A DNA stretch of 64,000 bases from Ensifer adhaerens. Its GTDB lineage: Bacteria > Pseudomonadota > Alphaproteobacteria > Rhizobiales > Rhizobiaceae. Shown here piece after piece: positions 1 through 64,000 of this stretch. Within the stretch, counting starts at the first letter, position 1. Each line of letters opens with the position of its first letter. The notes below the pieces were generated by a model that saw only the letters and a list, made by a program, of their open reading frames with translations, had not been told where the DNA came from and ran no database searches. The DNA lies in contig OCMG01000004.1 of assembly GCA_900215285.1 (NCBI GenBank), positions 744,001 to 808,000 of the forward strand, in the 5' to 3' direction. Made by a program: the position numbers and the translations under genes.

Positions 1-1
1 T

Positions 2-700
2 CCCGGCGCTGGCAACCGCCCCTATACCGACTACGACCTGAAGAACTGCACCCATGGCAATTGCGACCGTCGCGCCGAATATCTGCGCTCGGCCTCGTCG
101 CTGCTCGTCTCGGACCTCGATTATATCGTCAAGGCTTTCGAGCCGGATGGCGCGGCGGCGAAGGTGCTGACCGACAACCCCAAAGCCGGTCTCACCGCGC
201 TGCTGACCGGAATGGGTTCGCTCTCCTATGGCGAACTTGCCGGCGAGCGCATGAAGCTCGGCCTGCTGCTCCACGACCCGGAAGAGGAGCAGGATTGCTT
301 CTCCGACAACACCTATAATTCCCATTACAACGACATGGTCGGCATCATGACCGGCTATACGGGCAGCTACACCCGCCGCGACGGCACCAAGATGACGGGC
401 CCGTCGATCCGGGACCTGCTTCAGGAAAAAGACCCTGCGGTCGCCAGGGAGCTTCAGGGCAAGCTCGATGTGACCATGGCCGCCATGGAAGCGCTGAAGA
501 AGCGCGGCGAGACGGTCGAGGCCTACGACCAGATGATCGCAGAGGGCAACAAGGACGGCAACGCCACCGTTCAGAAGGCCATCGATGGCCTGATCGACCA
601 GACGAAGTCGATCCAGCGCACCGTGACTGCCCTTGGCCTCGACGAGATCAAGGTCGGGACGTCGAAGAGCCTTGACGATCCCAACGCAGTCTTCAAGTGA
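2..700 (+). CDS. Imelysin-family iron-regulated protein (5' truncated by window edge)
   Basis: Only the C-terminal 232 residues are present; the reading frame is open from base 2. The visible part contains a GNRPYTDY segment followed by a paired-cysteine stretch (DLKNCTHGNC) and long helices, as in the imelysin/peptidase M75 family of periplasmic or outer-membrane iron-associated proteins. No proteolysis is implied by that family name. It is followed 34 bases later by a di-heme DUF1111 gene and then by a second imelysin and a DUF1513 gene. This four-gene set recurs as an iron-responsive operon in alphaproteobacteria, so a role in periplasmic iron acquisition is likely. Start and signal peptide lie upstream of the window. 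Confidence 0.85.
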   Translation, partial: PGAGNRPYTDYDLKNCTHGNCDRRAEYLRSASSLLVSDLDYIVKAFEPDGAAAKVLTDNPKAGLTALLTGMGSLSYGELAGERMKLGLLLHDPEEEQDCFSDNTYNSHYNDMVGIMTGYTGSYTRRDGTKMTGPSIRDLLQEKDPAVARELQGKLDVTMAAMEALKKRGETVEAYDQMIAEGNKDGNATVQKAIDGLIDQTKSIQRTVTALGLDEIKVGTSKSLDDPNAVFK

Positions 701-734
701 GATCGGGAGAGCCGGCCCTTCGCAGGCCGGCCAC

Positions 735-2294
735 ATGATGCCACGGATCGCTCCACCCTGCCATCAACGTCCTTCGCGGCGCTCCACGGCCCTTCGCATC
801 GCTTCGGGGGCCATCGGCTTTTTGCTGGCCGGCACAGGCGCAGGCTTAACACTCGCTGGCGACAGCGGTTACTCCGCCGCAGATCTCCAGCGTGTTCGTG
901 CAGTGACAGCACCCACGCAGGACTTTGCCCGGCCGGAGGCGCATGAAAACCTCTCCGGCGGGGCCGGGACCTACCTCGGCAAGGCCGACGCCAGGGCGAT
1001 GAGCCATGCCGACACCACTCTCGACGACAAGAGCGTCGAACGGTTCAGGCTTGGCTTTGCCTTGTTCAAGAAAATGTGGGCGCAGGCTCCGTCCTCCACG
1101 GAAGCCTCGGATGGGCTTGGGCCGCTCTTTAACGCGCGCTCCTGCCAGAGCTGCCATGTCCGCGACGGCCGCGGGCGACCGCCGGAGAACGGCACAGACA
1201 GCCAGTCCTTCCTGTTTCGCCTCGCCCGAGCGCCGGTCAACGATGCGGAACGGAGCGTACTTGCAGCGCAGGAACGTCTGAACTTTCCCGATCCGGTCTA
1301 TGGCCAGCAATTGCAGGACAAGGGTGTGACGAACCTTGCCGGCGAAGGGCGTCCGGTGGTCACGTACAGCGAAAAGACGGTGGTGCTTTCCGGCGGCGAG
1401 ACCGTCACGCTTCGCGCGCCGCATTATCGGATCGCCGACCTCGCCTATGGTCCGATGGACCCCACAACGACGCTTTCGCCCCGCATCGCCCAGAGCCTGG
1501 CCGGGATAGGCCTGCTGGAAGCCATTCCGGAGACGGAGATCCTGGCGCAGGCTCAGCTTCAGGCAGAGGCAAAGCAAGGCGTGCATGGTCATCCCAACCG
1601 TGTCCGCGACCCGAAGACCGGCGCGCTCGTCATCGGTCGTTTCGGCTGGAAGGCACAGAATCCGACGGTCCGGGCGCAGGCCGCAGCCGCGCTGTCGAGC
1701 GACATCGGGATTTCCTCGCCCGACGCGCCCGATCCATATGGCGATTGCATGGCGGCTGAGACCGCCTGCCTGAAGATGCCGACGGGCGTGCAGCAGCGCC
1801 TGGGCGATACGGAAGCGCCCGATCCGATCCTGGATTTCCTGACCTTCTACACGGCCAATCTCGCACCGCCGGCGCGGCGCGATGGCGCGCAGGCAGATGT
1901 GCTTGCCGGCAAGGCGCTGTTTTACCAGGCGGGCTGCGCCAGCTGCCATGTCCCCAAATTCGTGACAGGGCGCAATGCGGCCGAACCGCAGCATGCCTTC
2001 CAGCTCATCTGGCCATACAGCGATCTCCTGCTGCATGACATGGGCGAGGAACTGGCCGACGGCCAGCCGGTGGGTGAGGCGACCGGACGGGAATGGCGCA
2101 CGGCGCCGCTCTGGGGTATAGGACTGGCGCAAACCGTCAACGGCTATCAGGCGTATCTGCATGATGGCCGCGCTCGCACGCTCGAAGAGGCGATCCTCTG
2201 GCATGGCGGCGAGGGCGAGAACGCACGCAACGCCTATGCCGCGATGGCGCAAGCTGACCGGCAAAAGCTACTGAAATTTCTGGGATCATTGTGA
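735..2294 (+). CDS. Di-heme c-type cytochrome-like oxidoreductase, DUF1111
   Basis: About 519 residues with an N-terminal hydrophobic segment (residues ~20-40) suited to Sec export. It has two c-type heme motifs, CQSCH near residue 136 and CASCH near residue 400, the second followed by the C-terminal cytochrome fold. This is the DUF1111/di-heme 'thiol oxidoreductase' family, thought to do periplasmic electron transfer, plausibly redox cycling of iron. The ATG at 735 is immediately followed by another at 738; longer in-frame starts overlap the previous gene and give no export signal. It overlaps the next gene by one base at 2294, indicating translational coupling in the iron operon. Confidence 0.88.
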   Translation: MMPRIAPPCHQRPSRRSTALRIASGAIGFLLAGTGAGLTLAGDSGYSAADLQRVRAVTAPTQDFARPEAHENLSGGAGTYLGKADARAMSHADTTLDDKSVERFRLGFALFKKMWAQAPSSTEASDGLGPLFNARSCQSCHVRDGRGRPPENGTDSQSFLFRLARAPVNDAERSVLAAQERLNFPDPVYGQQLQDKGVTNLAGEGRPVVTYSEKTVVLSGGETVTLRAPHYRIADLAYGPMDPTTTLSPRIAQSLAGIGLLEAIPETEILAQAQLQAEAKQGVHGHPNRVRDPKTGALVIGRFGWKAQNPTVRAQAAAALSSDIGISSPDAPDPYGDCMAAETACLKMPTGVQQRLGDTEAPDPILDFLTFYTANLAPPARRDGAQADVLAGKALFYQAGCASCHVPKFVTGRNAAEPQHAFQLIWPYSDLLLHDMGEELADGQPVGEATGREWRTAPLWGIGLAQTVNGYQAYLHDGRARTLEEAILWHGGEGENARNAYAAMAQADRQKLLKFLGSL

Positions 2295-3376
2295 TGAAAA
2301 GAGTCCTTGTCCTCCTCACTGCCGCCTTTACGGCGCTTGCGCCGGGCGCGAAAGCCGCGTTCGTCAGCGATGCGGAGGTTCAGCCCGTGATGCAAAGGAC
2401 CGTCGATGACGTCATCATCCCGGGCTACAGTGCATTCCGGACCGCGGCAGAGGCGGCAGCCTCCTCCATGAACCAGCTCTGCATAGCCAACGATGCATCC
2501 TCCTATCAGGGCGCCAGGGCGGCTTTCGCCAATCTCGTTTCCGCCTGGTCGCGCATTGAAGTCCTGCGTGACGGTCCGGTGCTGGACAACAACATGTTCG
2601 AGCGGATCCTCTTTTTCCCTGACCGCAAGGGACTGGCGCTGAAGCAGATCCAGGCATTGCTTGCCGCCAAGGATGAAAACGCGATTGCCGGTGCGTCCAT
2701 GAAGTCGAAGAGCGTCGCCGTGCAGGGTCTGACGGGCCTTGAATTCGTGCTCAGCGGCTCCGGCAGCGAAGAGCTTGCCTCCGGCAAGGACAATTTCCGC
2801 TGCCATGCGGGCCGGGCCATCGCCGCCAATATCGCATTGCTCGCGGGCGAATTGTCGGATGCATGGAACGAGCCCGACGGCATTGCGGGCAAGTGGCGCA
2901 AGCCCGGTCCTGACAATCCGGTCTTCCGCAATGGCGAGGAGGCGCTGATCGCCCTTCTCGGGATCCTGGTTCGCGGGCTGGAAACCACGAACGAGAAGCG
3001 CCTGATGATCTTCTCCACGGGAGAGGGCGGCGCCAATCCCAAGAAGGCGCTCTACTGGCGGTCCGGGCTGACGATGAAATCGGTCGAGGACAATCTCAAG
3101 GGCCTGCGGGCCTTCTGGGACGAGAGCGGCATGCAGTATATCATCCGCGGAGAAGGCTCGGCGATCACCACCAATATCAATTTCGACTTTCATACCGCCA
3201 TCTCCACAGCCGGAAAACTGGACATGCCGGTCGACAAGATGCTGGCCGACGAGAAGGCACATTCGCGGCTGGAATTCCTGATCATGACGGTCGCCGACCT
3301 GCAGGCTCGATTGAACAACGATTATGGCCGCGCCATGGGCCTTGCCGCCGGCTTCACCTTTTCCGACGGGGACTGA
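2294..3376 (+). CDS. Imelysin-family periplasmic protein (second copy)
   Basis: A 360-residue protein with a clear Sec signal peptide (MKRVLVLLTAAF..., Ala-rich cleavage region near residue 21). It has the imelysin fold signature, including a GLTGLEFVL segment around residue 145 and a C-terminal HSRLEF motif. It differs from the imelysin at the window start, so the operon carries two divergent imelysins flanking the di-heme protein. The ATG at 2294 overlaps the preceding stop codon; a GTG one codon upstream is possible. Likely function is periplasmic iron binding or handoff; that is inferred from family and context. Confidence 0.86.
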   Translation: MKRVLVLLTAAFTALAPGAKAAFVSDAEVQPVMQRTVDDVIIPGYSAFRTAAEAAASSMNQLCIANDASSYQGARAAFANLVSAWSRIEVLRDGPVLDNNMFERILFFPDRKGLALKQIQALLAAKDENAIAGASMKSKSVAVQGLTGLEFVLSGSGSEELASGKDNFRCHAGRAIAANIALLAGELSDAWNEPDGIAGKWRKPGPDNPVFRNGEEALIALLGILVRGLETTNEKRLMIFSTGEGGANPKKALYWRSGLTMKSVEDNLKGLRAFWDESGMQYIIRGEGSAITTNINFDFHTAISTAGKLDMPVDKMLADEKAHSRLEFLIMTVADLQARLNNDYGRAMGLAAGFTFSDGD

Positions 3377-3377
3377 C

Positions 3378-4457
3378 ATGCCCGGCGCGCTTCTCAGTCG
3401 CCGCGGCTTCCTGCGCGCGGCCGGCAGCACGTTTGTTGCAGGTCTAGCGCCGGAAAAGCTGTTCGCGCTGGAGCGGACCGACGCCGTCTTCGCGGCGGCC
3501 TTCATGGATCCGGCCGGACGCTTCGGACTGGCAACCATCGCAGAAGACGGAACGATCATCGACCGCAGCCCCCTGCCCCACCGGGCACATGGGCTTGCCT
3601 TCGATCCCCATTTCAATCGCGTGGTCGCCTTTGCCAGACGCCCCGGAACGTTCGCGGCAATCTTCGACCGGACCGGCCGCGCCGCACCCGTGGTCATCGC
3701 CTCGCCGGAGGGCCGGCACTTCTATGGCCATGGCACGTTCTCGGTGGATGGCCGATTGCTGTATGCCAGCGAGAATGATTTCGACCACGCGCGCGGCGTC
3801 ATCGGCATCTACGATGCCACGAACGGCTTTGCCCGCATCGGCGAACATTCAACCTTTGGCGTGGGCCCGCACGATCTGTCCATCAGTCTCGACGGCAAGG
3901 TGCTGATCGCGGCCAATGGCGGGATCGAAACGCATCCCGATTTCGGCCGCACGAAATTGAACCTCGACCGGATGGAGCCGTCGCTGGCTCTCATCGATGC
4001 CTCATCCGGCGCTCTCATCGAGAAGCACGAGCTCCCGGCAAACCTGAAGCAGCTTTCGACACGCCATATTGACCTGTCCGCCAGCAACGACATCTGGTTT
4101 GCCTGCCAATACGAAGGCGCGCGCGATGACCTGCCGCCGCTGGTCGGTCGTTTCCGACCCGGCGATGCGCTTCAGTTCATCGAACTGCCCGAGGCGACGG
4201 CGCGCAATCTGGCCAACTATGTCGGCGCCATCGCGGTCAATCGCGCGGAAGGCCTTGTCGCCGCCACGTCGCCACGCGGCGGAACCTATGTCGTCCTCGA
4301 GGCGAAGTCGGGCAGGCTTTTGCGCGAAGTCAGGCTCGCCGGCGCATCCGGCATTGCCGCCGGTCCGCATGGCTTCGGCATCTCGACGGAGCGCGGCGTC
4401 TTCGACGATCGGCAATCGCAAGTCAACTGGGACCAGCATGTGGTCCGGCTCGGCTGA
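3378..4457 (+). CDS. DUF1513 beta-propeller-like protein, Tat-exported
   Basis: A 359-residue protein starting one base after the upstream stop codon. The N-terminus carries a twin-arginine motif (SRRGFLRAAG) before a short hydrophobic stretch, so it is probably folded before export to the periplasm. The rest is repetitive beta-strand sequence with GHGTFS- and HDLSIS-like blade motifs typical of DUF1513. This family is consistently linked to imelysin and DUF1111 genes. A longer in-frame start at 3324 would overlap the previous gene and bury the Tat signal, so 3378 is preferred. Confidence 0.85.
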   Translation: MPGALLSRRGFLRAAGSTFVAGLAPEKLFALERTDAVFAAAFMDPAGRFGLATIAEDGTIIDRSPLPHRAHGLAFDPHFNRVVAFARRPGTFAAIFDRTGRAAPVVIASPEGRHFYGHGTFSVDGRLLYASENDFDHARGVIGIYDATNGFARIGEHSTFGVGPHDLSISLDGKVLIAANGGIETHPDFGRTKLNLDRMEPSLALIDASSGALIEKHELPANLKQLSTRHIDLSASNDIWFACQYEGARDDLPPLVGRFRPGDALQFIELPEATARNLANYVGAIAVNRAEGLVAATSPRGGTYVVLEAKSGRLLREVRLAGASGIAAGPHGFGISTERGVFDDRQSQVNWDQHVVRLG

Positions 4458-4516
4458 GCTTGCCTGCGGCGCGCCGCCGTGGCACGGTCCGCGCGGTTCC
4501 AACAGGCGGCGTATCC

Positions 4517-5155
4517 ATGGATTTTGAACTGAAGACCGTTGCGGGCAAGCGCATCTTTTACGTCATGGCGGTGGATGCCGAATATGGGCCGCATCTGCGA
4601 GGCCATATCGACCCGCTGATGACCGGCGTCGGCCCGGTCGAGGCAGCGGTGGCGCTGACGGCGGCGCTGGCCCGGCTGGAAGCATCGGGTCACAAGCCGG
4701 ATCTCATCATCTCACTAGGCTCGGCCGGCTCAGCCACGCTTGAGCAGACCGAAGTCTATCAAGCCTCCTCGGTGAGCTATCGCGACATGGACGCGTCCGC
4801 GCTGGGCTTCGAGAAGGGGCTGACGCCCTTCCTCGATCTGCCGAAGGCGGTGCCGCTGCCACTGCAGGTGGCGGGCATTCCCTCAGCCCGGCTCTCGACC
4901 GGGGCAAACATCGTCTCTGGCGCGGCCTATGACGCGATCGACGCGGACATGGTCGACATGGAAAGCTTCGCCGTGCTCCGCGCGGCCCAGCATTTCGGCC
5001 TTCCTCTGATCGGGCTGCGCGGCATTTCGGACGGCAAGGAAGAACTGAAACATGTCGGCGACTGGACGGAATATCTCCATGTCATCGATGAAAAACTCGC
5101 AAAAGCGGTCCGGCTGATCGAAGAGGCCTTGGACAACGGGAGCCTGATGCTGTAA
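4517..5155 (+). CDS. 5'-methylthioadenosine/S-adenosylhomocysteine nucleosidase-like protein
   Basis: A 212-residue phosphorylase/nucleosidase-fold protein. Near the N-terminus is a catalytic-type segment (VMAVDAEYG) followed by TGVGPVEAA. Residues ~67-75 read LIISLGSAG, and VDMESFAV near residue 148 supplies the Met-Glu pair that contacts ribose in this fold. A C-terminal RGISDG motif is the purine-base loop. It probably hydrolyses MTA or SAH to adenine plus the thioribose product. ATG 4517 is the first start placing the fold properly. It is 63 bases upstream of guaA, linking it to purine salvage. Confidence 0.8.
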   Translation: MDFELKTVAGKRIFYVMAVDAEYGPHLRGHIDPLMTGVGPVEAAVALTAALARLEASGHKPDLIISLGSAGSATLEQTEVYQASSVSYRDMDASALGFEKGLTPFLDLPKAVPLPLQVAGIPSARLSTGANIVSGAAYDAIDADMVDMESFAVLRAAQHFGLPLIGLRGISDGKEELKHVGDWTEYLHVIDEKLAKAVRLIEEALDNGSLML

Positions 5156-5218
5156 GGGCGGGTTTTGGAGCCCCTGCCCGGTGGCATCGACCTCCGGGCC
5201 TTCTAGCAAAGGCTGTTC

Positions 5219-6796
5219 ATGTCACACGACGCCCATTCCGATTCCATCCTCATCATCGATTTCGGCAGCCAGGTTACGCAGCTGATTGCACGGCGCATTC
5301 GCGAGACGGGCGTCTATTGCGAAATCTGGCCGTACCAGAAGGCGGGCGAGGGATTTCAGAAGCTGAAGCCGAAGGGCGTGATCTTCTCGGGCGGCCCGGA
5401 TTCCGTGACCCGCGAGGGCAGCCCGCGCGCCCCGCAGGAAGTCTTCGACGCCGGCATCCCGATCATGGCGATCTGCTATGGCCAGCAGACCATGGCCGTG
5501 CAGCTGGGCGGTGTCGTCGAGGGCGGTCATGCCGCCGAATTCGGCAGGGCGGATGTGAAGATCCTCAAGAACTCGCCGCTCTTTGACGGTCTCTGGGAAG
5601 TCGGCGGCGAATATCCGGTCTGGATGAGCCACGGCGACCGCGTCACGCAGGCACCGGAAGGTTTCGAGATCATCGGCGTGTCGGAAAACGCGCCCTTTGC
5701 GATCTGCGTCAACGAGGCGAAGCGCTACTACACGACCATGTTCCACCCGGAAGTGGTTCACACGCCGGATGGCGGCAAGCTGATCGCCAATTTCGTGCAC
5801 AAGATCGTCGGCCTGCATGCCGACTGGACCATGTCGGCCTATCGCGCCGAAATGGTGCAGAAGATCCGCGATCAGGTCGGCAAGGAACGCGTCATCTGCG
5901 GCCTGTCCGGCGGCGTCGATTCATCAGTGGCTGCCGTGCTGATCCACGAAGCCATCGGCGACCAGCTGACCTGCATCTATGTCGACCACGGCCTGATGCG
6001 TCAGGGCGAGACCGAGCAGGTCGTCGGCATGTTCCGCGACCACTACAATATCCCGCTCGTCCATGTGGATGCCTCCGACCTCTTCATCGGCCAGCTGGAA
6101 GGCGAGGCGGACCCGGAAAAGAAGCGCAAGACCATCGGCCGCCTCTTCATCGAGGTCTTCGAGGAGGAAGCCCGCAAGATCGCGACTGACGGCAAGGGTC
6201 CGGTGCGCTTCCTCGCCCAGGGCACGCTCTATCCGGACGTGATCGAAAGCGTCTCCTTCTCCGGCGGCCCCTCCGTGACCATCAAGAGCCACCACAATGT
6301 CGGCGGCCTGCCGGACCGCATGAACATGCAGCTGGTCGAGCCGCTGCGCGAGCTGTTCAAGGACGAAGTCCGCGCGCTGGGCCGCGAACTCGGCCTGCCG
6401 GAAAGCTTCATCGGCCGCCACCCGTTCCCGGGTCCGGGCCTTGCCATCCGCCTGCCGGGCGGCGTGACACGCGAGAAGCTCGACATCCTGCGCAAGGCAG
6501 ATGCGATCTATATCGAGGAAATCCGCAAGGCGGGCCTCTACGACAAGATCTGGCAGGCTTTCTCGGTGCTGCTCCCCGTCCAGACCGTCGGCGTCATGGG
6601 CGATGGCCGCACCTATGACCGCGTTCTGGCGCTGCGCGCCGTCACCTCCGTCGACGGCATGACCGCCGACTTCTTCCCCTACGACATGGCCTTCCTCGGC
6701 CGCACCGCGACCCGCATCATCAACGAGGTCAAGGGCGTCAACCGCGTCGTCTACGACGTGACGTCGAAGCCGCCGGGCACGATCGAGTGGGAATGA
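5219..6796 (+). CDS. guaA: GMP synthase (glutamine-hydrolysing)
   Basis: A 525-residue full-length enzyme converting XMP, glutamine and ATP to GMP. The class I glutamine amidotransferase domain (residues ~8-200) shows the nucleophile region AICYGQQT near residue 84 and the catalytic HPE near residue 179. The ATP-pyrophosphatase domain has the [10 protein letters not shown]-loop near residue 230. The C-terminal dimerisation domain ends in KPPGTIEWE, the canonical end. The 3' end of guaA is an established integration target for genomic islands. Here an integrase gene follows 294 bases downstream, and the coding end has been preserved intact by the insertion. Confidence 0.98.
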
Positions 6797-7090
6797 TTCA
6801 GGCCCATCCGAACGCCGCCGATTTTACGCTGTGGTACGATCTAAGCTACTGAAAACAAAAATAAAGCCATCCTTCGCCTATCGACATCTATCGGTGGGCA
6901 TAGATGGTGTTCGGCGGCCTCGCTGACGGGCCTCACCCCCATTGATCAACCGGAAAAACGAAAGTACCGTCAGGTCAACCCAGGCCAATGACGGTACTTT
7001 TTTCGAACTAATGCACTGATATAAAAGCATTTTCGACGCCATCGGCTTGCAAAAACCGCGTGACGGTACTTTTCCGCGAGGAGGCCCGAA
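6776..7090. other. Presumed left attachment region of the ICE (guaA 3' end to integrase)
   Basis: Chromosomal guaA sequence ends here and mobile-element sequence begins. The segment is AT-richer than guaA and contains an A/T-rich run at 6850-6865 followed by three copies of TGACGGTACTTT (one inverted). The integrase gene starts directly after the last copy. The core of attL is expected within the last ~20 bases of guaA, as for other guaA-targeting islands. The matching attR cannot be seen because the ICE extends beyond the window, so the exact crossover is unproven. Confidence 0.5.
6961..7000 (+). repeat. Perfect 12-bp inverted repeat with T-run, plus a third direct copy at 7061
   Basis: AAAGTACCGTCA (6961-6972) and TGACGGTACTTT (6989-7000) are exact reverse complements separated by 16 bases. 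The right arm runs into six T residues, so an RNA hairpin here could terminate guaA transcription. A third copy, TGACGGTACTTTT, lies at 7061-7073 just before the integrase ribosome-binding site. Three copies argue for protein binding (integrase arm sites, excisionase or an int operator) as well as, or instead of, termination. Confidence 0.6.
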
Positions 7091-8347
7091 ATGTTGACCG
7101 ATGCAGCACTCAAGTCTTTGAAACCAAAAGCCAAAATGTACAAGGTTTCCGATCGTGACGGCATGTATGTGCGCGTCGCGCCGTCGGGCGCCATCTCATT
7201 CAGGCTCGACTATCGGCTGAACGGCAGGCGGGAGACCGTATATCTCGGCAGATATGCCCGTGACGGAATATCGCTCGCCAGGGCTCGCGAGCTATGCATT
7301 GACGCGCGGCGCGCAATCACCGAGGGGCGGTCTCCCGCCATCGAGAAGCAGCGCGAGAAGCGCCGGATCAAGGAAGCAAAGAGTTTCGGCCAGTTCGGTG
7401 AGAAGTGGCTGACCAGCGCGACCATGGCCGACAGCACACGCGCGATGCGTCGCTCCATCTTCGAACGCGAACTCATGCCCGTCTGGCGAAATCGTCTCCT
7501 GACGGAGATCACACCGGATGATCTACGCACTCACTGCGGCAAGATCGTCGAACGGGGTGCGCCTGCAACTGCTATCCATGTGCGGGATATCCTAAAGCAG
7601 ATCTACGGCTTCGCCATTCTGCACGGCGAGAAGGTCGCCAATCCGGCCGATGACGTCGGTCCAGCCTCGATCGCTACCTTTACGCCGAAGGACCGCGCGC
7701 TTTCGCCCGCAGAGATCCGCATCATGTTCAAGCAGCTCGAGCATGTTGCGACGTTGCCAACGATCCGCCTCGGTATGAAGCTCTACCTGCTCACCATGGT
7801 CCGGAAGAGCGAGTTGCAGGATGCAGTTTGGGACGAGATCGATTTCGACAACGCTGTCTGGACGATCCCGAAGGAGCGGATGAAGCGATCGAAGCCGCAC
7901 AACGTCTACCTGTGCCGGCAGACCCTCGACATCATGATCGCGCTCAAGACCTGCTCCGGCAACTCCCGATATCTGTTGCCGTCCCGGTACGACGCGGACG
8001 CGCCAATGTCTCGCGCGACCTTCAATCGGATCACCTACTCCGTCGTCGAGCGAGCCAAGAAGGAGGGGCTGCCACTGGAGCCATTCACGGTCCATGATCT
8101 GCGGCGTACGGGCTCGACGCTACTAAATGAGCTGGGCTTTAACAGCGACTGGATCGAAAAGTGTCTGGCGCACGAGGACGGGCGTTCATCGCGCGGTGTT
8201 TATAACAAAGCTGAGTATGAGGTGCAGCGTCGGCATATGATGCAGCAGTGGGCGGATACCGTAGACGCCTGGATCGACGGTCGGAAGTATGCCCCCACGC
8301 TTTTGCCGCAAGCTATGCCCTTGATGGAACTGGATCCCGCCCTTTGA
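7091..8347 (+). CDS. int: Tyrosine recombinase (P4-type integrase) of the ICE
   Basis: A 418-residue site-specific recombinase. The N-terminal ~90 residues form the DUF4102-type arm-binding domain (start MLTDAALKSLKPK, then YRLNGRRETVYLG). This is followed by a SAM-like core-binding domain and a C-terminal catalytic domain. Catalytic residues are visible: Arg in MVRKSEL near 238, His and Arg in HDLRRTG near 335-338, and Tyr in RGVYNKAEY near 373. It should catalyse integration into and excision from the guaA 3' end. It follows the triple TGACGGTACTTT repeat and has a GCGAGGAGG ribosome-binding site. Its 3' end overlaps the convergent AlpA-like gene by 35 bases. Confidence 0.93.
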   Translation: MLTDAALKSLKPKAKMYKVSDRDGMYVRVAPSGAISFRLDYRLNGRRETVYLGRYARDGISLARARELCIDARRAITEGRSPAIEKQREKRRIKEAKSFGQFGEKWLTSATMADSTRAMRRSIFERELMPVWRNRLLTEITPDDLRTHCGKIVERGAPATAIHVRDILKQIYGFAILHGEKVANPADDVGPASIATFTPKDRALSPAEIRIMFKQLEHVATLPTIRLGMKLYLLTMVRKSELQDAVWDEIDFDNAVWTIPKERMKRSKPHNVYLCRQTLDIMIALKTCSGNSRYLLPSRYDADAPMSRATFNRITYSVVERAKKEGLPLEPFTVHDLRRTGSTLLNELGFNSDWIEKCLAHEDGRSSRGVYNKAEYEVQRRHMMQQWADTVDAWIDGRKYAPTLLPQAMPLMELDPAL

Positions 8348-8597
8348 CCGGGCGGGATTTGCGCTTGGTGACGTCGGGGTGCTGTGCTTGACGGATGGGT
8401 GCCGCCCGCCGTGCCGTTAGCCACGCCTCGACCTCGGCCAGGTCCCAGACGATACAACGCGGCGAGAGCGCGAACCGACGGGGAAACTCGCCACGCTGCT
8501 CCATTTCATAAATAGTGCTGTCAGCCATCGGCACCATCTCCCGCAACTGCTGCCGCCGTATTGTTCTCCGAATTTGCGGAGTTTCGATCTTTGCCAT
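8313..8597 (-). CDS. AlpA/MerR-like helix-turn-helix regulator, likely excision control
   Basis: A 94-residue protein with a winged-helix fold of the AlpA/prophage CP4-57 regulatory type: LREMVPMADSTIYEMEQRGEFPRRF, then W-L-AEVEAWL. Such genes beside P4-type integrases usually act as excisionases or activators of int. ATG 8597 is preceded by a good AGGAG site on the minus strand; a longer in-frame start 34 codons upstream lacks one. The gene converges on and overlaps int, so antisense effects on int mRNA are possible. Confidence 0.82.
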   Translation of the reverse strand: MAKIETPQIRRTIRRQQLREMVPMADSTIYEMEQRGEFPRRFALSPRCIVWDLAEVEAWLTARRAAPIRQAQHPDVTKRKSRPVKGRDPVPSRA

Positions 8598-9077
8598 GCT
8601 CAATCTCCTGCGTTCATCAGGCGATTGAGACTGATAGATGCTGATACCGGAAGCCCCCTCGAAGCGCCGTGCGGTGTTTTCGGGCCATAGCGTACACATC
8701 GGCGGGTTTTGCCCCGCTGCTAGGTGCAGATTAGGAGCGAACAGGCGCTGCTAGACGAGCTCGAAACTTGCGGCACCCGCTACGAGGAGGCGCATTCAGT
8801 AAACGCGACTCCCTTCAAAATCCAACTCCGAGAGGAGTGCCGGTTCGACCCCGGCCACCCGCACCATCATTCAGTGCTACCGTTGAAGGTGGAGACCACA
8901 TGTTCGAGTCGTGTTCGGTGCGCTGTCTCTCATCGAGATGGTCCAAAGTTATGGCGCTTGGCCGTGTCGTTACCCCGTCGTCGGAGCATTCATCTACGTT
9001 GGACTAGCCAAAGCAGTCACCCAGCACACGTTGCTGGCTCGGCGTGCGGATCTCCGGAAAATGCGTACTCGTATTGG
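8598..9077. other. Gene-poor junction between integration module and cargo
   Basis: I see no convincing protein-coding gene in these 480 bases. Short overlapping open frames occur, but they have no ribosome-binding site or recognisable family. The notable content is a tRNA-Leu-like remnant around 8790-8866. The segment marks the shift from the conserved int/alpA module to accessory genes and may be an old insertion joint. Confidence 0.5.
8790..8866 (+). pseudogene. tRNA-Leu(CAA) 3' remnant, att-like scar
   Basis: From the anticodon loop TTCAAAA (8814-8820; anticodon CAA) to the terminal CCA (8864-8866) the sequence matches tRNA-Leu architecture. It has a long variable arm with stem CTCC/GGAG, a perfect T-arm (GCCGG / TTCGACC loop / CCGGC) and acceptor strand CACCCGC plus ACCA. 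Upstream, a weak D-arm-like GCG...CGC pair exists (8790-8806). The 5' acceptor strand needed (GCGGGTG) is absent and the anticodon stem does not pair, so this cannot be a functional tRNA. An intact 3' half beginning at the anticodon loop is what tRNA-targeting tyrosine recombinases leave behind. Confidence 0.65.
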
Positions 9078-9563
9078 CTATCCCGGCAGAGCAAACTTTG
9101 AATAGTGCTGCCGGATATACGCCAGCTTCGGATCAATGTAGGTCTGACAGAAAGGCCTGCTCGGATCGGTGCGGTAGTAGTTCTGATAGCGCGCATCCGA
9201 CGCCCTAAAGCCCACAAAGGATAAAACCAAGGTGTGCACTGCCTCGCCAGTCTCTTCGCCCAAGCGGGCAATCGCTTGCTCAGCTTCAGGGCGGTGGCTC
9301 TCTTCAAATATGTAAATTGCACTGCGATATTTGCTGTGCAGCGCTCGGGCTCGCTTGGCGGAGTGCGTCCTGAGGTGGACCTCGGACAGCGTCGTCAAAC
9401 CAATGACCGTGGCATCGAAGGTGACGATCACCCCTTCTGCCCAAGTGTCTGCCGGCGCCATCGATCGTAGAAAACCCTGGTCGACCTGCGTGACGCCGCG
9501 CAACGCTTGGAAAACACCCTCGGTGCACCAGTGGCAGCCTCCACCAAAGCCGACCTTTGCCAT
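9078..9563 (-). CDS. MsrA-like peptide-methionine (S)-S-oxide reductase, divergent CHWC type
   Basis: A 161-residue MsrA-fold protein that should reduce the S-epimer of methionine sulfoxide. The catalytic segment is GGCHWCTEG (Cys10, Cys13), where typical MsrA has GCFWG; the additional Cys creates a CxxC. The middle is diverged from the two other MsrA copies in this window, although YYRTDPSRPFC and a C-terminal helix are retained. ATG 9563 has GGGAG upstream; a TTG two codons earlier is possible. It lies three bases after the hydrolase gene, probably as the last gene of a dps-hydrolase-msrA operon. Confidence 0.78.
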   Translation of the reverse strand: MAKVGFGGGCHWCTEGVFQALRGVTQVDQGFLRSMAPADTWAEGVIVTFDATVIGLTTLSEVHLRTHSAKRARALHSKYRSAIYIFEESHRPEAEQAIARLGEETGEAVHTLVLSFVGFRASDARYQNYYRTDPSRPFCQTYIDPKLAYIRQHYSKFALPG

Positions 9564-9565
9564 CC

Positions 9566-10420
9566 TCAACTCCCGCGTAAAGGCAAAACGGTTGGGCCGG
9601 ACTTATCGAGCTGGCGGACGAACGCGATGATCCGCTGTCCGACATCGTCCGCCATTTCGACATGAGGGTAGTGCCCGGCGCCCGCGACAATCATGGTTTC
9701 GGCATTGATCCTCGAAGCCAAGCTCCGAGCTTCTTCGACAGGGTCCGGGAAGTCTGGATCCTTCGAGCCCATCACAATGAGGCTCGGCACGGAGACTTCG
9801 TCCAAGATCGCTGCGGTGTCGGCCTTCGACAATGAGAGCATCGTCAACAGAGCCTGCATGCGTTTCGGCTCCCTGAGGGTTGCGCCAATCGCCGCTTTCA
9901 CCTCAGCGTGATCCGGTGCCGGCTTCGTCGGAAATAGGCTGCTCCAGTACGTCGTCCAGAACCAAGTACGCCATGGGCCGGCGAATCCGAGCGAGAGGAC
10001 CAGTTTCTGGATCGTTGTGAGGGGAAGATCGCGGACAATCGGCCCGAGCAGCACCACCCCGTTGACGAGGCCGGGAGCCTCCTTGGCAGCCCATAACGCG
10101 GACCCAGCCGCGAACGAGTTGCCCATGATCGTGGCTGGACCTGCACTCAATTGTTGGAGGATGGCGATGGCGTCACGGCCGACCGCTCGCGCGGAGTAAT
10201 CCGGCCACTCCGGCGACGATTCGCCGAACCCGCGGACGTCCAACGTGACCACTCGGAATCCCGCATGCTGCAGCATAGGTTTCACGAGGCGATATTCGGA
10301 TCGCAAGTCGCCCATTCCGGGGATGCCTATAACGACGGGTCCGGTTCCGCCCGTGTCGTCGAAGGCTATGGTGCCGCCCTCTGTTTCAAGAAACTGGGTC
10401 TGCGCATCGTTAGACGCCAT
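9566..10420 (-). CDS. Alpha/beta hydrolase
   Basis: A 284-residue single-domain hydrolase. The nucleophile elbow is GNSFAAG (Ser102), the oxyanion region GIPGMGD lies near residue 35, the acid is probably the Asp in GSKDPDF, and the catalytic His is in GAGHYPH near residue 250. The substrate cannot be read from sequence; esterase- or haloperoxidase-like members of this fold are common beside oxidative-stress genes. ATG 10420 is chosen over an earlier start inside dps. It sits between dps and the CHWC-type msrA with minimal spacing, so co-transcription is likely. Confidence 0.82.
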   Translation of the reverse strand: MASNDAQTQFLETEGGTIAFDDTGGTGPVVIGIPGMGDLRSEYRLVKPMLQHAGFRVVTLDVRGFGESSPEWPDYSARAVGRDAIAILQQLSAGPATIMGNSFAAGSALWAAKEAPGLVNGVVLLGPIVRDLPLTTIQKLVLSLGFAGPWRTWFWTTYWSSLFPTKPAPDHAEVKAAIGATLREPKRMQALLTMLSLSKADTAAILDEVSVPSLIVMGSKDPDFPDPVEEARSLASRINAETMIVAGAGHYPHVEMADDVGQRIIAFVRQLDKSGPTVLPLRGS

Positions 10421-10449
10421 GAAACGATCCGATCCGTTGAGCAGCAGGC

Positions 10450-10944
10450 CTATCGGCTGACTTCGAAGAGAAACCACGCACGGCGTTCCGCCTCGTCGGT
10501 CCAGGTATCGATCAGGCCGGAGGTCGCATTGTCCTTCGCTTGGTCGGCGACGTCCTTTGCGCGACGCAGCGACTCGACCATGTGAAGATTATCAGCGCGC
10601 AATTCCGCCAGCATGTCCTGCGGCGCGACGAACTCCGCGTCGTTGTCCTTGATCGTCTGGTGGCGGGCGATATCGCCGATCGATCGGATGGTCGTATTAC
10701 CGGTCTTCCGGGCGCGCTCAGCCATAGCATCGGTAGCGGCGAGGATCTCCGCGGCTTGCTCGTCGAGAAGCAGGTGGTAGTCCCTGAAGTACGGGCCCGA
10801 GACATGCCAATGAAAGTTCTTGGTCTTGAGGTAGACCGCATAGCTGTTCGCCAAAATGATCTTCAGCGCATCCGCGACCGTCATGGTCGCGCTTTCGTCG
10901 AGGTCAGAAGGTGAAGGCGCGGTTGCAGCACTGGAGTTTGTCAT
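10450..10944 (-). CDS. dps: Dps-family DNA-protecting ferritin-like protein
   Basis: A 164-residue four-helix ferritin-like protein. It shows the Dps ferroxidase signature: KTKNFHWHVSGPYF (His pair), then LLLDEQAAEI supplying the Asp and Glu of the intersubunit iron site. Dps dodecamers oxidise Fe(II) with H2O2 and shield DNA. The N-terminus is uncertain: ATG 10944 has GAGAAAG upstream, while ATG 10965 lacks a clear site. A motif shared with other cargo promoters (AACTATAGTTTCGATAGTT, 11052-11070) lies about 117 bases upstream, so the dps-hydrolase-msrA operon is probably regulated through it. Confidence 0.88.
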   Translation of the reverse strand: MTNSSAATAPSPSDLDESATMTVADALKIILANSYAVYLKTKNFHWHVSGPYFRDYHLLLDEQAAEILAATDAMAERARKTGNTTIRSIGDIARHQTIKDNDAEFVAPQDMLAELRADNLHMVESLRRAKDVADQAKDNATSGLIDTWTDEAERRAWFLFEVSR

Positions 10945-11051
10945 CGCTTGGACTTTCTCGATCATGGCTTGCGCAAGAGACCAGCGCCGATTCTTTCGCA
11001 CGCTAAGGTACAGAGAATGAATTTACGTCAGGATGAAGTCCAATGACCTGT

Positions 11052-11070
11052 AACTATAGTTTCGATAGTT
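11052..11070. promoter_or_regulatory. Inverted-repeat operator candidate upstream of dps
   Basis: AACTAT and ATAGTT flank a 7-base centre, giving an interrupted palindrome with core ATAGTTTCGAT. The same core occurs at 15084-15100 before the molybdopterin oxidoreductase operon and, as ATAGTTTCTAT, at 21982-21992 before msrB. Its dyad shape and distance from the start codon (~117 bases) suit a LysR-type regulator; two LysR genes are present in the cargo. Confidence 0.45.
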
Positions 11071-11145
11071 CAGGCGACCAGAAACGAGCCTAGGGGCCCA
11101 GGTTCGCGCCCATCACGGTCACCACGTTTAGCGGTGAAGCCAAGC

Positions 11146-11412
11146 TCATGCGTCCGGTCGAAAGTGGAGCACGAACGCCACGACCTTTTCTGCGGACATC
11201 TCACACGGCTTGAGTGAAGCCTTGCCCGCTGAGACGCGGTATAGGTTGAAGCTGACGATGTCGGTTCCAGCCAGCTCTCGGGCAAAAAGGCTGTTACGTC
11301 GGCCATCTTTGGAGCGGCGGACTGTAACGCCGAAGCGCCGGGCTTTGTAAGTGCCCTCGCTATATCCGTCCGGTAGCTTAGCGAAAGCCGTATCGAATTC
11401 TTTCTCCTCCAC
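11146..11412 (-). CDS. Conserved hypothetical protein next to glutaredoxin
   Basis: An 88-residue basic protein that I cannot assign to a named family. It has a compact alpha/beta look with a central RRFGVTVRRSKDGRR segment and ends in VAFVLHFRPDA. It starts with GTG at 11412, two bases after the glutaredoxin stop codon, so the two are almost certainly co-translated. A single Cys is present. A competing open frame at 11070-11417 on the same strand overlaps it but shows poorer composition. Confidence 0.6.
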   Translation of the reverse strand: MEEKEFDTAFAKLPDGYSEGTYKARRFGVTVRRSKDGRRNSLFARELAGTDIVSFNLYRVSAGKASLKPCEMSAEKVVAFVLHFRPDA

Positions 11413-11413
11413 T

Positions 11414-11689
11414 TCACGTCACTGGTGGCCGTCCGACGGCGAGCAGCTGGTCGAGCCCGCCTCTGGCATCGAGGGCATGGAGTTCGTCGGAGCCGCCCAC
11501 ATGCGTGCCGTTGATGAATATCTGCGGCACGGTGCTTCGACCTGAGACGTCGATCATCGCTTTTCGGTTTTCCGCACTAGCCTCGATGTCGACTTCCGTG
11601 AACGCTACCCCCTTTTTTGTAAGCAGCGCTTTCGCTCGGCGGCAGTATGGGCACCAACTCGCGACATAGAGGAGGACTTCTGGCTTCAT
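11414..11689 (-). CDS. grxC: Glutaredoxin 3 (GrxC-type)
   Basis: A 91-residue class I glutaredoxin with active site CPYC at residues 13-16. The cis-proline STVPQIF near residue 58 and the glutathione-binding GGSDEL near residue 71 are present. It reduces disulfides and glutathionylated proteins using glutathione. ATG 11689 is preceded by TTGGAG; a longer frame upstream lacks this. It heads a two-gene unit with the 88-residue hypothetical protein and fits the thiol-repair theme of the cargo. Confidence 0.92.
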   Translation of the reverse strand: MKPEVLLYVASWCPYCRRAKALLTKKGVAFTEVDIEASAENRKAMIDVSGRSTVPQIFINGTHVGGSDELHALDARGGLDQLLAVGRPPVT

Positions 11690-11828
11690 TTTGCATCTCC
11701 AATCGTTGACGCGTGACGTGAGTCCTTCGCGGCGGAACCTAAGTATCACCGCGACTCTCGAGCGGCTGGGAGCGAGGGCGCGAAACTACGTGACGGCTGA
11801 TTTGAGGAAGGCCGCAAGATCCAGGCCA

Positions 11829-12185
11829 TCACGCAGCCATTTTCCTGACCGCATCCAGCACCCGGTCTTGCCGGTATGGCTTGGAGAAGAATGGAATATC
11901 CGGTGGGACAACAGCCTCTTCCGGCCACGGCCTTCCGGACGTGATTATGATCTGAATGGTCGGCCATTTGTCTCGAATACGGATGGCTACGGCCGGCAAC
12001 TCGATCGGCGGTCTCCACTCGGGGGGCAGCGCCTTGTACCCTTCTCTGAGATACCAATCTGGAGGATTGAGGCCAGCCGCATGCACTCGGACGAGAACCT
12101 CGCCTGGCCTGACGGCGGGCTTTGGAGCATCCTCGTAGCGGAGTACGCCGGGAGCACCGAATTCGTGGAAGCGGATTGCCTTCAT
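11829..12185 (-). pseudogene. Chimeric remnant: alcohol dehydrogenase N-terminus joined to response-regulator C-terminus
   Basis: A 118-codon frame with a good GGAGG site and ATG at 12185. Codons 1 to ~66 match the N-terminal GroES-like part of zinc-type MDR alcohol dehydrogenase/quinone reductase (MKAIRFHEFGAPGVLRYED, then PGEVLVRVHAAGLNPPDWY). From codon ~67 the sequence changes to the end of a receiver (CheY-like) domain: KWPTIQIIITSG, then a KPY motif and a final helix DAVRKMAA. Neither half is complete: there is no cofactor-binding domain and no phosphoacceptor Asp. The join near base 11987 is best explained by a deletion fusing two unrelated genes. Confidence 0.7.
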
Positions 12186-12198
12186 CAATATCCTCCGG

Positions 12199-13464
12199 TC
12201 AAACGCGTTCAAGAAGAGCAACGGTGCCCTGGCCGCCATCAGCGCAGATGCTGACGATCCCTCGCGACCCCACCGGCAGGGCCCACAGTTCCTTCACCGC
12301 TTGGCTAAGATCGCGCGCGCCGGTCGCCCCGAAGGGATGTCCGATGGCTACCGAACCGCCATTGGGGTTGACTCGATTCCAATCGAACTCGCCCATGGCG
12401 GCCTCGACGCCGGCCTTTTCGCGTACCCAATCCGGATCGGCGATGGCCGCGACATTGGCCAACACCTGGGCAGCGAACGCTTCGTGGATCTCCCACAGAG
12501 CGATGTCGGAGAAGCCGAGGCGATGCCGCGCGAGCAAGCGCGGTATCCCGTAGGAAGGCGCCATCAGGAGCCCTTCCGAATGGAGGTCGACTGCCGACAC
12601 TTCGTAGTCGACGAGCCGCGCGAAAGGCGTACCGGCGGGAAGTCTCCTCAGACCCGCGTCGTTGGCAACCCAGCAGCCGGCCGCTCCATCGGTGATGGGG
12701 GAACTGTTGCCGGCCGTCAGGCTGCCCTGTCCGCTCTCCCGATCGAAGGCTGGCTTTAGGGCGGCGAGGCGCTCGGCAGACGTATCTGCTCGCGGGTTCG
12801 CGTCGCGCGCCAACTCCGGCAGAGAGATGACAAGGTCGTCGAAGAAGCCGTTGTCCCAGCCGGCGACGGCTCGCTGGTGGCTCTTCAGAGCCCAGTCGTC
12901 CTGAGCTTCGCGCGAGACACGCCAAGCTTTGGCGGTCTCTTCCATGTGATCGCCCATCGTCCGACCGGTGATACGGTTGGCCCACCCCTTGGTTGGGAGC
13001 ACGAAGTCGCGCGGCGTCAGCGATTGCAGCGCCGAAAGTGCCGCGGCCGGATCCTGCCCGAACAGATCGGTCAGTCGCTTGGATGCTTCAGCGGTTAAGG
13101 CAAGCGACGGCCTGCTCATGACCTCTGCGCCGCCGACCATTGTCAGGTCTGTCCCGCCACCAAGCAGTCCTGCCGCAGCGAAGGTTGCAGTCATGCTGGT
13201 CGAGCACGCTAGGACAACGGAGAACGCGGGGATGCTGGGGTTGAGCTTGGCGTCCAGCCAAACTTCCCGAGCGATGTTGCTCCATCCGAGGTTGGGTATG
13301 ACGGTTCCCCAAACAGCCAGATCGGGCTCGGCAAGATTCGCCATCGCCTGGACCACAGGCACAGATAACGAGACCGCGTCGTAGTCGGCCAACGGCCCAC
13401 TACCTCGGCCAAAGGGGGTCCGTAGCCCAGCCGCTACGAAAACAGGTTCAGCAAAGCGGCTCAT
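12199..13464 (-). CDS. Thiolase (acetyl-CoA C-acetyltransferase family)
   Basis: A 421-residue thiolase that should cleave or form acetoacetyl-CoA or longer 3-ketoacyl-CoA. The nucleophilic cysteine is in VVLACSTSMTA (Cys87), the catalytic His is in NPNGGSVAIGHPFGATGAR, and the second Cys is in SICADGGQG near the end. The GHPFGATG form and long lid resemble FadI-type thiolases. It precedes the chimeric dehydrogenase by 13 bases on the same strand. No partner dehydrogenase or hydratase is nearby, so its place in this stress-dominated cargo is unclear. Confidence 0.85.
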   Translation of the reverse strand: MSRFAEPVFVAAGLRTPFGRGSGPLADYDAVSLSVPVVQAMANLAEPDLAVWGTVIPNLGWSNIAREVWLDAKLNPSIPAFSVVLACSTSMTATFAAAGLLGGGTDLTMVGGAEVMSRPSLALTAEASKRLTDLFGQDPAAALSALQSLTPRDFVLPTKGWANRITGRTMGDHMEETAKAWRVSREAQDDWALKSHQRAVAGWDNGFFDDLVISLPELARDANPRADTSAERLAALKPAFDRESGQGSLTAGNSSPITDGAAGCWVANDAGLRRLPAGTPFARLVDYEVSAVDLHSEGLLMAPSYGIPRLLARHRLGFSDIALWEIHEAFAAQVLANVAAIADPDWVREKAGVEAAMGEFDWNRVNPNGGSVAIGHPFGATGARDLSQAVKELWALPVGSRGIVSICADGGQGTVALLERV

Positions 13465-13521
13465 ACCGATCTCCCGCGAATCGAAAGTTGAAAAGCAATG
13501 AGCGTGGGCGCTACGCTGCGT

Positions 13522-14268
13522 TTAACCGCCATAGCGCTCGGTCTTAATAATTGAGGGGTCCAGGCCTGCCGAGAGCGCACCGTCCGTTGCGATGTTGACG
13601 AAGCCGTTGGAGCCGCAGACGAAGACCTGCGAAGGGTTTCGGCCAAGACGGGAGATTGTCTCCCTGACCATCAAGCCGTCGATGCGCCGATCAAAGTCCG
13701 ACGCGCGCATGGGCGCCTCGCGGGTGATCGCCAGCGCCAAGCTGAATGCTGGATCGTCCGTTTCAATCGAATGCAGCTCTCTGGAGAACAGCACGTCTTG
13801 GGCGGTCCGCGCCGATAGGAGCAGCGCAACTGGGGCCGTCTGCGCTAGGGATTGGCGCTGGCGGATCATCGCCATCAGCGGCACGACACCGGAGCCTGCT
13901 CCCATCAGTAGGACTGGCTCGTCGGCGGGCTCCGGCCATAGGAAATGGCCACCGAGCGGTCCGCGGAGTTCGATCTCGTCGCCGGTTGCTGCGATATCAT
14001 GGAAGAACGGTGAGACCTCGCCATCGTGAAGGCGCTCGATGGCGAGTTCGAGGATCGGAGATGAAGCGGGCGACGAGGCGATCGAATAGCTTCGCATCGC
14101 GGTGTAGCCGTCGGGCGCGGTCAGGCGGACATCGACGTGCTGGCCCGCGACATGAGCGAACGGGTTCTCCAACCGCAGGAAGAAGCTCTTGATACTCGGA
14201 GTCTGTTGGACGATTTCGTCGATGAAGCAGGACTGCCACGACGCGGGTTGCGCGCCGATCTCAGTCAT
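13522..14268 (-). CDS. FAD/NAD(P)H-binding flavin reductase of the ferredoxin reductase superfamily
   Basis: A 248-residue oxidoreductase. The N-terminal FAD-binding beta-barrel contains the RSYSIASSP motif near residue 68, and the NAD(P)-binding Rossmann part contains GAGSGVVPLM near residue 127. The C-terminus has VFVCGSNGFV, typical of this superfamily, and no iron-sulfur extension. It should pass electrons from NAD(P)H to a partner. Its ATG (14268) overlaps the 3' end of the molybdopterin oxidoreductase gene by eight bases, so the two are translationally coupled and very likely work together. Confidence 0.88.
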   Translation of the reverse strand: MTEIGAQPASWQSCFIDEIVQQTPSIKSFFLRLENPFAHVAGQHVDVRLTAPDGYTAMRSYSIASSPASSPILELAIERLHDGEVSPFFHDIAATGDEIELRGPLGGHFLWPEPADEPVLLMGAGSGVVPLMAMIRQRQSLAQTAPVALLLSARTAQDVLFSRELHSIETDDPAFSLALAITREAPMRASDFDRRIDGLMVRETISRLGRNPSQVFVCGSNGFVNIATDGALSAGLDPSIIKTERYGG

Positions 14269-14866
14269 GGGTGTATCTTTGCTCGCGCCAAGGATCGCCG
14301 TAAATGTGGTAGCCACGCAGCTCCCAGAAGCCGGCTTCATCGCGCGTTGTGAATTGCAGCGCGTTCACCCATTTCGCGGACTTCCAGAAGTATAAGTGGG
14401 GAACGAGGAGACGCGCCGGTCCCCCATGATCGCGCAGGAGTGGCTGGCCCTCGTAGTTCAGAGCGACCATGGCCTTCCCCGACAACATGTCGGCCAATGG
14501 AACATTCGTCGAATACCCATCGTAGCAATGCGCCAGGACGAAGTCTGTTGGCCGCTCAATCCCTGCTGCCGCAAGGATGTCCTCGATGAGCACGCCCTCC
14601 CATGCAGTATCGAGCTTCGACCAGGACGTCACACAGTGAATGTCTTTGGTCACCTTCGTCTTGGGCAGCGCATTGAACTCGCCCCAATTCCAGACCTTAA
14701 CGGGTCGAGGGCCGATCTTGACCGTGAACTTCCAGTCGGATGTGTCAATGCGCGGCGTCGGTCCCGCTGTCAGAACCGGGAAGTTTTCAACGAGGTGCTG
14801 ACCAGGTGGGATTCGGTTCGAGTTGTCGCCGCCTGTACCGCGGCCGGTAAAACCTCTGGTGACCAT
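14261..14866 (-). CDS. Sulfite oxidase-like molybdopterin oxidoreductase, apparently cytosolic
   Basis: A 201-residue protein of the sulfite oxidase/YedY (MsrP) molybdopterin fold. The cysteine that ligates molybdenum is Cys78 in DIHCVTSW. Further fold motifs are ENFPVLTAGPTP near residue 27, WEGVLIEDIL near 88, and HGGPARLLVPHLYFWKSAKW near 147. Unlike periplasmic MsrP it has no Tat or Sec signal, so it probably acts in the cytosol. The coupled flavin reductase gene immediately downstream is a plausible electron donor. Given the methionine-repair neighbours, methionine sulfoxide or another S- or N-oxide is a candidate substrate; this is inferred. Confidence 0.85.
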   Translation of the reverse strand: MVTRGFTGRGTGGDNSNRIPPGQHLVENFPVLTAGPTPRIDTSDWKFTVKIGPRPVKVWNWGEFNALPKTKVTKDIHCVTSWSKLDTAWEGVLIEDILAAAGIERPTDFVLAHCYDGYSTNVPLADMLSGKAMVALNYEGQPLLRDHGGPARLLVPHLYFWKSAKWVNALQFTTRDEAGFWELRGYHIYGDPWREQRYTHD

Positions 14867-15083
14867 GTCGAACCCCTTTGCTTGTCACGACATACCGGAA
14901 CCGGGTTCATCACAGACTATTAGGGACAACAACTTCGCGTAAGCAAATGTCTAGTTTTCCGATAGGCTGAATCTTGGATTACCGGCGCGTTTTTCAATAT
15001 ACCAATAGCTTTGCTCAATAGGAGCTGCGACCATTGCACGGAGACTATAGCGGTATATCGACACATTTGACCAATGTCTGGTC

Positions 15084-15100
15084 GCTATAGTTTCGATAGC
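15084..15100. promoter_or_regulatory. Operator candidate, ATAGTTTC palindrome
   Basis: GCTATAGTTTCGATAGC: arms GCTAT and ATAGC around AGTTTCG. It matches the element before dps in 15 of 17 central positions. It lies between the molybdopterin oxidoreductase operon (minus strand, start 14866) and the plus-strand thioredoxin-like operon (start 15605), so it could act on either. A degenerate half copy (ACTATAGCGGTATA) is at 15044-15057. Confidence 0.45.
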
Positions 15101-15116
15101 TTCTTGCAAGAGTCTC

Positions 15117-15330
15117 AACCGTGTTCCGGCAAAGCTGACCGGCAAGGTTTCTACCGCAGACTTAGATAAGGGCGCGCCGTTGCGACCGGAACAAGATAAC
15201 TATGGCGTGACCTACGACCAAATCGACGATTTCCTCGAGAGCGGTGGATCAGTTAGTTGCGGGGACGATCTCCAGCGCATACCCCGCGACAGCACACAAG
15301 CGTGCGCTCCCTCTGGTGCGCAGCTGGCAA
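15117..15330 (+). pseudogene. nadE: Degraded 3' fragment of NAD+ synthetase (nadE)
   Basis: The frame from 15117 reads KVSTADLDKG, then GVTYDQIDDFLES, matching the C-terminal KVPTADLE...GVTYD-IDD-LEG block of bacterial NH3-dependent NAD+ synthetases. After base ~15250 the match continues in a different frame with AYPATAHKRALPLV, equivalent to the family's Y-T-HKR-LP ending. Thus only the last ~60 codons survive, the 5' three quarters are missing, and there is a frameshift. It is not functional as NadE and marks a past deletion or insertion. Confidence 0.7.
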
Positions 15331-15357
15331 GTGACCGTAAAGAGGCCTGAGGAGAGA

Positions 15358-15369
15358 CCCCCCCCCCCC
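15358..15369 (+). repeat. Homopolymeric C12 tract
   Basis: Twelve consecutive C residues lie downstream of the nadE remnant and ~235 bases before the thioredoxin-like gene. Such tracts slip during replication; no intact gene spans this one, so any effect would be on spacing within the promoter region. Confidence 0.7.
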
Positions 15370-15604
15370 ACCGGCGGGTACAAGGTATGAAAACTATACT
15401 GAGCGGCTATTGGTATTGTGGATCGTAACAATTCATAGTTGCTGCTGCGGAAATCTTGGTTCCTGAGGCATCGTCCAAAAGAAAATTCGATTCGTATCGA
15501 TTAAGAGACCTCAAGCCATTGAGCGCAGATCAGGACAGCAGTTTGCCTGCCGCCGCAATGCTCGGCCAGACATCGGGCTCCTGCATTGAGGTTGGAGAAA
15601 ACGG

Positions 15605-16078
15605 ATGAGCGCGACCGGACCACAAGCGCCAGAGCTTCGTGTGCAACATTGGATCGGCGGGGACGGAGACCGCCTTGACCTACCCCTCAAGCTCTCAGAC
15701 ATCGGTGGCGGCCCGAAAATCCTTTTCGCGTTCCAGCACTGGTGCCGTGGCTGCCATTTGCATGGCTTTCCCACGCTTCAAAGATTGCATAGGGCGTTGG
15801 AATCTAGAGGCGTTGGGTTTGCGGTCGTCCAAACGGTTTTCGAAGGCGCGCAAGAGAACACATTCGAAAAATTGCGCGTCAACCAGCTCCAGTACGGCTT
15901 ACCTGTCGCGTTTGGTCACGACGAGCCACCACCAGGTGCACCGTTCCCAACGCTCATGGGGGATTATCATACCCGGGGAACGCCTTGGTTTGTGGTGATC
16001 GATGCCCATGGCCACATTGTCTTCTCTGACTTCCATCTAGATGCAGATCGCCTTGTTGCGGAACTGGAGCGGGCGTGA
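15605..16078 (+). CDS. Thioredoxin-like (redoxin/TlpA-type) protein
   Basis: A 157-residue thioredoxin-fold protein with active site WCRGC (Cys47, Cys50) after a beta-strand, and cis-Pro in TRGTPWFVV near residue 128. No signal peptide is visible, so it appears cytosolic. The CRGC centre is atypical for thioredoxin (CGPC) and closer to peroxiredoxin/redoxin-like reductases. It begins a three-gene operon, with the DM13 gene two bases downstream and the MFS gene overlapping that. It probably reduces disulfides or peroxides. Confidence 0.8.
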   Translation: MSATGPQAPELRVQHWIGGDGDRLDLPLKLSDIGGGPKILFAFQHWCRGCHLHGFPTLQRLHRALESRGVGFAVVQTVFEGAQENTFEKLRVNQLQYGLPVAFGHDEPPPGAPFPTLMGDYHTRGTPWFVVIDAHGHIVFSDFHLDADRLVAELERA

Positions 16079-16080
16079 CC

Positions 16081-16572
16081 ATGCCGCGTTGGCTGATCCT
16101 TACCGGGACTCACATCCTCGTCATGTCCATAGGCTTCGCCGGTGGGATCTATCTGCTGCCGATCCTGACTGCGCCGCCTGCGCCCACTGAAGCCGCGCTC
16201 CAGAATTCTGCTTCGAAAGCGGTCTACGTGGGGCGGTTTGCACGCGATCTTAAGGGCAGTGATCTACTGCACTGGGGTGACGGAGAGGTTCGTGTCGCGC
16301 TCGATCGGATCGTGCACCTTGGGCGTCTTTCTCCTGGGCCGGATTACAAACTCTACCTCGCGCCCCGGTTTGTAGACACCAAACAGGACTTCCTTGAGGC
16401 CAAAGGTTCTTCAGTTCTGCTGGGAGATGTGAAGACCTTCGCTGGGTTCATCGTGGCGGTGCCAAGAGGCGTCGACATTGACGATTACAGGGCAGTTGTC
16501 ATCTGGTGCGAGGCCTTTGATCAATTCATCAGCGCTGCGGAGTATCGAGTTCCGCGACAGGCTCTGAAATGA
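16081..16572 (+). CDS. Membrane-anchored DM13-domain protein
   Basis: A 163-residue protein with one N-terminal membrane or signal-anchor segment (LILTGTHILVMSIGFAGGIY) and a DM13 domain from residue ~50. It shows the hallmark pattern VYVGRFARDLKGSD ... YKLYLAPRF ... VVIWCEAFDQFISAAEYR. DM13 domains resemble the DOMON/cytochrome b561 fold and are proposed to mediate redox reactions using the single conserved Cys (here in IWCEAF). It likely faces the periplasm. ATG 16081 follows a GGAGCGG site; a GTG at 16075 overlaps the previous stop. It is flanked by a redoxin and an MFS transporter in one operon. Confidence 0.78.
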   Translation: MPRWLILTGTHILVMSIGFAGGIYLLPILTAPPAPTEAALQNSASKAVYVGRFARDLKGSDLLHWGDGEVRVALDRIVHLGRLSPGPDYKLYLAPRFVDTKQDFLEAKGSSVLLGDVKTFAGFIVAVPRGVDIDDYRAVVIWCEAFDQFISAAEYRVPRQALK

Positions 16573-17849
16573 GCCAGGTAATGGACAACGTGAAGGCTGC
16601 TTGCACGCGCGGCGTCGTCCTCGCGCCAGTGGCCGCCTTGCTGTTGAGCGTCGCCATCTTGCTGCTCGGCAACGGGCTGCTGGGCACGCTTTTGATCGTC
16701 AGAGCTGGTCAGGAGGGCTTCTCGGCCGCCGCGATCAGCGCGATGATGTCGTTCTACTTCGCAGGCTTCACGATTGGCGCGCTGGTTTTGCCTCGCATCA
16801 TTGTGTCGGTGGGACACGTACGGACCTTCGCCGGCTTTGCGGCGATCGCATCGATGACCGCTCTTCTCCATGTAGCGTTCGTAGATTCGGTAGCTTGGAT
16901 GCCGCTTCGGCTCATTACCGGCTTCGCTTATGCCGGCATGATCCTCGCGACGGAAAGCTGGCTCAATGCCCACGCAGTTCAATCCACACGCGGTCAGCTT
17001 TTGTCGATTTTCGGCGTTGTATCGATGGGTTCTTGGGCGACCGGACAGGCGCTCCTCAACATCGCTCCACCCGCTGATGTTACACTTTTCCTCATCGTCT
17101 CGCTGCTGATATCCGCCGCAGTGGTTCCGATCACTCTACTTCCCAGTCATCCGCCGGCCGACGTACGGCACGAGTCGGTCGCATTCAGGGATCTCTTTTC
17201 TGCTTCGCCCTTGGCGTCGATCGGCGTCTTCTTGGCCGGTCTGGCCATAGGCGGCTTCTGGGGGATGGGGCCCAATTTTGCGCAAAGGATCGGTCTCGAC
17301 GTCGCCGGCATCTCCGCCTTCATGGCCGCGGTTCTCGGAGGAACGCTTGCATTGCAATGGCCGCTCGGTTGGCTCTCCGATCGGGTGTCCAGGAACTTGG
17401 TTATCGCCGGAGCTGCGCTGGCATCCGCCGTGGCAGCCATCGGCGTGTCGTTGGCGGCAGACGCCCCTTTGCCCGCCCTACTTGCGGCGGGAGCGCTCTT
17501 CGGCGGGTTCGGCATCCCGATCTACTCGCTGTGTCTCGCGGCCGCGAACGACGATCTTCCTCCAGGGCGGCTGCTCGGCACCGCGCGAGGGCTTTTGCTG
17601 CTCAACGGGATCGGAACGGCGGCCGGACCACTTTTCGGGGGAGTCGTGATGGATCGTGTCGGGCCCGGCGGGCTGTTCGTCTACGCTGCTGTCCTGCTGA
17701 CCATGCTAGCGGTGTTGGCGGGCCTACGCGGTCGCTCTCGCTCCGCAATCGAGGTAAAGGCGACACGTTGTCCGAGTACGCCGATGATCACTGCCTCTCT
17801 CGACGCGATGATACGAACCCAGGACGAGCCGCAGAGCGTTCGGAACTAG
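16569..17849 (+). CDS. MFS transporter, YcaD-like
   Basis: A 426-residue protein with about 12 hydrophobic segments and the loop 2-3 region typical of the major facilitator superfamily. A WLSDRVSRN motif near residue 262 marks the second half. The overall pattern (ATESWLNAHA near residue 130) resembles the YcaD/UMF-type subgroup, whose substrates are poorly known. It overlaps the DM13 gene by four bases (ATGA), so the two are translated together. The C-terminal tail beyond residue ~395 is hydrophilic. Substrate cannot be predicted; an export role in the redoxin-DM13 unit is a guess. Confidence 0.83.
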   Translation: MSQVMDNVKAACTRGVVLAPVAALLLSVAILLLGNGLLGTLLIVRAGQEGFSAAAISAMMSFYFAGFTIGALVLPRIIVSVGHVRTFAGFAAIASMTALLHVAFVDSVAWMPLRLITGFAYAGMILATESWLNAHAVQSTRGQLLSIFGVVSMGSWATGQALLNIAPPADVTLFLIVSLLISAAVVPITLLPSHPPADVRHESVAFRDLFSASPLASIGVFLAGLAIGGFWGMGPNFAQRIGLDVAGISAFMAAVLGGTLALQWPLGWLSDRVSRNLVIAGAALASAVAAIGVSLAADAPLPALLAAGALFGGFGIPIYSLCLAAANDDLPPGRLLGTARGLLLLNGIGTAAGPLFGGVVMDRVGPGGLFVYAAVLLTMLAVLAGLRGRSRSAIEVKATRCPSTPMITASLDAMIRTQDEPQSVRN

Positions 17850-17874
17850 CGCTGCGGCTCCTGGCGACCGTTTG

Positions 17875-18324
17875 CTATGAGACGGCTTCGACCTTCAGCT
17901 CTCGGCCGTTGAATTGAACGGTCTCGCCGGCCCGAGCCCCGTCGATTGCCTCGAAGATCGGCGCCAGCGTCGATATGCCCATAAGCTCGCGCCCATGGCA
18001 GACGAACTTGTCCGTTGAGACCGCGACGACGAAGTAGCGACCCGACAACTTGATGACCGCACCTTCTGCAACCGTCGTCTTGGGTCCGAAGTCGATCGTT
18101 CTCAGCTTGTCGAGCTTGTCAGCGTAATCGTCTAGCGTATCGTCGAGCGCCTCGGCGAAGTCGCTCGCGACCTCGGCTTGTGCCTGTTCGTCGTTCTCGA
18201 TCGGCTCGCTCCGATCCAAGCGAGCGGTGGAAACATAATCGAGATACTTGTCGCGAGCACTCTGAAGAGCAGCGGTCTCCAACGACAGCATCGTTTCCCG
18301 GATGTGATCCTTATTCCAATCCAT
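17875..18324 (-). CDS. GreA/GreB C-terminal-like protein
   Basis: A 149-residue protein with an N-terminal acidic coiled-coil-like helical half (residues 1-80, rich in Asp and Glu). The C-terminal beta-domain resembles the FKBP-like part of transcript-cleavage factors GreA/GreB (VAEGAVIKLSGRYFVVAVS ... ISTLAPIFEAIDGARAGETVQFNGRELKVE). Proteins of this layout may bind the RNA polymerase secondary channel; whether it stimulates cleavage or acts like an anti-Gre or Rnk factor cannot be told. ATG 18324 is the only start fitting the domain layout. It follows the 190-residue hypothetical gene on the same strand after an 86-base gap. Confidence 0.65.
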   Translation of the reverse strand: MDWNKDHIRETMLSLETAALQSARDKYLDYVSTARLDRSEPIENDEQAQAEVASDFAEALDDTLDDYADKLDKLRTIDFGPKTTVAEGAVIKLSGRYFVVAVSTDKFVCHGRELMGISTLAPIFEAIDGARAGETVQFNGRELKVEAVS

Positions 18325-18410
18325 CTGCACCTCGTAGCATTGCAATTTGAAATGATTGGCTGTTCGATCGGCGCAAGCCTTTGGAAGGCCGCGTTCCGCA
18401 GCCAGCGCCG

Positions 18411-18983
18411 TCATTCGTCGACGATGACGTCTTCCCCCTGGTAGGGGATCCTGATCAGCCGAGGATCCCGAATGATGCTGGTCACGAGCCATACATACGT
18501 CTGTTCTGCGGTATCGAAGCCGAGAATGCTGAATGCGCCGCCGAACGGGCATGCCGGAAAGTCGGGGAAGCCTTCTCGAAGGACGTAGCGCTCGGGTTCG
18601 CGATCGAACTCGGCCTTATAGACCTTCCGAAGCCCATGCTTGCTCGGGACGTCTTGATCGCCCGCAGGCGCAGTTTCACGATGTTCCACGAGGCGCTCAG
18701 AGAGATCGCGGTGGCAGATCTCGTCGAACACGTCGAAGGCATCGATCAGCAGACCTTTATGCTCGGTCGCGGGATCGGTGATCGCGTAGATGTTCGAAGC
18801 ATCTTCGGCACCGTCCCCGCTTTCGAGACGCAATGCCGCGTCGACACGAATGCTGCATGGATCGAGCGTTGATCCGAGTTCCAGATCGACGAGAGCGCCG
18901 TCCTTCACGCGGTACTCGCGGTCATAGCCCTTGGCGACGAAGGACTGCACTGCTTCTAAAACGTCGGTCACTTGAGCTGTCAT
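18411..18983 (-). CDS. Conserved hypothetical protein
   Basis: A 190-residue acidic soluble protein that I do not firmly recognise. The first ~95 residues (TDVLEAVQSFVAKGYDREYRV, later GLLIDAFDVFDEI) resemble small proteins often called phosphoribosylpyrophosphate synthetase-like in alphaproteobacteria, although no PRPP-binding motif is visible. The second half has few landmarks besides a PACPFGG segment. ATG 18983 is used; the codon before it is TTG. It lies between corA and the Gre-like gene on the minus strand, perhaps in one transcript with corA. Confidence 0.6.
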   Translation of the reverse strand: MTAQVTDVLEAVQSFVAKGYDREYRVKDGALVDLELGSTLDPCSIRVDAALRLESGDGAEDASNIYAITDPATEHKGLLIDAFDVFDEICHRDLSERLVEHRETAPAGDQDVPSKHGLRKVYKAEFDREPERYVLREGFPDFPACPFGGAFSILGFDTAEQTYVWLVTSIIRDPRLIRIPYQGEDVIVDE

Positions 18984-19077
18984 CAATGCACCTTGAATTC
19001 GCGTTGGGACGGAAAGACGCAGATGGAAAGCGCGTCATGACCTCCCGAGTCATTGGAACTCGTCTCGCGCGCAGCTC

Positions 19078-20046
19078 TCATAGCCACTTTGCCATCTTGA
19101 ACCGGATAAAGAGGAAGAGGCAGAACATCAGCATGACACCGAGCACGACGAAGTAGCCGTAAGCCGTGTTCAGTTCCGGCATATTCTTGAAGTTCATGCC
19201 GTATATGCCTGCAATCGCTGTCGGCACGGCGAGGATCGCGGCCCATGCCGCGAGTTGGCGGGTGACGACCCCGATTCTTTGCGCTTCTAGAAGGCTGCTG
19301 AACTCGAAAACGGTGGATAGCACCTGCAGGAGGCCATCGACCATGGACTGGACACGATCAACATGGTCCGCAACGTCGTTGAAGTAGGGCCGCACCTCAG
19401 CGCTGATACAGGGAAAGTGTCCGCGCACGAGCTTGCGCACCAGTTCGGCCATCGCGCCAAGGGTGCGCTGGAAGCGCGTCAGCTCGCATCTCAGGCCGAA
19501 GATGCGAGCAACGTCCTCTCGCCCAAGGAAGTCGTCGAGCGACCGCCTCTCCATCGCAAGTACGTCATCCTCGATCATTTCGAAGATGGGCAGATACTGA
19601 TCCACGATCCGGTGAAGGATCGCGTGGAGGACGTAATCGACGCCCTTTCCGAACTGGGCGGGCGACCGCTCGAGTTGCTCTCGAAGGTTGCCCAATGCCC
19701 CAGCGTTGCCGTGACGAACAGTGATAAGATGGTTATGGCCAGTAAAGATCGCCGTCTTGCCGTAACGTATGCGGTCCCCGACCAGCTCAGCTGTCTGGGC
19801 GACGACGTAAAGCTCGCCGTTATAAACTTCGAGCTTCGGCGGGCATATCGGGTGCATCGCGTTGTCGATCGCTAAAGGATGCAGATTATAGGTCGCCTGA
19901 AGCGCCCTCAGTTCGTTGACCGAAGGCTCGCTGAGCCCAATCCAGCAAAAGCCCGAACGGTTCTTGTCGAGCTCGACGCGTTCGTCGATAGCAACTTCTC
20001 GGATACGCCGACCCTCGTTGTAGTAATATGCAGCGATGACACTCAT
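19078..20046 (-). CDS. corA: CorA-family divalent metal transporter
   Basis: A 322-residue CorA-type channel. It has a large N-terminal cytoplasmic alpha/beta and helical domain, then two C-terminal transmembrane helices with the selectivity motif YGMNF near residue 285. After it comes NMPELNTAYGY, the periplasmic loop. The final residues RFKMAKWL form the usual basic tail. It should mediate Mg2+ (or Co2+/Zn2+) flux. Its ATG overlaps the stop of the glutathione S-transferase gene (20043-20046), so expression is coupled to that detoxification gene. Confidence 0.9.
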   Translation of the reverse strand: MSVIAAYYYNEGRRIREVAIDERVELDKNRSGFCWIGLSEPSVNELRALQATYNLHPLAIDNAMHPICPPKLEVYNGELYVVAQTAELVGDRIRYGKTAIFTGHNHLITVRHGNAGALGNLREQLERSPAQFGKGVDYVLHAILHRIVDQYLPIFEMIEDDVLAMERRSLDDFLGREDVARIFGLRCELTRFQRTLGAMAELVRKLVRGHFPCISAEVRPYFNDVADHVDRVQSMVDGLLQVLSTVFEFSSLLEAQRIGVVTRQLAAWAAILAVPTAIAGIYGMNFKNMPELNTAYGYFVVLGVMLMFCLFLFIRFKMAKWL

Positions 20047-20747
20047 GCTGATCTCGCCGGAATGAGCAGCCCACGTTGGACTGCTGGGCGCGCAAGGCCG
20101 CGATCCAGCCACGCTCGGACATTCGAATGTTCGCTAAACCGCAGTAGGTCGCCGGCGTCGTAGGTGCCAACCAAGGCGTTGACCCAACCGAGGGTCGCAA
20201 TGTCAGCAATGGAGTAGTCGTCAACGATCCAGCTGCGCCCGTCCAACTGGCGATCCAAGACGCCTAGGAGACGTCTGGACTCGTCGGCGAACCGCTGCTG
20301 AGGCCGCTTATCCTCGTAGTCCTTGCCGCCCCAACGCAAGAAAAAGCCGAGTTGACCGAACATCGGGCCAATCGCCGACATCTGGAAGAATACCCAGCTT
20401 AGCGCCTCGTAGCGCTTGGCTGATGCTCTCGGGACGAGCTGGTCGGCCTTCTCCGCCAAATAAACGAGGATCGCACCGGATTCCCAAACGCCGAGCGGCT
20501 TACCGTCCGGGCCCACTGGGTCGATGATCGCTGGTATGCGGCCATTCGGGTTCAATGAAACGAAGGCCGGATCTTTGCTTTCGTTCTCAGAGATGTCGAT
20601 AAAGTGCGGCTCGTACGGCAGGCCGATCTCCTCGAGCATGATCGAGACCTTGACGCCGTTGGGCGTGGGCGCGGCGTAGAGCTGCAGGAGGTCGGGGTTG
20701 GATGCCGGCCAGCGTTGTGTGATCGGAAACGATGAAAGGTCTGGCAT
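20043..20747 (-). CDS. Glutathione S-transferase, Nu/YghU-YfcG-like
   Basis: A 234-residue GST. The N-terminal thioredoxin-like domain has TPNGVKVSIMLEEIGLPYE (glutathione site with the T-P-N motif of Nu-class enzymes, which carry disulfide-bond reductase activity) and NPNGRIPAI with the cis-Pro. ESGAILVYLAEK contacts the glutathione glutamyl group. The helical domain follows from residue ~95. Nu-class members reduce organic peroxides and mixed disulfides, in keeping with the cargo. It starts an operon with corA. Confidence 0.9.
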   Translation of the reverse strand: MPDLSSFPITQRWPASNPDLLQLYAAPTPNGVKVSIMLEEIGLPYEPHFIDISENESKDPAFVSLNPNGRIPAIIDPVGPDGKPLGVWESGAILVYLAEKADQLVPRASAKRYEALSWVFFQMSAIGPMFGQLGFFLRWGGKDYEDKRPQQRFADESRRLLGVLDRQLDGRSWIVDDYSIADIATLGWVNALVGTYDAGDLLRFSEHSNVRAWLDRGLARPAVQRGLLIPARSA

Positions 20748-20882
20748 GACGTGGCGATCCTAACAACTTGATGGCTGAGGAGCGGTATGACCGCTGGATT
20801 AGCTGGGTTTCGGACCCGCACCATCAGTGGATGCGGGACCGATGGTGCGACCCAGGGGGCTCAGCCGCAATTGTCGCTGCAG

Positions 20883-21422
20883 CTATTCCGCTGCCGCGCC
20901 GGCCTCAGCCTGGGTGTCGCCAGCGTCTTGACGCTTCGGGAGCACCCAGTTAGCGCGCGGGAAATGACAGGTGTATCCGCCCGGCCGCTTCTCCAGATAA
21001 TCCTGGTGCTCCGGCTCGGCTTCCCAGAAGTCACCCACGGGCTCGACTTCGGTGACGACCTTGCCGTCCCATAGTCCGGACGCGTCGACATCGGCGATCG
21101 TGTCCTCGGCGACGCGCTTCTGCTCCTCGTCGACGTAATAGATGCCTGACCGATAGGAGAGGCCGCGGTCGTTGCCTTGGCGGTTCTTTGTCGTCGGATC
21201 GTGGATCTGGAAGAAGTATTCCAGGATATTGCGGTAGCTCGTCACTGCCGGGTCGAAGGTAATCTCGATTCCCTCTGCATGTGTGCCATGGTTGCGGTAG
21301 GTGGCGTTCGGCACGTCGCCGCCGGTGTAGCCGACGCGGGTCGAGACGACACCGGGTTGCTTGCGGATCAAATCCTGCATTCCCCAGAAGCACCCGCCTG
21401 CGAGAACAGCGCGCTGATGCAT
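20883..21422 (-). CDS. msrA: Peptide-methionine (S)-S-oxide reductase MsrA
   Basis: A 179-residue canonical MsrA with active site GGCFWGM (Cys11), the TRVGYTGG segment near 29, and [12 protein letters not shown] giving the Glu and Asp environment. FFQIHDPTT near residue 70 and a C-terminal PGGYTCHF with a resolving Cys are also present. It repairs S-methionine sulfoxide in proteins with thioredoxin. It begins one base after the msrB stop codon, so msrB-msrA form a two-gene operon covering both sulfoxide epimers. This is the second of three MsrA copies in the window. Confidence 0.94.
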
Positions 21423-21423
21423 G

Positions 21424-21867
21424 TTAGGCCTCCTCTACCTGATCGAGATACTCTGCGTACCCTTCGGCTTCCATCTCATCGCGCGGGATGAAACGAAGCG
21501 AAGCCGAGTTGATGCAGTAGCGCAGGCCACCGCGGTCGGACGGTCCGTCTGGAAACACGTGTCCGAGATGGCTGTCGCCGTGCACGGACCGAACTTCCGT
21601 CCGGACCATTCCGTGTGAGCTGTCTCGAATTTCGTTTACGTGTGCGGGGACGATCGGCTTGGTGAAACTCGGCCAGCCTGTTCCCGACTCAAACTTGTCC
21701 GTCGACGCGAACAACGGCTCGCCGGACACGACGTCGACGTAGATGCCTGGCTCCTTGTTGTCGTTGTATTCACCGGTGAAGGGCCTCTCGGTTCCGTCCT
21801 GCTGGGTGACCCGGCGTTGTTCCGGGGTCAGACGCTCAATCGCTTCCTGCGACTTTTCAAACTTCAT
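21424..21867 (-). CDS. msrB: Peptide-methionine (R)-S-oxide reductase MsrB
   Basis: A 147-residue MsrB reducing the R-epimer of methionine sulfoxide. The catalytic Cys lies in [12 protein letters not shown] near residue 120, with the substrate motif [10 protein letters not shown] near 60 and the [10 protein letters not shown] loop near 98. The zinc-binding CxxC pairs of many MsrB proteins are absent ([11 protein letters not shown] has no Cys), placing it in the zinc-free class. ATG 21867 has a GGAGA site on the minus strand. The ATAGTTTC-type motif at 21982-21992 lies ~120 bases upstream, the same distance as its copy before dps. Confidence 0.94.
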
Positions 21868-21981
21868 GGTGGGTCTCCAATACTTAGTTAGAGGGCCAGG
21901 CACACTACGTTCATTTTCTCATGTCGATGCTGACATCAACTATCGCAGTGGCCCCAATATTAATCCAATACGTCGTGCGCA

Positions 21982-21992
21982 TAGTTTCTATA
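21982..21992. promoter_or_regulatory. ATAGTTTC-type operator candidate upstream of msrB
   Basis: ATAGTTTCTAT is an interrupted palindrome (ATAG-TTT-CTAT) sharing its core with the elements before dps and the molybdopterin oxidoreductase operon. It lies between the msrB start (21867) and the 3' end of a LysR gene (22017). The match is shorter than at the other two sites. Confidence 0.35.
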
Positions 21993-22016
21993 CCGCTCAT
22001 GTCTTTTGCTCCGCGG

Positions 22017-22892
22017 TCAGCTCCAGTCGTAACGGGCTGCAAGCTGAGCGATTTTTCGTATCTCGACCGGTGCCGTAGATCCGGACACGGTGGCAATCAC
22101 GATCTCACGCTCCAACGCGAAGCCCTCGATCGGCCTGGTGACTAGGCCGTGGGTGGTGGCCGAGCGTTCGGGCAAAATGCATACCCCCCGACCTTCGGCG
22201 ACCACGCGCTGCACCCAGTCGTCTCGATCTGAGCGAAAGCGAGGGCGCATCCGCACCTCTCGACGCGCGAAGTGCTCGAAGATTTGGTCGCGGCACTCGC
22301 ATTTCAGTCGATCTACGAACGGGAAAGAGAGCAGGTCTTCGCCACGAACGACTTCGGACGCCGCTAAGGGGTGATCTGCAGCGCAGCCGAGCACGAAACG
22401 CTCCTGGAAGAGAGGACGCACATCAAGTTTACGATCCGGCCTGGATTCGCGAGGCAGGATGCACGCGTGATATTTGCCTGAGAGCACCTCCGACGTGTCC
22501 TCGCTCGACTGGAGCGAGTGCAGTTTGATCTCAATGGACGGCACCTCTTCCAGGGCGCTCTCGAAAAAGGCTGTGAAGGCCCTCGGGCCGACGCTGGAGG
22601 CGACAGCAACATCGAGAACGCGATGCCGCCCCATTGCCCAGTTTTCCGAGTGATGTCTTACGCTCTTCATCGCGACCAGCATCCGGCGGAATTCCAACTC
22701 GACGTCCTGACCCAGGCTCGTCAGCCGGCTGTTCTTCCCGTCACGATAGATGAGCGGTCCACCGAGTTCCTCCTCCAGGCGGCGGATCGCTCGGGTCAGG
22801 CTTGGTTGTGAGACACCACTGAGCCGAGCAGCCGAAGTGAAATTCAGCGTCTCGGCCAAGTTGATGAAATAGCTGACCTGATTGAGTTCCAT
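22017..22892 (-). CDS. LysR-type transcriptional regulator 1
   Basis: A 291-residue LysR protein. The winged helix-turn-helix occupies residues 1-60 (MELNQVSYFINLAETLNFTSAARLSGVSQPSLTRAIRRLEEELG), followed by a periplasmic-binding-like effector domain. The effector domain contains cysteines (FVLGCAADHP, RLKCECRDQ) that could sense oxidation, but no OxyR-type pair is evident. ATG 22892 is the only start that keeps the usual short N-terminus. It is divergent from the osmC fusion gene, and both TATGCG operator copies lie in the intergenic space, so it may be co-regulated by them. Confidence 0.9.
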   Translation of the reverse strand: MELNQVSYFINLAETLNFTSAARLSGVSQPSLTRAIRRLEEELGGPLIYRDGKNSRLTSLGQDVELEFRRMLVAMKSVRHHSENWAMGRHRVLDVAVASSVGPRAFTAFFESALEEVPSIEIKLHSLQSSEDTSEVLSGKYHACILPRESRPDRKLDVRPLFQERFVLGCAADHPLAASEVVRGEDLLSFPFVDRLKCECRDQIFEHFARREVRMRPRFRSDRDDWVQRVVAEGRGVCILPERSATTHGLVTRPIEGFALEREIVIATVSGSTAPVEIRKIAQLAARYDWS

Positions 22893-22956
22893 AGCCCTTT
22901 GGCCTGCGCCTGACGAATGCCACCCCAGTGGGCCAATCTGACTATGGCCACAGAAG

Positions 22957-22975
22957 TATGCGTGACGCATATAAT
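22957..22975 (+). promoter_or_regulatory. Palindromic operator with overlapping -10 (distal osmC promoter)
   Basis: TATGCGTGACGCATA (22957-22971) is a near-perfect dyad that runs directly into TATAAT (22970-22975), a consensus -10 on the plus strand. A second copy follows exactly 40 bases later. A repressor bound here would occlude RNA polymerase at the osmC-msrA-ZIP promoter. The same arrangement occurs upstream of both marR genes and gap. Confidence 0.65.
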
Positions 22976-22996
22976 AGTGGTTTAGGGGCTTGTCTA

Positions 22997-23015
22997 TATG
23001 CGCCACGCATATAAA
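22997..23015 (+). promoter_or_regulatory. Palindromic operator with overlapping -10 (proximal osmC promoter)
   Basis: TATGCGCCACGCATA (22997-23011) overlaps TATAAA (23010-23015). It is spaced 40 bases (about four helical turns) from the upstream copy, allowing two repressor dimers on one DNA face. It lies ~100 bases before the osmC fusion start at 23114. Confidence 0.62.
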
Positions 23016-23113
23016 AAGAATGCCTTGGCGGTTATCTCGGGTCGATGGTGCTCCGGGTCAGGTTCGAAAGGTGTCGGTGCACCTGCCAAGCCGCCGTTGG
23101 AGGCTCGAAGCAT

Positions 23114-24340
23114 ATGGCAGGAACACGGTTCAAGTTTGCCGGGGGAGCGGCGGCTGAGCTAACCGGGCACCTGGAGGCGCCGGAAGGCACTCCTCGCGGC
23201 TGGGCAATTTTCGCCCATTGTTTCACTTGCGGGAAGGACAGCCGCGCCGCCGTCCACATCGCACGCGCGCTCTCGCGGGCTGGTATCGGCGTCTTGCGGT
23301 TCGACTTCGCCGGCACAGGACTCACGAGTGCCGCAGAAGAAGAGGTAAGCTTCGCTTCTGACGTCGACGATCTGAGGGCAGCCGCGAAAGCCATGGCGGC
23401 TGCCGGTATGCCACCCGCCCTCCTTGTCGGGCACAGCCTGGGTGGCACGGCAGCGATCGTAGCCGCCGCCGAGCTGCCGGATGTCGCAGCGGTGGTGACG
23501 ATCGGTGCGCCGGCCGACCTTCACCATATCTTGCGCGTTTTCCGGCCTGGCGACCTCGACGCGATAGCGAGCGAGGGCGAGGCCTCTGTGGAGATCGCTG
23601 GCAGGCCGTTCCTCATCCGCCGCACCTTCCTGGAAACGGTAGAGCGAGCCGACATCGAGAAATCCATCGCCGCGCTTCGACGTCCGGTGCTGGTCATGCA
23701 TTCGCCAGTGGACCAAGTCGTGGGCATCGAGCATGCCTCGCGCATCTTCGTCGCGTCACGACATCCTAAGAGCTTTGTCTCCCTCGACACGGCGGATCAC
23801 CTTCTCACCGACGTCGAAGATGCGAACTACGCCTCAGCTATGGTCGCCGCGTGGGCCAGCCGCTTTCTTCCGCCGCTTGCGGCGGATCTTCCGCAGGTCG
23901 AGGCGGCGAAAGGTGTCGTTGCGTCGGAGACGCTCGCGGGGAAGTTCCAGCTCACGGTGCGCAGTGGCGAGCACACTCTGTTCGCCGACGAGCCGGAATC
24001 GGTCGGAGGTCTTGGGAGCGGCTTGTCTCCCTACGAACTGGTGTCTGCCGGGCTAGCTGCCTGCACGGTGATGACGATGCGCCTTTACGCCAACCGCAAG
24101 GGCTTCCCGCTCGAAAGAGCGACGACGACCGTGCGGCACGAGAAGGTGGCGGACATGATGCCGCCTGACCGCTTCACACGCACCATCGTTCTTGATGGGC
24201 CGCTCAGCGATGATCAACGCGCGCGCATTCTCGAGATCGCGGATCGGTGTCCCGTCGACCTGACGCTCGTCCGGGGTTCTGATGTGCGGACCGAGCTTTC
24301 GAGCGGCGGTCAGCCTGCAGGTGCGGCGTCGTCGAGCTGA
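23114..24340 (+). CDS. Alpha/beta hydrolase-OsmC fusion protein
   Basis: A 408-residue two-domain protein. Residues 1-255 are an alpha/beta hydrolase with nucleophile elbow GHSLGGTAA (Ser ~108), an acid in HSPVDQVVG and His in TADHLLTD. Residues ~270-400 are an OsmC/Ohr-type domain with [21 protein letters not shown] (first redox Cys) and [12 protein letters not shown] (second redox Cys). OsmC domains reduce organic hydroperoxides. Such fusions are known in proteobacteria; the hydrolase may release an oxidised acyl or ester substrate for the peroxidase. Two TATGCG operators precede it, and msrA and a ZIP transporter follow on the same strand. Confidence 0.92.
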
Positions 24341-24368
24341 TTTGGTATACAGAGCTAAGGGTAAACGG

Positions 24369-24905
24369 ATGGAGAGACTGCCCGCTACAGACCAGGCGCC
24401 GGCGCGAACCGAGCGAGCGATACTCGCGGGTGGGTGTTTCTGGGGTCTCGAAGATTTGCTGCGCCGCGCGAAGGGCGTCGTGTCCACGCGTGTTGGCTAT
24501 AGCGGCGGCGAGATGCCAGATCCGACTTATTCGCGACATTATGGCCATGCGGAAGCCGTAGAGGTAACTTTCGATCCGTCGATCCTGACTTACAGATCGC
24601 TTCTTGAACTGTTCTTCCAGATTCACGACCCAACAACGTATGAACAACAGGGCAGCGATGTAGGTCCGAGCTATCGATCGGCCATTTTTTATACTTCCGC
24701 AGCGCAGATGGACATCGCGTTAGCGACGATCGCCGAGATCGAAGCGTCGGGTCGCTGGCCTGGGCCAGTCGTGTCCGAGATCAACCCGGAAGAACCTTTC
24801 TGGGAGGCTGAGCCCGAGCATCAGAAATATCTCATGCGTGAACCCGGTGGCTATAGCTGCCACTTCGCGCGACCGACCTGGCGATTGGACCGAGCGAACC
24901 GATGA
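24369..24905 (+). CDS. msrA: Peptide-methionine (S)-S-oxide reductase MsrA (third copy)
   Basis: A 178-residue MsrA with active site GGCFWGL (Cys23), [21 protein letters not shown] and FFQIHDPTT motifs and a C-terminal GGYSCHF resolving Cys. It is close to the msrA at 20883 but clearly a separate lineage (different termini and loop). It starts 28 bases after the osmC fusion stop and therefore belongs to the operon controlled by the double TATGCG operator. Confidence 0.93.
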
Positions 24906-24981
24906 GCGAGCTTCGACTATCATCGACAATACTGCTGCAAGGGTGCTCGCGCTTTGTCGTGCTGGCAGCCGGGTCACCGTC

Positions 24982-25743
24982 ATGATGCCGGAATACGTGA
25001 TCGCCGGCTTGTGGGGCCTTTTGTCGGGGAGTGGACTTCTGGTGGGGGCGGTGCTGGCGGACGTGCTTTTCGGGCGGCTTACTCACCGCATGATCTCCGC
25101 AGTTATGGGCTTTGGTGGCGGCGTGTTGATTGCCGTTGTCGCTACCGAACTCATCGGCGATCGCGTTTCGGCCGGGATGGGCCCATTGGCGATCTTCGCG
25201 CTGCTCGCCGGAGCTGCGATCTTCAGCGGCACAAACTGGTTTCTGTCTCGCCAAGGCGCGAAGCATCGAAAGCGATGCGGTGAATGCACGGAGCAGGCCA
25301 CTGAACAGGAGCACCGTGGTAGTGGTGCCGCAATTGCGCTCGGCAGCGTTCTCGACGGAATTCCAGAGGCCCTCGTGATCGGGATGTCGGTGGCTGGTGG
25401 CGGCAGAATCAGCCTGGCCGTCGTGGCAGGCTTCTTTCTCGCTAATGTGCCGCAGGGCCTATCGAGCACTTCAGGGATGAAGGTTGCGGGCCGACCTCGA
25501 AGCTATATCTACGCGGTCTGGGTCGGCATTCCCCTACTCGTTTGCGTTGCCGCCGGTGTGGGAAATCTGCTCCTCGGTTCGGCATCAACTCAGGCGCCAG
25601 CCATCCTTTCTTTCGCGGCCGGCGCCGTCATCGCGATGCTGGCAGAAGCTATGATACCCGAAGCTTTCGAAAAGGCGCCGCCGTTCATAGGGCTCATCAC
25701 GGTCGTGGGATTTCTGGCGGCATATCTCATTGCTCAACACTGA
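24982..25743 (+). CDS. ZIP-family metal transporter
   Basis: A 253-residue membrane protein with about eight hydrophobic segments. The ZIP signature helix appears as LGSVLDGIPEALVIG near residue 120 (Asp and Glu where many ZIPs carry H-P-EG), and a second metal helix as IAMLAEAMIPEAFE near 220. A loop near residue 100 has CGECTEQ that could bind metal or sense redox state. Substrate is probably Zn2+, Mn2+ or Fe2+. ATG 24982 follows the msrA stop by 76 bases; longer in-frame starts overlap msrA. It is the last gene of the osmC operon and converges on marR1. Confidence 0.82.
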   Translation: MMPEYVIAGLWGLLSGSGLLVGAVLADVLFGRLTHRMISAVMGFGGGVLIAVVATELIGDRVSAGMGPLAIFALLAGAAIFSGTNWFLSRQGAKHRKRCGECTEQATEQEHRGSGAAIALGSVLDGIPEALVIGMSVAGGGRISLAVVAGFFLANVPQGLSSTSGMKVAGRPRSYIYAVWVGIPLLVCVAAGVGNLLLGSASTQAPAILSFAAGAVIAMLAEAMIPEAFEKAPPFIGLITVVGFLAAYLIAQH

Positions 25744-25763
25744 GTGATGCGATTGCGATAGTC

Positions 25764-26303
25764 CTACGCCTCGCCGCTGTTTTCGCGATCTACGCCACGC
25801 TCATGCAACTCGGCATCAATCGGGCAGTTCGTGCAACCCTCATAGCAACACAAGCGGCAGATACGGTAGGAATGCTCAAGATTTTCCAGGCGATGCCGTA
25901 AGACGCGTTCCGCGATGTCGCAGAGAACTTTCAGTTCGTCTCGGCTTAGGATGGATAATCCCTCTGCGATCACCTCGTCGCGCGAGGAAAGGACTTCGTC
26001 GCTCGCTACCTTGCCCGCCGCAGTGAGATAGAGGGACCGGGTGCGACCATCCGTGAAATGCTCACGGCGTTCGACCAATCCCTCAGCCGCTAACCGATCC
26101 ACCAAACGGACAGTCGCTGCATGGGAGAGCCCGACGCCGATGGAGAGCATGCGAATCGAGAGCCCAGGCATGTGCGCGATCAACGCCAGGGCCGATGCTG
26201 CGGGTCCAGCTTCCGGCGCCCGCGATGAACTAGCGCGAACAATGTCGTCGCTGATCATGAGTGCGAACGCCCCAAAGATATTTCGATCTCGAGGTTCATC
26301 CAT
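25764..26303 (-). CDS. MarR-family regulator with C-terminal cysteine cluster
   Basis: A 179-residue MarR-type winged-helix repressor (LSIRMLSIGVGLSHAATVRLVDRL near residue 60-85, wing REHFTDGRTRSLYLT). The C-terminus adds five closely spaced cysteines, C149-x2-C152-C153-x3-C157-x2-C160-P, then DAELHERG. This could bind a metal or iron-sulfur centre or form disulfides, making it a candidate redox sensor. A TATGCG-type palindrome lies ~14 bases upstream of ATG 26303, so autoregulation is expected. It is paralogous to the MarR at 29514. Confidence 0.88.
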   Translation of the reverse strand: MDEPRDRNIFGAFALMISDDIVRASSSRAPEAGPAASALALIAHMPGLSIRMLSIGVGLSHAATVRLVDRLAAEGLVERREHFTDGRTRSLYLTAAGKVASDEVLSSRDEVIAEGLSILSRDELKVLCDIAERVLRHRLENLEHSYRICRLCCYEGCTNCPIDAELHERGVDRENSGEA

Positions 26304-26311
26304 TGCGACAT

Positions 26312-26331
26312 CTATATGTGCGCGAAGCATA
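26312..26331 (-). promoter_or_regulatory. Operator and -10 of marR1
   Basis: Read on the minus strand: TATGCTTCGCGCACATATAG, aligning with the gap site TATGCGTGACGCACATATAA. The dyad is less perfect than elsewhere. The -10 (TATAGA) lies only ~12 bases before ATG 26303, so the transcript would have little or no leader. Confidence 0.5.
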
Positions 26332-26831
26332 GACAGCAAGCCATACCCGAGTGGTTCTGGTCGGCAAGCGTGCGGAGAAAAAGCCCGACTCACAAAGGCT
26401 TACGACGCCCCGCCGACGACACGGGAGATTGAAACTCCGCTATTTAGATCATCGCTGCGCACGGAATGCCGATACCTAGCGGCTATAGATCGGGGTCGCT
26501 TGCCGTGGTTTCGGCTGCCGTGAGGCCGAATCACATCTTTGCAGCGCCAGCTTCGCGTTGTGGCCCACAGTTATCGGCAGGGCCCGGAAGCTCGCTTTCT
26601 GCGTCTCACCTCAACCGACACACCCTGGTCAGCCACGACCGTGCTTTAGCCGAAGCCAGCCTGTCCTCTGCTCGCGGATGGATATCAAACCCCTGTCCAT
26701 CTCGAGGACGCGTGGGCCTTGAACACGTTTCATGCAGCCCCCGGGAGAACGGCTGCGTGTTTGGACGGCGCATGCTGGATCATCCGTGCCGACATTGCCA
26801 CATTGACCCCGAGCACCCACCCAGATAGATC

Positions 26832-26852
26832 TATGCGTGACGCACATATAAT
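26832..26852 (+). promoter_or_regulatory. Palindromic operator and -10 of gap
   Basis: TATGCGTGACGCACA (26832-26846) runs directly into a consensus TATAAT (26847-26852). The right dyad arm has one change from the perfect palindrome. The gap start codon is 101 bases downstream, leaving a ~95-base leader. The arrangement matches that upstream of the osmC fusion. Confidence 0.62.
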
Positions 26853-26952
26853 GTGTCGGCACGCACATCCCGCCAGAGCCGACTTCCTGCGCCATGCAGC
26901 ATTGAGCGAATGGCGGATGCTTTAGTCAGTAGGGCAAACCAAGGAGACAGGC

Positions 26953-27960
26953 ATGACGGTTAAGGTCGCAATCAACGGTTTCGGTCGGATCGGGCGACTA
27001 GCCTTACGGTCGATCGTCGAACTACGTCGAGAGGACGTCGAAGTGGTTGCGATCAACGACCTCGGGCCGGTCGCTACCTTGGCGCACCTCCTGAGGTACG
27101 ACTCGGTTCATGGTCCCTTTCGCGGATCGATCGACCTCGGCGAAGACTGGATCGACGTCGGGTCCGGTAAAATCAGGGTGTCGTCGGAACGCGATCCAGC
27201 AAACCTGCCCCATGATGAGCTTGGTGTTGACGTAGCGCTCGAATGCACGGGCTTCTTCACATCCAGGGAGAAGGCCGAGTCGCACATTCGTGCGGGAGCA
27301 AAACGCGTGCTCGTCTCCGCGCCGAGCGATGGGGCAGACAAGACGATCGTCTTCAAGGTCAATCACGACACGCTGACCGCTGACGATGTCGTCGTATCAA
27401 ATGGCTCATGCACGACCAATGTCCTCGCGCCTGTCGCGAAGGTACTGAACGACCTCTGCGGCATAGAGCGAGGCTATATGACCACGGTTCACGCTTATAC
27501 CGGTGACCAGCCGACGCAGGATACCGTCCATAAGGATCTCTACCGCGCCCGCGCAGCGGCACTCTCAATGATTCCGACTTCCACCGGGGCTGCGAACGCG
27601 ATTGGCCGCGTGCTGCCGGAACTAAAAGGTAAGCTTCATGGCTCGTCCATCCGCGTCCCAACGCCGAATGTGTCGGTCATAGATTTGGCTGTTTCGACGT
27701 TGCGTGAGGTTTCGATAAACGAGGTGAACGACGCCATCCGTCAGACTGCCGCCGGTGCAATGAGTGGGGTGCTCGCCTTCACGACAGAGCCCTTGGTGTC
27801 GGTCGATCTGAACCATCGGACCGAATCCTCAATCGTCGCACTTCCCCAGACAGATGTTGTCGATGGAAGGATGGTTCGCGTGCTTGCTTGGTACGACAAT
27901 GAATGGAGCTTTGCGACGCGTATGGCGGATACCGCGGTCGCAATGGCGAAGCTCATTTAG
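26953..27960 (+). CDS. gap: Glyceraldehyde-3-phosphate dehydrogenase lacking the second loop cysteine
   Basis: A 335-residue type I GAPDH oxidising glyceraldehyde 3-phosphate with NAD+ and phosphate. The NAD-binding INGFGRIGR is at residues ~7-15, the catalytic Cys153 is in NGSCTTNVLAP, and the substrate loop is STGAANAIGRV. The usual motif is ASCTTNC; here the position four residues after the catalytic Cys is Val and the preceding residue is Gly. That second Cys takes part in disulfide formation during oxidation in many GAPDHs, so this isoform may be more oxidant-tolerant. A strong AAGGAGA site precedes ATG 26953, and the promoter carries the TATGCG operator. Confidence 0.94.
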   Translation: MTVKVAINGFGRIGRLALRSIVELRREDVEVVAINDLGPVATLAHLLRYDSVHGPFRGSIDLGEDWIDVGSGKIRVSSERDPANLPHDELGVDVALECTGFFTSREKAESHIRAGAKRVLVSAPSDGADKTIVFKVNHDTLTADDVVVSNGSCTTNVLAPVAKVLNDLCGIERGYMTTVHAYTGDQPTQDTVHKDLYRARAAALSMIPTSTGAANAIGRVLPELKGKLHGSSIRVPTPNVSVIDLAVSTLREVSINEVNDAIRQTAAGAMSGVLAFTTEPLVSVDLNHRTESSIVALPQTDVVDGRMVRVLAWYDNEWSFATRMADTAVAMAKLI

Positions 27961-28025
27961 CCGATCGAGTGCCCGCAAAGTCGTCACTTGGCGAAAAGGT
28001 GGGTTTTCCAAAAAAGGAAGCATCG

Positions 28026-28326
28026 ATGAGCATGAATGGACCATTGGCGCGCAGCGAGAGCCCTGATCCAGTGGCCGCGATCGCACGTCGCCAAGATCGC
28101 TGAGTTGGACGAGGAGACGTTAGCTCGGTTCGAGGCCGGCGGTAGCGTGCTTGCAGCTTGGGAACTGACGCGGTTGCGTGACGCGCTCGAACGGGGCGGC
28201 GCCGTCTTCATCGATGAGGATCATCGCGCGGGATCGGGCGTGAGGCTTAAGTTCAACGCCAAGGACGTGCGTGCCATTAATCGGATGGAGGGCGAAGGCG
28301 GGCGGGTAGGCACCGACGATGTCTGA
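28026..28326 (+). pseudogene. XRE-like small DNA-binding protein, frameshifted near its start
   Basis: The frame from ATG 28036 gives 96 residues resembling small Cro/XRE-like regulators: RAARALIQWPRSHVAKIAELDEETLARFEAG, then LRDALERGGAVFIDED and a terminal RLKFNAKDVRAINR. The best ribosome-binding site (AAGGAAG, 28014-28020) instead fits ATG 28026 in another frame, encoding MSMNGPLA, a plausible authentic N-terminus, before running out of frame. A one-base indel near 28046-28050 would restore a normal protein. It may still be made from ATG 28036. It follows gap by ~65 bases. Confidence 0.55.
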
Positions 28327-28518
28327 AACCTCAGATTCTCGCGCCGGAGCTGGGGTATGCGGCGACAGACACTCATTCCTGCCGTGACCACGCCTATCAT
28401 GCACACAACCGATGCTCGACGCACTATCCTTCGAGACGGCAATGAGGGGGATGGGGCAACGCAGGCGTACGACCTGATAAGTCGATATTCACGGGGCTCA
28501 TGAACGGCCCAGGACCAT

Positions 28519-29487
28519 CTACCCTCTCCCGTGGCCTGATGGACCTTTCTTGAAAAGCCTTTCACGCGCTGCAAATCCGAAAACGATCGTCGTCGTCATC
28601 ACAAGGTAGGCAACTATGCCGCCCGGAGAGAGTGTAGGCACTGCGGCGAGGATCAAAGCGTCGTTGCCACCGGGTATGAGGCCGATACCTATTCCCATCA
28701 ACGCTCCGCCGACAATCGACCGCAGAATGCCGGCAGCCGTCAGCCGTTGAAAACGCAAACGTCCCTGACGCACGGATGCTGTGATTGCTCCCGTAACAGA
28801 GGCAATGACCGCAACGAGTGCGACCTCGCCTGTTGGCGTCATTCGAAGAGGAAGGCCGCGTTGGATCAGGTCAGCGAACGTCCATGCCGGTGACAGGGCG
28901 TAGAGAAGTCCACCAGTGATACCGAGGCCGATCATTGAGGCGCCAAACGCCCAACTCGGTCTTCTTCGCGATACGCCCTTCGTCGATACGAACATCACCG
29001 CTAGCGCTAGTACAACCGCAAGGGCGAGAACCGTAGCGGCCCCAGAGATGCTTGGGCTCGCGATAACACTTGTCCATGTCACGAGAGAGCCGGGCCGACC
29101 ATGATCGGCAATCAAGATCCCGACTGCTAGTCCCACAGGAAGAGCCAGCAGTCGCATTTCGCCATCGCCTAACCGTGCCAACGATCCAAGCAGACAGGTG
29201 TCATTGATGAGCGCCCCAAAGCCGAAGGCGATGGCGCCGATTAGGAGAAAGGCGTTGACGTTCGTCGAGGGTGCCAGGGTCGCGTTCAGCGACCCAGACC
29301 AAGCAAGCGGAATAGCAACAAGGCCCGCCGCTGCAGACGCCGCAAGAAATCCGACGAACATTCTTGGTCGGCGTCGTTTCTGCAACTCGTGAGCAGCCAC
29401 GACCAGGCATGTCCCACCTCGGTTTGCGGAATACCCAAACCAGAATGCCAGCATGCATATGAGAAGGTCGAACGCGATGGATTCCAA
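28519..29487 (-). CDS. YeeE/YedE-family sulfur-compound transporter
   Basis: A 322-residue integral membrane protein with about nine hydrophobic helices. Two Cys-containing motifs typical of YeeE/YedE lie in pore-lining positions: RGGTCLVVA near residue 27 and NDTCLLGSLARL near residue 97. Characterised YeeE proteins import thiosulfate through such cysteines. It could supply reduced sulfur for cysteine and thiol synthesis or handle another sulfur species. It starts 27 bases after the marR2 stop on the same strand, implying a marR2-yeeE operon under the TATGCG operator. Confidence 0.85.
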   Translation of the reverse strand: MESIAFDLLICMLAFWFGYSANRGGTCLVVAAHELQKRRRPRMFVGFLAASAAAGLVAIPLAWSGSLNATLAPSTNVNAFLLIGAIAFGFGALINDTCLLGSLARLGDGEMRLLALPVGLAVGILIADHGRPGSLVTWTSVIASPSISGAATVLALAVVLALAVMFVSTKGVSRRRPSWAFGASMIGLGITGGLLYALSPAWTFADLIQRGLPLRMTPTGEVALVAVIASVTGAITASVRQGRLRFQRLTAAGILRSIVGGALMGIGIGLIPGGNDALILAAVPTLSPGGIVAYLVMTTTIVFGFAARERLFKKGPSGHGRG

Positions 29488-29513
29488 AGTATCAAGCCTG
29501 ATTTAATTTCTGG

Positions 29514-30044
29514 TCAGTCGTTCTTCGAAGGACGCCGGGGTGGCGAGCGGGCTGGCGTTGCGCTTTCAGTAGGTCGTCGCCTCGGGTCGCCGCCCAGATG
29601 CCGGAGGCTTGCGAGCTCACTTTTGTTCAAGCCGCTTTCGAGAAGAAGCCGCTCGGACAACGTGCCTAGGTCGTTCAGGTCGATGGGCGATAGGGGCGAG
29701 ACCCACGCCGCGATCACCTGCTCGTGCGCTCTGAGCAAGGCTTTAGTCATCTGCTCACCGGAATTGGTGAGGTGGATGAAACGCGCCCGTTTGTCGACGG
29801 TGTGTCGCCGCCGTTCGACCAGATGACCGGTTTCAAGCCTGTCGATCAATCGCACCGTCCCAGCATGGGAAAGACGAAGCCGGCTAGCTAGGACGCTGAT
29901 AGGGACCCCAGGCTCAACACTAAGAAAGATCATCAGCGCAGCCGCTGGTCCGCTCGGCGAAAGCGAGGCTGAGGCACTCGCGATGCTGTCAGCCACCGCG
30001 AGCGCAAGTGCACCAAAATGATACTTGGCTGCCTCCGGCTCCAT
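29514..30044 (-). CDS. MarR-family regulator 2
   Basis: A 176-residue winged-helix repressor paralogous to the MarR at 25764, with matching recognition region (LASRLRLSHAGTVRLIDRLE) and wing (RRHTVDKRARFIHLT). It lacks the cysteine cluster and instead ends in a basic, Pro- and Arg-rich tail. ATG 30044 lies only 12 bases from the TATGCGTGACGCATA palindrome (30057-30071). The near-identical promoter geometry of both marR genes suggests they bind the same operator and cross-regulate. Confidence 0.9.
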   Translation of the reverse strand: MEPEAAKYHFGALALAVADSIASASASLSPSGPAAALMIFLSVEPGVPISVLASRLRLSHAGTVRLIDRLETGHLVERRRHTVDKRARFIHLTNSGEQMTKALLRAHEQVIAAWVSPLSPIDLNDLGTLSERLLLESGLNKSELASLRHLGGDPRRRPTESATPARSPPRRPSKND

Positions 30045-30052
30045 CCATCAAC

Positions 30053-30071
30053 GATATATGCGTGACGCATA
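30053..30071 (-). promoter_or_regulatory. Operator and -10 of marR2-yeeE
   Basis: TATGCGTGACGCATA at 30057-30071. On the minus strand it continues into TATATC, a likely -10, about 10 bases before ATG 30044, so the mRNA would be leaderless or nearly so. A looser copy (TATGACTCCCGCATA) lies at 30093-30107, 36 bases away, on the LysR2 side. Confidence 0.6.
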
Positions 30072-30255
30072 GACATCAAGTGGCTGGAGATGTATGACTC
30101 CCGCATACATTTCTGGGATTCGGAGATGGTCATGCTCATCGAAGGACTCGGCTCGGATTCCTCGTCTGAGATCGAAAGAGATGCGCCGTCCGCTGGCGGA
30201 TCAGAATTTCGCGCGCTGCTCGTGCGCTCAAATGGCGGCAGTCACGGAGGTCGTC

Positions 30256-31158
30256 ATGCCCGATCTGACGCTTGATCTGCGATACCTGAAATACGCGATC
30301 CAGGTCGCCGAGGCAGGTAGCTTTCGCCGGGCGGCCGACCGCATTGCGATCTCCCAATCTACCGTCAGCCGTCGCGTGCAGATGCTAGAGCGTCAGCTTG
30401 GCGTTTCGCTGTTCGAGCGCACAAGAACAGGTGCCGCGCTAACGCCCGAAGGAGCACGCTTTCTTCAGCACGCGGCGGCAGGAGCGCGATACCTTCGCGA
30501 GGCTGCGACAGAGATCCGGTCTACCCGAAACCTCAAGACCGGGCTTATCAGATTTGGGATGCTCGAAGCGTTTCCGGCGGGCCCAATCATCGACCTTCTC
30601 GCGGACTTTCGACATCAATATCCGACTATCGAGGTGAAGCTCGAGGAAGGCACGTCAGAAGAGAACACATCGCGGGTGCGGCGTGGATTACTGGACGCCG
30701 CAATTTGCCTTCGCACGAACAGCAGCCGCCAGTTTCAAATTCGGCGCTTCTGCGATCCCACTTTGTTTGTGGCATTGTCAAAGCGTCACCCGTTGGCGTT
30801 GCAAATGCAATTGGGTTGGGAGGACATCTGCGACGAGGTCTTTCTTGTTCGTTCCGACGGTGCCGGACGTGAACTCTCCGACTTGCTCAAGCGCATGGTA
30901 GGAGCCGTGGAAGGAGAGGTTCAACTATCCATTCAACAGGTCAGCCGGGAGACACTCCTCACCATGGTCGAACAGGGCTTCGGTTTAACCATCACGACGT
31001 TGGTTAGCCGCACTGATATCGCGCTGGTTCCGCTTTCATCGACCCGAGCGCCCACGGCTGCTACGATTTCATGTTGCGACAACGACAATCCCGCCCTGCC
31101 ACTGCTGCTGAAATGTCTCGACACCCTCTCAGGGCGGAAGGGGAGAAGTGTGGGCTAA
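30256..31158 (+). CDS. LysR-type transcriptional regulator 2
   Basis: A 300-residue LysR protein with N-terminal winged helix (LRYLKYAIQVAEAGSFRRAADRIAISQSTVSRRVQMLERQLG) and effector-binding domain. ATG 30256 follows a GGAGG site; upstream in-frame starts give a non-conserved extension. It is divergent from marR2. Its last bases overlap the 3' end of the convergent DUF2274 gene (31155), marking the exact border between cargo and conjugation genes. Effector unknown. Confidence 0.88.
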   Translation: MPDLTLDLRYLKYAIQVAEAGSFRRAADRIAISQSTVSRRVQMLERQLGVSLFERTRTGAALTPEGARFLQHAAAGARYLREAATEIRSTRNLKTGLIRFGMLEAFPAGPIIDLLADFRHQYPTIEVKLEEGTSEENTSRVRRGLLDAAICLRTNSSRQFQIRRFCDPTLFVALSKRHPLALQMQLGWEDICDEVFLVRSDGAGRELSDLLKRMVGAVEGEVQLSIQQVSRETLLTMVEQGFGLTITTLVSRTDIALVPLSSTRAPTAATISCCDNDNPALPLLLKCLDTLSGRKGRSVG

Positions 31159-31394
31159 TCGTCGGTTTCTTGCGTCGTAGCTCGCCTAGCTTTTGCAAAA
31201 CCGCGATCGGTTGCGATGAACCTCTCCAGCATCGGCACGATCAATCGTATAGGGTCAGCAATCACCTCGCCCTGTTCCCGGCCTAGCGCTTCGGCATATG
31301 CCCGCAAATCCCGGTGGAGAGCTGCGGGCATTTCTACCGTGACCTTGATCGGCTTGTCGTCGACGATCGGACCCAACTTGAGCTTTGCCATCAT
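31155..31394 (-). CDS. DUF2274 protein, end of trb operon
   Basis: A 79-residue protein with a ribbon-helix-helix-like pattern (IKVTVEMPAALHRDLRAYAEALGRE) and charged C-terminus, matching DUF2274 proteins that routinely follow trbI in Rhizobiales ICEs. It may be a small DNA-binding regulator of transfer. Its start overlaps the trbI stop, so it is translated with the trb operon. Confidence 0.78.
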   Translation of the reverse strand: MMAKLKLGPIVDDKPIKVTVEMPAALHRDLRAYAEALGREQGEVIADPIRLIVPMLERFIATDRGFAKARRATTQETDD

Positions 31395-32614
31395 GATCCT
31401 CCGTAGGGTTCGAGCACCAGATCCCGTGTAACGATCACACGAACAGGGAAGCCAGGGCGGATCGTCAGCGTCGGCGCAATGTTGAGCTGTCGCCGCACAA
31501 TCTGCTGTCCTGCATCATTGATGGTGTCCTGGCCGCCATTGCGGATCGCCTGGATGAGGCGATCATCATTGTCCACGGCGAGTTCGGCGCCGACGCTGAG
31601 CAGTGTGGAAAGTCCGGCCGCCTTGGCGAGATCCCACCAGTGGTAATCGACGCCATCCTGCAGGCCGGCGTAACCTTCGGCGTCGGCACCTGGCTGGCGC
31701 TCGAGCACGATCGACCGGCCGTTCGGAAAGATCAGCCGGTTCCAGACCAGCAGCACGCGGCTTTGCCCGAACTGCACGTTGTTGTCGTATTGACCGACGA
31801 CACGTGTGCCCTGTGGCACGAGCAGGATGCGGCCTGTCGGACTGTCGTAGATGTTTTCCGTGACCTGGGCGGTGATCTGTCCCGGAAGGTCAGATCGGAT
31901 GCCGGTTATCAGCGCCGCCGAGATGACTGCGCCGGCCTGAAGGATGTTCGGCGACGCTGGAGCAACGACGCGATCGGGGGACACCGTCCGTCGATCGGCC
32001 GCTGCGTTGAGGAAGGCGTTCTGTCGATCCTGCGCGGAGGGCGTGGCCGGCGGCGGTGTGAGGCCAAGGCTCGCCAAATCAGGCGCGGGCGGGAGTGCTG
32101 GGGCAGCTCCTGCCGCAGCGGGCGCACCCCGGCTCTCCGATCCGGAGAAAAGGCGGCTGGTCCGCGCGGTCTCGATCTCCTGAAGGCGGCGCTGCTCTTC
32201 CGGGCTGATGCCGGGATTGGGCGCGGCAATACCGGGCGTTGGCACGGGATGTCCGCGATCCTGGGTGCTGAGGATTGGCCGCCCGAGGTCACCGGGAAGA
32301 GGCGGACCGAGCTGGGGTACGCCGCTGTAATCTCGCGGCAGGCCGGCCAGGCCGTCAGCGGTCGAGCGATTCTCGGTCGAATAGAGTTCGTCGTTGGGCC
32401 GGCCGGCGTCGCGGGTCTGGAGCGCGTAAATCAACGCACCGCCGAGCCCGACGCTGGCGACAAGACCGAGGCCGGCGAGAACCTTCCGCGATAGTCGGGT
32501 GACGCGGGGCGGTTCGGCGCGTAGACGCATCGGCGCTGGCCCGACCGGCTCGCCGGTCAAGGGCTGCGCATCGTCGTCTGGCACTTCCTCATTCCGGGGG
32601 GTATTCTCGCTCAC
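31391..32614 (-). CDS. trbI: TrbI, conjugative pilus channel protein (VirB10-like)
   Basis: A 407-residue VirB10 homologue that spans inner and outer membranes and opens the type IV secretion channel. It has a cytoplasmic N-terminus, one transmembrane helix at ~45-65 (LAGLGLVASVGLGGALIYAL), a Pro-rich periplasmic spacer, and a C-terminal beta-barrel domain with GRSIVLERQPGADAEGYAGL. Start is GTG 32614, with GGGAGG upstream and a 4-base overlap with trbG; no ATG fits. Confidence 0.93.
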   Translation of the reverse strand: MSENTPRNEEVPDDDAQPLTGEPVGPAPMRLRAEPPRVTRLSRKVLAGLGLVASVGLGGALIYALQTRDAGRPNDELYSTENRSTADGLAGLPRDYSGVPQLGPPLPGDLGRPILSTQDRGHPVPTPGIAAPNPGISPEEQRRLQEIETARTSRLFSGSESRGAPAAAGAAPALPPAPDLASLGLTPPPATPSAQDRQNAFLNAAADRRTVSPDRVVAPASPNILQAGAVISAALITGIRSDLPGQITAQVTENIYDSPTGRILLVPQGTRVVGQYDNNVQFGQSRVLLVWNRLIFPNGRSIVLERQPGADAEGYAGLQDGVDYHWWDLAKAAGLSTLLSVGAELAVDNDDRLIQAIRNGGQDTINDAGQQIVRRQLNIAPTLTIRPGFPVRVIVTRDLVLEPYGGS

Positions 32615-33660
32615 GAGGTTGGCCTCCCGTCGGTACGGACGATCCTGACGCGCTTCTGCTCGCGACCAGAGCCGAAACGCAGTTCGGCGGCGGCGAACAG
32701 CCGATCGACGATCATGTGGTGACCGCGAACGCGGTAATTCACCAGCTCGGAGGTGTTGCCCTCGGGTCCGACGACGAAGAGCGGCGGCATCTCCCCCTGG
32801 CCGATGCCGCGCGGAAACTCGATGAAGACCTGGCGGCCATCGTCGAATGCGCGGAGCGGTCGCCAAGGGGCGCGATCACCCTCGATCGCATAGCGGAAGT
32901 TGACGTTGGCGAGATCGACACCGCTGGCCACCGGCTGGGCGGCCTGCGCCTCGGCGTTTTGGCGGCGCAGCGCGATGAGTTGGTCCTGCGGATACTGCCA
33001 CGAGACCGATGCCATATAAGTCCGCTCGGTCGAGCGCAGCTCCATGTGATAGGTGCGCATGTTGGTGTTGATGACGAGGTTGGTCATCAGATCGGCACGG
33101 GTGGGCTTCACGAGGATGTGGATCTGGCGCGTCGCACCCGATCCGCTCTCAGTGTCGCCGATGATCCAGCGGACCGTGTCCCCGGCCGCCACCGGACCGG
33201 CGCCGACGAGCTGCTCGCCGGGCTGAAGCGCGATGTCGGTGATCTGACCGACAGCGGTGTAGACCTGATAGAGCGCCCCTTGCGTCCAGGGATAGACCTG
33301 CATGGAGTTGATGAAGCCGTCGCGCACCGGCTGGACGCGGGCCGCCTCATTGGCCTGATTGACGCGCGCCGTCGGGTTGGCCGGCTCGGGCGCGCGTCGC
33401 GTCTCCGGCACACGCTGCAACTGGCCGGGTAGCGGCAACGGCCGCGGTAGCTCAACCACGGTGACGGGCGCAGGCGGATCGACCGTCTGCACGGCGGGAG
33501 CCGCGTTGTCGTAGGAGATCTCGGGCGGTGGGTTCGTGGTGGCGCAGCCGGCGAGCGCGGTTGTCGCCAGCAGGACGATTGGGATTGCGGCTCTGCGGAG
33601 AGCCGGGAATACAAGTGTGTGTGAAGCCGGATTTCCAGCTTTACGGAAAGACGGCTTCAT
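32611..33660 (-). CDS. trbG: TrbG, outer-membrane core protein (VirB9-like)
   Basis: A 349-residue lipoprotein (lipobox LAGC near residue 38) homologous to VirB9/TrbG. It has a Pro-rich N-terminal region, then the VirB9 beta domains (VYPWTQGALYQVY, VNFRYAIEGDRAPWRPLRAFDDGRQVFIEFP). With TrbI it forms the outer-membrane complex. It overlaps trbF by 4 bases. Confidence 0.93.
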   Translation of the reverse strand: MKPSFRKAGNPASHTLVFPALRRAAIPIVLLATTALAGCATTNPPPEISYDNAAPAVQTVDPPAPVTVVELPRPLPLPGQLQRVPETRRAPEPANPTARVNQANEAARVQPVRDGFINSMQVYPWTQGALYQVYTAVGQITDIALQPGEQLVGAGPVAAGDTVRWIIGDTESGSGATRQIHILVKPTRADLMTNLVINTNMRTYHMELRSTERTYMASVSWQYPQDQLIALRRQNAEAQAAQPVASGVDLANVNFRYAIEGDRAPWRPLRAFDDGRQVFIEFPRGIGQGEMPPLFVVGPEGNTSELVNYRVRGHHMIVDRLFAAAELRFGSGREQKRVRIVRTDGRPTS

Positions 33661-34340
33661 TGCCCAAGCTCCCGTGACCAGTTGATGGCGTTGACGTAGA
33701 TGCCGAGCGGGTTGGCCCTGAGCCGGTCGGCATTGCGGGGGATCTGCACGACGATCGTCAGGATCGCCGTCCAGCGGGTAGTCTCGGCGAGTTGGCCGTT
33801 CTCGTAGCGGCGCTCGACCCAGGCGACGCGGAAGCTGTCCGGGGAGGCGCGGATGACGCTAGAGACGTCGATGGCGACTTGCTGGCGGCCGACCCGTGTG
33901 AACGGGTCGTTGGAGCGGGCATAGTCGTTTAGCGCCATGGCGCCGCGATCGGTCGTGAAGTCGTAGGCGCGAAGCCAGTTCTGGCGAACGATGATCGCGT
34001 CGGCAGGAATCGAGCGGACTTGCTCGATGAAGCGCGCCAGGTGGAAGGCGATCTGCGGATCGGTCGGACGATAGTCGGCCTCGGCTGGCGCGACTGCCTG
34101 CGCCTGACCGACGCGATCGACCTGCACGACCCAGGGCACGATCGTTCCGCGGGCCGACTGCACGACGAGCGCGGTAGCGAACCCGGCCGAGAGGATCAGG
34201 GAGCCGAAGGCCATCAGCCGCCAGTTCTTCGCCTGGACGCGCGAGGCGCCGATGCGCTCATCCCAGACCTGCGCAGCGCGCTGATACGGCGTTTCGGGCT
34301 CGACGGCTTTGCCGTAGTGGGTAGAGGGTCGTTTGAACAT
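33657..34340 (-). CDS. trbF: TrbF, inner-membrane assembly protein (VirB8-like)
   Basis: A 227-residue VirB8-type protein with a short cytoplasmic N-terminus, one transmembrane helix at ~44-64 and a periplasmic NTF2-like domain ending IYVNAINWSRELGQ. It nucleates secretion-channel assembly. Overlaps both neighbours. Confidence 0.92.
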   Translation of the reverse strand: MFKRPSTHYGKAVEPETPYQRAAQVWDERIGASRVQAKNWRLMAFGSLILSAGFATALVVQSARGTIVPWVVQVDRVGQAQAVAPAEADYRPTDPQIAFHLARFIEQVRSIPADAIIVRQNWLRAYDFTTDRGAMALNDYARSNDPFTRVGRQQVAIDVSSVIRASPDSFRVAWVERRYENGQLAETTRWTAILTIVVQIPRNADRLRANPLGIYVNAINWSRELGQ

Positions 34341-35704
34341 CAGCGATCGCCTTCGGAAAGATTGACGGAGGAGCCGCCGCCGTGGGCGTCGCCGGAGCGG
34401 ACGGCATGAGCCGTGGCTTGCACGGCATGGGTCATGTGTTGGGAGCGGCGCATGCGCTGCGCCCAGGCGGGCGGCCCGCCGGCATTGGCGGGAGGGGCCG
34501 ACGCGGCACCGTCGCCGGCGGCATCACCGCCGATCGAACCCATGGTGGAAGAGCCGCCCGTCGCCTCGAAGGCGGCCTTGCCGCCAGCGTTGAAACTGGA
34601 CTTCATGCTTTCGGCGGCGCGCGATGCGGCCCGACGCAACGGAGAGACAGCGGCGCTTCCGCCTGCGCGGGCAACGCCGCCGAGACCGGAAGCGACACCA
34701 GCCGCGCCGGACTGCCCGGCAGCGCCAAGGCTGTAGGCAGTGGAAGCACCGCCCGCGACCGCGGCGCCGCCACGGGCGGCGGCTGCTGCGCCCCCGGCGA
34801 GCGCCGCGCCGCCGGACGCGGCTGCGCCGACCGCGCCGACGCCTGCCGCCACCATGCCGCCTGCGGCGAGTCCTGTACCGACGGCTGCGCCGGCGCTGAG
34901 CTGGGGACCACCCGAGACAATGCCGCTGGCGATACCGGGACCGAAAATGCCGAGGCCAAGCAACGACAGCGCGGCGAGTACGATCGCCATGGCCTCGTCG
35001 ATCGATGGATTCTGGCCGCCGAAGCCGGACGTGAACTCGGAGAAGAGCGTGGAGCCAATGCCGATGATGACGGCGAGGACCAGGACCTTGATGCCGGATG
35101 AGATGACGTTGCCGAGGACACGTTCGGCCATGAAGGCGGACTTGCCGAAGAGGCCGAAGGGAATCAGCACGAAGCCGGCGAGCGTCGTCAGCTTGAACTC
35201 GATAAGTGTGACGAAGAGCTGGATGGCGAGGATGAAGAAGGCGAGCAGCACCAGAGCCCAGGCCAGGAACATGCAGGCGATCTGGATGAAGTTCTCGAAG
35301 AACGACCAATAGCCCATGAGGCTGGAGATCGAGTCGAGCAGCGGCCGTCCGGCGTCGAGTCCGGTCTGCGCGACCTTGCCGGGGCGCAGGAGGTCGGCGG
35401 TCGTGAAGCCCGTGCCGCTGGCTTTGAGGCCAAGGCCGGCGAAGCTCTCGAAGATGATGCGGGCGAGGTTGTTCCAGTTGCCGATGATGTAGGCGAAGAC
35501 ACCCACAAACAGGGTCTTCTTCACCAGCCGCGCGATGATATCGTCATCGGCTCCCCAGCTCCAGAACAGCGCCGCCAGCGTCACGTCGATAACGATCAGC
35601 GTGGTGGCGATAAAGGCGACTTCGCCGCTCAGCAGGCCGAAGCCGCTGTCGATGTAGCGGGTGAAGACCTCGAGGAAGTGGTCGATGACGCCGGTGCCGC
35701 CCAT
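34340..35704 (-). CDS. trbL: TrbL, polytopic channel protein (VirB6-like)
   Basis: A 454-residue protein with six or more transmembrane helices in the first ~290 residues, as in VirB6/TrbL. It is followed by a low-complexity Ala/Gly-rich stretch (residues ~290-370) and a hydrophilic tail. ATG 35704 (MGGTGVIDHFLEVF) is the family start. The Ala/Gly region is unusually repetitive and probably length-variable. Confidence 0.92.
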   Translation of the reverse strand: MGGTGVIDHFLEVFTRYIDSGFGLLSGEVAFIATTLIVIDVTLAALFWSWGADDDIIARLVKKTLFVGVFAYIIGNWNNLARIIFESFAGLGLKASGTGFTTADLLRPGKVAQTGLDAGRPLLDSISSLMGYWSFFENFIQIACMFLAWALVLLAFFILAIQLFVTLIEFKLTTLAGFVLIPFGLFGKSAFMAERVLGNVISSGIKVLVLAVIIGIGSTLFSEFTSGFGGQNPSIDEAMAIVLAALSLLGLGIFGPGIASGIVSGGPQLSAGAAVGTGLAAGGMVAAGVGAVGAAASGGAALAGGAAAAARGGAAVAGGASTAYSLGAAGQSGAAGVASGLGGVARAGGSAAVSPLRRAASRAAESMKSSFNAGGKAAFEATGGSSTMGSIGGDAAGDGAASAPPANAGGPPAWAQRMRRSQHMTHAVQATAHAVRSGDAHGGGSSVNLSEGDR

Positions 35705-35708
35705 GATA

Positions 35709-36074
35709 CTACCGTGCCTCGTCGGGCTGCGGCGCGCTCTCGCGGCGGATCGGATTGTCGGGAATCTCGCGCGGCATCGCATTCGGCGGAGGCGGTTCGG
35801 GAAGACGCTCCATCGGACGAGCGCCGGGCGCGAGGAAGCGATGACGGTTCTCCGCCCAGGCGCGGAGACACCCGGAATCGCGCGGGCCGGCTTCGCCAAG
35901 GGACTGGCAGCGGATCAGCTCATCGCGCAGCGGATCGGCCTGAGCCTCGGTGGAACGGCCGGATGGCCAGGCAGCCGGCGCTTCCTCCTTCCGGGTCATC
36001 TCGATGGCGGTCGCGGTGACCGCGACCGCGACGAACACGACGGCGCCAAGCCGCGCGAGCATCTTGCCGTCCAT
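35709..36074 (-). CDS. trbK: TrbK-alt, putative entry-exclusion protein
   Basis: A 121-residue protein with an N-terminal membrane segment (LARLGAVVFVAVAVTATAI), a short periplasmic region containing two cysteines (RCQSLGE, SGCLRAW) and a Pro-rich C-terminus (PPPPNAMPREIPDNPIRRE), matching TrbK-alt of alphaproteobacterial ICEs. It is expected to limit redundant transfer into cells that already hold the element. ATG 36074 has better spacing from GAGG than ATG 36080. Confidence 0.82.
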   Translation of the reverse strand: MDGKMLARLGAVVFVAVAVTATAIEMTRKEEAPAAWPSGRSTEAQADPLRDELIRCQSLGEAGPRDSGCLRAWAENRHRFLAPGARPMERLPEPPPPNAMPREIPDNPIRRESAPQPDEAR

Positions 36075-36084
36075 GACCATGTCC

Positions 36085-36855
36085 TCAGTTGCCGTTTGGG
36101 AACATGCGGGCGTTGCCGGGCTGGTAGCCCGTGCCCGGCGTCAGGAAGCGGCGGCGCTGTTCGCGGCCCTGTTCGGCCGCTGCCGCCCGCTCGGCCTCGG
36201 ACAGGCTCTGTGCGCGGCCATTGGCGGCGACGACGGCGGTGAGGTCGGCGAGCTGCTGTGCTTGCAGGGCGAGAAGTTGATTGCCCGCTTGCGTCGCCTG
36301 GAGCGCGCCGGTCGCGCCCTGGCTTTGGCCGACGAGCGCCGTCATCTCACTGCGATTGGTATCGATGTTGCCGACGACGCCCGCCTGCACACGCATGGCG
36401 TCCTGCAAACCTCCAACCGTATTCTGCCAGCGTTCCCGCGCCTGGGAGACGAGCGCCTGATCGGAAGCCGACATCGACGCGTTGCTGTAGGTGGTCTGGA
36501 ACGCACGGTCGATCTGCTGGACGTTGAGGGCGATGCCCTGCGCCTCCGCGAGAAGTTGCTGGGTGCGCTGCACCGATTGCTGAAGCTGCTGGAGTGAGGA
36601 GTATGGCAAGCTCGCGAGATTGCGGGCCTGATTGATCAGCATTGTCGCTTCATTCTGAAGCTGGGTGATCTGCTGATTGACCTGCTGGAGCGTGCGCGCC
36701 GCCGTCAGGACGTTTTGCGCATAGTTGGTCGGATCATAGACGATCCACTGCGCGGCCGCGGGCGGTGCAAGGATCGGCGACAGCGCGAGCGGCGCGGCAA
36801 GGAGCGCGGCGCCGATGCACAGCGCGCGCGAGCGGGAAGAACGAGAACGGGTCAT
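36085..36855 (-). CDS. trbJ: TrbJ, pilus-associated periplasmic protein (VirB5-like)
   Basis: A 256-residue secreted protein with a signal peptide (cleavage near APPAAAQW, residue ~35). The mature part is a long Gln-rich alpha-helical, coiled-coil region (TLQQVNQQITQLQNEATML), as in TrbJ/VirB5 pilus-tip proteins. Overlaps trbE by 4 bases. Confidence 0.92.
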   Translation of the reverse strand: MTRSRSSRSRALCIGAALLAAPLALSPILAPPAAAQWIVYDPTNYAQNVLTAARTLQQVNQQITQLQNEATMLINQARNLASLPYSSLQQLQQSVQRTQQLLAEAQGIALNVQQIDRAFQTTYSNASMSASDQALVSQARERWQNTVGGLQDAMRVQAGVVGNIDTNRSEMTALVGQSQGATGALQATQAGNQLLALQAQQLADLTAVVAANGRAQSLSEAERAAAAEQGREQRRRFLTPGTGYQPGNARMFPNGN

Positions 36856-39308
36856 GAGCGTGCCTCCGGATCGATTTGGGGGGTGACATTGGTGAGGTCG
36901 GCGATGAGGTCGGCGGCCCAGCCAAGCCGGTTCTCGCCAAGCCATTCGGCAAGGAAACCATCCGTGCCGCTGCGGGCGTGAACCGCGGCGATCAGCGCCT
37001 GGTGCTGCTTCGACGAGGCGGCGCAGAGCGCCAGCGCTACGTCCGACAGACCCAGCTCGAAGAGCCGGTTGCCGCGGCGGGACTGGCAGTAATAGTCGCG
37101 CTTGGGCATTGCGCGCGCGAGGATCTCGATCTGGCGATCGTTGAGGCCGAAGCGGCGATAGATGGCGGTGATCTGTGGCTCGATCGCGCGTTCGTTCGGG
37201 AGCAGGATGCGGGTCTGGCAGCTTTCGATGATGGCTGGGGCGATCGCCGAGCCGTCGATGTCGGAGAGCGACTGGGTTGCGAAGATGACGCTGGCGTTCT
37301 TCTTGCGAAGCGTCTTCAGCCATTCGCGGAGCTGGCCCGCGAAGCCCTCGTCGTCGAGCGCGAGCCAGCCTTCATCGACGATCAGCAGTGTCGGCCGTCC
37401 GTCGAGGCGGTCCTCGATGCGGTGGAAGAGATAGGCGAGGACGGCGGCGGCAGCGCCGGTGCCGATCAATCCCTCGGTCTCGAAGACCTGAACATTGGCC
37501 TCGCCCAGATGCTCTGCCTCGGCATCTAGCAGCCGGCCATAGGGGCCGCCAACACAGTATGGTCGCAAGGCCTGTTTCAGATCGTTGGATTGGAGGAGAA
37601 CCGAGAGACCCGTCAGGGTGCGTTCGCTGACGGGCGCAGAGGCTAGCGACGACAGCGCCGACCACAGATGCTCCTTGACCTCGGGCGTGACCGGGACTCT
37701 TTCGCGCCCCAGGATCGCGATCAGCCAGTCGGAGGCCCATGCCCGCTCGGCGACATCGTCGATCCGCGCCAACGGTTGCAGTGACACGCTGTCGTCAGCG
37801 CCTTCGGTAAGCCCACCGCCGAGATCGTGCCAGTCGCCGCGCATGGCGAGGGCTGCGGCCCGGATCGAGCCGCCGAAGTCGAAGGCAAAGACCTGGCATC
37901 GCGGATAGCGTCGGAACTGAAGCGCCATGAGGGCGAGCAGCACGGATTTGCCGGCGCCGGTCGGGCCGACGATCAGCGTATGGCCGACGTCGCCGACATG
38001 GATGGAAAGCCGGAACGGGGTCGAGCCTTCGGTTCTGCCGTAAAGCAGTGGGGGTGCATTGAAGTGCTCGTCCCGTTCCGGTCCCGCCCACACCGCCGAC
38101 AGCGGGATCATGTGGGCGAGATTCAGTGTCGAGATAGGCGGCTGCCGGACATTGGCGTAGACATGGCCGGGTAGCGAGCCGAGCCAAGCATCCACGGCGT
38201 TGATGGTCTCGGGCATCGCCGTGAAGTCGCGGCCTTGGATGACCTTCTCGACGAGGCGCAGTTTTTCGGCGGCGATGCGGGGATCGTCATCCCAAACCGC
38301 GATCGTCGCCGTCACATAGGCCTGGCCGGCATAGTCGGCGCCCAGCTCCTGCAGCGCCATATCGGCGTCGGCCGCTTTGTTGGCCGCATCGGTGTCGACC
38401 AGCGCCGAAGCCTCGTTGGTCATCACCTCCTTGAGGATGGCGGCGATCGACTTGCGCTTGGCGAACCATTGCCGCCTGATCTTGGTCAGCAGCTTGGTCG
38501 CGTCGGTCTTGTCGAGCAGGATGGCACGCGTCGACCAGCGATAGGGAAAGGCCAAGCGGTTCAGCTCGTCGAGGATTCCGGGCGTGGTCGCGGTCGGAAA
38601 GCCGACTATGGTGAGGATGCGCAGATGCGCGTCGCCGAGCCGGGGTTCGAGGCCACCGGTGAGCGGTTGATCGGCCAGCAGCGCATCGAGATACATCGGC
38701 GTCTCGGGGACGCGGACACGATGCCGCTTCGTCGAGACGGTTGAATGCAGGTAGGTCAGCGTCTCTCCATCATCGAGCCACGCGCATTCGGGCATGAAAG
38801 CGTCGATGAGCTGGAGGATTCGATCGGTGCGATCGGCAAAGCCGCGCAGGATCTCATGCGCGTCGACGCCGGCGTGGTCGCGGCCTTCGTACAGCCAGGT
38901 CTCGGCGCGCGCCGCATCCTCGGCGGGCGGCAGATAGAGGAATGTCAGGAAATAGCTCGACTCGAAATGCGCCCCGGCTTCCTCGAAGTCGGCCTTGCGC
39001 TCGGCATCGACCAGGCCGGAAGCGCTGTCGGCGAACATGCTGGCCGGATAGGTCGCGGCGCCATGGCGCTGCGCCTCGACGAAGATCGCCCAGCCGGAGC
39101 CGAGGCGACGGAAGGCGTTGTTGAGGCGGCCAGCGACGGCGACCAGCTCGGCCGGTACGGCGCTGTCGAGGTCGGGACCGCGGAAGCGCGCCGTGCGCTG
39201 CAGGCTGCCGTCCTTGTTCAGCACCACGCCTTCGCCGACCAGCGCGACCCAGGGGAGGTAGTCGGCGAGCCGGGTGTTGCGGTTGCGATACTCAGCGAGG
39301 TTCATCAT
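36852..39308 (-). CDS. trbE: TrbE, conjugation ATPase (VirB4-like)
   Basis: An 818-residue VirB4-type ATPase. Walker A GPTGAGKSV lies near residue 447 and Walker B LLIVDEGWLALDDEGF near residue 645. The N-terminal ~400 residues are the CagE/TrbE domain. It energises pilus assembly and substrate transfer. The start is a double ATG at 39308/39305. Confidence 0.95.
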   Translation of the reverse strand: MMNLAEYRNRNTRLADYLPWVALVGEGVVLNKDGSLQRTARFRGPDLDSAVPAELVAVAGRLNNAFRRLGSGWAIFVEAQRHGAATYPASMFADSASGLVDAERKADFEEAGAHFESSYFLTFLYLPPAEDAARAETWLYEGRDHAGVDAHEILRGFADRTDRILQLIDAFMPECAWLDDGETLTYLHSTVSTKRHRVRVPETPMYLDALLADQPLTGGLEPRLGDAHLRILTIVGFPTATTPGILDELNRLAFPYRWSTRAILLDKTDATKLLTKIRRQWFAKRKSIAAILKEVMTNEASALVDTDAANKAADADMALQELGADYAGQAYVTATIAVWDDDPRIAAEKLRLVEKVIQGRDFTAMPETINAVDAWLGSLPGHVYANVRQPPISTLNLAHMIPLSAVWAGPERDEHFNAPPLLYGRTEGSTPFRLSIHVGDVGHTLIVGPTGAGKSVLLALMALQFRRYPRCQVFAFDFGGSIRAAALAMRGDWHDLGGGLTEGADDSVSLQPLARIDDVAERAWASDWLIAILGRERVPVTPEVKEHLWSALSSLASAPVSERTLTGLSVLLQSNDLKQALRPYCVGGPYGRLLDAEAEHLGEANVQVFETEGLIGTGAAAAVLAYLFHRIEDRLDGRPTLLIVDEGWLALDDEGFAGQLREWLKTLRKKNASVIFATQSLSDIDGSAIAPAIIESCQTRILLPNERAIEPQITAIYRRFGLNDRQIEILARAMPKRDYYCQSRRGNRLFELGLSDVALALCAASSKQHQALIAAVHARSGTDGFLAEWLGENRLGWAADLIADLTNVTPQIDPEARS

Positions 39309-39320
39309 CGGCGTCGCTCC

Positions 39321-39602
39321 TCAGACGGACAGGTGGCCGGGAATGCGCAGATGCTTGCGCACGACGTCGACGAACTGCGGATCGCGCTTGGCGGCCCAGA
39401 CCGCCGCGAAATGCCCGACGGCCCAAAGTCCCAGGCCGACCAGCCAGAGGCGCAGGCCAAGGCCGAGCGCGGCGGCAAGCGTGCCGTTGAGGATGGCGAG
39501 CGAGCGCGGCGCGCCGCCGAGCAGGATATGCTCGGTCAGTGCCCGGTGGACCGGGACGGAGAAACCCGGCAGTCCGCCGCCATGATCTGCGCCGTCGACC
39601 AT
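39321..39602 (-). CDS. trbD: TrbD, small inner-membrane protein (VirB3-like)
   Basis: A 93-residue protein with two central hydrophobic segments (GTLAAALGLGLRLWLVG, LGLWAVGHFAAVWAA), typical of VirB3/TrbD, which partners the VirB4 ATPase. It starts at the trbC stop and ends 12 bases before trbE. Confidence 0.9.
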   Translation of the reverse strand: MVDGADHGGGLPGFSVPVHRALTEHILLGGAPRSLAILNGTLAAALGLGLRLWLVGLGLWAVGHFAAVWAAKRDPQFVDVVRKHLRIPGHLSV

Positions 39603-39934
39603 CAGACAAGCGCCCCGCCGCCGAACGAGAAGAAGGAGAGGAAGAAGCTCGACGCGGCGAAGGCGATCGACAAGCCGAACACGATCTGGATCAGCTTGCG
39701 GGCGCCGCCCGACGTATCGCCGAATGCGAGCGTCAGGCCGGTGATGATGATGATCATCACCGCGATGATCTTAGCGACCGGCCCCTCGATCGATTCGAGG
39801 ATCGACTGAAGTGGCGCTTCCCATGGCATCGACGAACCGGACGCATGGGCGGCCGGTGCGAGGGCGAGCGTCAGGAAGGTGACGGACACCGCCGTTGCGA
39901 CGTGGCGGCGAATGCGCAAAGCATGCTTGATCAT
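39602..39934 (-). CDS. trbC: TrbC, pilin subunit (VirB2-like)
   Basis: A 110-residue prepilin with a signal peptide (cleavage after APAAHA near residue 32) and two membrane helices (IIAVMIIIITGLTLAFG and the final KLIQIVFGLSIAFAASSFFL), as in conjugative pilins. Overlaps both trbB and trbD. Confidence 0.92.
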   Translation of the reverse strand: MIKHALRIRRHVATAVSVTFLTLALAPAAHASGSSMPWEAPLQSILESIEGPVAKIIAVMIIIITGLTLAFGDTSGGARKLIQIVFGLSIAFAASSFFLSFFSFGGGALV

Positions 39935-40914
39935 GACGGGTCTCCTGTGAGGGTCTGACTTGCGGGGGTGACGCGGTAGTCGCCGTCGGGGCCGAGGCCC
40001 TCGATGCGGGCGAGTTCGGCCAGACGGCGCGATGCGCCCCGGCCGGAGAGCACAGCGACCAGATCGATCGTCTCGGCGATCAGCGCGCGCGGAACGGTGA
40101 CGACAGCTTCCTGAATGAGCTGCTCCATGCGGCGCAGCGCGCCGATGGCCGTGCCGGCGTGGATGGTCCCGACGCCGCCGGGATGGCCGGTGCCCCAGGC
40201 CTTCAGCAGGTCCAGCGCCTCGGAGCCACGTACCTCGCCGATTGGGATGCGGTCGGGGCGCAGGCGCAGCGAGGACCGAACGAGATCGGACAGCGAGGCG
40301 ACGCCGTCCTTCGTGCGCATCGCGACGAGGTTGGGTGCGGCGCATTGCAACTCGCGTGTGTCCTCGATTAGGACGACGCGATCTGAGGTCTTGGAGACCT
40401 CAGCGAGCAGCGCATTGGTGAGCGTGGTCTTGCCGGTCGAGGTGCCGCCGGCGACGAGGATGTTGCGCCGATCGGCAACGGCCTGGCGCAAAGTCTCGGC
40501 CTGATCCGCTGCCATGATTCCGGCGGCGACATAATCGTCGAGCGTGAACACCGCGACGGCAGGCTTGCGGATCGCGAAAGCTGGCGCGGCGACGACGGGT
40601 GGCAGAAGGCCCTCGAACCGCTCCCCCGTCTCGGGTAGCTCCGCCGAGACGCGCGGCGCGCCGGGATGAACTTCGGCGCCGACATGGTGGGCGACGAGGC
40701 GGATAATGCGCTCGCCGTCCGACGGCGACAGTCGCTCACCCGTATCGGAAAGACCTTCTGAAAGCCGGTCGACCCAGAGCCGCCCATCGGGATTGAGCAT
40801 CACCTCGACGATCGCGGGATCTTCCAGAAACGCGGCGATCGCGGACCCGAGGGCTGTGCGCAGCATCCGCGCACCGCGAAGGATCGCCTCCGATTTCTGG
40901 TGAGTTGCCGCCAC
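39931..40914 (-). CDS. trbB: TrbB, conjugation ATPase (VirB11-like)
   Basis: A 327-residue hexameric secretion ATPase with Walker [11 protein letters not shown] near residue 155, Asp box [11 protein letters not shown] near 180, Walker [13 protein letters not shown] near 222 and His box GVGTIHAG near 246. It powers pilus biogenesis with TrbE. Start is GTG 40914 with GGGGA upstream; no ATG extends the conserved N-terminus. First gene of the trbBCDEJKLFGI operon. Confidence 0.94.
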
Positions 40915-41083
40915 GTCGTCCCCGTTCTCTTGCGGGTCCGCGATGGGCGGCCCTGGATCGGGGATGAGTAGAAGAGGCAGAAATCATGGCCTGACAACAA
41001 CCATCATGTGGCCGTCGTACAGTGGCGTACAAAGACAGGGAAACGGCGGAACGCACGGATACTTGAGATGCGTAGATCAGTGA

Positions 41084-41518
41084 TTATTCCGCGTCGTGCG
41101 CGGGCGGGATGTCTTCCGATATCTCTTGCCTGAGCTTCGGTCCCTGCGCGAGTCGTCGGCCGAGCGCGGTCACGAAGGCTTCATAGCGCTCCGACGCTTT
41201 GGCGCGTGCCGCGACCTGTGCCGGCTCCGGTAGCTGCGGGTTGGAGGTCAGCCAGAAGCGGATGAACACGGCGAGCGTCTCCACTGATATGCCGAGGTCG
41301 CGTTCCATGCGCGCCATGCGGCGGTCGAGTTGGTCGAGCCGCTTCGTAGTCGCCGCCTCCTGCCGTTCTGCCGCGTCGGGCGAGAGGAACGATGCGATGC
41401 CGGCCTCGGCAACCAACGACAACGAGAGGTCGCGTCGCGCTGCATGGGCGGCGAGCGCCTTCATGACATCCGGTTCGAGATAGACGGAGAGGCGCTGCTT
41501 CTTCGGAGGCTTGATCAC
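41084..41518 (-). CDS. CopG-type ribbon-helix-helix protein
   Basis: A 144-residue protein with an N-terminal RHH motif (QRLSVYLEPDVMKALAAHAARRDLSLSLVAEAGI), a coiled-coil middle (RLDQLDRRMARMERDL) and a variable tail. It lies between traG and trbB and is a standard ICE gene, likely a regulator of transfer operons or accessory to the coupling protein. Start is GTG 41518, nine bases after traG ends. Confidence 0.85.
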   Translation of the reverse strand: MIKPPKKQRLSVYLEPDVMKALAAHAARRDLSLSLVAEAGIASFLSPDAAERQEAATTKRLDQLDRRMARMERDLGISVETLAVFIRFWLTSNPQLPEPAQVAARAKASERYEAFVTALGRRLAQGPKLRQEISEDIPPAHDAE

Positions 41519-41527
41519 TGGAGCCTC

Positions 41528-43513
41528 CTACAGTTCGATGCCGTCGCCCGGATCGAGCGAAGCCTGCCGGGCGACCTGGCGCATGGTCTGTGTCATGCGG
41601 CTGAGGCGGGCGGCATCCTCGTCAACGTCATCACGCGGATCGATCTCGAATTCGTTCTCGATCACCGGCTTTCGCTCGACGGTCTTGGTGCGGCTCAGCT
41701 CGGGCTGATGCCGGCGCTCTGAATCCGTCGGATCGTCATCGGCCACGTCGTCCACGGCGACGGGCCTATCCAGCACCGGCCGTTCGGGCAAAGCCAGCGT
41801 GCTCCAATCGTCTGCTCTTGCGCTCGCGGGTTTGGTCAGGCCGGGCGGCGTCAGGATGCGCTCCTGAAACCGCCGATCCTCATAGTAGCGGGCCTTCTTG
41901 GCGCGGATCGGCGGAATGCCGGCAACCATGACGATCTCGTCGGAGGGCGGGAGCTGCATGATCTCGCCGGGCGTCAGCAATTGCCGGGCGGTCTCCGAGC
42001 GCGACACCATCAAGTGGCCGAGCCAGGGCGAGAGGCGGTGACCGGCATAGTTCTTCATCGCCTTCATCTCGGTGGCGGTGCCGAGCGCATCCGAAACGCG
42101 TTTGGCGGTCCGCTCGTCATTGGTCGCGAAGCTGACCCGGACGTGGCAGTTGTCGAGGATCGAGTTGTTCGGCCCGTAAGCCTTTTCGATCTGGTTCAGC
42201 GACTGCGCGATGAGGAATGCTTTCAGGCCGTAACCCGCCATGAACGCCAGGGCGCTCTCGAAGAAGTCGAGGCGGCCGAGCGCGGGAAACTCGTCGAGCA
42301 TGAGCAGCAGCCGATAGCGGTTTCCCTTCGCCTGCAGGTCCTCGGTCAAGCGCCGGCCGACCTGATTGAGGATCAGGCGGATCAGCGGCTTGGTCCGGTT
42401 GATGTCGGAGGGCGGCACAACGAGGTAGAGGGTGGTCGGATGCTTGCCACCGACCATGTCGGCGATGCGCCAGTCGCAGCGGCGCGTCACCTCGGCGACG
42501 ACGGGATCGCGATACAGACCGAGAAACGACATCGCGGTGGACAGCACGCCGGACCGCTCGTTGTCCGATTTGTTGAGCAACTCGCGGGCCGCGCTGGCGA
42601 TTACCGGGTGCGGACCGGCCTCGCCGAGATGGGCGGTCTTCATCATCGCCGCGAGGGTCGACTCGATCGGGCGCTTCGGATCCGACAGGAAGGCGGCGAC
42701 GCCGGCCAAGGTCTTGTCGGCCTCGGCATAGAGGACGTGCAGGATCGCGCCGACCAGAAGCGCGTGCGACGTCTTCTCCCAGTGGTTCCGCTTTTCGAGC
42801 GAACCTTCCGGGTCGACCAGGATGTCGGCGATGTTCTGCACGTCACGGACTTCCCATTCGCCGCGGCGCACCTCGAGCAGAGGATTATAGGCTGCCGACT
42901 TGGCATTGGTCGGATCGAACAACAGCACGCGGCCGTGCCGGGCGCGATAGCCGGCGGTCAGCGTCCAGTTCTCGCCCTTGATGTCGTGAACGATCGCCGA
43001 GCCCGGCCAGGTCAGGAGCGAGGGCACGACCAGGCCCACGCCCTTGCCGGAACGTGTTGGCGCGAAACACAGGACATGCTCCGGACCGTCATGGCGAAGA
43101 TATTCGCGCTCATGCTTGCCGAGCACGACGCCGTCAGGACCGAGGAGGCCGGCGGCCTTCACCTCTTCCGGCCGCGCCCAGCGGGCCGAGCCGTAGGTCT
43201 CCACGTTCTTCGCTTCGCGTGCCCGCCACACGGACATGCCAATGGCAACTGCGATGGAGATGAAGCCGCCCGACGCGGCGATATAGGCGCCCTCGATGAA
43301 GATCGGCGGGGCGTAGGCGTCGTAGAAATACCACCACCAGAAGAAGGCCGGCGGATAGTAGATCGGCCAGCCCGCCAGCTCGAACCAGGGCTGCCCGAGC
43401 TGTGGCTGGAAGCCGAGCCGGTAGGCCGTCCATTGTGTCGCGCCCCAGGTCGTCATCAGCACGATCAGGAAGACGGTGAGGATCTGGCCCCAGAGGATTT
43501 TCGTCGCCGACAT
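41528..43513 (-). CDS. traG: TraG/VirD4-type coupling protein
   Basis: A 661-residue type IV coupling protein that links the relaxosome to the secretion channel. Two to three N-terminal transmembrane helices (residues ~10-30, ~45-95) precede the nucleotide-binding domain. Walker A is APTRSGKGVGLV near residue 155 and Walker B RLLLMLDEFPALGRL near 405. The C-terminal ~90 residues are acidic. ATG 43513 follows AGGAG. Confidence 0.95.
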   Translation of the reverse strand: MSATKILWGQILTVFLIVLMTTWGATQWTAYRLGFQPQLGQPWFELAGWPIYYPPAFFWWWYFYDAYAPPIFIEGAYIAASGGFISIAVAIGMSVWRAREAKNVETYGSARWARPEEVKAAGLLGPDGVVLGKHEREYLRHDGPEHVLCFAPTRSGKGVGLVVPSLLTWPGSAIVHDIKGENWTLTAGYRARHGRVLLFDPTNAKSAAYNPLLEVRRGEWEVRDVQNIADILVDPEGSLEKRNHWEKTSHALLVGAILHVLYAEADKTLAGVAAFLSDPKRPIESTLAAMMKTAHLGEAGPHPVIASAARELLNKSDNERSGVLSTAMSFLGLYRDPVVAEVTRRCDWRIADMVGGKHPTTLYLVVPPSDINRTKPLIRLILNQVGRRLTEDLQAKGNRYRLLLMLDEFPALGRLDFFESALAFMAGYGLKAFLIAQSLNQIEKAYGPNNSILDNCHVRVSFATNDERTAKRVSDALGTATEMKAMKNYAGHRLSPWLGHLMVSRSETARQLLTPGEIMQLPPSDEIVMVAGIPPIRAKKARYYEDRRFQERILTPPGLTKPASARADDWSTLALPERPVLDRPVAVDDVADDDPTDSERRHQPELSRTKTVERKPVIENEFEIDPRDDVDEDAARLSRMTQTMRQVARQASLDPGDGIEL

Positions 43514-43538
43514 GGCGGGCACTCCTTTCTTAGTTGGG

Positions 43539-45278
43539 CTACATGCCGAGGCCGCGATTGCGGCCGAAGCTCCAGTCGACGCCGCCGGGGCCGCGCGATA
43601 CGCCTGAGACGTGCTGACCGAGCTGGCGTTCGAGGGACGGAGACCAGGGCACGAGCTGGAAGCCTAGGCCGTCGTCGATCATGGCGAAGCGGCCCGAGGC
43701 CAGCGTGAAGCGCTGCCGGTAAGTGCCCGCCACATACTCGCCCGTTCCGGCCTTCGTGAACGGGCGCCCGGTTTCGGCGGCAAGCTTCGCGCCCAGAGCT
43801 TCCACCTCACGCTGGCGCAACTGGTCGATCAGCCCCGGCGCAAAACTGACACCGCGCGACTGCCGCTCGGCGAGGCCCCGGCTGACGAGATGGTCGGCAC
43901 GCCGGTCCATCGCCTGACGCACCTCCGCGCCGAAGCCGCCACGTCCAAGCGCGACGGGGTCGCGGGCGATCGCCTGCCGGTCGAGCCACGTAGCGCCGGC
44001 CGCACTGACCTGCCGTTCGATGTCGAGATCGGAGCGAACGGCGAGCGCCACGCGGCGCCGACCCTGCGCGTCATCGAACTTGCGCAGCTCGACGATCGAG
44101 CCTGGCGCGCTGTCGCCAGCGGCATCGAGGTCGGGAAGTTTGATGTGGTGGGTGCGCCCGTCCGTGCCGTCGACCACGGCATAGGCCGTGCCCTTCAGCT
44201 CATCATCGAGACCACGATCAACGAGCCGACCAACGATAGGATCGTTGAGGTTCTCGCCGGCGAGCACATAGCTCGCGGCGCCACGCTCGATGCCGCGTTC
44301 GGTCAGGCCGCGGTGAATGCGCTTGATGATGTCGCCGCGCTCGCCCAGCGCGCGCAGCGTTGCCTCCGCATTGTCCGAGACAACCCACTGACCGGGACCG
44401 ATCTGATCCGCGAGGCCGAGCGTCTCCAGCTTGCGCAGCCGGCCGATTTTCATCGCGTGGAATTCGTCGGGCTGGCGGTCCGGATGCGGGGCGAGGTCGA
44501 CGACGCCGGTACGATAGCTGTCGCGGGCGAGCTGGCGATCGAGATTGGTCCAGCGCTCCGCTTCGATCTGCCGTTCGAGATTGCGGCGGATCTCGTGATC
44601 GGTGCGCGGTCCCAGCTCCTGGGTGACGAGATCCTGCGCGCGGGCGCGCATGCCTTCCTTGATGTAGTCGCGAGAGATGACGAGGTCCTGGCCATCGTCG
44701 GTGCGACCGCGCAGGATGATATGGACGTGGGGATTGTCGGTGTTCCAGTGATCGACGCCGACCCAGTTGAGCTTGGTCCCCAGGTCCTTCTCCATCTGCC
44801 CCATCAGGTCGCGGGCATAGGTCTTGAGGTCGGACATCTCGGTCGCGTCCTCGGGCGACACGATGAAGCGGAAGTGATGCCGGTCGTCCTGGGTGCGCTC
44901 GGCAAAGGCCTTGGGATGGACGTCCTCGGTCTCCGGCCCGAAGAGCTTGGCCTTCTCGCCATCCCGGGTGACGCCCTCGCGACGGAGATAGCTGAGGTGG
45001 GCGGAAAGCGGCGCGGCCCGCGCCGTGTGGCGGACGACGCGCGTCTTGATCACTGTGTTGCGTGATCGGCTGGTCAGAAGCCGGTTGGCCTGCACCGTCG
45101 CGCGCTGGCCGCGCCCGAACCGCGAGCGGTTGCCCGAGCCAATCTGGCCGGAGCGCGAGACGCGTCCGCCGGCGCGCTGGGCGGCCGCCAGCGCTTGAGC
45201 GATAAAGGGCCGCGCAGCTTGAGCCCGGGTCGAGCGGATGCGGCCCGGCCGGATGCGGAAATCGTCCTCTCCGCTCAT
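43539..45278 (-). CDS. Conjugative relaxase, VirD2/MobP type with DUF3363
   Basis: A 579-residue relaxase that nicks oriT and pilots the strand. Its N-terminal relaxase domain has the three-His-type metal site in NPHVHIILRGR near residue 185. The catalytic Tyr is probably in HLSYLRREGV near residue 95. The C-terminal half is DUF3363. The N-terminus is strongly basic (RIRPGRIRSTRAQAAR). The probable oriT lies immediately upstream of its start. Confidence 0.9.
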   Translation of the reverse strand: MSGEDDFRIRPGRIRSTRAQAARPFIAQALAAAQRAGGRVSRSGQIGSGNRSRFGRGQRATVQANRLLTSRSRNTVIKTRVVRHTARAAPLSAHLSYLRREGVTRDGEKAKLFGPETEDVHPKAFAERTQDDRHHFRFIVSPEDATEMSDLKTYARDLMGQMEKDLGTKLNWVGVDHWNTDNPHVHIILRGRTDDGQDLVISRDYIKEGMRARAQDLVTQELGPRTDHEIRRNLERQIEAERWTNLDRQLARDSYRTGVVDLAPHPDRQPDEFHAMKIGRLRKLETLGLADQIGPGQWVVSDNAEATLRALGERGDIIKRIHRGLTERGIERGAASYVLAGENLNDPIVGRLVDRGLDDELKGTAYAVVDGTDGRTHHIKLPDLDAAGDSAPGSIVELRKFDDAQGRRRVALAVRSDLDIERQVSAAGATWLDRQAIARDPVALGRGGFGAEVRQAMDRRADHLVSRGLAERQSRGVSFAPGLIDQLRQREVEALGAKLAAETGRPFTKAGTGEYVAGTYRQRFTLASGRFAMIDDGLGFQLVPWSPSLERQLGQHVSGVSRGPGGVDWSFGRNRGLGM

Positions 45279-45522
45279 GGCCGAGGCCCCGCACATCGCG
45301 CGAAGCCGAGGAAATTCACCAATAAATCGCGAGAGCGCAGGCTGCGCCGATCAGGCGCACCTCGCGCAAATTCTCTGTAAGTCCCTGAAAACACACAACC
45401 GCACCCAGCCGCACCTCGCGCGCTTTTATCTCGCCATCGTGCGGTTGTGCTGACTGCTCCTCCTCTGCGGACCGCCATTTGCCCGCCAGACCACGCCACA
45501 CTGCGAACGGGTGCGAACGCGG
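45279..45522. other. Candidate origin of transfer (oriT)
   Basis: Non-coding, immediately upstream of the relaxase. It contains an exact 11-bp inverted repeat, CACAACCGCAC (45394-45404) and GTGCGGTTGTG (45439-45449), and two direct copies of GCACCTCGCGC (45357-45367 and 45411-45421). Between the arms is an AT-rich CTTTTATCTCGCC stretch. Inverted repeats beside a nick region and next to the relaxase gene are the usual oriT layout. The nic site is not identified. Confidence 0.55.
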
Positions 45523-46284
45523 TCATCGCGGACCACCAGGCACATTGCGGGCGACGAAAAGGCCATCGGTGTGCGAAGCCGCCGGGCCTTGATCGCGCGG
45601 CGGGGCGGTCGCCGTGACGTCACTGGGCGCGCCTTCGGACTGCACCGGCGCGGCAGGCCCGCTGCCAGCCGGCTGAACGACGAAGAGCGGCGCCCGCGTC
45701 CAGGCGAGCGGATCGGCGACCGCGACCACGACGGGGCCGGCGAGTTCTCCGCCGCCGACAGTGGGGGCGAGCGTCGCGACATAGGCGCGCGTTTCAGACG
45801 GCAAAGGCCGACCGGCGAGATATTCTTCGTAACGGCCGGGACCGGCGTTGTAGGCGGCCAGGAAGCCGGGCGATCCGTAGCGATTGTGCATGTCGCGCAG
45901 ATACGCAGCGCCCGCCAGAATGTTGTCGCGAGGGTCGTAGGGATTGCCGCCGAGCCGATGGCGGACGCGCAGTTCGGCCCATGTGGCGGGCATGATCTGC
46001 ATGAGGCCCATCGCCCCGGCCGATGAGATGGCGCGCACGTCGCCAGCGCTTTCGACGCGCATGACGGCGCGAATCCACGCTTCGGGGACGCCGAACCTCT
46101 GCGCCGCCTCGGCGATGAAAGCGCCATAAGGATCACTGCGCGACGGCCGCTCGGCGGGCGCCTGCTGTGCGGCGGCTGGGCTTGCCCCGGGCGCGGCGAG
46201 GATCAGGCCGGAAAGGAGAAGGAGGGCTGCGCGTCGGAGGGTGATCCTCCCTCCGACGGCAGGCTGATGGGGCGCGGCGGGCAT
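45523..46284 (-). CDS. Lytic transglycosylase (VirB1/TrbN-like)
   Basis: A 253-residue secreted muramidase with a signal peptide (LLLSGLILAAPGASPAAAQ) and an SLT domain: catalytic Glu in VMRVESAGD near residue 78, then SSAGAMGLMQIMPATW and YLRDMHNRYGSPGFLAAYNAGP. It opens peptidoglycan for the conjugation channel. The Pro/Ala-rich C-terminal tail is low-complexity. Confidence 0.93.
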   Translation of the reverse strand: MPAAPHQPAVGGRITLRRAALLLLSGLILAAPGASPAAAQQAPAERPSRSDPYGAFIAEAAQRFGVPEAWIRAVMRVESAGDVRAISSAGAMGLMQIMPATWAELRVRHRLGGNPYDPRDNILAGAAYLRDMHNRYGSPGFLAAYNAGPGRYEEYLAGRPLPSETRAYVATLAPTVGGGELAGPVVVAVADPLAWTRAPLFVVQPAGSGPAAPVQSEGAPSDVTATAPPRDQGPAASHTDGLFVARNVPGGPR

Positions 46285-46287
46285 CGT

Positions 46288-46635
46288 TCAGTCCCGCTCG
46301 CCGCGCTTCGGCGGGCGATTCCAGTGCAGGCCCCAGGCGGATTTGTCGTCGGCGGATTGGAACAGGTTAGCGCGGATCGGATGTTCGAAGGTCGGATCGT
46401 CGAGCTGCAGCGAGACATATTCGCCGGCCTTTTCGCCGGTGCGCTTCCAGCCCGCGCCGATCTCCGCGCCGGTCTCGTTGCTCATGGTGTCGAGCACATG
46501 GACGCGGTAGTCCGGCGCGTTCTCGGCTTCGGACGGCTCGGCCGCGACGATGATGATGTCCTGATGCAAGGACAGCGTCGTCAGGTGGCCAATGAAGCCA
46601 TCATTTTCGCGCATGAATTGACCGATCACGGGCAT
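46288..46635 (-). CDS. DUF736 protein (first copy)
   Basis: A 115-residue DUF736-family protein (MPVIGQFMRENDGFIGHLTTL, later GAEIGAGWKRTGEKAGEYVSLQLDDPTF and a terminal WNRPPKRGE). DUF736 genes are near-universal in these ICEs and some plasmids; function is unknown, with single-stranded-DNA or relaxosome accessory roles suspected. It ends three bases before the transglycosylase start. A second copy is at 51837. Confidence 0.85.
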   Translation of the reverse strand: MPVIGQFMRENDGFIGHLTTLSLHQDIIIVAAEPSEAENAPDYRVHVLDTMSNETGAEIGAGWKRTGEKAGEYVSLQLDDPTFEHPIRANLFQSADDKSAWGLHWNRPPKRGERD

Positions 46636-46681
46636 GGGTCGTCTCCTTCAGATTGCGGTGGACAGGGTCATGGGCGCGCCG

Positions 46682-47227
46682 TCACCGCGTCGGCGCGCGC
46701 CAGACGAAGCGGCCATCGCCGTCCTCGTCGGTGTAGAGAGGGGTGGCCCGGCCGATCACGGCGGTGGCTGGAAGCGGCCCGAAGTAGCGACCGTCGAGGC
46801 TGTCGCGGACTTGCCAGTTCATCAGGAACAGCTCGCCATCCGCGACCAATCGGCAGCCCTGCCAGATCGGGAGAGGACGGCCGCGACGATCGCGGTCGAG
46901 GGCATCGCCCATCGGCAATCCGTCGACGGTGATGGCGAGCCCGGTCCGGCAGACCCGCTGTCCCGGGAGCGCGGCGACGCGCTTCAGAAGCGGCACGCCA
47001 TGCGGCAGGTAGCCGCCATCGGACAGGAAGGTGGCGAGTGGTTCAGGAGCATCCACCGCGACCAGGTCGGTCACGGCGACCGGGCCGGGTTCGTCGATCG
47101 TATAGAAGCCGACCGGCGTGCTGGCGGAGGCGTTCCAGATCAGGCGCGGCGCGAAGGAAGCGATTGAGGCGACTCCGAGAAGCGACACGGCCACGGTCGT
47201 GACGATGGCGTAGGAGAGCCGGGTCAT
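46682..47227 (-). CDS. traF: TraF-type S26 signal peptidase
   Basis: A 181-residue serine/lysine peptidase of the TraF family, which matures and cyclises conjugative pilins. Its N-terminal membrane anchor is TVAVSLLGVASIASF, the catalytic Ser is in NASASTPVGFY near residue 36, and the catalytic Lys is in LLKRVAALPGQ near residue 83. Its start overlaps the DUF2840 stop by 4 bases. Confidence 0.9.
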   Translation of the reverse strand: MTRLSYAIVTTVAVSLLGVASIASFAPRLIWNASASTPVGFYTIDEPGPVAVTDLVAVDAPEPLATFLSDGGYLPHGVPLLKRVAALPGQRVCRTGLAITVDGLPMGDALDRDRRGRPLPIWQGCRLVADGELFLMNWQVRDSLDGRYFGPLPATAVIGRATPLYTDEDGDGRFVWRAPTR

Positions 47228-47745
47228 GCGCCGATCTCCCGGCGCAGGAGAAAGGCGCGGTGCTGGCGCGCATCATAGGCGCGCGGCGTTTCGCCGACGA
47301 TCATCCGGTTGTGGACGTGGCGCCAATGGTCGGGCGAAACTTCGATCGGGTCGATGCCGCGCGCCTCGATGGCGTTGAGGAGCTGGAGTACGCGCTCCAC
47401 CTTCGGCCAGCCATCGACATGCAGCAGAATCTCTGCGCCTGGCGTGACCGTCGGAACGGTCTGGCACGCTGCGTCGCGCTCCACCGTGCGCAGGATGTCG
47501 AGGCGCGAGAGAACGGTTCCGTGCTCGTTCGCCGCCCAGCGCACCAGCGCAAGGACGCTGCCGGGAGGGAAGAAGAGGATGCGACGGCGGCGGTCGAGGA
47601 TCTGCTCGCGCCGCTCGCGGCCGAAGCGGACCCAGTGCTCCGTCTGCTTCTCGATCCAGACGAGTTCGACCTGGGTGAACGCTTCGGGCGGCGGCTCGGC
47701 GGCAGCACGGCCGACGCGTTCTGGCGCGGCGACAAGGCCGGTCAT
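47224..47745 (-). CDS. DUF2840 protein
   Basis: A 173-residue protein of the DUF2840 family, found only between traF and parA-type genes in alphaproteobacterial ICEs (TQVELVWIEKQTEHWVRFGRER, then ILFFPPGSVLALVRWAANEHGT). No catalytic motif is seen. Overlaps both neighbouring genes. Confidence 0.82.
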   Translation of the reverse strand: MTGLVAAPERVGRAAAEPPPEAFTQVELVWIEKQTEHWVRFGRERREQILDRRRRILFFPPGSVLALVRWAANEHGTVLSRLDILRTVERDAACQTVPTVTPGAEILLHVDGWPKVERVLQLLNAIEARGIDPIEVSPDHWRHVHNRMIVGETPRAYDARQHRAFLLRREIGA

Positions 47746-47996
47746 TGTCCTTCTCCTGACGGGGGTGGGAATTCGCGCTCGAACAGCGCGCGCAGCATGT
47801 CGGCGACGGTCTGGCCGCGCTGGAAGGCGGCGATCTTGATCCGTCCGCGCATGTCGGCGGTGACGTCGATCGTCAGCCGGGCCGAGAAGTCCTCGGCGGG
47901 CTGACCGCGAGGTGCGTGGCGTTCGGGTGCCTTGATCCAGCTTTCGGGATCAGCGGGACGCGCCGCAAAGCTGCGCTTTGGGAACCGCTCGCTCAT
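47742..47996 (-). CDS. Small ParA-partner protein, RHH-like
   Basis: An 84-residue basic protein with a C-terminal ribbon-helix-helix-like segment (RLTIDVTADMRGRIKIAAFQRGQTVADMLRALFE) and a disordered N-terminus. It overlaps the parA stop by 4 bases, like the small centromere-binding partners (ParG/Omega type) of ParA ATPases. The centromere could be the repeats at 48693-48837. Confidence 0.72.
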   Translation of the reverse strand: MSERFPKRSFAARPADPESWIKAPERHAPRGQPAEDFSARLTIDVTADMRGRIKIAAFQRGQTVADMLRALFEREFPPPSGEGQ

Positions 47997-48631
47997 GCGC
48001 CGATCCTCGCGACTTCCGCCGCGAGCGCGGCGATCTCGCGCGCGCCGGGGCAATCCTCGTCCTGCTCGGCGGCGAGCCGGCCGGTCTGCACGACATCGGC
48101 GAAGACGATGCGCTGGCCGATGGTGGTCGAGAGCAAGGGCGGGTCGTGATCCGCCAGCGTATCGGCGGTCTCGCGGGCCAGAACCGTGCGGGCCGCACAG
48201 CGGTTCAGCACGAAGCGCGCGGCGAGCTGCGGGCGATAGATGCGCGCCTCGCCGAGCAGCGTGAGCATCTCGGCCGACGCCCAGCCATCGAGCGGCGACG
48301 GCTGCACCGGGATCAGCACAAGATCGGCGGCGAGCAGTGCCGAGCGCATCAAGCCGGCGACACGCGGCGGTCCATCGATGACGACGTGGTCGACGTCGCG
48401 GGCCAGCTCCGGCGCTTCGCGGTGGAGCGTATCGCGCGCCAGGCCGACAACACCGAACAGCCGCTCCAGCCCCTCCCGGCTGCGTTGCTGCGACCAGTCG
48501 AGCGCCGAGCCCTGCGGATCGGCGTCGATCAGCGTGACGCGCTGTCCACGGCGAGTCCATTCACCTGCCAAGTGCAGGGCGAGCGTCGTCTTGCCGACGC
48601 CGCCCTTCTGGTTGAGCAGCGCGACAATCAT
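47993..48631 (-). CDS. parA: ParA-family partition ATPase
   Basis: A 212-residue small ParA/MinD-type ATPase with deviant Walker A QKGGVGKTTL (residues ~8-17), A' motif TLIDADPQGSALDW near 34 and Walker B VVIDGPPRV near 84. No N-terminal DNA-binding domain, so type Ib. It should segregate the excised element together with the adjacent RHH protein. Confidence 0.92.
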   Translation of the reverse strand: MIVALLNQKGGVGKTTLALHLAGEWTRRGQRVTLIDADPQGSALDWSQQRSREGLERLFGVVGLARDTLHREAPELARDVDHVVIDGPPRVAGLMRSALLAADLVLIPVQPSPLDGWASAEMLTLLGEARIYRPQLAARFVLNRCAARTVLARETADTLADHDPPLLSTTIGQRIVFADVVQTGRLAAEQDEDCPGAREIAALAAEVARIGA

Positions 48632-48839
48632 GACGGTCTCCCGAGAAACGGGGACTCGTCCACAGCGGCCGAAAAACGCGGTCGCGTTAGAAAGATTCCG
48701 TAGGAATCTAGGTTAGATAAGTTAGAGGGCTCGCAAGTCGCTGATTCAGCGCGAGGAATCGACGATTCCGGTCCCCGATAGCACGAGAGTCCGGTCCCTG
48801 ATGGCACGATAGTGCCGGTCCCTGATAGCACGAGACTAT
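48632..48839. other. Candidate replication origin / partition site with iteron-like repeats
   Basis: Non-coding gap between repA and parA (both minus strand). It contains two palindromes built on GGAATC/GATTCC (48693-48709 and 48755-48769), an AT-rich segment, and three tandem ~23-base direct repeats at 48768-48790, 48791-48813 and 48815-48837. Each repeat begins CCGGTCCC and contains GCACGA. This is the architecture of an iteron origin or a centromere. Confidence 0.6.
48768..48837 (+). repeat. Three tandem iteron-like repeats
   Basis: Units start at 48768, 48791 and 48815 (period 23-24 bases, about two helical turns). All share CCGGTCCC, then GAT, then GCACGA, differing at about three positions. 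They abut the 3' end of the replication initiator gene, suggesting RepA binding. Confidence 0.75.
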
Positions 48840-49724
48840 TCACAGCTTATCCCCAGGGCGCTTGGTCGAGCGACGGCGCTGGCGCGGGATGCCGAGCGCG
48901 TGCGGATCGATGGGTTTGAAGGAAAGGATTTCCGGTCCGCCGAGGCACTGCTCAATGGTCAGGCGATAGCCCGGCAGCGGCTGGCGGCGCACGATGTCGC
49001 GCAGGTCGTAGGCGAAATGCTTGAGCGGCGAGAGGCTGCCGGACTTGGCGTGGAGATGCGGGAAATCGAATCTCCAGCCGAATTCCTGCTTGCCGCCGTG
49101 CTTGCGCACGAGGCGGTACAGCCAGCGCTCCAGGCCGCCGGTCAGGCCGAAATAATTGCGGTCGATCGTCAGCACGAGCGCATCGTCGAGGACGGCGGCG
49201 TAGAACCAGTCCGGCACGATCAGCTCGAGGCCGAGCGGCCGGCCTTTGCCGTCGGCGCGCTCCTTCCACTCGTTGATCCAAGAGAAGCGATGCAGCCGCC
49301 GCTCTGTCGGCTGACGGATCGATGTCGCCACCGTCGTCGACTGGAGCCGGTCAAGCGCGGCTTTCAACCGGTCGTAATCACGGAGGGAAACGCCGCGGCC
49401 GATGAACTGAAGGATCTCGTAGGGCGTGGTCGCCATCAGACGCGATGGGCGCAATCCGTGGTCACGTGCCTCGACGATTTGGGACGCAGCCCAGATCAGC
49501 ACGTCGGCATCCCAGATGGTGGCCATGCCGTGCTCGGGGACCGCTTCGACACGGATGACGACGGAGCCGGTCTTGAAGTCGATGGGCGCCACCCGCTTGG
49601 ACTTGCCGAGCGCGAAAAACGGGTACGCCATCAGGTCCTGCGCATCGCGCGGCGCGAGATCGCCGGGCAGCGCTCGAAAGAGATCGAGCTGCTCGCGTTC
49701 GCTGCTGTGATGGCGCGCCGACAT
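48840..49724 (-). CDS. Replication initiator protein (RepA-like)
   Basis: A 294-residue protein of the plasmid replication initiator A family: REQLDLFRALPGDLAPRDAQDLMAYPFFALGK, later VEAVPEHGMATIWDADVLIWAASQI, DRLQSTTVATSIR and FGLTGGLERWLYRLVRKHGG, with winged-helix character. In ICEs it supports rolling or theta replication of the excised circle. ATG 49724 is the family start; longer frames are Arg-rich artefacts. The iterons lie just after its stop. Confidence 0.88.
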   Translation of the reverse strand: MSARHHSSEREQLDLFRALPGDLAPRDAQDLMAYPFFALGKSKRVAPIDFKTGSVVIRVEAVPEHGMATIWDADVLIWAASQIVEARDHGLRPSRLMATTPYEILQFIGRGVSLRDYDRLKAALDRLQSTTVATSIRQPTERRLHRFSWINEWKERADGKGRPLGLELIVPDWFYAAVLDDALVLTIDRNYFGLTGGLERWLYRLVRKHGGKQEFGWRFDFPHLHAKSGSLSPLKHFAYDLRDIVRRQPLPGYRLTIEQCLGGPEILSFKPIDPHALGIPRQRRRSTKRPGDKL

Positions 49725-49732
49725 GCCGGGAC

Positions 49733-50017
49733 TCAGCGCGGGAAACGGCCGCCGACGCTGGCGGACGCGGACGGCTGGCGCTTCGCGGGCAGCACGGTGC
49801 CGCCGCGCGGATCGGAGGTCGAGGTGACGAGACCGCGATCGGCCCAGGCCTGGAGGTCGTCGACGGAGTAAACGACGCGGCCGCCGAGCTTGCGGTAGGT
49901 CGGGCCAGTCCCGTAGGTCCGGTGCTTTTCGAGCGTGCGCTCGGACAGGCCGAGGAGGCGGGCCGCCTCCTGCGTTCTCAGGTATCGTGGCGGTAAATTG
50001 GCGGCTCTTTCGGCCAT
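49733..50017 (-). CDS. MerR/AlpA-like helix-turn-helix protein
   Basis: A 94-residue DNA-binding protein (RYLRTQEAARLLGLSERTLEKHRTYGTGPTYRKLGGRVVYSVDDLQAWADRG), the HTH_17 winged-helix type. It starts a unit with repA, eight bases upstream of it, and probably controls repA or transfer genes. Confidence 0.88.
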   Translation of the reverse strand: MAERAANLPPRYLRTQEAARLLGLSERTLEKHRTYGTGPTYRKLGGRVVYSVDDLQAWADRGLVTSTSDPRGGTVLPAKRQPSASASVGGRFPR

Positions 50018-50143
50018 GATCGCACCTCCGTGGTCTCGCGGGCGGCCGCTTCGAGTAAGCGGCGGGTTGCGAGCACGGTGGCGCGAAGACGGCGCCCGGG
50101 ACGATGTCGAAGTAAGATGCTAAAATCGACACGCGAGCGGGTA

Positions 50144-50758
50144 TCAGCGATCCCGGCGTGGGCGACGCAGCAATGTTCGATAGCCGCCGCGAACGAGCTT
50201 CATGCCGTCGCGGGCGAGACGGATGGTGATCTCCCGGATCGGGTCGCCGACCCAGGATGCTGCATCAATCTGGTGCTGGGGGAAGAGATGCTCGGCTACG
50301 GTGCGGTAGATGGCGCCGCTCGCGCGCGCGTCGATGGCGCGCAGCATCTGGCGGGCGCGCTGACGTCTTTGTGGCGTCAGGCGTGGATCGGGCGGCACGC
50401 GCTTGCCGAACATCGCGTGCCAGAGGCGTTCGACCGCGGTCAGTCGGTCGGGCGTCAGTTCATCGAATAAGATGAACGCGCCAAGGGGGCGGGCATCATC
50501 GACGTTGAACAGGGCCACGTCGTGGGGTTCGCCGTGCAGTACGAGCCGGATCAGGCCAGGATCATGCTGGATGATGGCGTGGGCGTGCAGATCCTCAACG
50601 CGGAGGTGGAGATGTCCCGCCGGGTTCGGTCCGATGCTGAACGGAAGTGTCGCGGGATCGGTTTGCGGGATCCAGAAGATTGGCTGGATGAGCGCGGAGT
50701 TGCGAGGGTCGGCGACGAAATCGCAAGCCCCATTGCTCGGCGAACTCGCCCGCGACAT
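50144..50758 (-). CDS. DUF2285 regulator, C-terminal part of a split gene
   Basis: A 204-residue frame with the DUF2285 DNA-binding domain at its C-terminus (QRARQMLRAIDARASGAIYRTVAEHLFP, then RDGMKLVRGGYRTLL). Its natural N-terminus appears to be the DUF6499-type frame at 50595-50909. The sequence DFVADPRNSALIQPIFW here continues the other frame's EQWGLRF after a +1 shift at about 50717. It may be expressed from ATG 50758 or by frameshifting. Confidence 0.75.
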   Translation of the reverse strand: MSRASSPSNGACDFVADPRNSALIQPIFWIPQTDPATLPFSIGPNPAGHLHLRVEDLHAHAIIQHDPGLIRLVLHGEPHDVALFNVDDARPLGAFILFDELTPDRLTAVERLWHAMFGKRVPPDPRLTPQRRQRARQMLRAIDARASGAIYRTVAEHLFPQHQIDAASWVGDPIREITIRLARDGMKLVRGGYRTLLRRPRRDR

Positions 50759-50909
50759 CCTCGGTCAACCGCCCGACGGCTACCAGTTCCTGATAGGATT
50801 TTCTGTATTCAGGGTTGCGACGCAGGAACTCCCAGGCGAGATCGCCGGGGGTCAACTTGTCGATATAGTCATAGGCGGCTTCAGACCGCCAACTTTCATC
50901 CTCGGACAT
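50595..50909 (-). CDS. DUF6499-type regulator N-terminal part, frameshifted from DUF2285
   Basis: A 104-residue frame with the conserved ICE motif WRSEAAYDYIDKLTPGDLAW, then EFLRRNPEYRKSYQEL. After EQWGLRF (near base 50718) it continues in a non-conserved Arg-rich frame while the true family continuation (VADPRN...) is in the next frame. In related elements these form one protein with DUF2285, so this copy carries a one-base indel. ATG 50909 chosen by homologous start. Confidence 0.72.
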   Translation of the reverse strand: MSEDESWRSEAAYDYIDKLTPGDLAWEFLRRNPEYRKSYQELVAVGRLTEDVAGEFAEQWGLRFRRRPSQLRAHPANLLDPANRSRDTSVQHRTEPGGTSPPPR

Positions 50910-51027
50910 TCTCCACTGCCTCCGCGTAAGGTTGTGTAACGCGAGTTTTGCAGTGGATACGATTCCGGGCTGAACGGAGCGCGGGAAGAACGAAGTGGCC
51001 GCAACGTGATGCGGTTTACGCATCACC

Positions 51028-51291
51028 TCAGTGCAGGCGGCCCTGAAGCAACTCGCAAAAACCGCTCTTCGTCATCCATTTCGCGCGGTCGAGATGAGTG
51101 GTGTAGATACGCTGAGCGCGTTCCGGTTCGGCCTTGGCATCGAGGCCGAAGAGGACTTCGACGACTTCGCGCCAGTCGGCTTTTTCAGCGTCGGCATCCA
51201 GCAACCGGACGTACAGCTTCAGATGCGCCTCGTCATAGGCGGTCAATGCCGCCCCAGCCGGCGGCTGATCGAGAAAAACGTCTTTGGTCAC
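51028..51291 (-). CDS. Small conserved ICE regulator, DUF2285-associated DNA-binding-domain type
   Basis: An 87-residue protein from GTG 51291 with GGGGGA upstream (an ATG at 51366 would add 25 non-conserved residues). The conserved body is VFLDQPPAGAALTAYDEAHLKLYVRLLD, then ADWREVVEVLFGLDAKAEPERAQRIY and RAKWMTKSGF. Such genes sit beside DUF2285/DUF6499 genes in ICEs and are probably regulators. Confidence 0.75.
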   Translation of the reverse strand: MTKDVFLDQPPAGAALTAYDEAHLKLYVRLLDADAEKADWREVVEVLFGLDAKAEPERAQRIYTTHLDRAKWMTKSGFCELLQGRLH

Positions 51292-51411
51292 AATATCCCC
51301 CGATCGCGAGATGCATCCAAACTGGAGGATATTGTTAACCGTGATTTGATCGGATTGATGACGCATGACCTTGACGCGAGACGAATTGGCAACGCCGCGA
51401 TCTGTCGAACG

Positions 51412-51654
51412 TCAGGTTTCCTTCTTCGCATCAACGAGCAGCACTCCCTTGCCCTGATCGGAGTTCAGGAAGACGATGCCGGCGCGTTCGAAAGCCCGTC
51501 TCACCTCATCGCGCGTGCTCTCAAAAACCTCGAGGCCACTGGTGGATTCGAGGCGTTTGAGCGCGGTCAATGAGACCCGGGCCTTGTCAGCGAGCGTCTC
51601 CTGTGTCCAACCCAGCAACGCGCGTGCGGCCCGAAACTGTCGGGCGGTGATCAT
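51412..51654 (-). CDS. XRE-family helix-turn-helix regulator
   Basis: An 80-residue Cro/XRE-like protein (FRAARALLGWTQETLADKARVSLTALKRLE, then AFERAGIVFLNSDQGKGVLL). Strong GGAGGTGATC ribosome-binding site before ATG 51654. A likely repressor of ICE transfer or replication genes, akin to the frameshifted copy at 28026. Confidence 0.9.
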   Translation of the reverse strand: MITARQFRAARALLGWTQETLADKARVSLTALKRLESTSGLEVFESTRDEVRRAFERAGIVFLNSDQGKGVLLVDAKKET

Positions 51655-51790
51655 GCATGATCACCTCCCACACGGACCTACGCGTACGCCAAGACTACGA
51701 CTATAATAGTCGTTCTCGTCGCCGTGTTCTAGCCGGAAGTGCTTATTTGCCCTCTGTCAGGCCGCCGACAGCGCAACTGATTCGGTCGCA

Positions 51791-51826
51791 GCAAAGCCGA
51801 GGCCCCGGCTTTCCGGCCGGGGCCTC
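51791..51826 (-). terminator. Candidate terminator after DUF736 copy 2
   Basis: GAGGCCCCGGC (51799-51809) and GCCGGGGCCTC (51816-51826) form an exact 11-bp stem with a 6-base loop. On the minus strand the stem is followed by GGCTTTGCTGC, only a weak T-run, so termination may be partial. Confidence 0.5.
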
Positions 51827-51836
51827 GCGCGGGGCC

Positions 51837-52163
51837 TCAGTCGCCGCGGCGCCCATTGGGACGGGACCAGATGAGCGAGAGGGTCTCCCCTTCCTCGTCG
51901 TCGAAGAGGTTGGCGTAGATCGGGGCGTTGAAGCTGGGATCATCGAGCTTCAGGCCCAGATAGGCGCGGCCCTCGTTGGAGGTCTTAGACCAGGCGGCGC
52001 CGATCTCGGCGCGGCCGACGAACACGCGGTGGCTGGGGGCGTTCTCGCCGGTGGCGCGGGCCTCGGGGACGATGCGGACATTCTTGGTCTGGACGCTGAG
52101 GGTGACGATTTCGCCGGTGAACTCGTTGTTGCCGGTCTTCTTGAAGGTGCCGATGGTCGCCAT
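51837..52163 (-). CDS. DUF736 protein (second copy)
   Basis: A 108-residue DUF736 protein (MATIGTFKKTGNNEFTGEIVTL, EIGAAWSKTSNEGRAYLGLKLDDPSF, terminal WSRPNGRRGD), only moderately similar to the copy at 46288. AAGGAGAA precedes ATG 52163. It is separated from its neighbours and followed by a GC-rich hairpin, so it forms its own transcript. The abundance of DUF736 in ICEs hints at a structural DNA-binding role. Confidence 0.87.
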   Translation of the reverse strand: MATIGTFKKTGNNEFTGEIVTLSVQTKNVRIVPEARATGENAPSHRVFVGRAEIGAAWSKTSNEGRAYLGLKLDDPSFNAPIYANLFDDEEGETLSLIWSRPNGRRGD

Positions 52164-52740
52164 GGTAGTTCTCCTTGAACTCTGTTGCGAGCCCGCACCA
52201 TTGCGGCCTCGATGGCGATCGAGAGGCCGGAGGCGATTGACGGCGCACCCCGCAGGGGCCTGACAGCAAAGGAGAGGCTTTCTTGCCCCGCGAGGAATGA
52301 CGGCGCAGCCGGCAGGGGAAGAAAGTTTCGACGCCGCTGTTGCGGCATAGGCGATCGAGGCGCAGCCGACCTTCGGCCAGATCAGCCCATTGAAGAGGCC
52401 GTTTTGGAGCGGTCGATATGACAGAGACGCATCACAGGAGAACGTGGCGACCATACCGACCGATGGACCCGTAGCGACGTCTGACACCGCGGGTCAAACC
52501 AGCTCCGCCAGACGCTACGTACCGCCGATTCCTGCCCGTCGCCCACGAGATCGCCCCCTCCCGGCACTCGCACCGTCTGCGCGCTGTCACGGCATTGCCA
52601 CCGGCGCCGTCACCGATGGCATGGCGCGTCAGCTGGGTTAACCGTCGATCCGGTCAGCGCGATTGCAAGCGAGCCTGGCGACGAGGAAGGCGCGACCGCT
52701 AAGACATCAATTGACCATCCCGCCGCCGCCTGCACCGATG
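52164..52740. other. Intergenic region with a repeated 20-bp element
   Basis: No gene is supported in these 577 bases. Two near-identical 20-base elements beginning GACGGCGCA and ending GCAGGGG lie at 52239-52258 and 52299-52318 (60-base period). The left end holds the promoter and ribosome-binding site of DUF736. A plus-strand frame at 52390-52641 has no family resemblance. Confidence 0.5.
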
Positions 52741-53181
52741 TCAGGTTCGCACGATGGTCTGCCCGGTTGGCCCGGGCGTGCCCATGGCCGTCACCCGGAT
52801 CAGCGCCGTGACGCCAACGGCGATTGCGCCGATAACTGAGAAGATGAGCTGCCAGATGTCGGAGGGCATGGTGTGTTTCACGATGCCATGCGTCGCGTGG
52901 TAGCCGGCGAGCGCCGCGGGCGCGACGAAGGCGAGTGAGATCGTGAGCCGTATCCAGAGCGGACGGATGAAGGCGAGCAGGAACTGGCCGAGGCCGAGCG
53001 TCACTGCGGCGGCGGCGAGGCCGACGAGGATCGCTCCGAGCCAACCAGCGCCGCTGCTATAGGCCCAAGTCCCGGCGCTGACGCCCGCGAAGAACGGCAG
53101 CGCGAAGACAGCTAGTGTGAATAGAAGCCAGCACAGGACGCCGATCGCCGCGATGCCGGAGAGGATGCCGATGAAGACCAT
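52741..53181 (-). CDS. Hypothetical inner-membrane protein
   Basis: A 146-residue protein with about four hydrophobic segments (GILSGIAAIGVLCWLLFTLA, WLGAILVGLAAAAVTLGLG, LTISLAFVAPAALAGY, LIFSVIGAIAVGVTALI). No family recognised. It ends TGQTIVRT. Homologues of similar profile occur in ICE regions of this type; function unknown. Confidence 0.65.
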   Translation of the reverse strand: MVFIGILSGIAAIGVLCWLLFTLAVFALPFFAGVSAGTWAYSSGAGWLGAILVGLAAAAVTLGLGQFLLAFIRPLWIRLTISLAFVAPAALAGYHATHGIVKHTMPSDIWQLIFSVIGAIAVGVTALIRVTAMGTPGPTGQTIVRT

Positions 53182-53325
53182 GGTGGTGTTCTCCGTGAGA
53201 TAAAGGTCTGACGGTCGCGCCTCCACCACCACCACGGCGCATTGATAGTATAGCCGAAGAGAAGGCAGGGCGGGAGCGGGAATCCCGTGGGACTTCCGCT
53301 TGCGGCCCTGTCGCCTTGCCCGCGA

Positions 53326-53493
53326 TTAGCGGGCGAAGGGGTCGATCTCGTGAACGATGGCGGCGGCTTCGCCGTCATATTCGCCAGCGGGCATGACGCC
53401 CATGGTGCCGTCCCCGGCCTGGAAGATGACGATCGAGACCATGAGGGTGGCGGCGAGGCTGAAGGCGAAGGCGTGAGCTTGATTGAGGGACAT
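53326..53493 (-). CDS. Short single-span membrane protein
   Basis: A 55-residue protein (MSLNQAHAFAFSLAATLMVS IVIFQ, then acidic tail ending HEIDPFAR) with one membrane helix and a GGAGCC site before ATG 53493. No homologue recognised. It lies upstream of the four-helix membrane protein on the same strand. Confidence 0.55.
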   Translation of the reverse strand: MSLNQAHAFAFSLAATLMVSIVIFQAGDGTMGVMPAGEYDGEAAAIVHEIDPFAR

Positions 53494-53796
53494 ATGACCG
53501 GCTCCTGTCTTGGAGGCGGGAGACCATCTCCCGCGCGACAGGCGTCCGATGTGTCCGGCCGATGGCCGCAATCACCGCGAAGGCGAAGCTGGAGCGGCGG
53601 CACGCTTTGCGTAGTCCGACCCTTTACGGGTTGATGGCGTCAGGCCAGCGGCTGGACCAAGGATTAGCGCAATGGAAGCGGGGGATGGTTTCTCGCTTCG
53701 ACCGAGTGCTAGGATCGCCCCAAAGCAATTCACTGCGTTGGATTCGAGCCGTGTCCTGGTCGTCCGCGTCGGAAGGCAGGAGGGCGCAAGCAAACG
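53494..53796. other. Intergenic promoter region of the orphan plus-strand gene
   Basis: About 303 bases between divergent genes. No gene, repeat or RNA is recognised. It must carry the promoter for the plus-strand gene at 53797 and that of the 55-residue membrane protein. Confidence 0.45.
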
Positions 53797-54549
53797 ATGG
53801 CAGCCGGATTTCACATACCAGACGGCAACGACGCCCTTCGAGATGATCTTCCGGCAGTGGTCGAACTGATCGAGCGTACGGCCCGGTGGGTGAATCCGGA
53901 GACTTTCCGGCGTCTGCCGGTATGGGCGCCGCATACGGCTCGCGGCCGGCCTCTCTATGACGCTGCGTGGTCGCGCCGGTACACGAACACGAAAAAGGCG
54001 ACCAAGATCACCGCTGAGAAGTTCGAGGGCAATGTCGCCGCGCTCAATGCACTCGTGGCGGCTCTGGGCGTCGCGGCGCCGAAGCCGAAGAACTGGACCG
54101 TGTGTCACATCTGGGGATACGACGATCCCTCGTTCGCTCAGCAAAGCAGCGTCGTCCAGGATCTGCGCTACTTCTCCTGCGTCGCCAATATGGTGTGGCT
54201 GCCGACCCCGCTCAAAGGCTTCACGGACACGATGCCTGAAATCAAGGCGATGCTGCGAGTGTGCGCTTTCCACCTTTACGGCTGGGCTTGCGAGCATCCA
54301 TCGGTTGCCGAGCAATATGAGAAGGTCAAGAACGGCTGGATTCCCGAAGGCTATCCGAAGAGTTGGCCTTGTCCGGAGCGCCCTGGACTGCTTCCGCCGG
54401 GTACAGCGCCGTTCGGGGAGCGGATCGAGCGCGAGATTGCCAAGCGGAAGGGCAAGCTGAAGGCCGACCTCGCGAATGCGGCCTTTCTCCATTATCCGAA
54501 GGAGGAAGTGCTCGCGGTGCTGAAGTTCTGGGGCGTCGACCTGGGGTGA
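53797..54549 (+). CDS. Orphan plus-strand protein, possible HNH-like nuclease
   Basis: A 250-residue soluble protein, the only plus-strand gene in the ICE backbone between 31 and 64 kb. The middle reads NWTVCHIWGYDD (His104), then RYFSCVANMVWLPTPLKGFTD (Asn131) and later CAFHLYGW (His159). Spacing and the CHIW...N-V-LP pattern recall HNH endonucleases, but the zinc site is not clear. The inverted orientation and isolation suggest an inserted defence-type or cargo gene. ATG 53797 chosen; ends seven bases before the convergent DUF2493 gene. Confidence 0.6.
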   Translation: MAAGFHIPDGNDALRDDLPAVVELIERTARWVNPETFRRLPVWAPHTARGRPLYDAAWSRRYTNTKKATKITAEKFEGNVAALNALVAALGVAAPKPKNWTVCHIWGYDDPSFAQQSSVVQDLRYFSCVANMVWLPTPLKGFTDTMPEIKAMLRVCAFHLYGWACEHPSVAEQYEKVKNGWIPEGYPKSWPCPERPGLLPPGTAPFGERIEREIAKRKGKLKADLANAAFLHYPKEEVLAVLKFWGVDLG

Positions 54550-54555
54550 CGGCGC

Positions 54556-55491
54556 TCACGCGCCGCCTCCCTTCGGGCGAAAGTCGAAGACCGGGACGCC
54601 GAGCTTTCTGGCCTTGTCGGCAAGGTTGTCCTGGATGCCAGTGCCGGGGAAGACGATGACCCCGATCGGCAGGACGTCGAGCATCTGATCGTTGCGCTTG
54701 AACGGCGCGGCCTTGGCATGTTTCGTCCAGTCGGGGGCGAAGCCGACCTGTGGCACCTTGCGGGTGTCGGCCCATTTGGCGGCGATCTTCTCGGCGCCCT
54801 TCGGCGACTTGCCGTGCAACAGCACCATGTCGGGGTGCTTGGCGTGGACCTGATCGAGCTTGGCCCAGATCAGGCGGTGATCGTTGAAGTCGAGCCCGCC
54901 GGTGAAGGCGATCTTCGGACCGGCGGGAAGCAGCACCTCGTTGTCGGCGCGTTTCTTGGCGGCGAGGAAGTCCCGGCTGTCGATCATCGCCGAGGTCAGG
55001 TTGCGATGGTTGACCATCGATCCGCTGCGCGGTCGCCAGTTCGAGCCCGTGTGGCGCTCATAGTGCTCGGCGGCCTGGTCGCGCATCAGTTCGAAAGCAT
55101 TGCGGCGTTCGATCAGGGTCTGGCCCTCGGCCGTCAGGCGTTCCAGCTCGACAGCCTTCACCTCGCTGCCGTCCTGTTCGCGGTGGCCGCGCCGCTGCGC
55201 CTGCTCATTGTCGTCCAGCTCGCGCTCGATCCGTTCGTTGGCGCGGTGGAAAAGGTTGACGGTCGACCAGAGGAGATCGTCGAGGTCGGGCTCGAGGCGG
55301 GTGTCGTCCAGGGTGACGATCAGGGCGTCGAAGATGTCGGCGATGGCGCCGGCGACATGGTCGCCCTCCGGAAGCGGTCGGGGATCGGGTTCATCCGTGA
55401 AGGGACGGTAGCCGTAGAGTTGGAGTTCGCTGAGGACATGGTCGGTGGGGGAAGAGGCGTGGTGCGGTTCGTAGTCGTCGTGCTCGCTCAT
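54556..55491 (-). CDS. DUF2493 (SLOG-like) protein
   Basis: A 311-residue protein. The C-terminal ~130 residues form the DUF2493/YspA SLOG-type nucleotide-binding fold: KIAFTGGLDFNDHRLIWAKLD, VLLHGKSPKGAEKIAAKWA, GVIVFPGTGIQDNLADKARKLGVPVFDF. The N-terminal half is helical and charged. SLOG domains bind nucleotides or their derivatives; DUF2493 genes are standard in such ICEs. ATG 55491 is supported by GGAG upstream. Confidence 0.86.
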   Translation of the reverse strand: MSEHDDYEPHHASSPTDHVLSELQLYGYRPFTDEPDPRPLPEGDHVAGAIADIFDALIVTLDDTRLEPDLDDLLWSTVNLFHRANERIERELDDNEQAQRRGHREQDGSEVKAVELERLTAEGQTLIERRNAFELMRDQAAEHYERHTGSNWRPRSGSMVNHRNLTSAMIDSRDFLAAKKRADNEVLLPAGPKIAFTGGLDFNDHRLIWAKLDQVHAKHPDMVLLHGKSPKGAEKIAAKWADTRKVPQVGFAPDWTKHAKAAPFKRNDQMLDVLPIGVIVFPGTGIQDNLADKARKLGVPVFDFRPKGGGA

Positions 55492-55805
55492 GGGATGCTC
55501 CGTCGGTTCGACCGCGCCCCTCGCGGCCTTCATGGCGACGAAAGCCGGCGGGCGGGCCGGACCTGCATCCGCAGCGAAGCGGAGGGCCGGAGCACAGCGG
55601 AGGATGGCGAAGGCGGGCTATTTTGCCTCGCGATGGAAAGCGGCACTCGGCCGCGCCGGAAAATAGTCCGCCGCAGACATTGCGGGTCCGGGCCGTTTGC
55701 TGGCCGATCGCCCTCTCGAAGGCCGGGGCGCGGTTCTCTCCGACCTGGGGATCATCCGAGCGATGCCGACGACGGCGCTCCCGCCGTCTGCATTCTCCTG
55801 CCGGC
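55492..55805. other. Intergenic region with long inverted repeat
   Basis: About 314 bases without a gene. GGCGGGCTATTTT (55612-55624) and AAAATAGTCCGCC (55660-55672) form a 13-bp inverted repeat with one mismatch and a 35-base loop. It might be a terminator after the Toprim gene or a single-strand origin. Confidence 0.5.
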
Positions 55806-56852
55806 CTATGCCGCCAGCGCCATGAAGCGTGCGACGTCCTGCGGCGCGATCTGCACCCGGGCCGCTGCCCGGAGGCTGTCCAGCCCCGCCAGGCGGAGAT
55901 CCTCGTTGAAGTCGCCCAGGCTCGGTGACACCACGACCGCTTCGATCCCGGCCGCGTTCGCCCGTTCGATCAATGTCGCCATCGCACCGTCGCCGGCCGG
56001 ATCATTGTCGCGGGCGATGTAGAGCCGTCGCAGCGTGTCGGGGAACAGGATGGCCGAGAGATGCGCCGCCGAGAGCGCCGCCGCCATCGGCATGGTGGGT
56101 AGCGCCATCCTGAGCGACAGCATCGTCTCGATGCCTTCGCCCGCCACCATCACGTCGCCAGCCACACCGAAGCGAACGGCGTGTCCCAAGAGGTCGCCCA
56201 TCGCCCGTCTCGGCGTGGCGATCGGGGCTTTGTTCGAGCCGTCCGGCGCGAGCCAGGTGCGGTGCGCGCCGGTCTGACGCCCGGCGAGATCGGTGACCGA
56301 TGCGATCATCGCCGGCCAGGTCTCTGTCGGGGAATGTTCGTCAGGCCGGTAGTAGCAGCGGGGATGGAAGCGCAGGCTTCCGGTTCCGTGCAAATCCGTA
56401 ATGCCGCGTGTATGGAGATATGTCTTTACGAGTGTGCCCGCAATCGGCTGCGCCATGGCGAACAGCCGCCGGGCCGCTTCCGGCGATCTGGCCGGCGCAG
56501 GTGACTGGCGCCCGCCACCGTGCGGACGGTCCGGTTCGGGATGCGGCATCGACAGGAACGTGCGCGCCTCATCGGCAACGTCCTTGAAGTCGACCAGGCC
56601 GCAGCTTTCGCGGATTACGTCGAGGAGATCGCCATGCTCGCCGGTGGCGGCGTCGGTCCATTTGCCGGCGGCGCCCTTGCCGGTTTCGCTGCCCTTCAGC
56701 CGCACGAACATCGAGCGGCCCGGCGTATTGCGCACGTCGCCGACCAGCCAGTAGCGGCCCTCGCGATGACCGGCCTTGAGATAATGACGGCACACCGCCT
56801 CGGCTTGTCGGCCGAGACGGATCGCCAGTTCGGAAGCGTCCTGCCGCGCCAT
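55806..56852 (-). CDS. Toprim-domain primase-like protein
   Basis: A 348-residue protein. The N-terminal region (DASELAIRLGRQAEAVCRHYL ... GEHGDLLDVIRESCG) is the DUF7146/CHC2-like part and the C-terminal half is a Toprim domain (VAGEGIETMLSLRMA with the catalytic Glu near residue 238, YIARDNDPAGDGA with the Asp pair near 288). It probably primes replication of the transferred strand. Its ATG shares one base with the helicase stop codon. Confidence 0.88.
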   Translation of the reverse strand: MARQDASELAIRLGRQAEAVCRHYLKAGHREGRYWLVGDVRNTPGRSMFVRLKGSETGKGAAGKWTDAATGEHGDLLDVIRESCGLVDFKDVADEARTFLSMPHPEPDRPHGGGRQSPAPARSPEAARRLFAMAQPIAGTLVKTYLHTRGITDLHGTGSLRFHPRCYYRPDEHSPTETWPAMIASVTDLAGRQTGAHRTWLAPDGSNKAPIATPRRAMGDLLGHAVRFGVAGDVMVAGEGIETMLSLRMALPTMPMAAALSAAHLSAILFPDTLRRLYIARDNDPAGDGAMATLIERANAAGIEAVVVSPSLGDFNEDLRLAGLDSLRAAARVQIAPQDVARFMALAA

Positions 56853-59800
56853 TACGCCGCCTCCCGCTCACTGACGCGCTCGACGGGATAGCGCTCCAGC
56901 ACCTTGGCTAGGATAGCGGCGCCGGTCGTATCGGTCGGCACGAACATCCGCAGCTTCCACGAGATGATCTCGTGGAACAGGCCATAGGCCCGCAGGCGAT
57001 CGCGCATGGCGTCGGTGAAGCCGGACAGCTCGATGCGGTTGGCCCCCATGACCCGGACGCGGCGAAGTTGAAGACCCTCGGTCAGATCGAGGATGGTCTT
57101 GCCATCCATCAGCGCCATGAAGGCGTCGTCCGCTGTCAGGGTCGATGTGCCGGTGGCGAGCGCGCCGGCTACCCAGGCGGCGGAGACACGGCGGCCAACG
57201 ATGCGCTCGCCGTCGTCGGTCTGGAGTCGATAAACCCGCGTCGACTCGCTCGGGAGGCGTTTCCAGATCGGCAGCAATAGGCCGCTGACGACATGGATAG
57301 TGCTTTCGGCATACTCCGGCACCTCGGCTACCTCGGCGTTCCATGCCGCGGTGAAGCCCGCCCGGTCCGCGTCGACCCAATGGGTCTCATCATCCATCAT
57401 CTTGATGGGGATGTTGTGCGCCTCCATCGGTCGGATCAACCGCACGCGCCGTTCGATCTCGCCATCGTCCAGCATGATGCTGGTGGTCGGGATCTGCACG
57501 GCGGCGCGGCCCGAACGCTCGTTGATCAACAGCCTGGCGCGCGGGTCGTCGAGATGATCGAGCGCCTCAGCAAGCGTCACCGGCCGGTTGCGCTGGCGCT
57601 GGGTGATGGTCAGCAGCCGGGCTTCGGCGCCGGTGCCGGGATGAACGTGGATCGTTCGGCGGTCGGTGACGATGAAGCTCTCGGCCTGCAGTGTCTCTAG
57701 CCCGACGTCATAGCTGCCCGAGGCGATGGCGCCTTCGATCTTGGCGTTCAACAGCCGCTCGAACGCGGTGAACAGGACACCCTGAAGGTCGATGGTCAGT
57801 GCCAACAGCCTGTTCAGGAAGGTGGTGATCGGCGGCAGTTCGTCCTTGATGCCGGTGGAATCCATCAGCGAGAGGCCGGTGGCGTCCTCGAACATCTGGA
57901 GCGAGCAGCCGTCGACCTTGCCGCGCACCAACAGCAGGTAGAGCTGCCGCAGGGCGTCGCGGGCGTAGTGCGATTCCAGATTGTCCTCGGGCCGGAACAG
58001 GCCCTGGCCGCCAGTCTGGCGCTGGCCGCGCGTGATTGCGCCCAGCGTGTCGAGGCGGCGGGCGATGGTCGACAGGAAGCGCTTTTCGGCCTTCACGTCG
58101 GTCGAGATCGGCCGGAACAGCGGCGGCTGCGCCTGGTTGGTCCGGTTGGTGCGACCCAGGCCCTGAATGGCGGCGTCGGCCTTCCAGCCTGGCTCCAGCA
58201 GATAGTGGACACGCAGCCGCTGGTTTCGCGCCGACAGATCGGCATGATAGCTGCGCCCGGTGCCGCCCGCGTCGGAGAAGATCAGGATACGCTTCTGATC
58301 GTCCATGAAGCCTTGCGTCTCGGCGAGATTGGCCGACCCGGCACGGTTCTCCACCGCGAGACGATCGATACCGCCGGGGCTGGTCCTGCGGACGATGCGG
58401 CGCGAGCGCCCCGTCACCTCCGCCACGACATCGGTGCCAAAGCGTTGGACGATTTGGTCGAGCGCGCCCGGGACCGGCGGCAGTGAGGCGAGCCTTTCGA
58501 TCAAACGGTCTCGACGGGCGACGGCGTCGCGGCTCTCGACGGGTTGACCGTCGCGAAACACGGGACGCGACGACAGATTGCCCTCGCTGTCGGTGAAGGG
58601 CTCGTAGAGCTGCACCGGGAAGGAATGGGCGAGATAATCCAGAACGTATTCGCGCGGGGTGATGTCCACCCGGACGTCGTTCCATTCTTCCGTCGGGATC
58701 TCCGCGAGCCGGCGTTCCATCAAGGCCTCGCCGGTCGAGACGATCTGGATCACGGCGGCATAGCCGTCCGCCAGGTCCGGCTCGATCGAACGGATCAGTG
58801 TCGGCGTCTTCATCGAGGTCAGCAGATGACCGAAGAAGCGCTGTTTGGCGGATTCGAAGGCCGAGCGGGCGGCGGACTTGGCCTGCCGGTTCAGCGTGCC
58901 CCCGCTGCCATCAGGGCCGCCGGTGATGTTGGCGGCCTGCATCGCCGCGTCGAGATTGTTATGGATGACGGCGAAGGCGCCGGCATAGGCGTCATAGATG
59001 CGTGTCTGCTCGGGCGTAAGCTGGTGTTCGACCAGTTCGTACTCGACGCCGTCGTAGGAGAGCGACCGTGCCGTGTAGAGCCCGAGCGAGCGCAGGTCGC
59101 GGGCCAGCACTTCCATCGCCGCGACGCCGCCGTCTTCTATCGCCTCGACGAATTCGGCACGGGTCGAGAACGGGAAGTCCTCGTCGCCCCAGAGGCCGAG
59201 GCGCTGGGCATAGGCGAGATTGTGCACCGTGGTGGCGCCGGTCGCCGAGACATAGACGATGCGCGCATTCGGCAACGCGTGCTGGAGGCGGAGGCCCGCA
59301 CGACCCTGCTGCGAGGCGGCGACGTCGCCGCGTTCACCTTTGCCGCCTGCGGCGTTCTGCATGGCGTGGCTCTCGTCGAAGATGATCACTCCATCGAAAT
59401 CCGAGCCCAACCATTCGACGATCTGCTTGACGCGAGAAAGCTTCTCGCCGCGGTCGTCGGACCGTAGCGTGGCATAGGTGGTGAATAGGACGGCTTCCGA
59501 GAGCGTGATGTCCTTGCCCTGCGGAAAGCGCGACAGCGGCGTGACCAGCAGGCGCTCCATGCCGAGCGCCGACCAGTCGCGCTGGGCGTCCTCCAGAAGC
59601 TTGTCGGATTTGGAGATCCACACCGCCTTACGGCGGCCCTGCATCCAGTTGTCGAGGATGATGCCGGCCGACTGGCGGCCCTTGCCGGCGCCGGTCCCGT
59701 CGCCGAGCATGAAGCCGCGGCGGAAGCGCACAGAGTTTGGCGCGTCGTCTGGCGCGGCCGAGACGACGTCGAAAGTCTCGTCGAGCGTCCACGAACCGGC

Positions 59801-61192
59801 GAGGAAGTCGGCATGCGCCTCGCCAGCGTAGATAACGGTTTCGAGCTGGGCGTCAGAGAGCAGGCCATCTGGGACGATGTTTGCAGGCAGCCGGGGCCGG
59901 TAGCTCGGCCTGGGCGGCGCGACCGAGGCCATCGCGACGGATTGCACAAGCTTGGTCGGATGGGCCTGCGCCCCGGGAATACGGATCGCCTGCAATTCAT
60001 ATTCTTCATAGATCGCGTTGGTGATCCGGCCGTCTTCGGCGGGTGTCCATTCCATGGTTTCATAGGCGAGTTCGACGCCTTCCGGCTCGATGGACGCGGG
60101 CGTGGCGGGCGCGGCAGTGGTACGGGCGCGGTATCCGCGAATGGTGCGGGGCGACGCGGCGGACGCCGAGGTTTTCACTGGCGGCAGGGTTGCAGTCGGA
60201 CGCGGCGGAACCTGTGTCTCGATCCAGCCGAGCAGCGTGGAGACGTCGGGCGCGATGCCTGGCGAAGGGGGAAATGCCGAACGATCGTCGGCCGGCAACT
60301 TGTCGATGACCGTCAGCCGCGTGTCGATGGTCGTGCCGTGCTTGGCATAGACCGAGCCGTCCACCGCCGCGGTGAAGATGACGCGGCCACGCTCCTGAAG
60401 CCGGACGAAGGCCGCTGCCCAAGCCGGGTGGTCGGGGCTGAAGTTGGCGCCGGTGATCGCCACCAGCCGCCCGCCATCGGCAAGCCGGGCCAGTGCTGAA
60501 GCGACATGGCGATAGGCGGCGTCGACCACGCGGCCGGAGACGTTCGCCATGATGGAGAATGGGGGGTTCATCAGCACGACTGTGGGAGTGGCGTCCGGTG
60601 CGAGATGATCGTCGATCTGGGCGGCGTCGAAGCGGGTGACGGCGACAGCCGGAAACAGCGCAGCGAGCAGATCGGCGCGGGTTTCGGCCAGCTCGTTGAG
60701 GAGGAGCGTTCCGCCTGATATCTCGGACAGGATGGCGAGCAGGCCGGTGCCAGCCGACGGCTCCAGCACGATGTCGCCGGCAACAATGGAGGCGGCCGCC
60801 ACGGCGGCAAGGCCGAGTGGCACCGGCGTCGAGAACTGCTGGAGCGCCTGCGATTCTTTCGAGCGCCGGGTATGCGTCGGCAGAAGCCCGGCGATCTTTG
60901 AAAGAGCGGAGAAACGTGCAGCCGGAGATGCGGCTTTGCGGAAAAGCGCCTTTCCGTATTTACGCAGGAAGAGGACTGTCGCGACCTCGCAGGCCTCATA
61001 GGCCGCCTTCCAGTCCCAGGCGCCGCTGGTGTCGGATGCGCCAAAGGTTGTTTGCATCGCTGCACGAAGGATCGCGGCATCGACGCGCTGGCCGCGTTCG
61101 AGATGTTCGAGAAGCTGTTGCGCCACGGCGAGGGTCTGGGACGCATGGGTGACAGGCGCGGCCGCAAGGGCCACGGGAGACAGAATGTTCAT
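56852..61192 (-). CDS. Giant methylase-helicase of the strawberry notch/DarB type
   Basis: A 1446-residue protein. The N-terminal region (residues ~130-230) resembles an adenine methyltransferase (LEPSAGTGLLAILSE, VLMNPPFSI). Next is a strawberry notch-type helicase domain with P-loop GDGTGAGKGRQSA near residue 495, DExH box DESHAMQNA near 602 and YVSATGATT. A second RecA-like domain has FSDAGGTGRSYH near 970 and GLGRTNRTNQ near 1015. Related ICE and phage (P1 DarB-like) proteins protect incoming DNA from restriction. ATG 61192 fits the family; a longer frame lacks similarity. Confidence 0.88.
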   Translation of the reverse strand: MNILSPVALAAAPVTHASQTLAVAQQLLEHLERGQRVDAAILRAAMQTTFGASDTSGAWDWKAAYEACEVATVLFLRKYGKALFRKAASPAARFSALSKIAGLLPTHTRRSKESQALQQFSTPVPLGLAAVAAASIVAGDIVLEPSAGTGLLAILSEISGGTLLLNELAETRADLLAALFPAVAVTRFDAAQIDDHLAPDATPTVVLMNPPFSIMANVSGRVVDAAYRHVASALARLADGGRLVAITGANFSPDHPAWAAAFVRLQERGRVIFTAAVDGSVYAKHGTTIDTRLTVIDKLPADDRSAFPPSPGIAPDVSTLLGWIETQVPPRPTATLPPVKTSASAASPRTIRGYRARTTAAPATPASIEPEGVELAYETMEWTPAEDGRITNAIYEEYELQAIRIPGAQAHPTKLVQSVAMASVAPPRPSYRPRLPANIVPDGLLSDAQLETVIYAGEAHADFLAGSWTLDETFDVVSAAPDDAPNSVRFRRGFMLGDGTGAGKGRQSAGIILDNWMQGRRKAVWISKSDKLLEDAQRDWSALGMERLLVTPLSRFPQGKDITLSEAVLFTTYATLRSDDRGEKLSRVKQIVEWLGSDFDGVIIFDESHAMQNAAGGKGERGDVAASQQGRAGLRLQHALPNARIVYVSATGATTVHNLAYAQRLGLWGDEDFPFSTRAEFVEAIEDGGVAAMEVLARDLRSLGLYTARSLSYDGVEYELVEHQLTPEQTRIYDAYAGAFAVIHNNLDAAMQAANITGGPDGSGGTLNRQAKSAARSAFESAKQRFFGHLLTSMKTPTLIRSIEPDLADGYAAVIQIVSTGEALMERRLAEIPTEEWNDVRVDITPREYVLDYLAHSFPVQLYEPFTDSEGNLSSRPVFRDGQPVESRDAVARRDRLIERLASLPPVPGALDQIVQRFGTDVVAEVTGRSRRIVRRTSPGGIDRLAVENRAGSANLAETQGFMDDQKRILIFSDAGGTGRSYHADLSARNQRLRVHYLLEPGWKADAAIQGLGRTNRTNQAQPPLFRPISTDVKAEKRFLSTIARRLDTLGAITRGQRQTGGQGLFRPEDNLESHYARDALRQLYLLLVRGKVDGCSLQMFEDATGLSLMDSTGIKDELPPITTFLNRLLALTIDLQGVLFTAFERLLNAKIEGAIASGSYDVGLETLQAESFIVTDRRTIHVHPGTGAEARLLTITQRQRNRPVTLAEALDHLDDPRARLLINERSGRAAVQIPTTSIMLDDGEIERRVRLIRPMEAHNIPIKMMDDETHWVDADRAGFTAAWNAEVAEVPEYAESTIHVVSGLLLPIWKRLPSESTRVYRLQTDDGERIVGRRVSAAWVAGALATGTSTLTADDAFMALMDGKTILDLTEGLQLRRVRVMGANRIELSGFTDAMRDRLRAYGLFHEIISWKLRMFVPTDTTGAAILAKVLERYPVERVSEREAA

Positions 61193-61296
61193 GGAAGGAA
61201 TCTCGGGAGAGCGGAAGGGACAAGCTCGGTTGGCGCTCTCTCTCGACCGCCCGAACTCGACCCATCCCGGCCGTCCTCTTCCTCTTGTCCGCTGAC

Positions 61297-61327
61297 AAAA
61301 AAAGCGCCCGACCGTGAGGCCGGGCGC
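61297..61327 (-). terminator. Rho-independent terminator after the 61343-61744 gene
   Basis: Stem GCGCCCG-CC / GG-CGGGCGC (61304-61327, one mismatch) with GTGA loop, followed on the minus strand by seven T residues (61297-61303). Confidence 0.8.
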
Positions 61328-61342
61328 GCGCATGGTCGGGGA

Positions 61343-61744
61343 TCATCGCATTCGGCTTTCGGCCAGCCAGCGGCCTGTACTGATCCATTCAATCGTGCGG
61401 CCTGTGCCGAGGTCGAGCAGATGGGCGCCGCCGGAGAAGCCGTCCACGACAGGGTCAGAAGCAATACCGGCCCACTGAAACCCCCAGGTGCCGGTGAGTG
61501 CGAATGTCTCCGCGCAGCGGGTGACGAAGGTGACCAGCAATTGCGGATCGGCGGTTCCGGGGTCGCGAAGCCAAAGGCGCGTCGCGCCGTGCTCGGGTGT
61601 CAGGGAGAGCAGGAACGGCTCGGCGGGCGGGTCCTCGCAACCGTTTTCGGCCATCAGCGCGGTGTAGATGTCGAAGGCGCGCGCAACATTGGCAACCGAG
61701 CCGACGTCGAGCAGGCAGGAGAAGTGGGTGAGATATTCGGCCAT
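61343..61744 (-). CDS. Conserved ICE hypothetical protein
   Basis: A 133-residue acidic-to-neutral soluble protein (MAEYLTHFSCLLDVGSVANVARAFDIY, later GTWGFQWAGIAS). It is bounded by terminators on both sides, so it is a single-gene transcript between parB and the methylase-helicase. GGAGCC precedes ATG 61744. No function recognised. Confidence 0.75.
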   Translation of the reverse strand: MAEYLTHFSCLLDVGSVANVARAFDIYTALMAENGCEDPPAEPFLLSLTPEHGATRLWLRDPGTADPQLLVTFVTRCAETFALTGTWGFQWAGIASDPVVDGFSGGAHLLDLGTGRTIEWISTGRWLAESRMR

Positions 61745-61759
61745 ATCAGGCTCCTAAAA

Positions 61760-61789
61760 CGAAAAGAGCCCGGCGCTGGGCCGGGCTCT
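61760..61789 (-). terminator. Rho-independent terminator after parB
   Basis: AGAGCCCGGC (61765-61774) and GCCGGGCTCT (61780-61789) form an exact 10-bp stem with a 5-base loop; on the minus strand it is followed by TTTTCGTTTT. Confidence 0.85.
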
Positions 61790-61841
61790 GAGTGGATGGG
61801 ATTGGAAGGTGCGGAGCGGCCGAAGCTGCCCCGCGAGCCGA

Positions 61842-63977
61842 TCATTCGGCGGCGATGAGGTGACGTTCGTCGTCCTCGCCATCGGCCGGCGGTTCCGACT
61901 CGTCGTCGGCGCAGAGGAAGTCGGGCAGCGCGGCGTCCTCGAAGCCGTCCGCGTCCGGTGCCGGATCGCCGTCGACACCGGCAAGTCGAAGCGGCTCGGG
62001 CAGCCAGCCGCTGTCGGCCAGGAGACGCTCGGCCTCCTTGGCCATGTCGCCCTTTTTCAGATGGTCGATGAGCTGGGTCGCCCGTTCGCCGGCGCCTTCG
62101 CGGACGGCTTCGAGGATGCGCGGCTTGGTGACACGGTTGAGGTAGTTTCCGAAGGTCGGACGCCAGCCGGCTTCCACCAAGTCGAGCCCGGTCGCCCGCG
62201 TCAGGCGGTCGGCCTGCGCGAGCCTCATGTCGAGGGTGTGCTGGGACACGCCGCCCGCGCTGTGCGGGTTCGGCCGCTCATAAAGCGCGTTCACGCCATA
62301 GCTGACGCAGTGTGCCAGCAGCGCCATGCGGCTGGCGTCGTCGAGCCCGGTGAGCCAGTCCCAAAGGGCGTCGTCGTCCTTCGGGATGTCGGCGGCCCAG
62401 GCGTCGTGACGCTCCTGCACGGCCCGCGCGGAGAGGCTGTCTTTCAGCGTCTCGTCCTGAACCGGGAAGAAGATGTGCTTCACCCCCGCTTCCATGGCGC
62501 CCGTGTACATGCGGGTCATGAAGTTGTCCGAGACCAGCTTGTGGAGAAGCGCCGTCATGGCGATGTGCGGATTTTCCGCCACGGCGTTGCGCAACGCGAG
62601 GGTGCGGTAGGCGGTCAGCTCGACGACGAGGCGTTCGGGCAGCGGCTTGATGCCGTCGTCCTCATCGTCGTCATCGGATTCGGCAGGTTGGCCGCCGATG
62701 GTAATGACGGCGCGCTGCACCGAGGGGCTCGCAGCACCGGCGGATTCGGTATCCGTATCCGATCCTTCCTCACCATCGGTCCGGACCTGAGGCACATCCT
62801 CGGGCCGGACGAAGCCGCGATCGACCGAAAGCGATCCGTCGGCGTCGATGCTGACGAAGACGCCGGCGATGGCGATGTCGGTCGGGTCGAAGTGCTCCGG
62901 GCGATCGTCGAACGCCGCCAGAGCGGTCTCGATCTCGCCCATTCGCTCGTCGACCTCGTCGGGGAGTTCGTCGGCGTCCTGATATTCCGCTTCAAGACTG
63001 GCCTGCTCGGCGTTGAGCGCCTCGATGGTCGCTTGTTCCTCGGCCGAGAGATCGATTGGCACGCCGGGGACCTCGTGCAGGCCGCGTACCGCGTCGTAGG
63101 GGAAGCTGACCGCGACCTGGATCCACTTCCAGCCTTCGGCGGCGATCGCCTCGGCCTCGGCCTTCAGCTTCTCGGCGACGAGGCGATCGAGAAGCCCCAC
63201 GTCCTGCAGCCAGCCGCCATCATCGGCCTGGAAGAGGTCGCGCATGACGGTGCCGCCAGCCGCCTCATAGGCTTCGATGCCGAGGAATACGGCACGCTTG
63301 TCGGACGCGCGCACCGTGGTCTCGGTCAGCATGCGCCGGATCTGATAGGGCTCCTTCGACCAGGCGTCCTTGATCGCGTCCCAGACCTGGGTCTGACGCT
63401 CGTGGTCTTCGGAAACCGTGAAGGCCATGAGCTGCTCCAGCGTCATGCCGTCGTCGGCATAGACGTCGTGGAGGACCGGTGAGACGGTCGCGAGGCGCAA
63501 CCGCTGCTTGACCACGTTGACGGGCACGAAGAACGCCGCGGCGATCTCCTCCTCGGTCATGCCCTTGATCAGCATGTCGTGGAAGGCGCGAAACTGATCG
63601 AGCGGATGGAGCGCAGCGCGCTCGATGTTCTCGGCGAGCGACACCTCCTCGGGGAGGATGGCGCCGTCGCGATCGCGGACCACGCAGGGGACGGGCGCGA
63701 CTTTGGCGAGACGCTTCTGCTTCACCAGCAGTTCGAGCGCGCGAAAGCGGCGGCCGCCGGCGGGCACCTCGAACATGCCGGTCTCGTTGCCTTCGGCGTC
63801 AACGACCGGGAAGACGCTGAGGCTCTGGATCAGGCCGCGACGAGCGATCGAAGCCGCGAGGTCCTCGATCGAGACGCCGGCCTTCACCCGCCGGACGTTG
63901 GACTGGCTGAGCACCAGCTTGTTGAAGGGGATGTCGCGCGAGGACGACAGGATGATCTTCTGAACGGCAGTAGCCAT
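61842..63977 (-). CDS. parB: Very large ParB/RepB-family protein
   Basis: A 711-residue protein. Residues ~15-110 are a ParB nuclease-like N-domain (FNKLVLSQSNVRR, VPAGGRRFRALELL) with the segment SLAENIERAALHPLDQFRAF of the ParB box. A helix-turn-helix region follows (MTEEEIAAAFFVPVNVVKQRLRLA). The remainder is a long charged region with an acidic low-complexity stretch (ESDDDDEDDG) and a helical C-terminus. Typical ParB is under 350 residues. It is far from the window's ParA, so it may act as an independent CTP/DNA-binding regulator of the ICE. ATG 63977 has GGAGTAAATCCC upstream. Confidence 0.88.
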   Translation of the reverse strand: MATAVQKIILSSSRDIPFNKLVLSQSNVRRVKAGVSIEDLAASIARRGLIQSLSVFPVVDAEGNETGMFEVPAGGRRFRALELLVKQKRLAKVAPVPCVVRDRDGAILPEEVSLAENIERAALHPLDQFRAFHDMLIKGMTEEEIAAAFFVPVNVVKQRLRLATVSPVLHDVYADDGMTLEQLMAFTVSEDHERQTQVWDAIKDAWSKEPYQIRRMLTETTVRASDKRAVFLGIEAYEAAGGTVMRDLFQADDGGWLQDVGLLDRLVAEKLKAEAEAIAAEGWKWIQVAVSFPYDAVRGLHEVPGVPIDLSAEEQATIEALNAEQASLEAEYQDADELPDEVDERMGEIETALAAFDDRPEHFDPTDIAIAGVFVSIDADGSLSVDRGFVRPEDVPQVRTDGEEGSDTDTESAGAASPSVQRAVITIGGQPAESDDDDEDDGIKPLPERLVVELTAYRTLALRNAVAENPHIAMTALLHKLVSDNFMTRMYTGAMEAGVKHIFFPVQDETLKDSLSARAVQERHDAWAADIPKDDDALWDWLTGLDDASRMALLAHCVSYGVNALYERPNPHSAGGVSQHTLDMRLAQADRLTRATGLDLVEAGWRPTFGNYLNRVTKPRILEAVREGAGERATQLIDHLKKGDMAKEAERLLADSGWLPEPLRLAGVDGDPAPDADGFEDAALPDFLCADDESEPPADGEDDERHLIAAE

Positions 63978-64000
63978 CGGGATTTACTCCGTGACGGGCG

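Follow-up and report, generated by a model that had tools for sequence, protein, structure and literature searches.

MarR-family repressors are winged-helix proteins with a dyad at the promoter of their own gene, and the site of one of them, MexR, has a geometry similar to 5-N5-5. OhrR-type peroxide sensors carry a reactive cysteine near the N terminus. In the chlorine defence of E. coli, which includes the systems RcrR-RcrB and RclR-RclC, RcrR is a regulator of the TetR type and RclR of the AraC type. Thiol-based redox MarR proteins (HypS, HypR, CosR and ForJ) are tied to oxidants, and HypS leaves DNA once its cysteines are oxidised, according to PMC12421854. RcrB and RclC belong to the DUF417 family, as stated in PMC9600549.

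Herein, we describe a stress-related island of Ensifer adhaerens, located in a window of 64,000 nucleotides (contig OCMG01000004.1, positions 744,001 to 808,000), several of whose promoters share a palindrome with the MarR-type dyad core TATGC-N5-GCATA. We consider it likely, with a probability of roughly 0.77, that this palindrome is the operator of the island's own MarR repressors, and that repression is relieved by a stress signal, likely an oxidant. In contrast to MarR-family repressors in general, several paralogues would here use one operator within one mobile cargo. As in the chlorine defence of E. coli, a DUF417 gene stands behind the operator, in relatives of the island; it was not detected in the window, and the regulator here is of the MarR type, whereas the E. 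coli systems use regulators of other kinds. As judged from its sequence, the regulon is real. No published account of it was found in open-access PMC full text, in line with the original prediction, which had not recognised it as described.

Cargo genes and MarR proteins

The cargo genes of the window are as follows:

19078..21867, minus strand: msrB, msrA, GST and corA, on the strand of LysR1 (Pfam)
22017..22892, minus strand: LysR1, divergent from osmC (Pfam HTH_1, LysR_substrate)
23114..24340, plus strand: alpha/beta hydrolase-OsmC fusion (Pfam Hydrolase_4, OsmC)
24369..24905, plus strand: MsrA, second copy (Pfam PMSR)
24982..25743, plus strand: ZIP-like transporter (no Pfam match; a relative in S. 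paucimobilis is annotated as a ZIP family zinc transporter)
25764..26303, minus strand: MarR1, 179 aa, winged helix and C-terminal CRLCCYEGCTNC (Pfam MarR_2/MarR)
26953..27960, plus strand: glyceraldehyde-3-phosphate dehydrogenase, type I (gap; NCBIfam TIGR01534, above cut-off)
28519..29487, minus strand: YeeE/YedE-like sulphur transporter (Pfam Sulf_transp)
29514..30044, minus strand: MarR2, 176 aa, recognition helix similar to that of MarR1 (Pfam MarR_2/MarR)
30256..31158, plus strand: LysR2, divergent from marR2, with the marR2 operator 185 bp upstream (Pfam)

Both MarR proteins exceed the Pfam cut-offs for MarR_2 and MarR. The AlphaFold model of MarR1 (mean pLDDT 88.5) has the MarR fold, with MexR, MarR, Rv0880 and YusO among the nearest folds. 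The VIA-align structure rows mostly cover residues 1-142; the C-terminal Cys4 motif, which begins at profile position 149, is an addition relative to these repressors. In contrast to HypS, HypR, CosR and ForJ, the first of the six cysteines of MarR1 is residue 128 and the other five are tail residues (149, 152, 153, 157 and 160), while the sequence of MarR2 has none at all, so that neither protein has the OhrR-type arrangement. The two predicted proteins are thus different, one being Cys4-tailed and the other cysteine-free. For named NCBIfam MarR equivalogs (SlyA, MprA, OhrR, BilQ and others), the top scores of 36.8 and 34.6 bits compare with cut-offs of at least 120, and five relatives scored below every NCBIfam cut-off listed. 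Among the PDB sequence matches listed (the best 60 of 108), all end at or before 146 and none reaches the Cys4 tail. Since no NCBIfam model exceeded its cut-off for the proteins tried and no listed PDB match covers the tail, the Cys4-tailed MarR lineage may offer a way into an uncharacterised type of sensor.

Operator sites and promoter geometry

The original prediction placed near-identical 15-bp palindromes at 22957, 22997, 26832, 26317 and 30057, and a check of the window sequence located all five there. Near-identity holds for four of them: compared with TATGCGTNACGCATA, the sites at 22957 and 30057 have no mismatch, and those at 22997 and 26832 have one each. It does not hold for the site at 26317 (TGTGCGCGAAGCATA), upstream of marR1, which has three mismatches. 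The sites and their surroundings are:

22957..22971: operator 1 of the divergent LysR1/osmC region, TATGCGTGACGCATA; on the osmC strand, TATAAT (22970-22975) overlaps the end of the site
22997..23011: operator 2 of the divergent LysR1/osmC region, TATGCGCCACGCATA; TTGTCT (22990-22995) just upstream and TA at the end, on the osmC strand
26317..26331, minus strand: marR1 operator, coding strand TATGCTTCGCGCACA, one half-site imperfect; flanked by TTGCTG (26339-26334) and TATAGA (26316-26311)
26832..26846, plus strand: gap operator; TATAAT directly after (26847-26852)
30057..30071, minus strand: marR2-yeeE operator, coding strand TATGCGTCACGCATA; TTGATG upstream (30079-30074)
30093..30107, minus strand: auxiliary imperfect site, TATGCGGGAGTCATA, 36 bp upstream of the marR2 operator; retained in L011, L012 and L016 with different inner bases

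By inspection, all five main sites overlap or abut the presumed -10 hexamer, as had been proposed. A palindromic operator, conserved as sequence, stands at the promoter of both marR genes; the distance to the start codon is 13 bases at marR1 and 12 bases at marR2, within the predicted 12-14. Spacing was analysed over distinct sites in 200-bp upstream regions. Of the 37 distinct marR1 sites, 31 have TTG at precisely -8 and 36 have TA at +1. The marR1 operator thus takes up the final 15 bp of a spacer 17 bp long, a location between -35 and -10 that suggests repression. This -35 arrangement is not general, as TTG at -8 is absent at gap, rpiA, DUF417, LysR1 and marR3. Of 44 distinct osmC sites, 19 have TTG at -7; TA at +1 is present at 8/16 gap, 2/12 rpiA and 35/70 LysR1 sites.

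In the proposed mechanism, a MarR dimer would occupy both half-sites of the dyad. The operator overlaps or adjoins the -10, and -35-like and -10-like elements flank it at marR1, marR2 and the osmC-proximal site. Bound MarR would block RNA polymerase at marR1, at marR2-yeeE (probably one transcription unit), at gap and in the LysR1/osmC region, and the MarR repressors would also repress their own genes. The marR1 message is probably leaderless, because its -10 is only 7 nt from the start codon. A stress signal would free MarR1; the likeliest candidate is an oxidant that harms methionine and thiols, for example hypochlorous acid. This release would turn on protein repair by MsrA (perhaps also MsrB), together with OsmC, the transporters and GAPDH. 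That the inducer is an oxidant is our guess from the gene content. The ZIP-like, CorA-like and YeeE-like transporters of the cargo, and a Cys4 motif that could hold a metal, would also suit MarR proteins which bind the same sites for activation, or which respond to a metal, a sulphur compound or an electrophile instead of being relieved by an oxidant. We regard this alternative as unlikely, since the spacer between -35 and -10, where the marR1 operator lies, is a usual place for repression, and the two MsrA, one MsrB, OsmC and GST genes point to oxidants.

If MarR repression is indeed relieved by an oxidant, the island may form a self-contained and mobile regulon for oxidants, in which MarR paralogues that differ in sensing power have one operator in common. 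Only tentatively, we suggest that the Cys4-tailed MarR1 (and MarR3 in relatives) senses the oxidant, and that MarR2 acts as a competitor blind to it, setting the threshold and switching the system off. The MarR2 lineage would have lost the Cys4 motif and kept the recognition helix.

Association between the dyad and the MarR lineage

The palindrome is very probably bound by the island's MarR-type repressors. Conservation and co-occurrence support the earlier proposal of MarR as the likely binder; the site that this proposal placed at both marR promoters is present. To count dyads, MarR proteins with a length of 120 aa or more (141 of 142) were clustered at 90% identity. The core, with at most one mismatch, was found within 75 bp upstream of 39 of the 54 representatives, compared with a mean of 0.66 and a maximum of 3 in shuffles. 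The core site was missing in the other 15; this count missed L066 and L051, whose marR1 sites have two mismatches or shifted half-sites. In a wider set, 30 of 67 representatives had none of four dyad types. Sister dyads, TGTGC-N5-GCACA and TATGA-N5-TCATA, occupy the same place in certain more distant relatives. For these comparisons, and for those of the auxiliary site, MarR start codons were set by rule, some being probably misplaced. The half-site may or may not be dictated by the opening residues of the recognition helix: LTH helices pair with TATGA (L090, L107), with TGTG-type (L095, L106) or with a TATGC-like dyad (L135), and in L151-L157 with none of these. On the tree, the combined label of TATGC and Cys4 needs nine changes (with rows lacking Cys4 scored as other), and is clustered without forming one clade.

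The operator had been described as dedicated to the cargo. It is common to several cargo promoters but is not unique to them, as TATGC-N5-GCATA also precedes marR relatives elsewhere: in L083, where other cargo genes were not detected in 14.7 kb; in L091, L093 and L094, where about 3 kb is visible; and in L075 and L077-L079, where it lies upstream of a marR paired with DUF417.

The association was also evaluated without MarR as bait, by choosing genomes solely for a double site and calling MarR relatives at E <= 1e-20. Of 297 genomes of the order, four had double sites, and all four belong to the 45 in which a MarR relative was called; of 385 genomes of the class, six had double sites, and five of these belong to the 15 in which a MarR relative was called. 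The window's own genome is part of both sets. Backwards control double sites numbered 0 in each set. Mostly, a related MarR was encoded within 3 kb of the double site (4/4 in the order and 5/6 in the class, with loci around MarR relatives taken from part of the listed matches). The one miss, G279, has no MarR relative at this threshold and was kept in the count; its double site is part of a run of four cores (L162: 1501, 1545, 1589 and 1645).

Counted from the LysR1 start, the two sites between LysR1 and osmC are about 69 and 109 bp away, and among the loci listed they remain beside LysR1 where osmC was not detected (L022, L058), as might be expected if LysR1 or LysR2, rather than MarR, bound the sites. 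Such binding by LysR is very improbable. In the window no LysR gene adjoins marR1 or gap; exact cores occur in loci, themselves genome pieces, with no detected LysR1 or LysR2 (L055, L057, L072, L073, L075, L077 and L083); and distant marR genes have the dyad at their own promoter. Moreover, LysR boxes have a symmetric T-N11-A arrangement, whereas positions 2 and 14 of the operator are A and T.

Conservation across related loci and genome counts

Conservation was assessed in 82 loci, namely the window, three plasmids and 78 named contigs. MarR served as the bait for retrieving the named loci, and the 78 derive from the best 80 of 131 confirmed stretches. The exact core occurred 217 times, while 59 permuted-arm palindromes occurred 1.1 times on average and at most 34 times. 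The control with 34 matches, TTCGA-N5-TCGAA, was rejected as a second element: it lies mostly within the corA and hyp1 reading frames, with few matches elsewhere, and was therefore taken as coding conservation.

For each gene class, genes that had at least 45% identity and 300 bp of upstream sequence were used, and distinct 160-bp upstream stretches were counted. The exact core was found upstream of LysR1 in 42/44 regions, osmC in 28/33, gap in 14/16, rpiA in 11/12, marR2 in 10/10, marR3 in 11/11, DUF417 in 9/19, DUF417b in 1/4 and yeeE in 3/22. The marR1 site is regularly imperfect, with GCACA as the last half-site in 28 of 37 distinct sites; its upstream regions had the core at one mismatch or fewer in 49/53 and exactly in 4/53. 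Across the 82 loci, no exact core was found upstream of 12 other cargo gene classes; counts were 0/33 for GST, 0/35 for corA, 0/40 for msrA1, 0/43 for msrB (4/43 at one mismatch or fewer), 0/21 for msrA2, 0/17 for MFS and 0/13 for ZIP. In the related loci the inner bases vary while the half-sites stay fixed. Among 37 distinct exact pairs, the two sites are separated by 40 bp in 30 and by 35, 36, 38 or 41 bp in the others; the distance is 45 in L091, L093 and L094, and 43 in L105. Strict helical phasing was rejected, given this variation from 35 to 45 bp.

Within the window, 11 matches with at most three mismatches to TATGCGTGACGCATA were counted, taking both strands of each palindrome, compared with 1.01 expected from shuffles (maximum 4). 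In the 5.19-Mb genome only four sites are within one mismatch of TATGCGTNACGCATA (22957, 22997, 26832 and 30057), all in the cargo, so at this stringency the motif does not occur outside it. At up to two mismatches the number equals that of the backwards control (7 and 7), and the looser full motif is thus uninformative by itself. Exact TATGCN5GCATA has four copies in the genome, three of them within the window. At one mismatch or fewer, the core is little commoner than its control (65 versus 43), so the case for the marR1 site rests on conservation. These loose counts are the one point in favour of chance palindromes or a short interspersed repeat with no regulatory meaning, an explanation of negligible probability that is contradicted by the selective placement, the conserved spacing, inner bases that vary between constant half-sites, and the association of double sites with MarR.

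Extent of the regulon and occurrence on plasmids

Five promoters were originally assigned to the regulon. All five of the sites are present, but the set is probably wider, as far as sequence can indicate. Because the double site at 22957 and 22997 lies between two divergent gene sets, LysR1-msrB-msrA-GST-corA may be included, and relatives bring in rpiA, a third marR and a DUF417 gene of the RclC family. With a defined operator and likely regulators, control of the stress cargo is directly testable. DNA similar to part of the region was found in 161 plasmid records, none of which covers 80% of it; 129 of these records are from Citrobacter, Klebsiella or Enterobacter, and 118 are typed as conjugative.

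Operator sites in the window and its genome

The original prediction placed near-identical palindromes at five sites in the mobile stress-gene set (the cargo) and proposed that they belong to MarR regulators. All five sites were found where predicted; they are listed here, followed by the two MarR genes:

22957 and 22997, double site of LysR1/osmC
26317, marR1 site
26832, gap site
30057, marR2-yeeE site
25764..26303 (-), MarR1, 179 aa
29514..30044 (-), MarR2, 176 aa

Near-identity held for four of them, which lie within one mismatch of TATGCGTNACGCATA, and failed for the marR1 site, which is three mismatches off. When the genome was scanned (5,190,151 bases, 6 contigs), only the four cargo sites, spread over 7.1 kb, matched at up to one mismatch. 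At up to two mismatches three more sites appeared outside the cargo, but the total of 7 equaled that of a backwards control motif (7), and thus only the strict full motif was informative. The exact core, TATGC-N5-GCATA, occurred at four places, one of them outside the cargo (C4:1667244); at one mismatch, 65 sites were found, compared with 43 for the control.

Conservation of the operator in related loci

A DNA search of plasmid records returned 161 with partial matches to the region, and coverage stayed below 80% in every one. Three were read: Sphingomonas paucimobilis, Rhizobium indicum, and Aeromonas caviae pFBAOT6. Sites upstream of osmC and marR1 were present in all three and differ from the full consensus at 1 to 4 positions, with four mismatches at marR1 in R. 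indicum and pFBAOT6 and three at one osmC site of pFBAOT6. Further sites precede gap in S. paucimobilis and marR2 in pFBAOT6. A MarR-baited scan of named genome contigs yielded 78 loci (from the best 80 of 131 confirmed stretches). In the 82 loci comprising the window, the three plasmids, and these 78 (1.47 Mb), the exact core was counted 217 times; 59 palindromes with permuted arms averaged 1.1 occurrences. The half-sites are largely conserved across loci, while the inner five bases differ. Since many of the 82 loci are near-copies, per-gene counts were restricted to distinct upstream sequences.

Exact core within 300 bp upstream, distinct upstream regions of the 82 loci
LysR1: 42/44
osmC: 28/33
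gap: 14/16
rpiA: 11/12
marR3 (a third marR, in relatives): 11/11
marR2: 10/10
LysR2: 8/8 (the marR2 site viewed from the opposite side)
DUF417: 9/19
DUF417b: 1/4
yeeE: 3/22
DUF6314: 1/13
marR1: 4/53 (49/53 with one mismatch)
None: MFS 0/17, hyp1 0/34, hyp2 0/38, corA 0/35, GST 0/33, msrA1 0/40, msrB 0/43, msrA2 0/21, ZIP 0/13, DUF2274 0/11, RidA 0/10, ADH 0/6

Among the genes with no exact core, allowing one mismatch yielded four upstream regions for msrB and two for msrA2. Immediately 5' of the gap operator the loci carry a recurring GATAGGTC-like block, possibly a second control element; the rpiA side reads GACCTATC, and the window has AGATAGATC at this position. An additional operator-like site, TATGCATGACGCATA, lies in one locus (L066, 3151-3165), 13 bp 5' of a 287-aa reading frame.

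MarR as the candidate binder

MarR1 and MarR2 are 35% identical, and their recognition helices are alike (LSHAATVRLVDRL and LSHAGTVRLIDRL). Among 54 MarR representatives (90% identity), 39 have a core with at most one mismatch within 75 bp upstream (shuffles: mean 0.66, maximum 3), and 20 have an exact core there (mean 0.05, maximum 1). Because the contig loci had been fetched by MarR, genomes were also searched with no query other than the double site. The double site was present in 4/297 genomes of the order, all four of which belong to the 45 carrying a MarR relative (E <= 1e-20); in the class, 6/385 had it, five among the 15 with a MarR relative, and the sixth holds a run of repeated cores. 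Both sets include the window's own genome, and the backwards control double site was found in no genome of either (297 and 385). The double site lies between relatives of LysR1 and osmC in one genome (G877), with marR about 1.5 kb away, and immediately 5' of marR in six (G834, G862, G091, G143, G148, G227). Some more distant MarR relatives have the same geometry at the same position, with TGTGC-N5-GCACA in L096-L099 and L133 (L131 is one base off), and L090 and L107 have TATGA-N5-TCATA at the equivalent position. Many distant relatives have no recognizable dyad; 30 of the 67 representatives of the wider set have none of the four dyad types scored.

The system is probably an autoregulated MarR-family regulon, binding and repression being predicted from sequence. 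Both the MarR domain and the operator position agree with the family. No NCBIfam subfamily model scored above cut-off for the MarR proteins tried (MarR1, MarR2, and relatives), and OhrR membership was rejected on cysteine position. A possible link to chlorine stress is drawn from gene content and from the presence in some relatives of DUF417, the family to which PMC9600549 assigns RcrB and RclC.

Promoter geometry

The marR1 promoter reads TTGnnn, 2 bp, operator, TAnnnn. In 37 distinct sites, TTG lies exactly at -8 in 31 and TA at +1 in 36, so arranged that a MarR dimer on the operator would fill the promoter spacer. At marR2 each is found in 7/11 sites, the remaining four being auxiliary sites with a TCATA end; at osmC, TTG lies at -7 in 19/44 and TA at +1 in 42/44. 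TA follows the site in 8/9 cases at marR3 and at DUF417, 8/16 at gap, 35/70 at LysR1, and 2/12 at rpiA; TTG at -8 was not seen at the sites of these five genes. The marR1 transcript is probably leaderless, since its -10 lies only 7 nt from the start codon. One half-site of the marR1 operator is imperfect (GCACA) in 28/37 distinct sites, which may weaken autorepression.

Cys4 tail and MarR lineages

A C-terminal tail, C-x2-C-x3-7-C-x2-4-C, was matched by regular expression in 57/67 MarR representatives (85% identity). The tailed MarR lineage is wide, taking in MarR1 of the window (25764-26303) and relatives L090-L157. MarR1 has cysteines at 128, 149, 152, 153, 157, and 160. Its AlphaFold model has a mean pLDDT of 88.5 (85 for residues 151-160). 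Among solved structures, its closest neighbors are ordinary MarR proteins; the best 60 of 108 PDB sequence matches all stop at or before profile position 146, and the tail cysteines start at 149. MarR2 (29514-30044) has no cysteines, although its nearest lineage carries the tail. In the tree, the MarR2 group (five rows without the motif) forms one clade (support 100/100) and joins MarR1 and its near kin in a 17-row group (99/98); five rows elsewhere also lack the motif. The MarR2 group has lost the Cys4 motif, not every cysteine: its pFBAOT6 member retains a CxxC pair. As marR3 sits on a different branch and all three genes (marR1, marR2, and marR3) occur together in loci such as L012, at least two operator-sharing MarR lineages have met in one island.

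Mobility and neighboring genes

Genes for TrbI-like, CagX (TrbG-like), VirB8, and TrbL (VirB6) proteins lie directly after the cargo in the window (31391-35899), as do TrbI and TrbG genes in pFBAOT6, which fits a conjugative element. Between gap and yeeE, positions 28036-28326 hold a reading frame of 96 aa that had no Pfam match. In pFBAOT6 an alcohol dehydrogenase (L003, 8933-9958) replaces the ZIP-like gene (window 24982-25743) downstream of msrA, and annotation indicates the same exchange in other plasmids among the matches listed.
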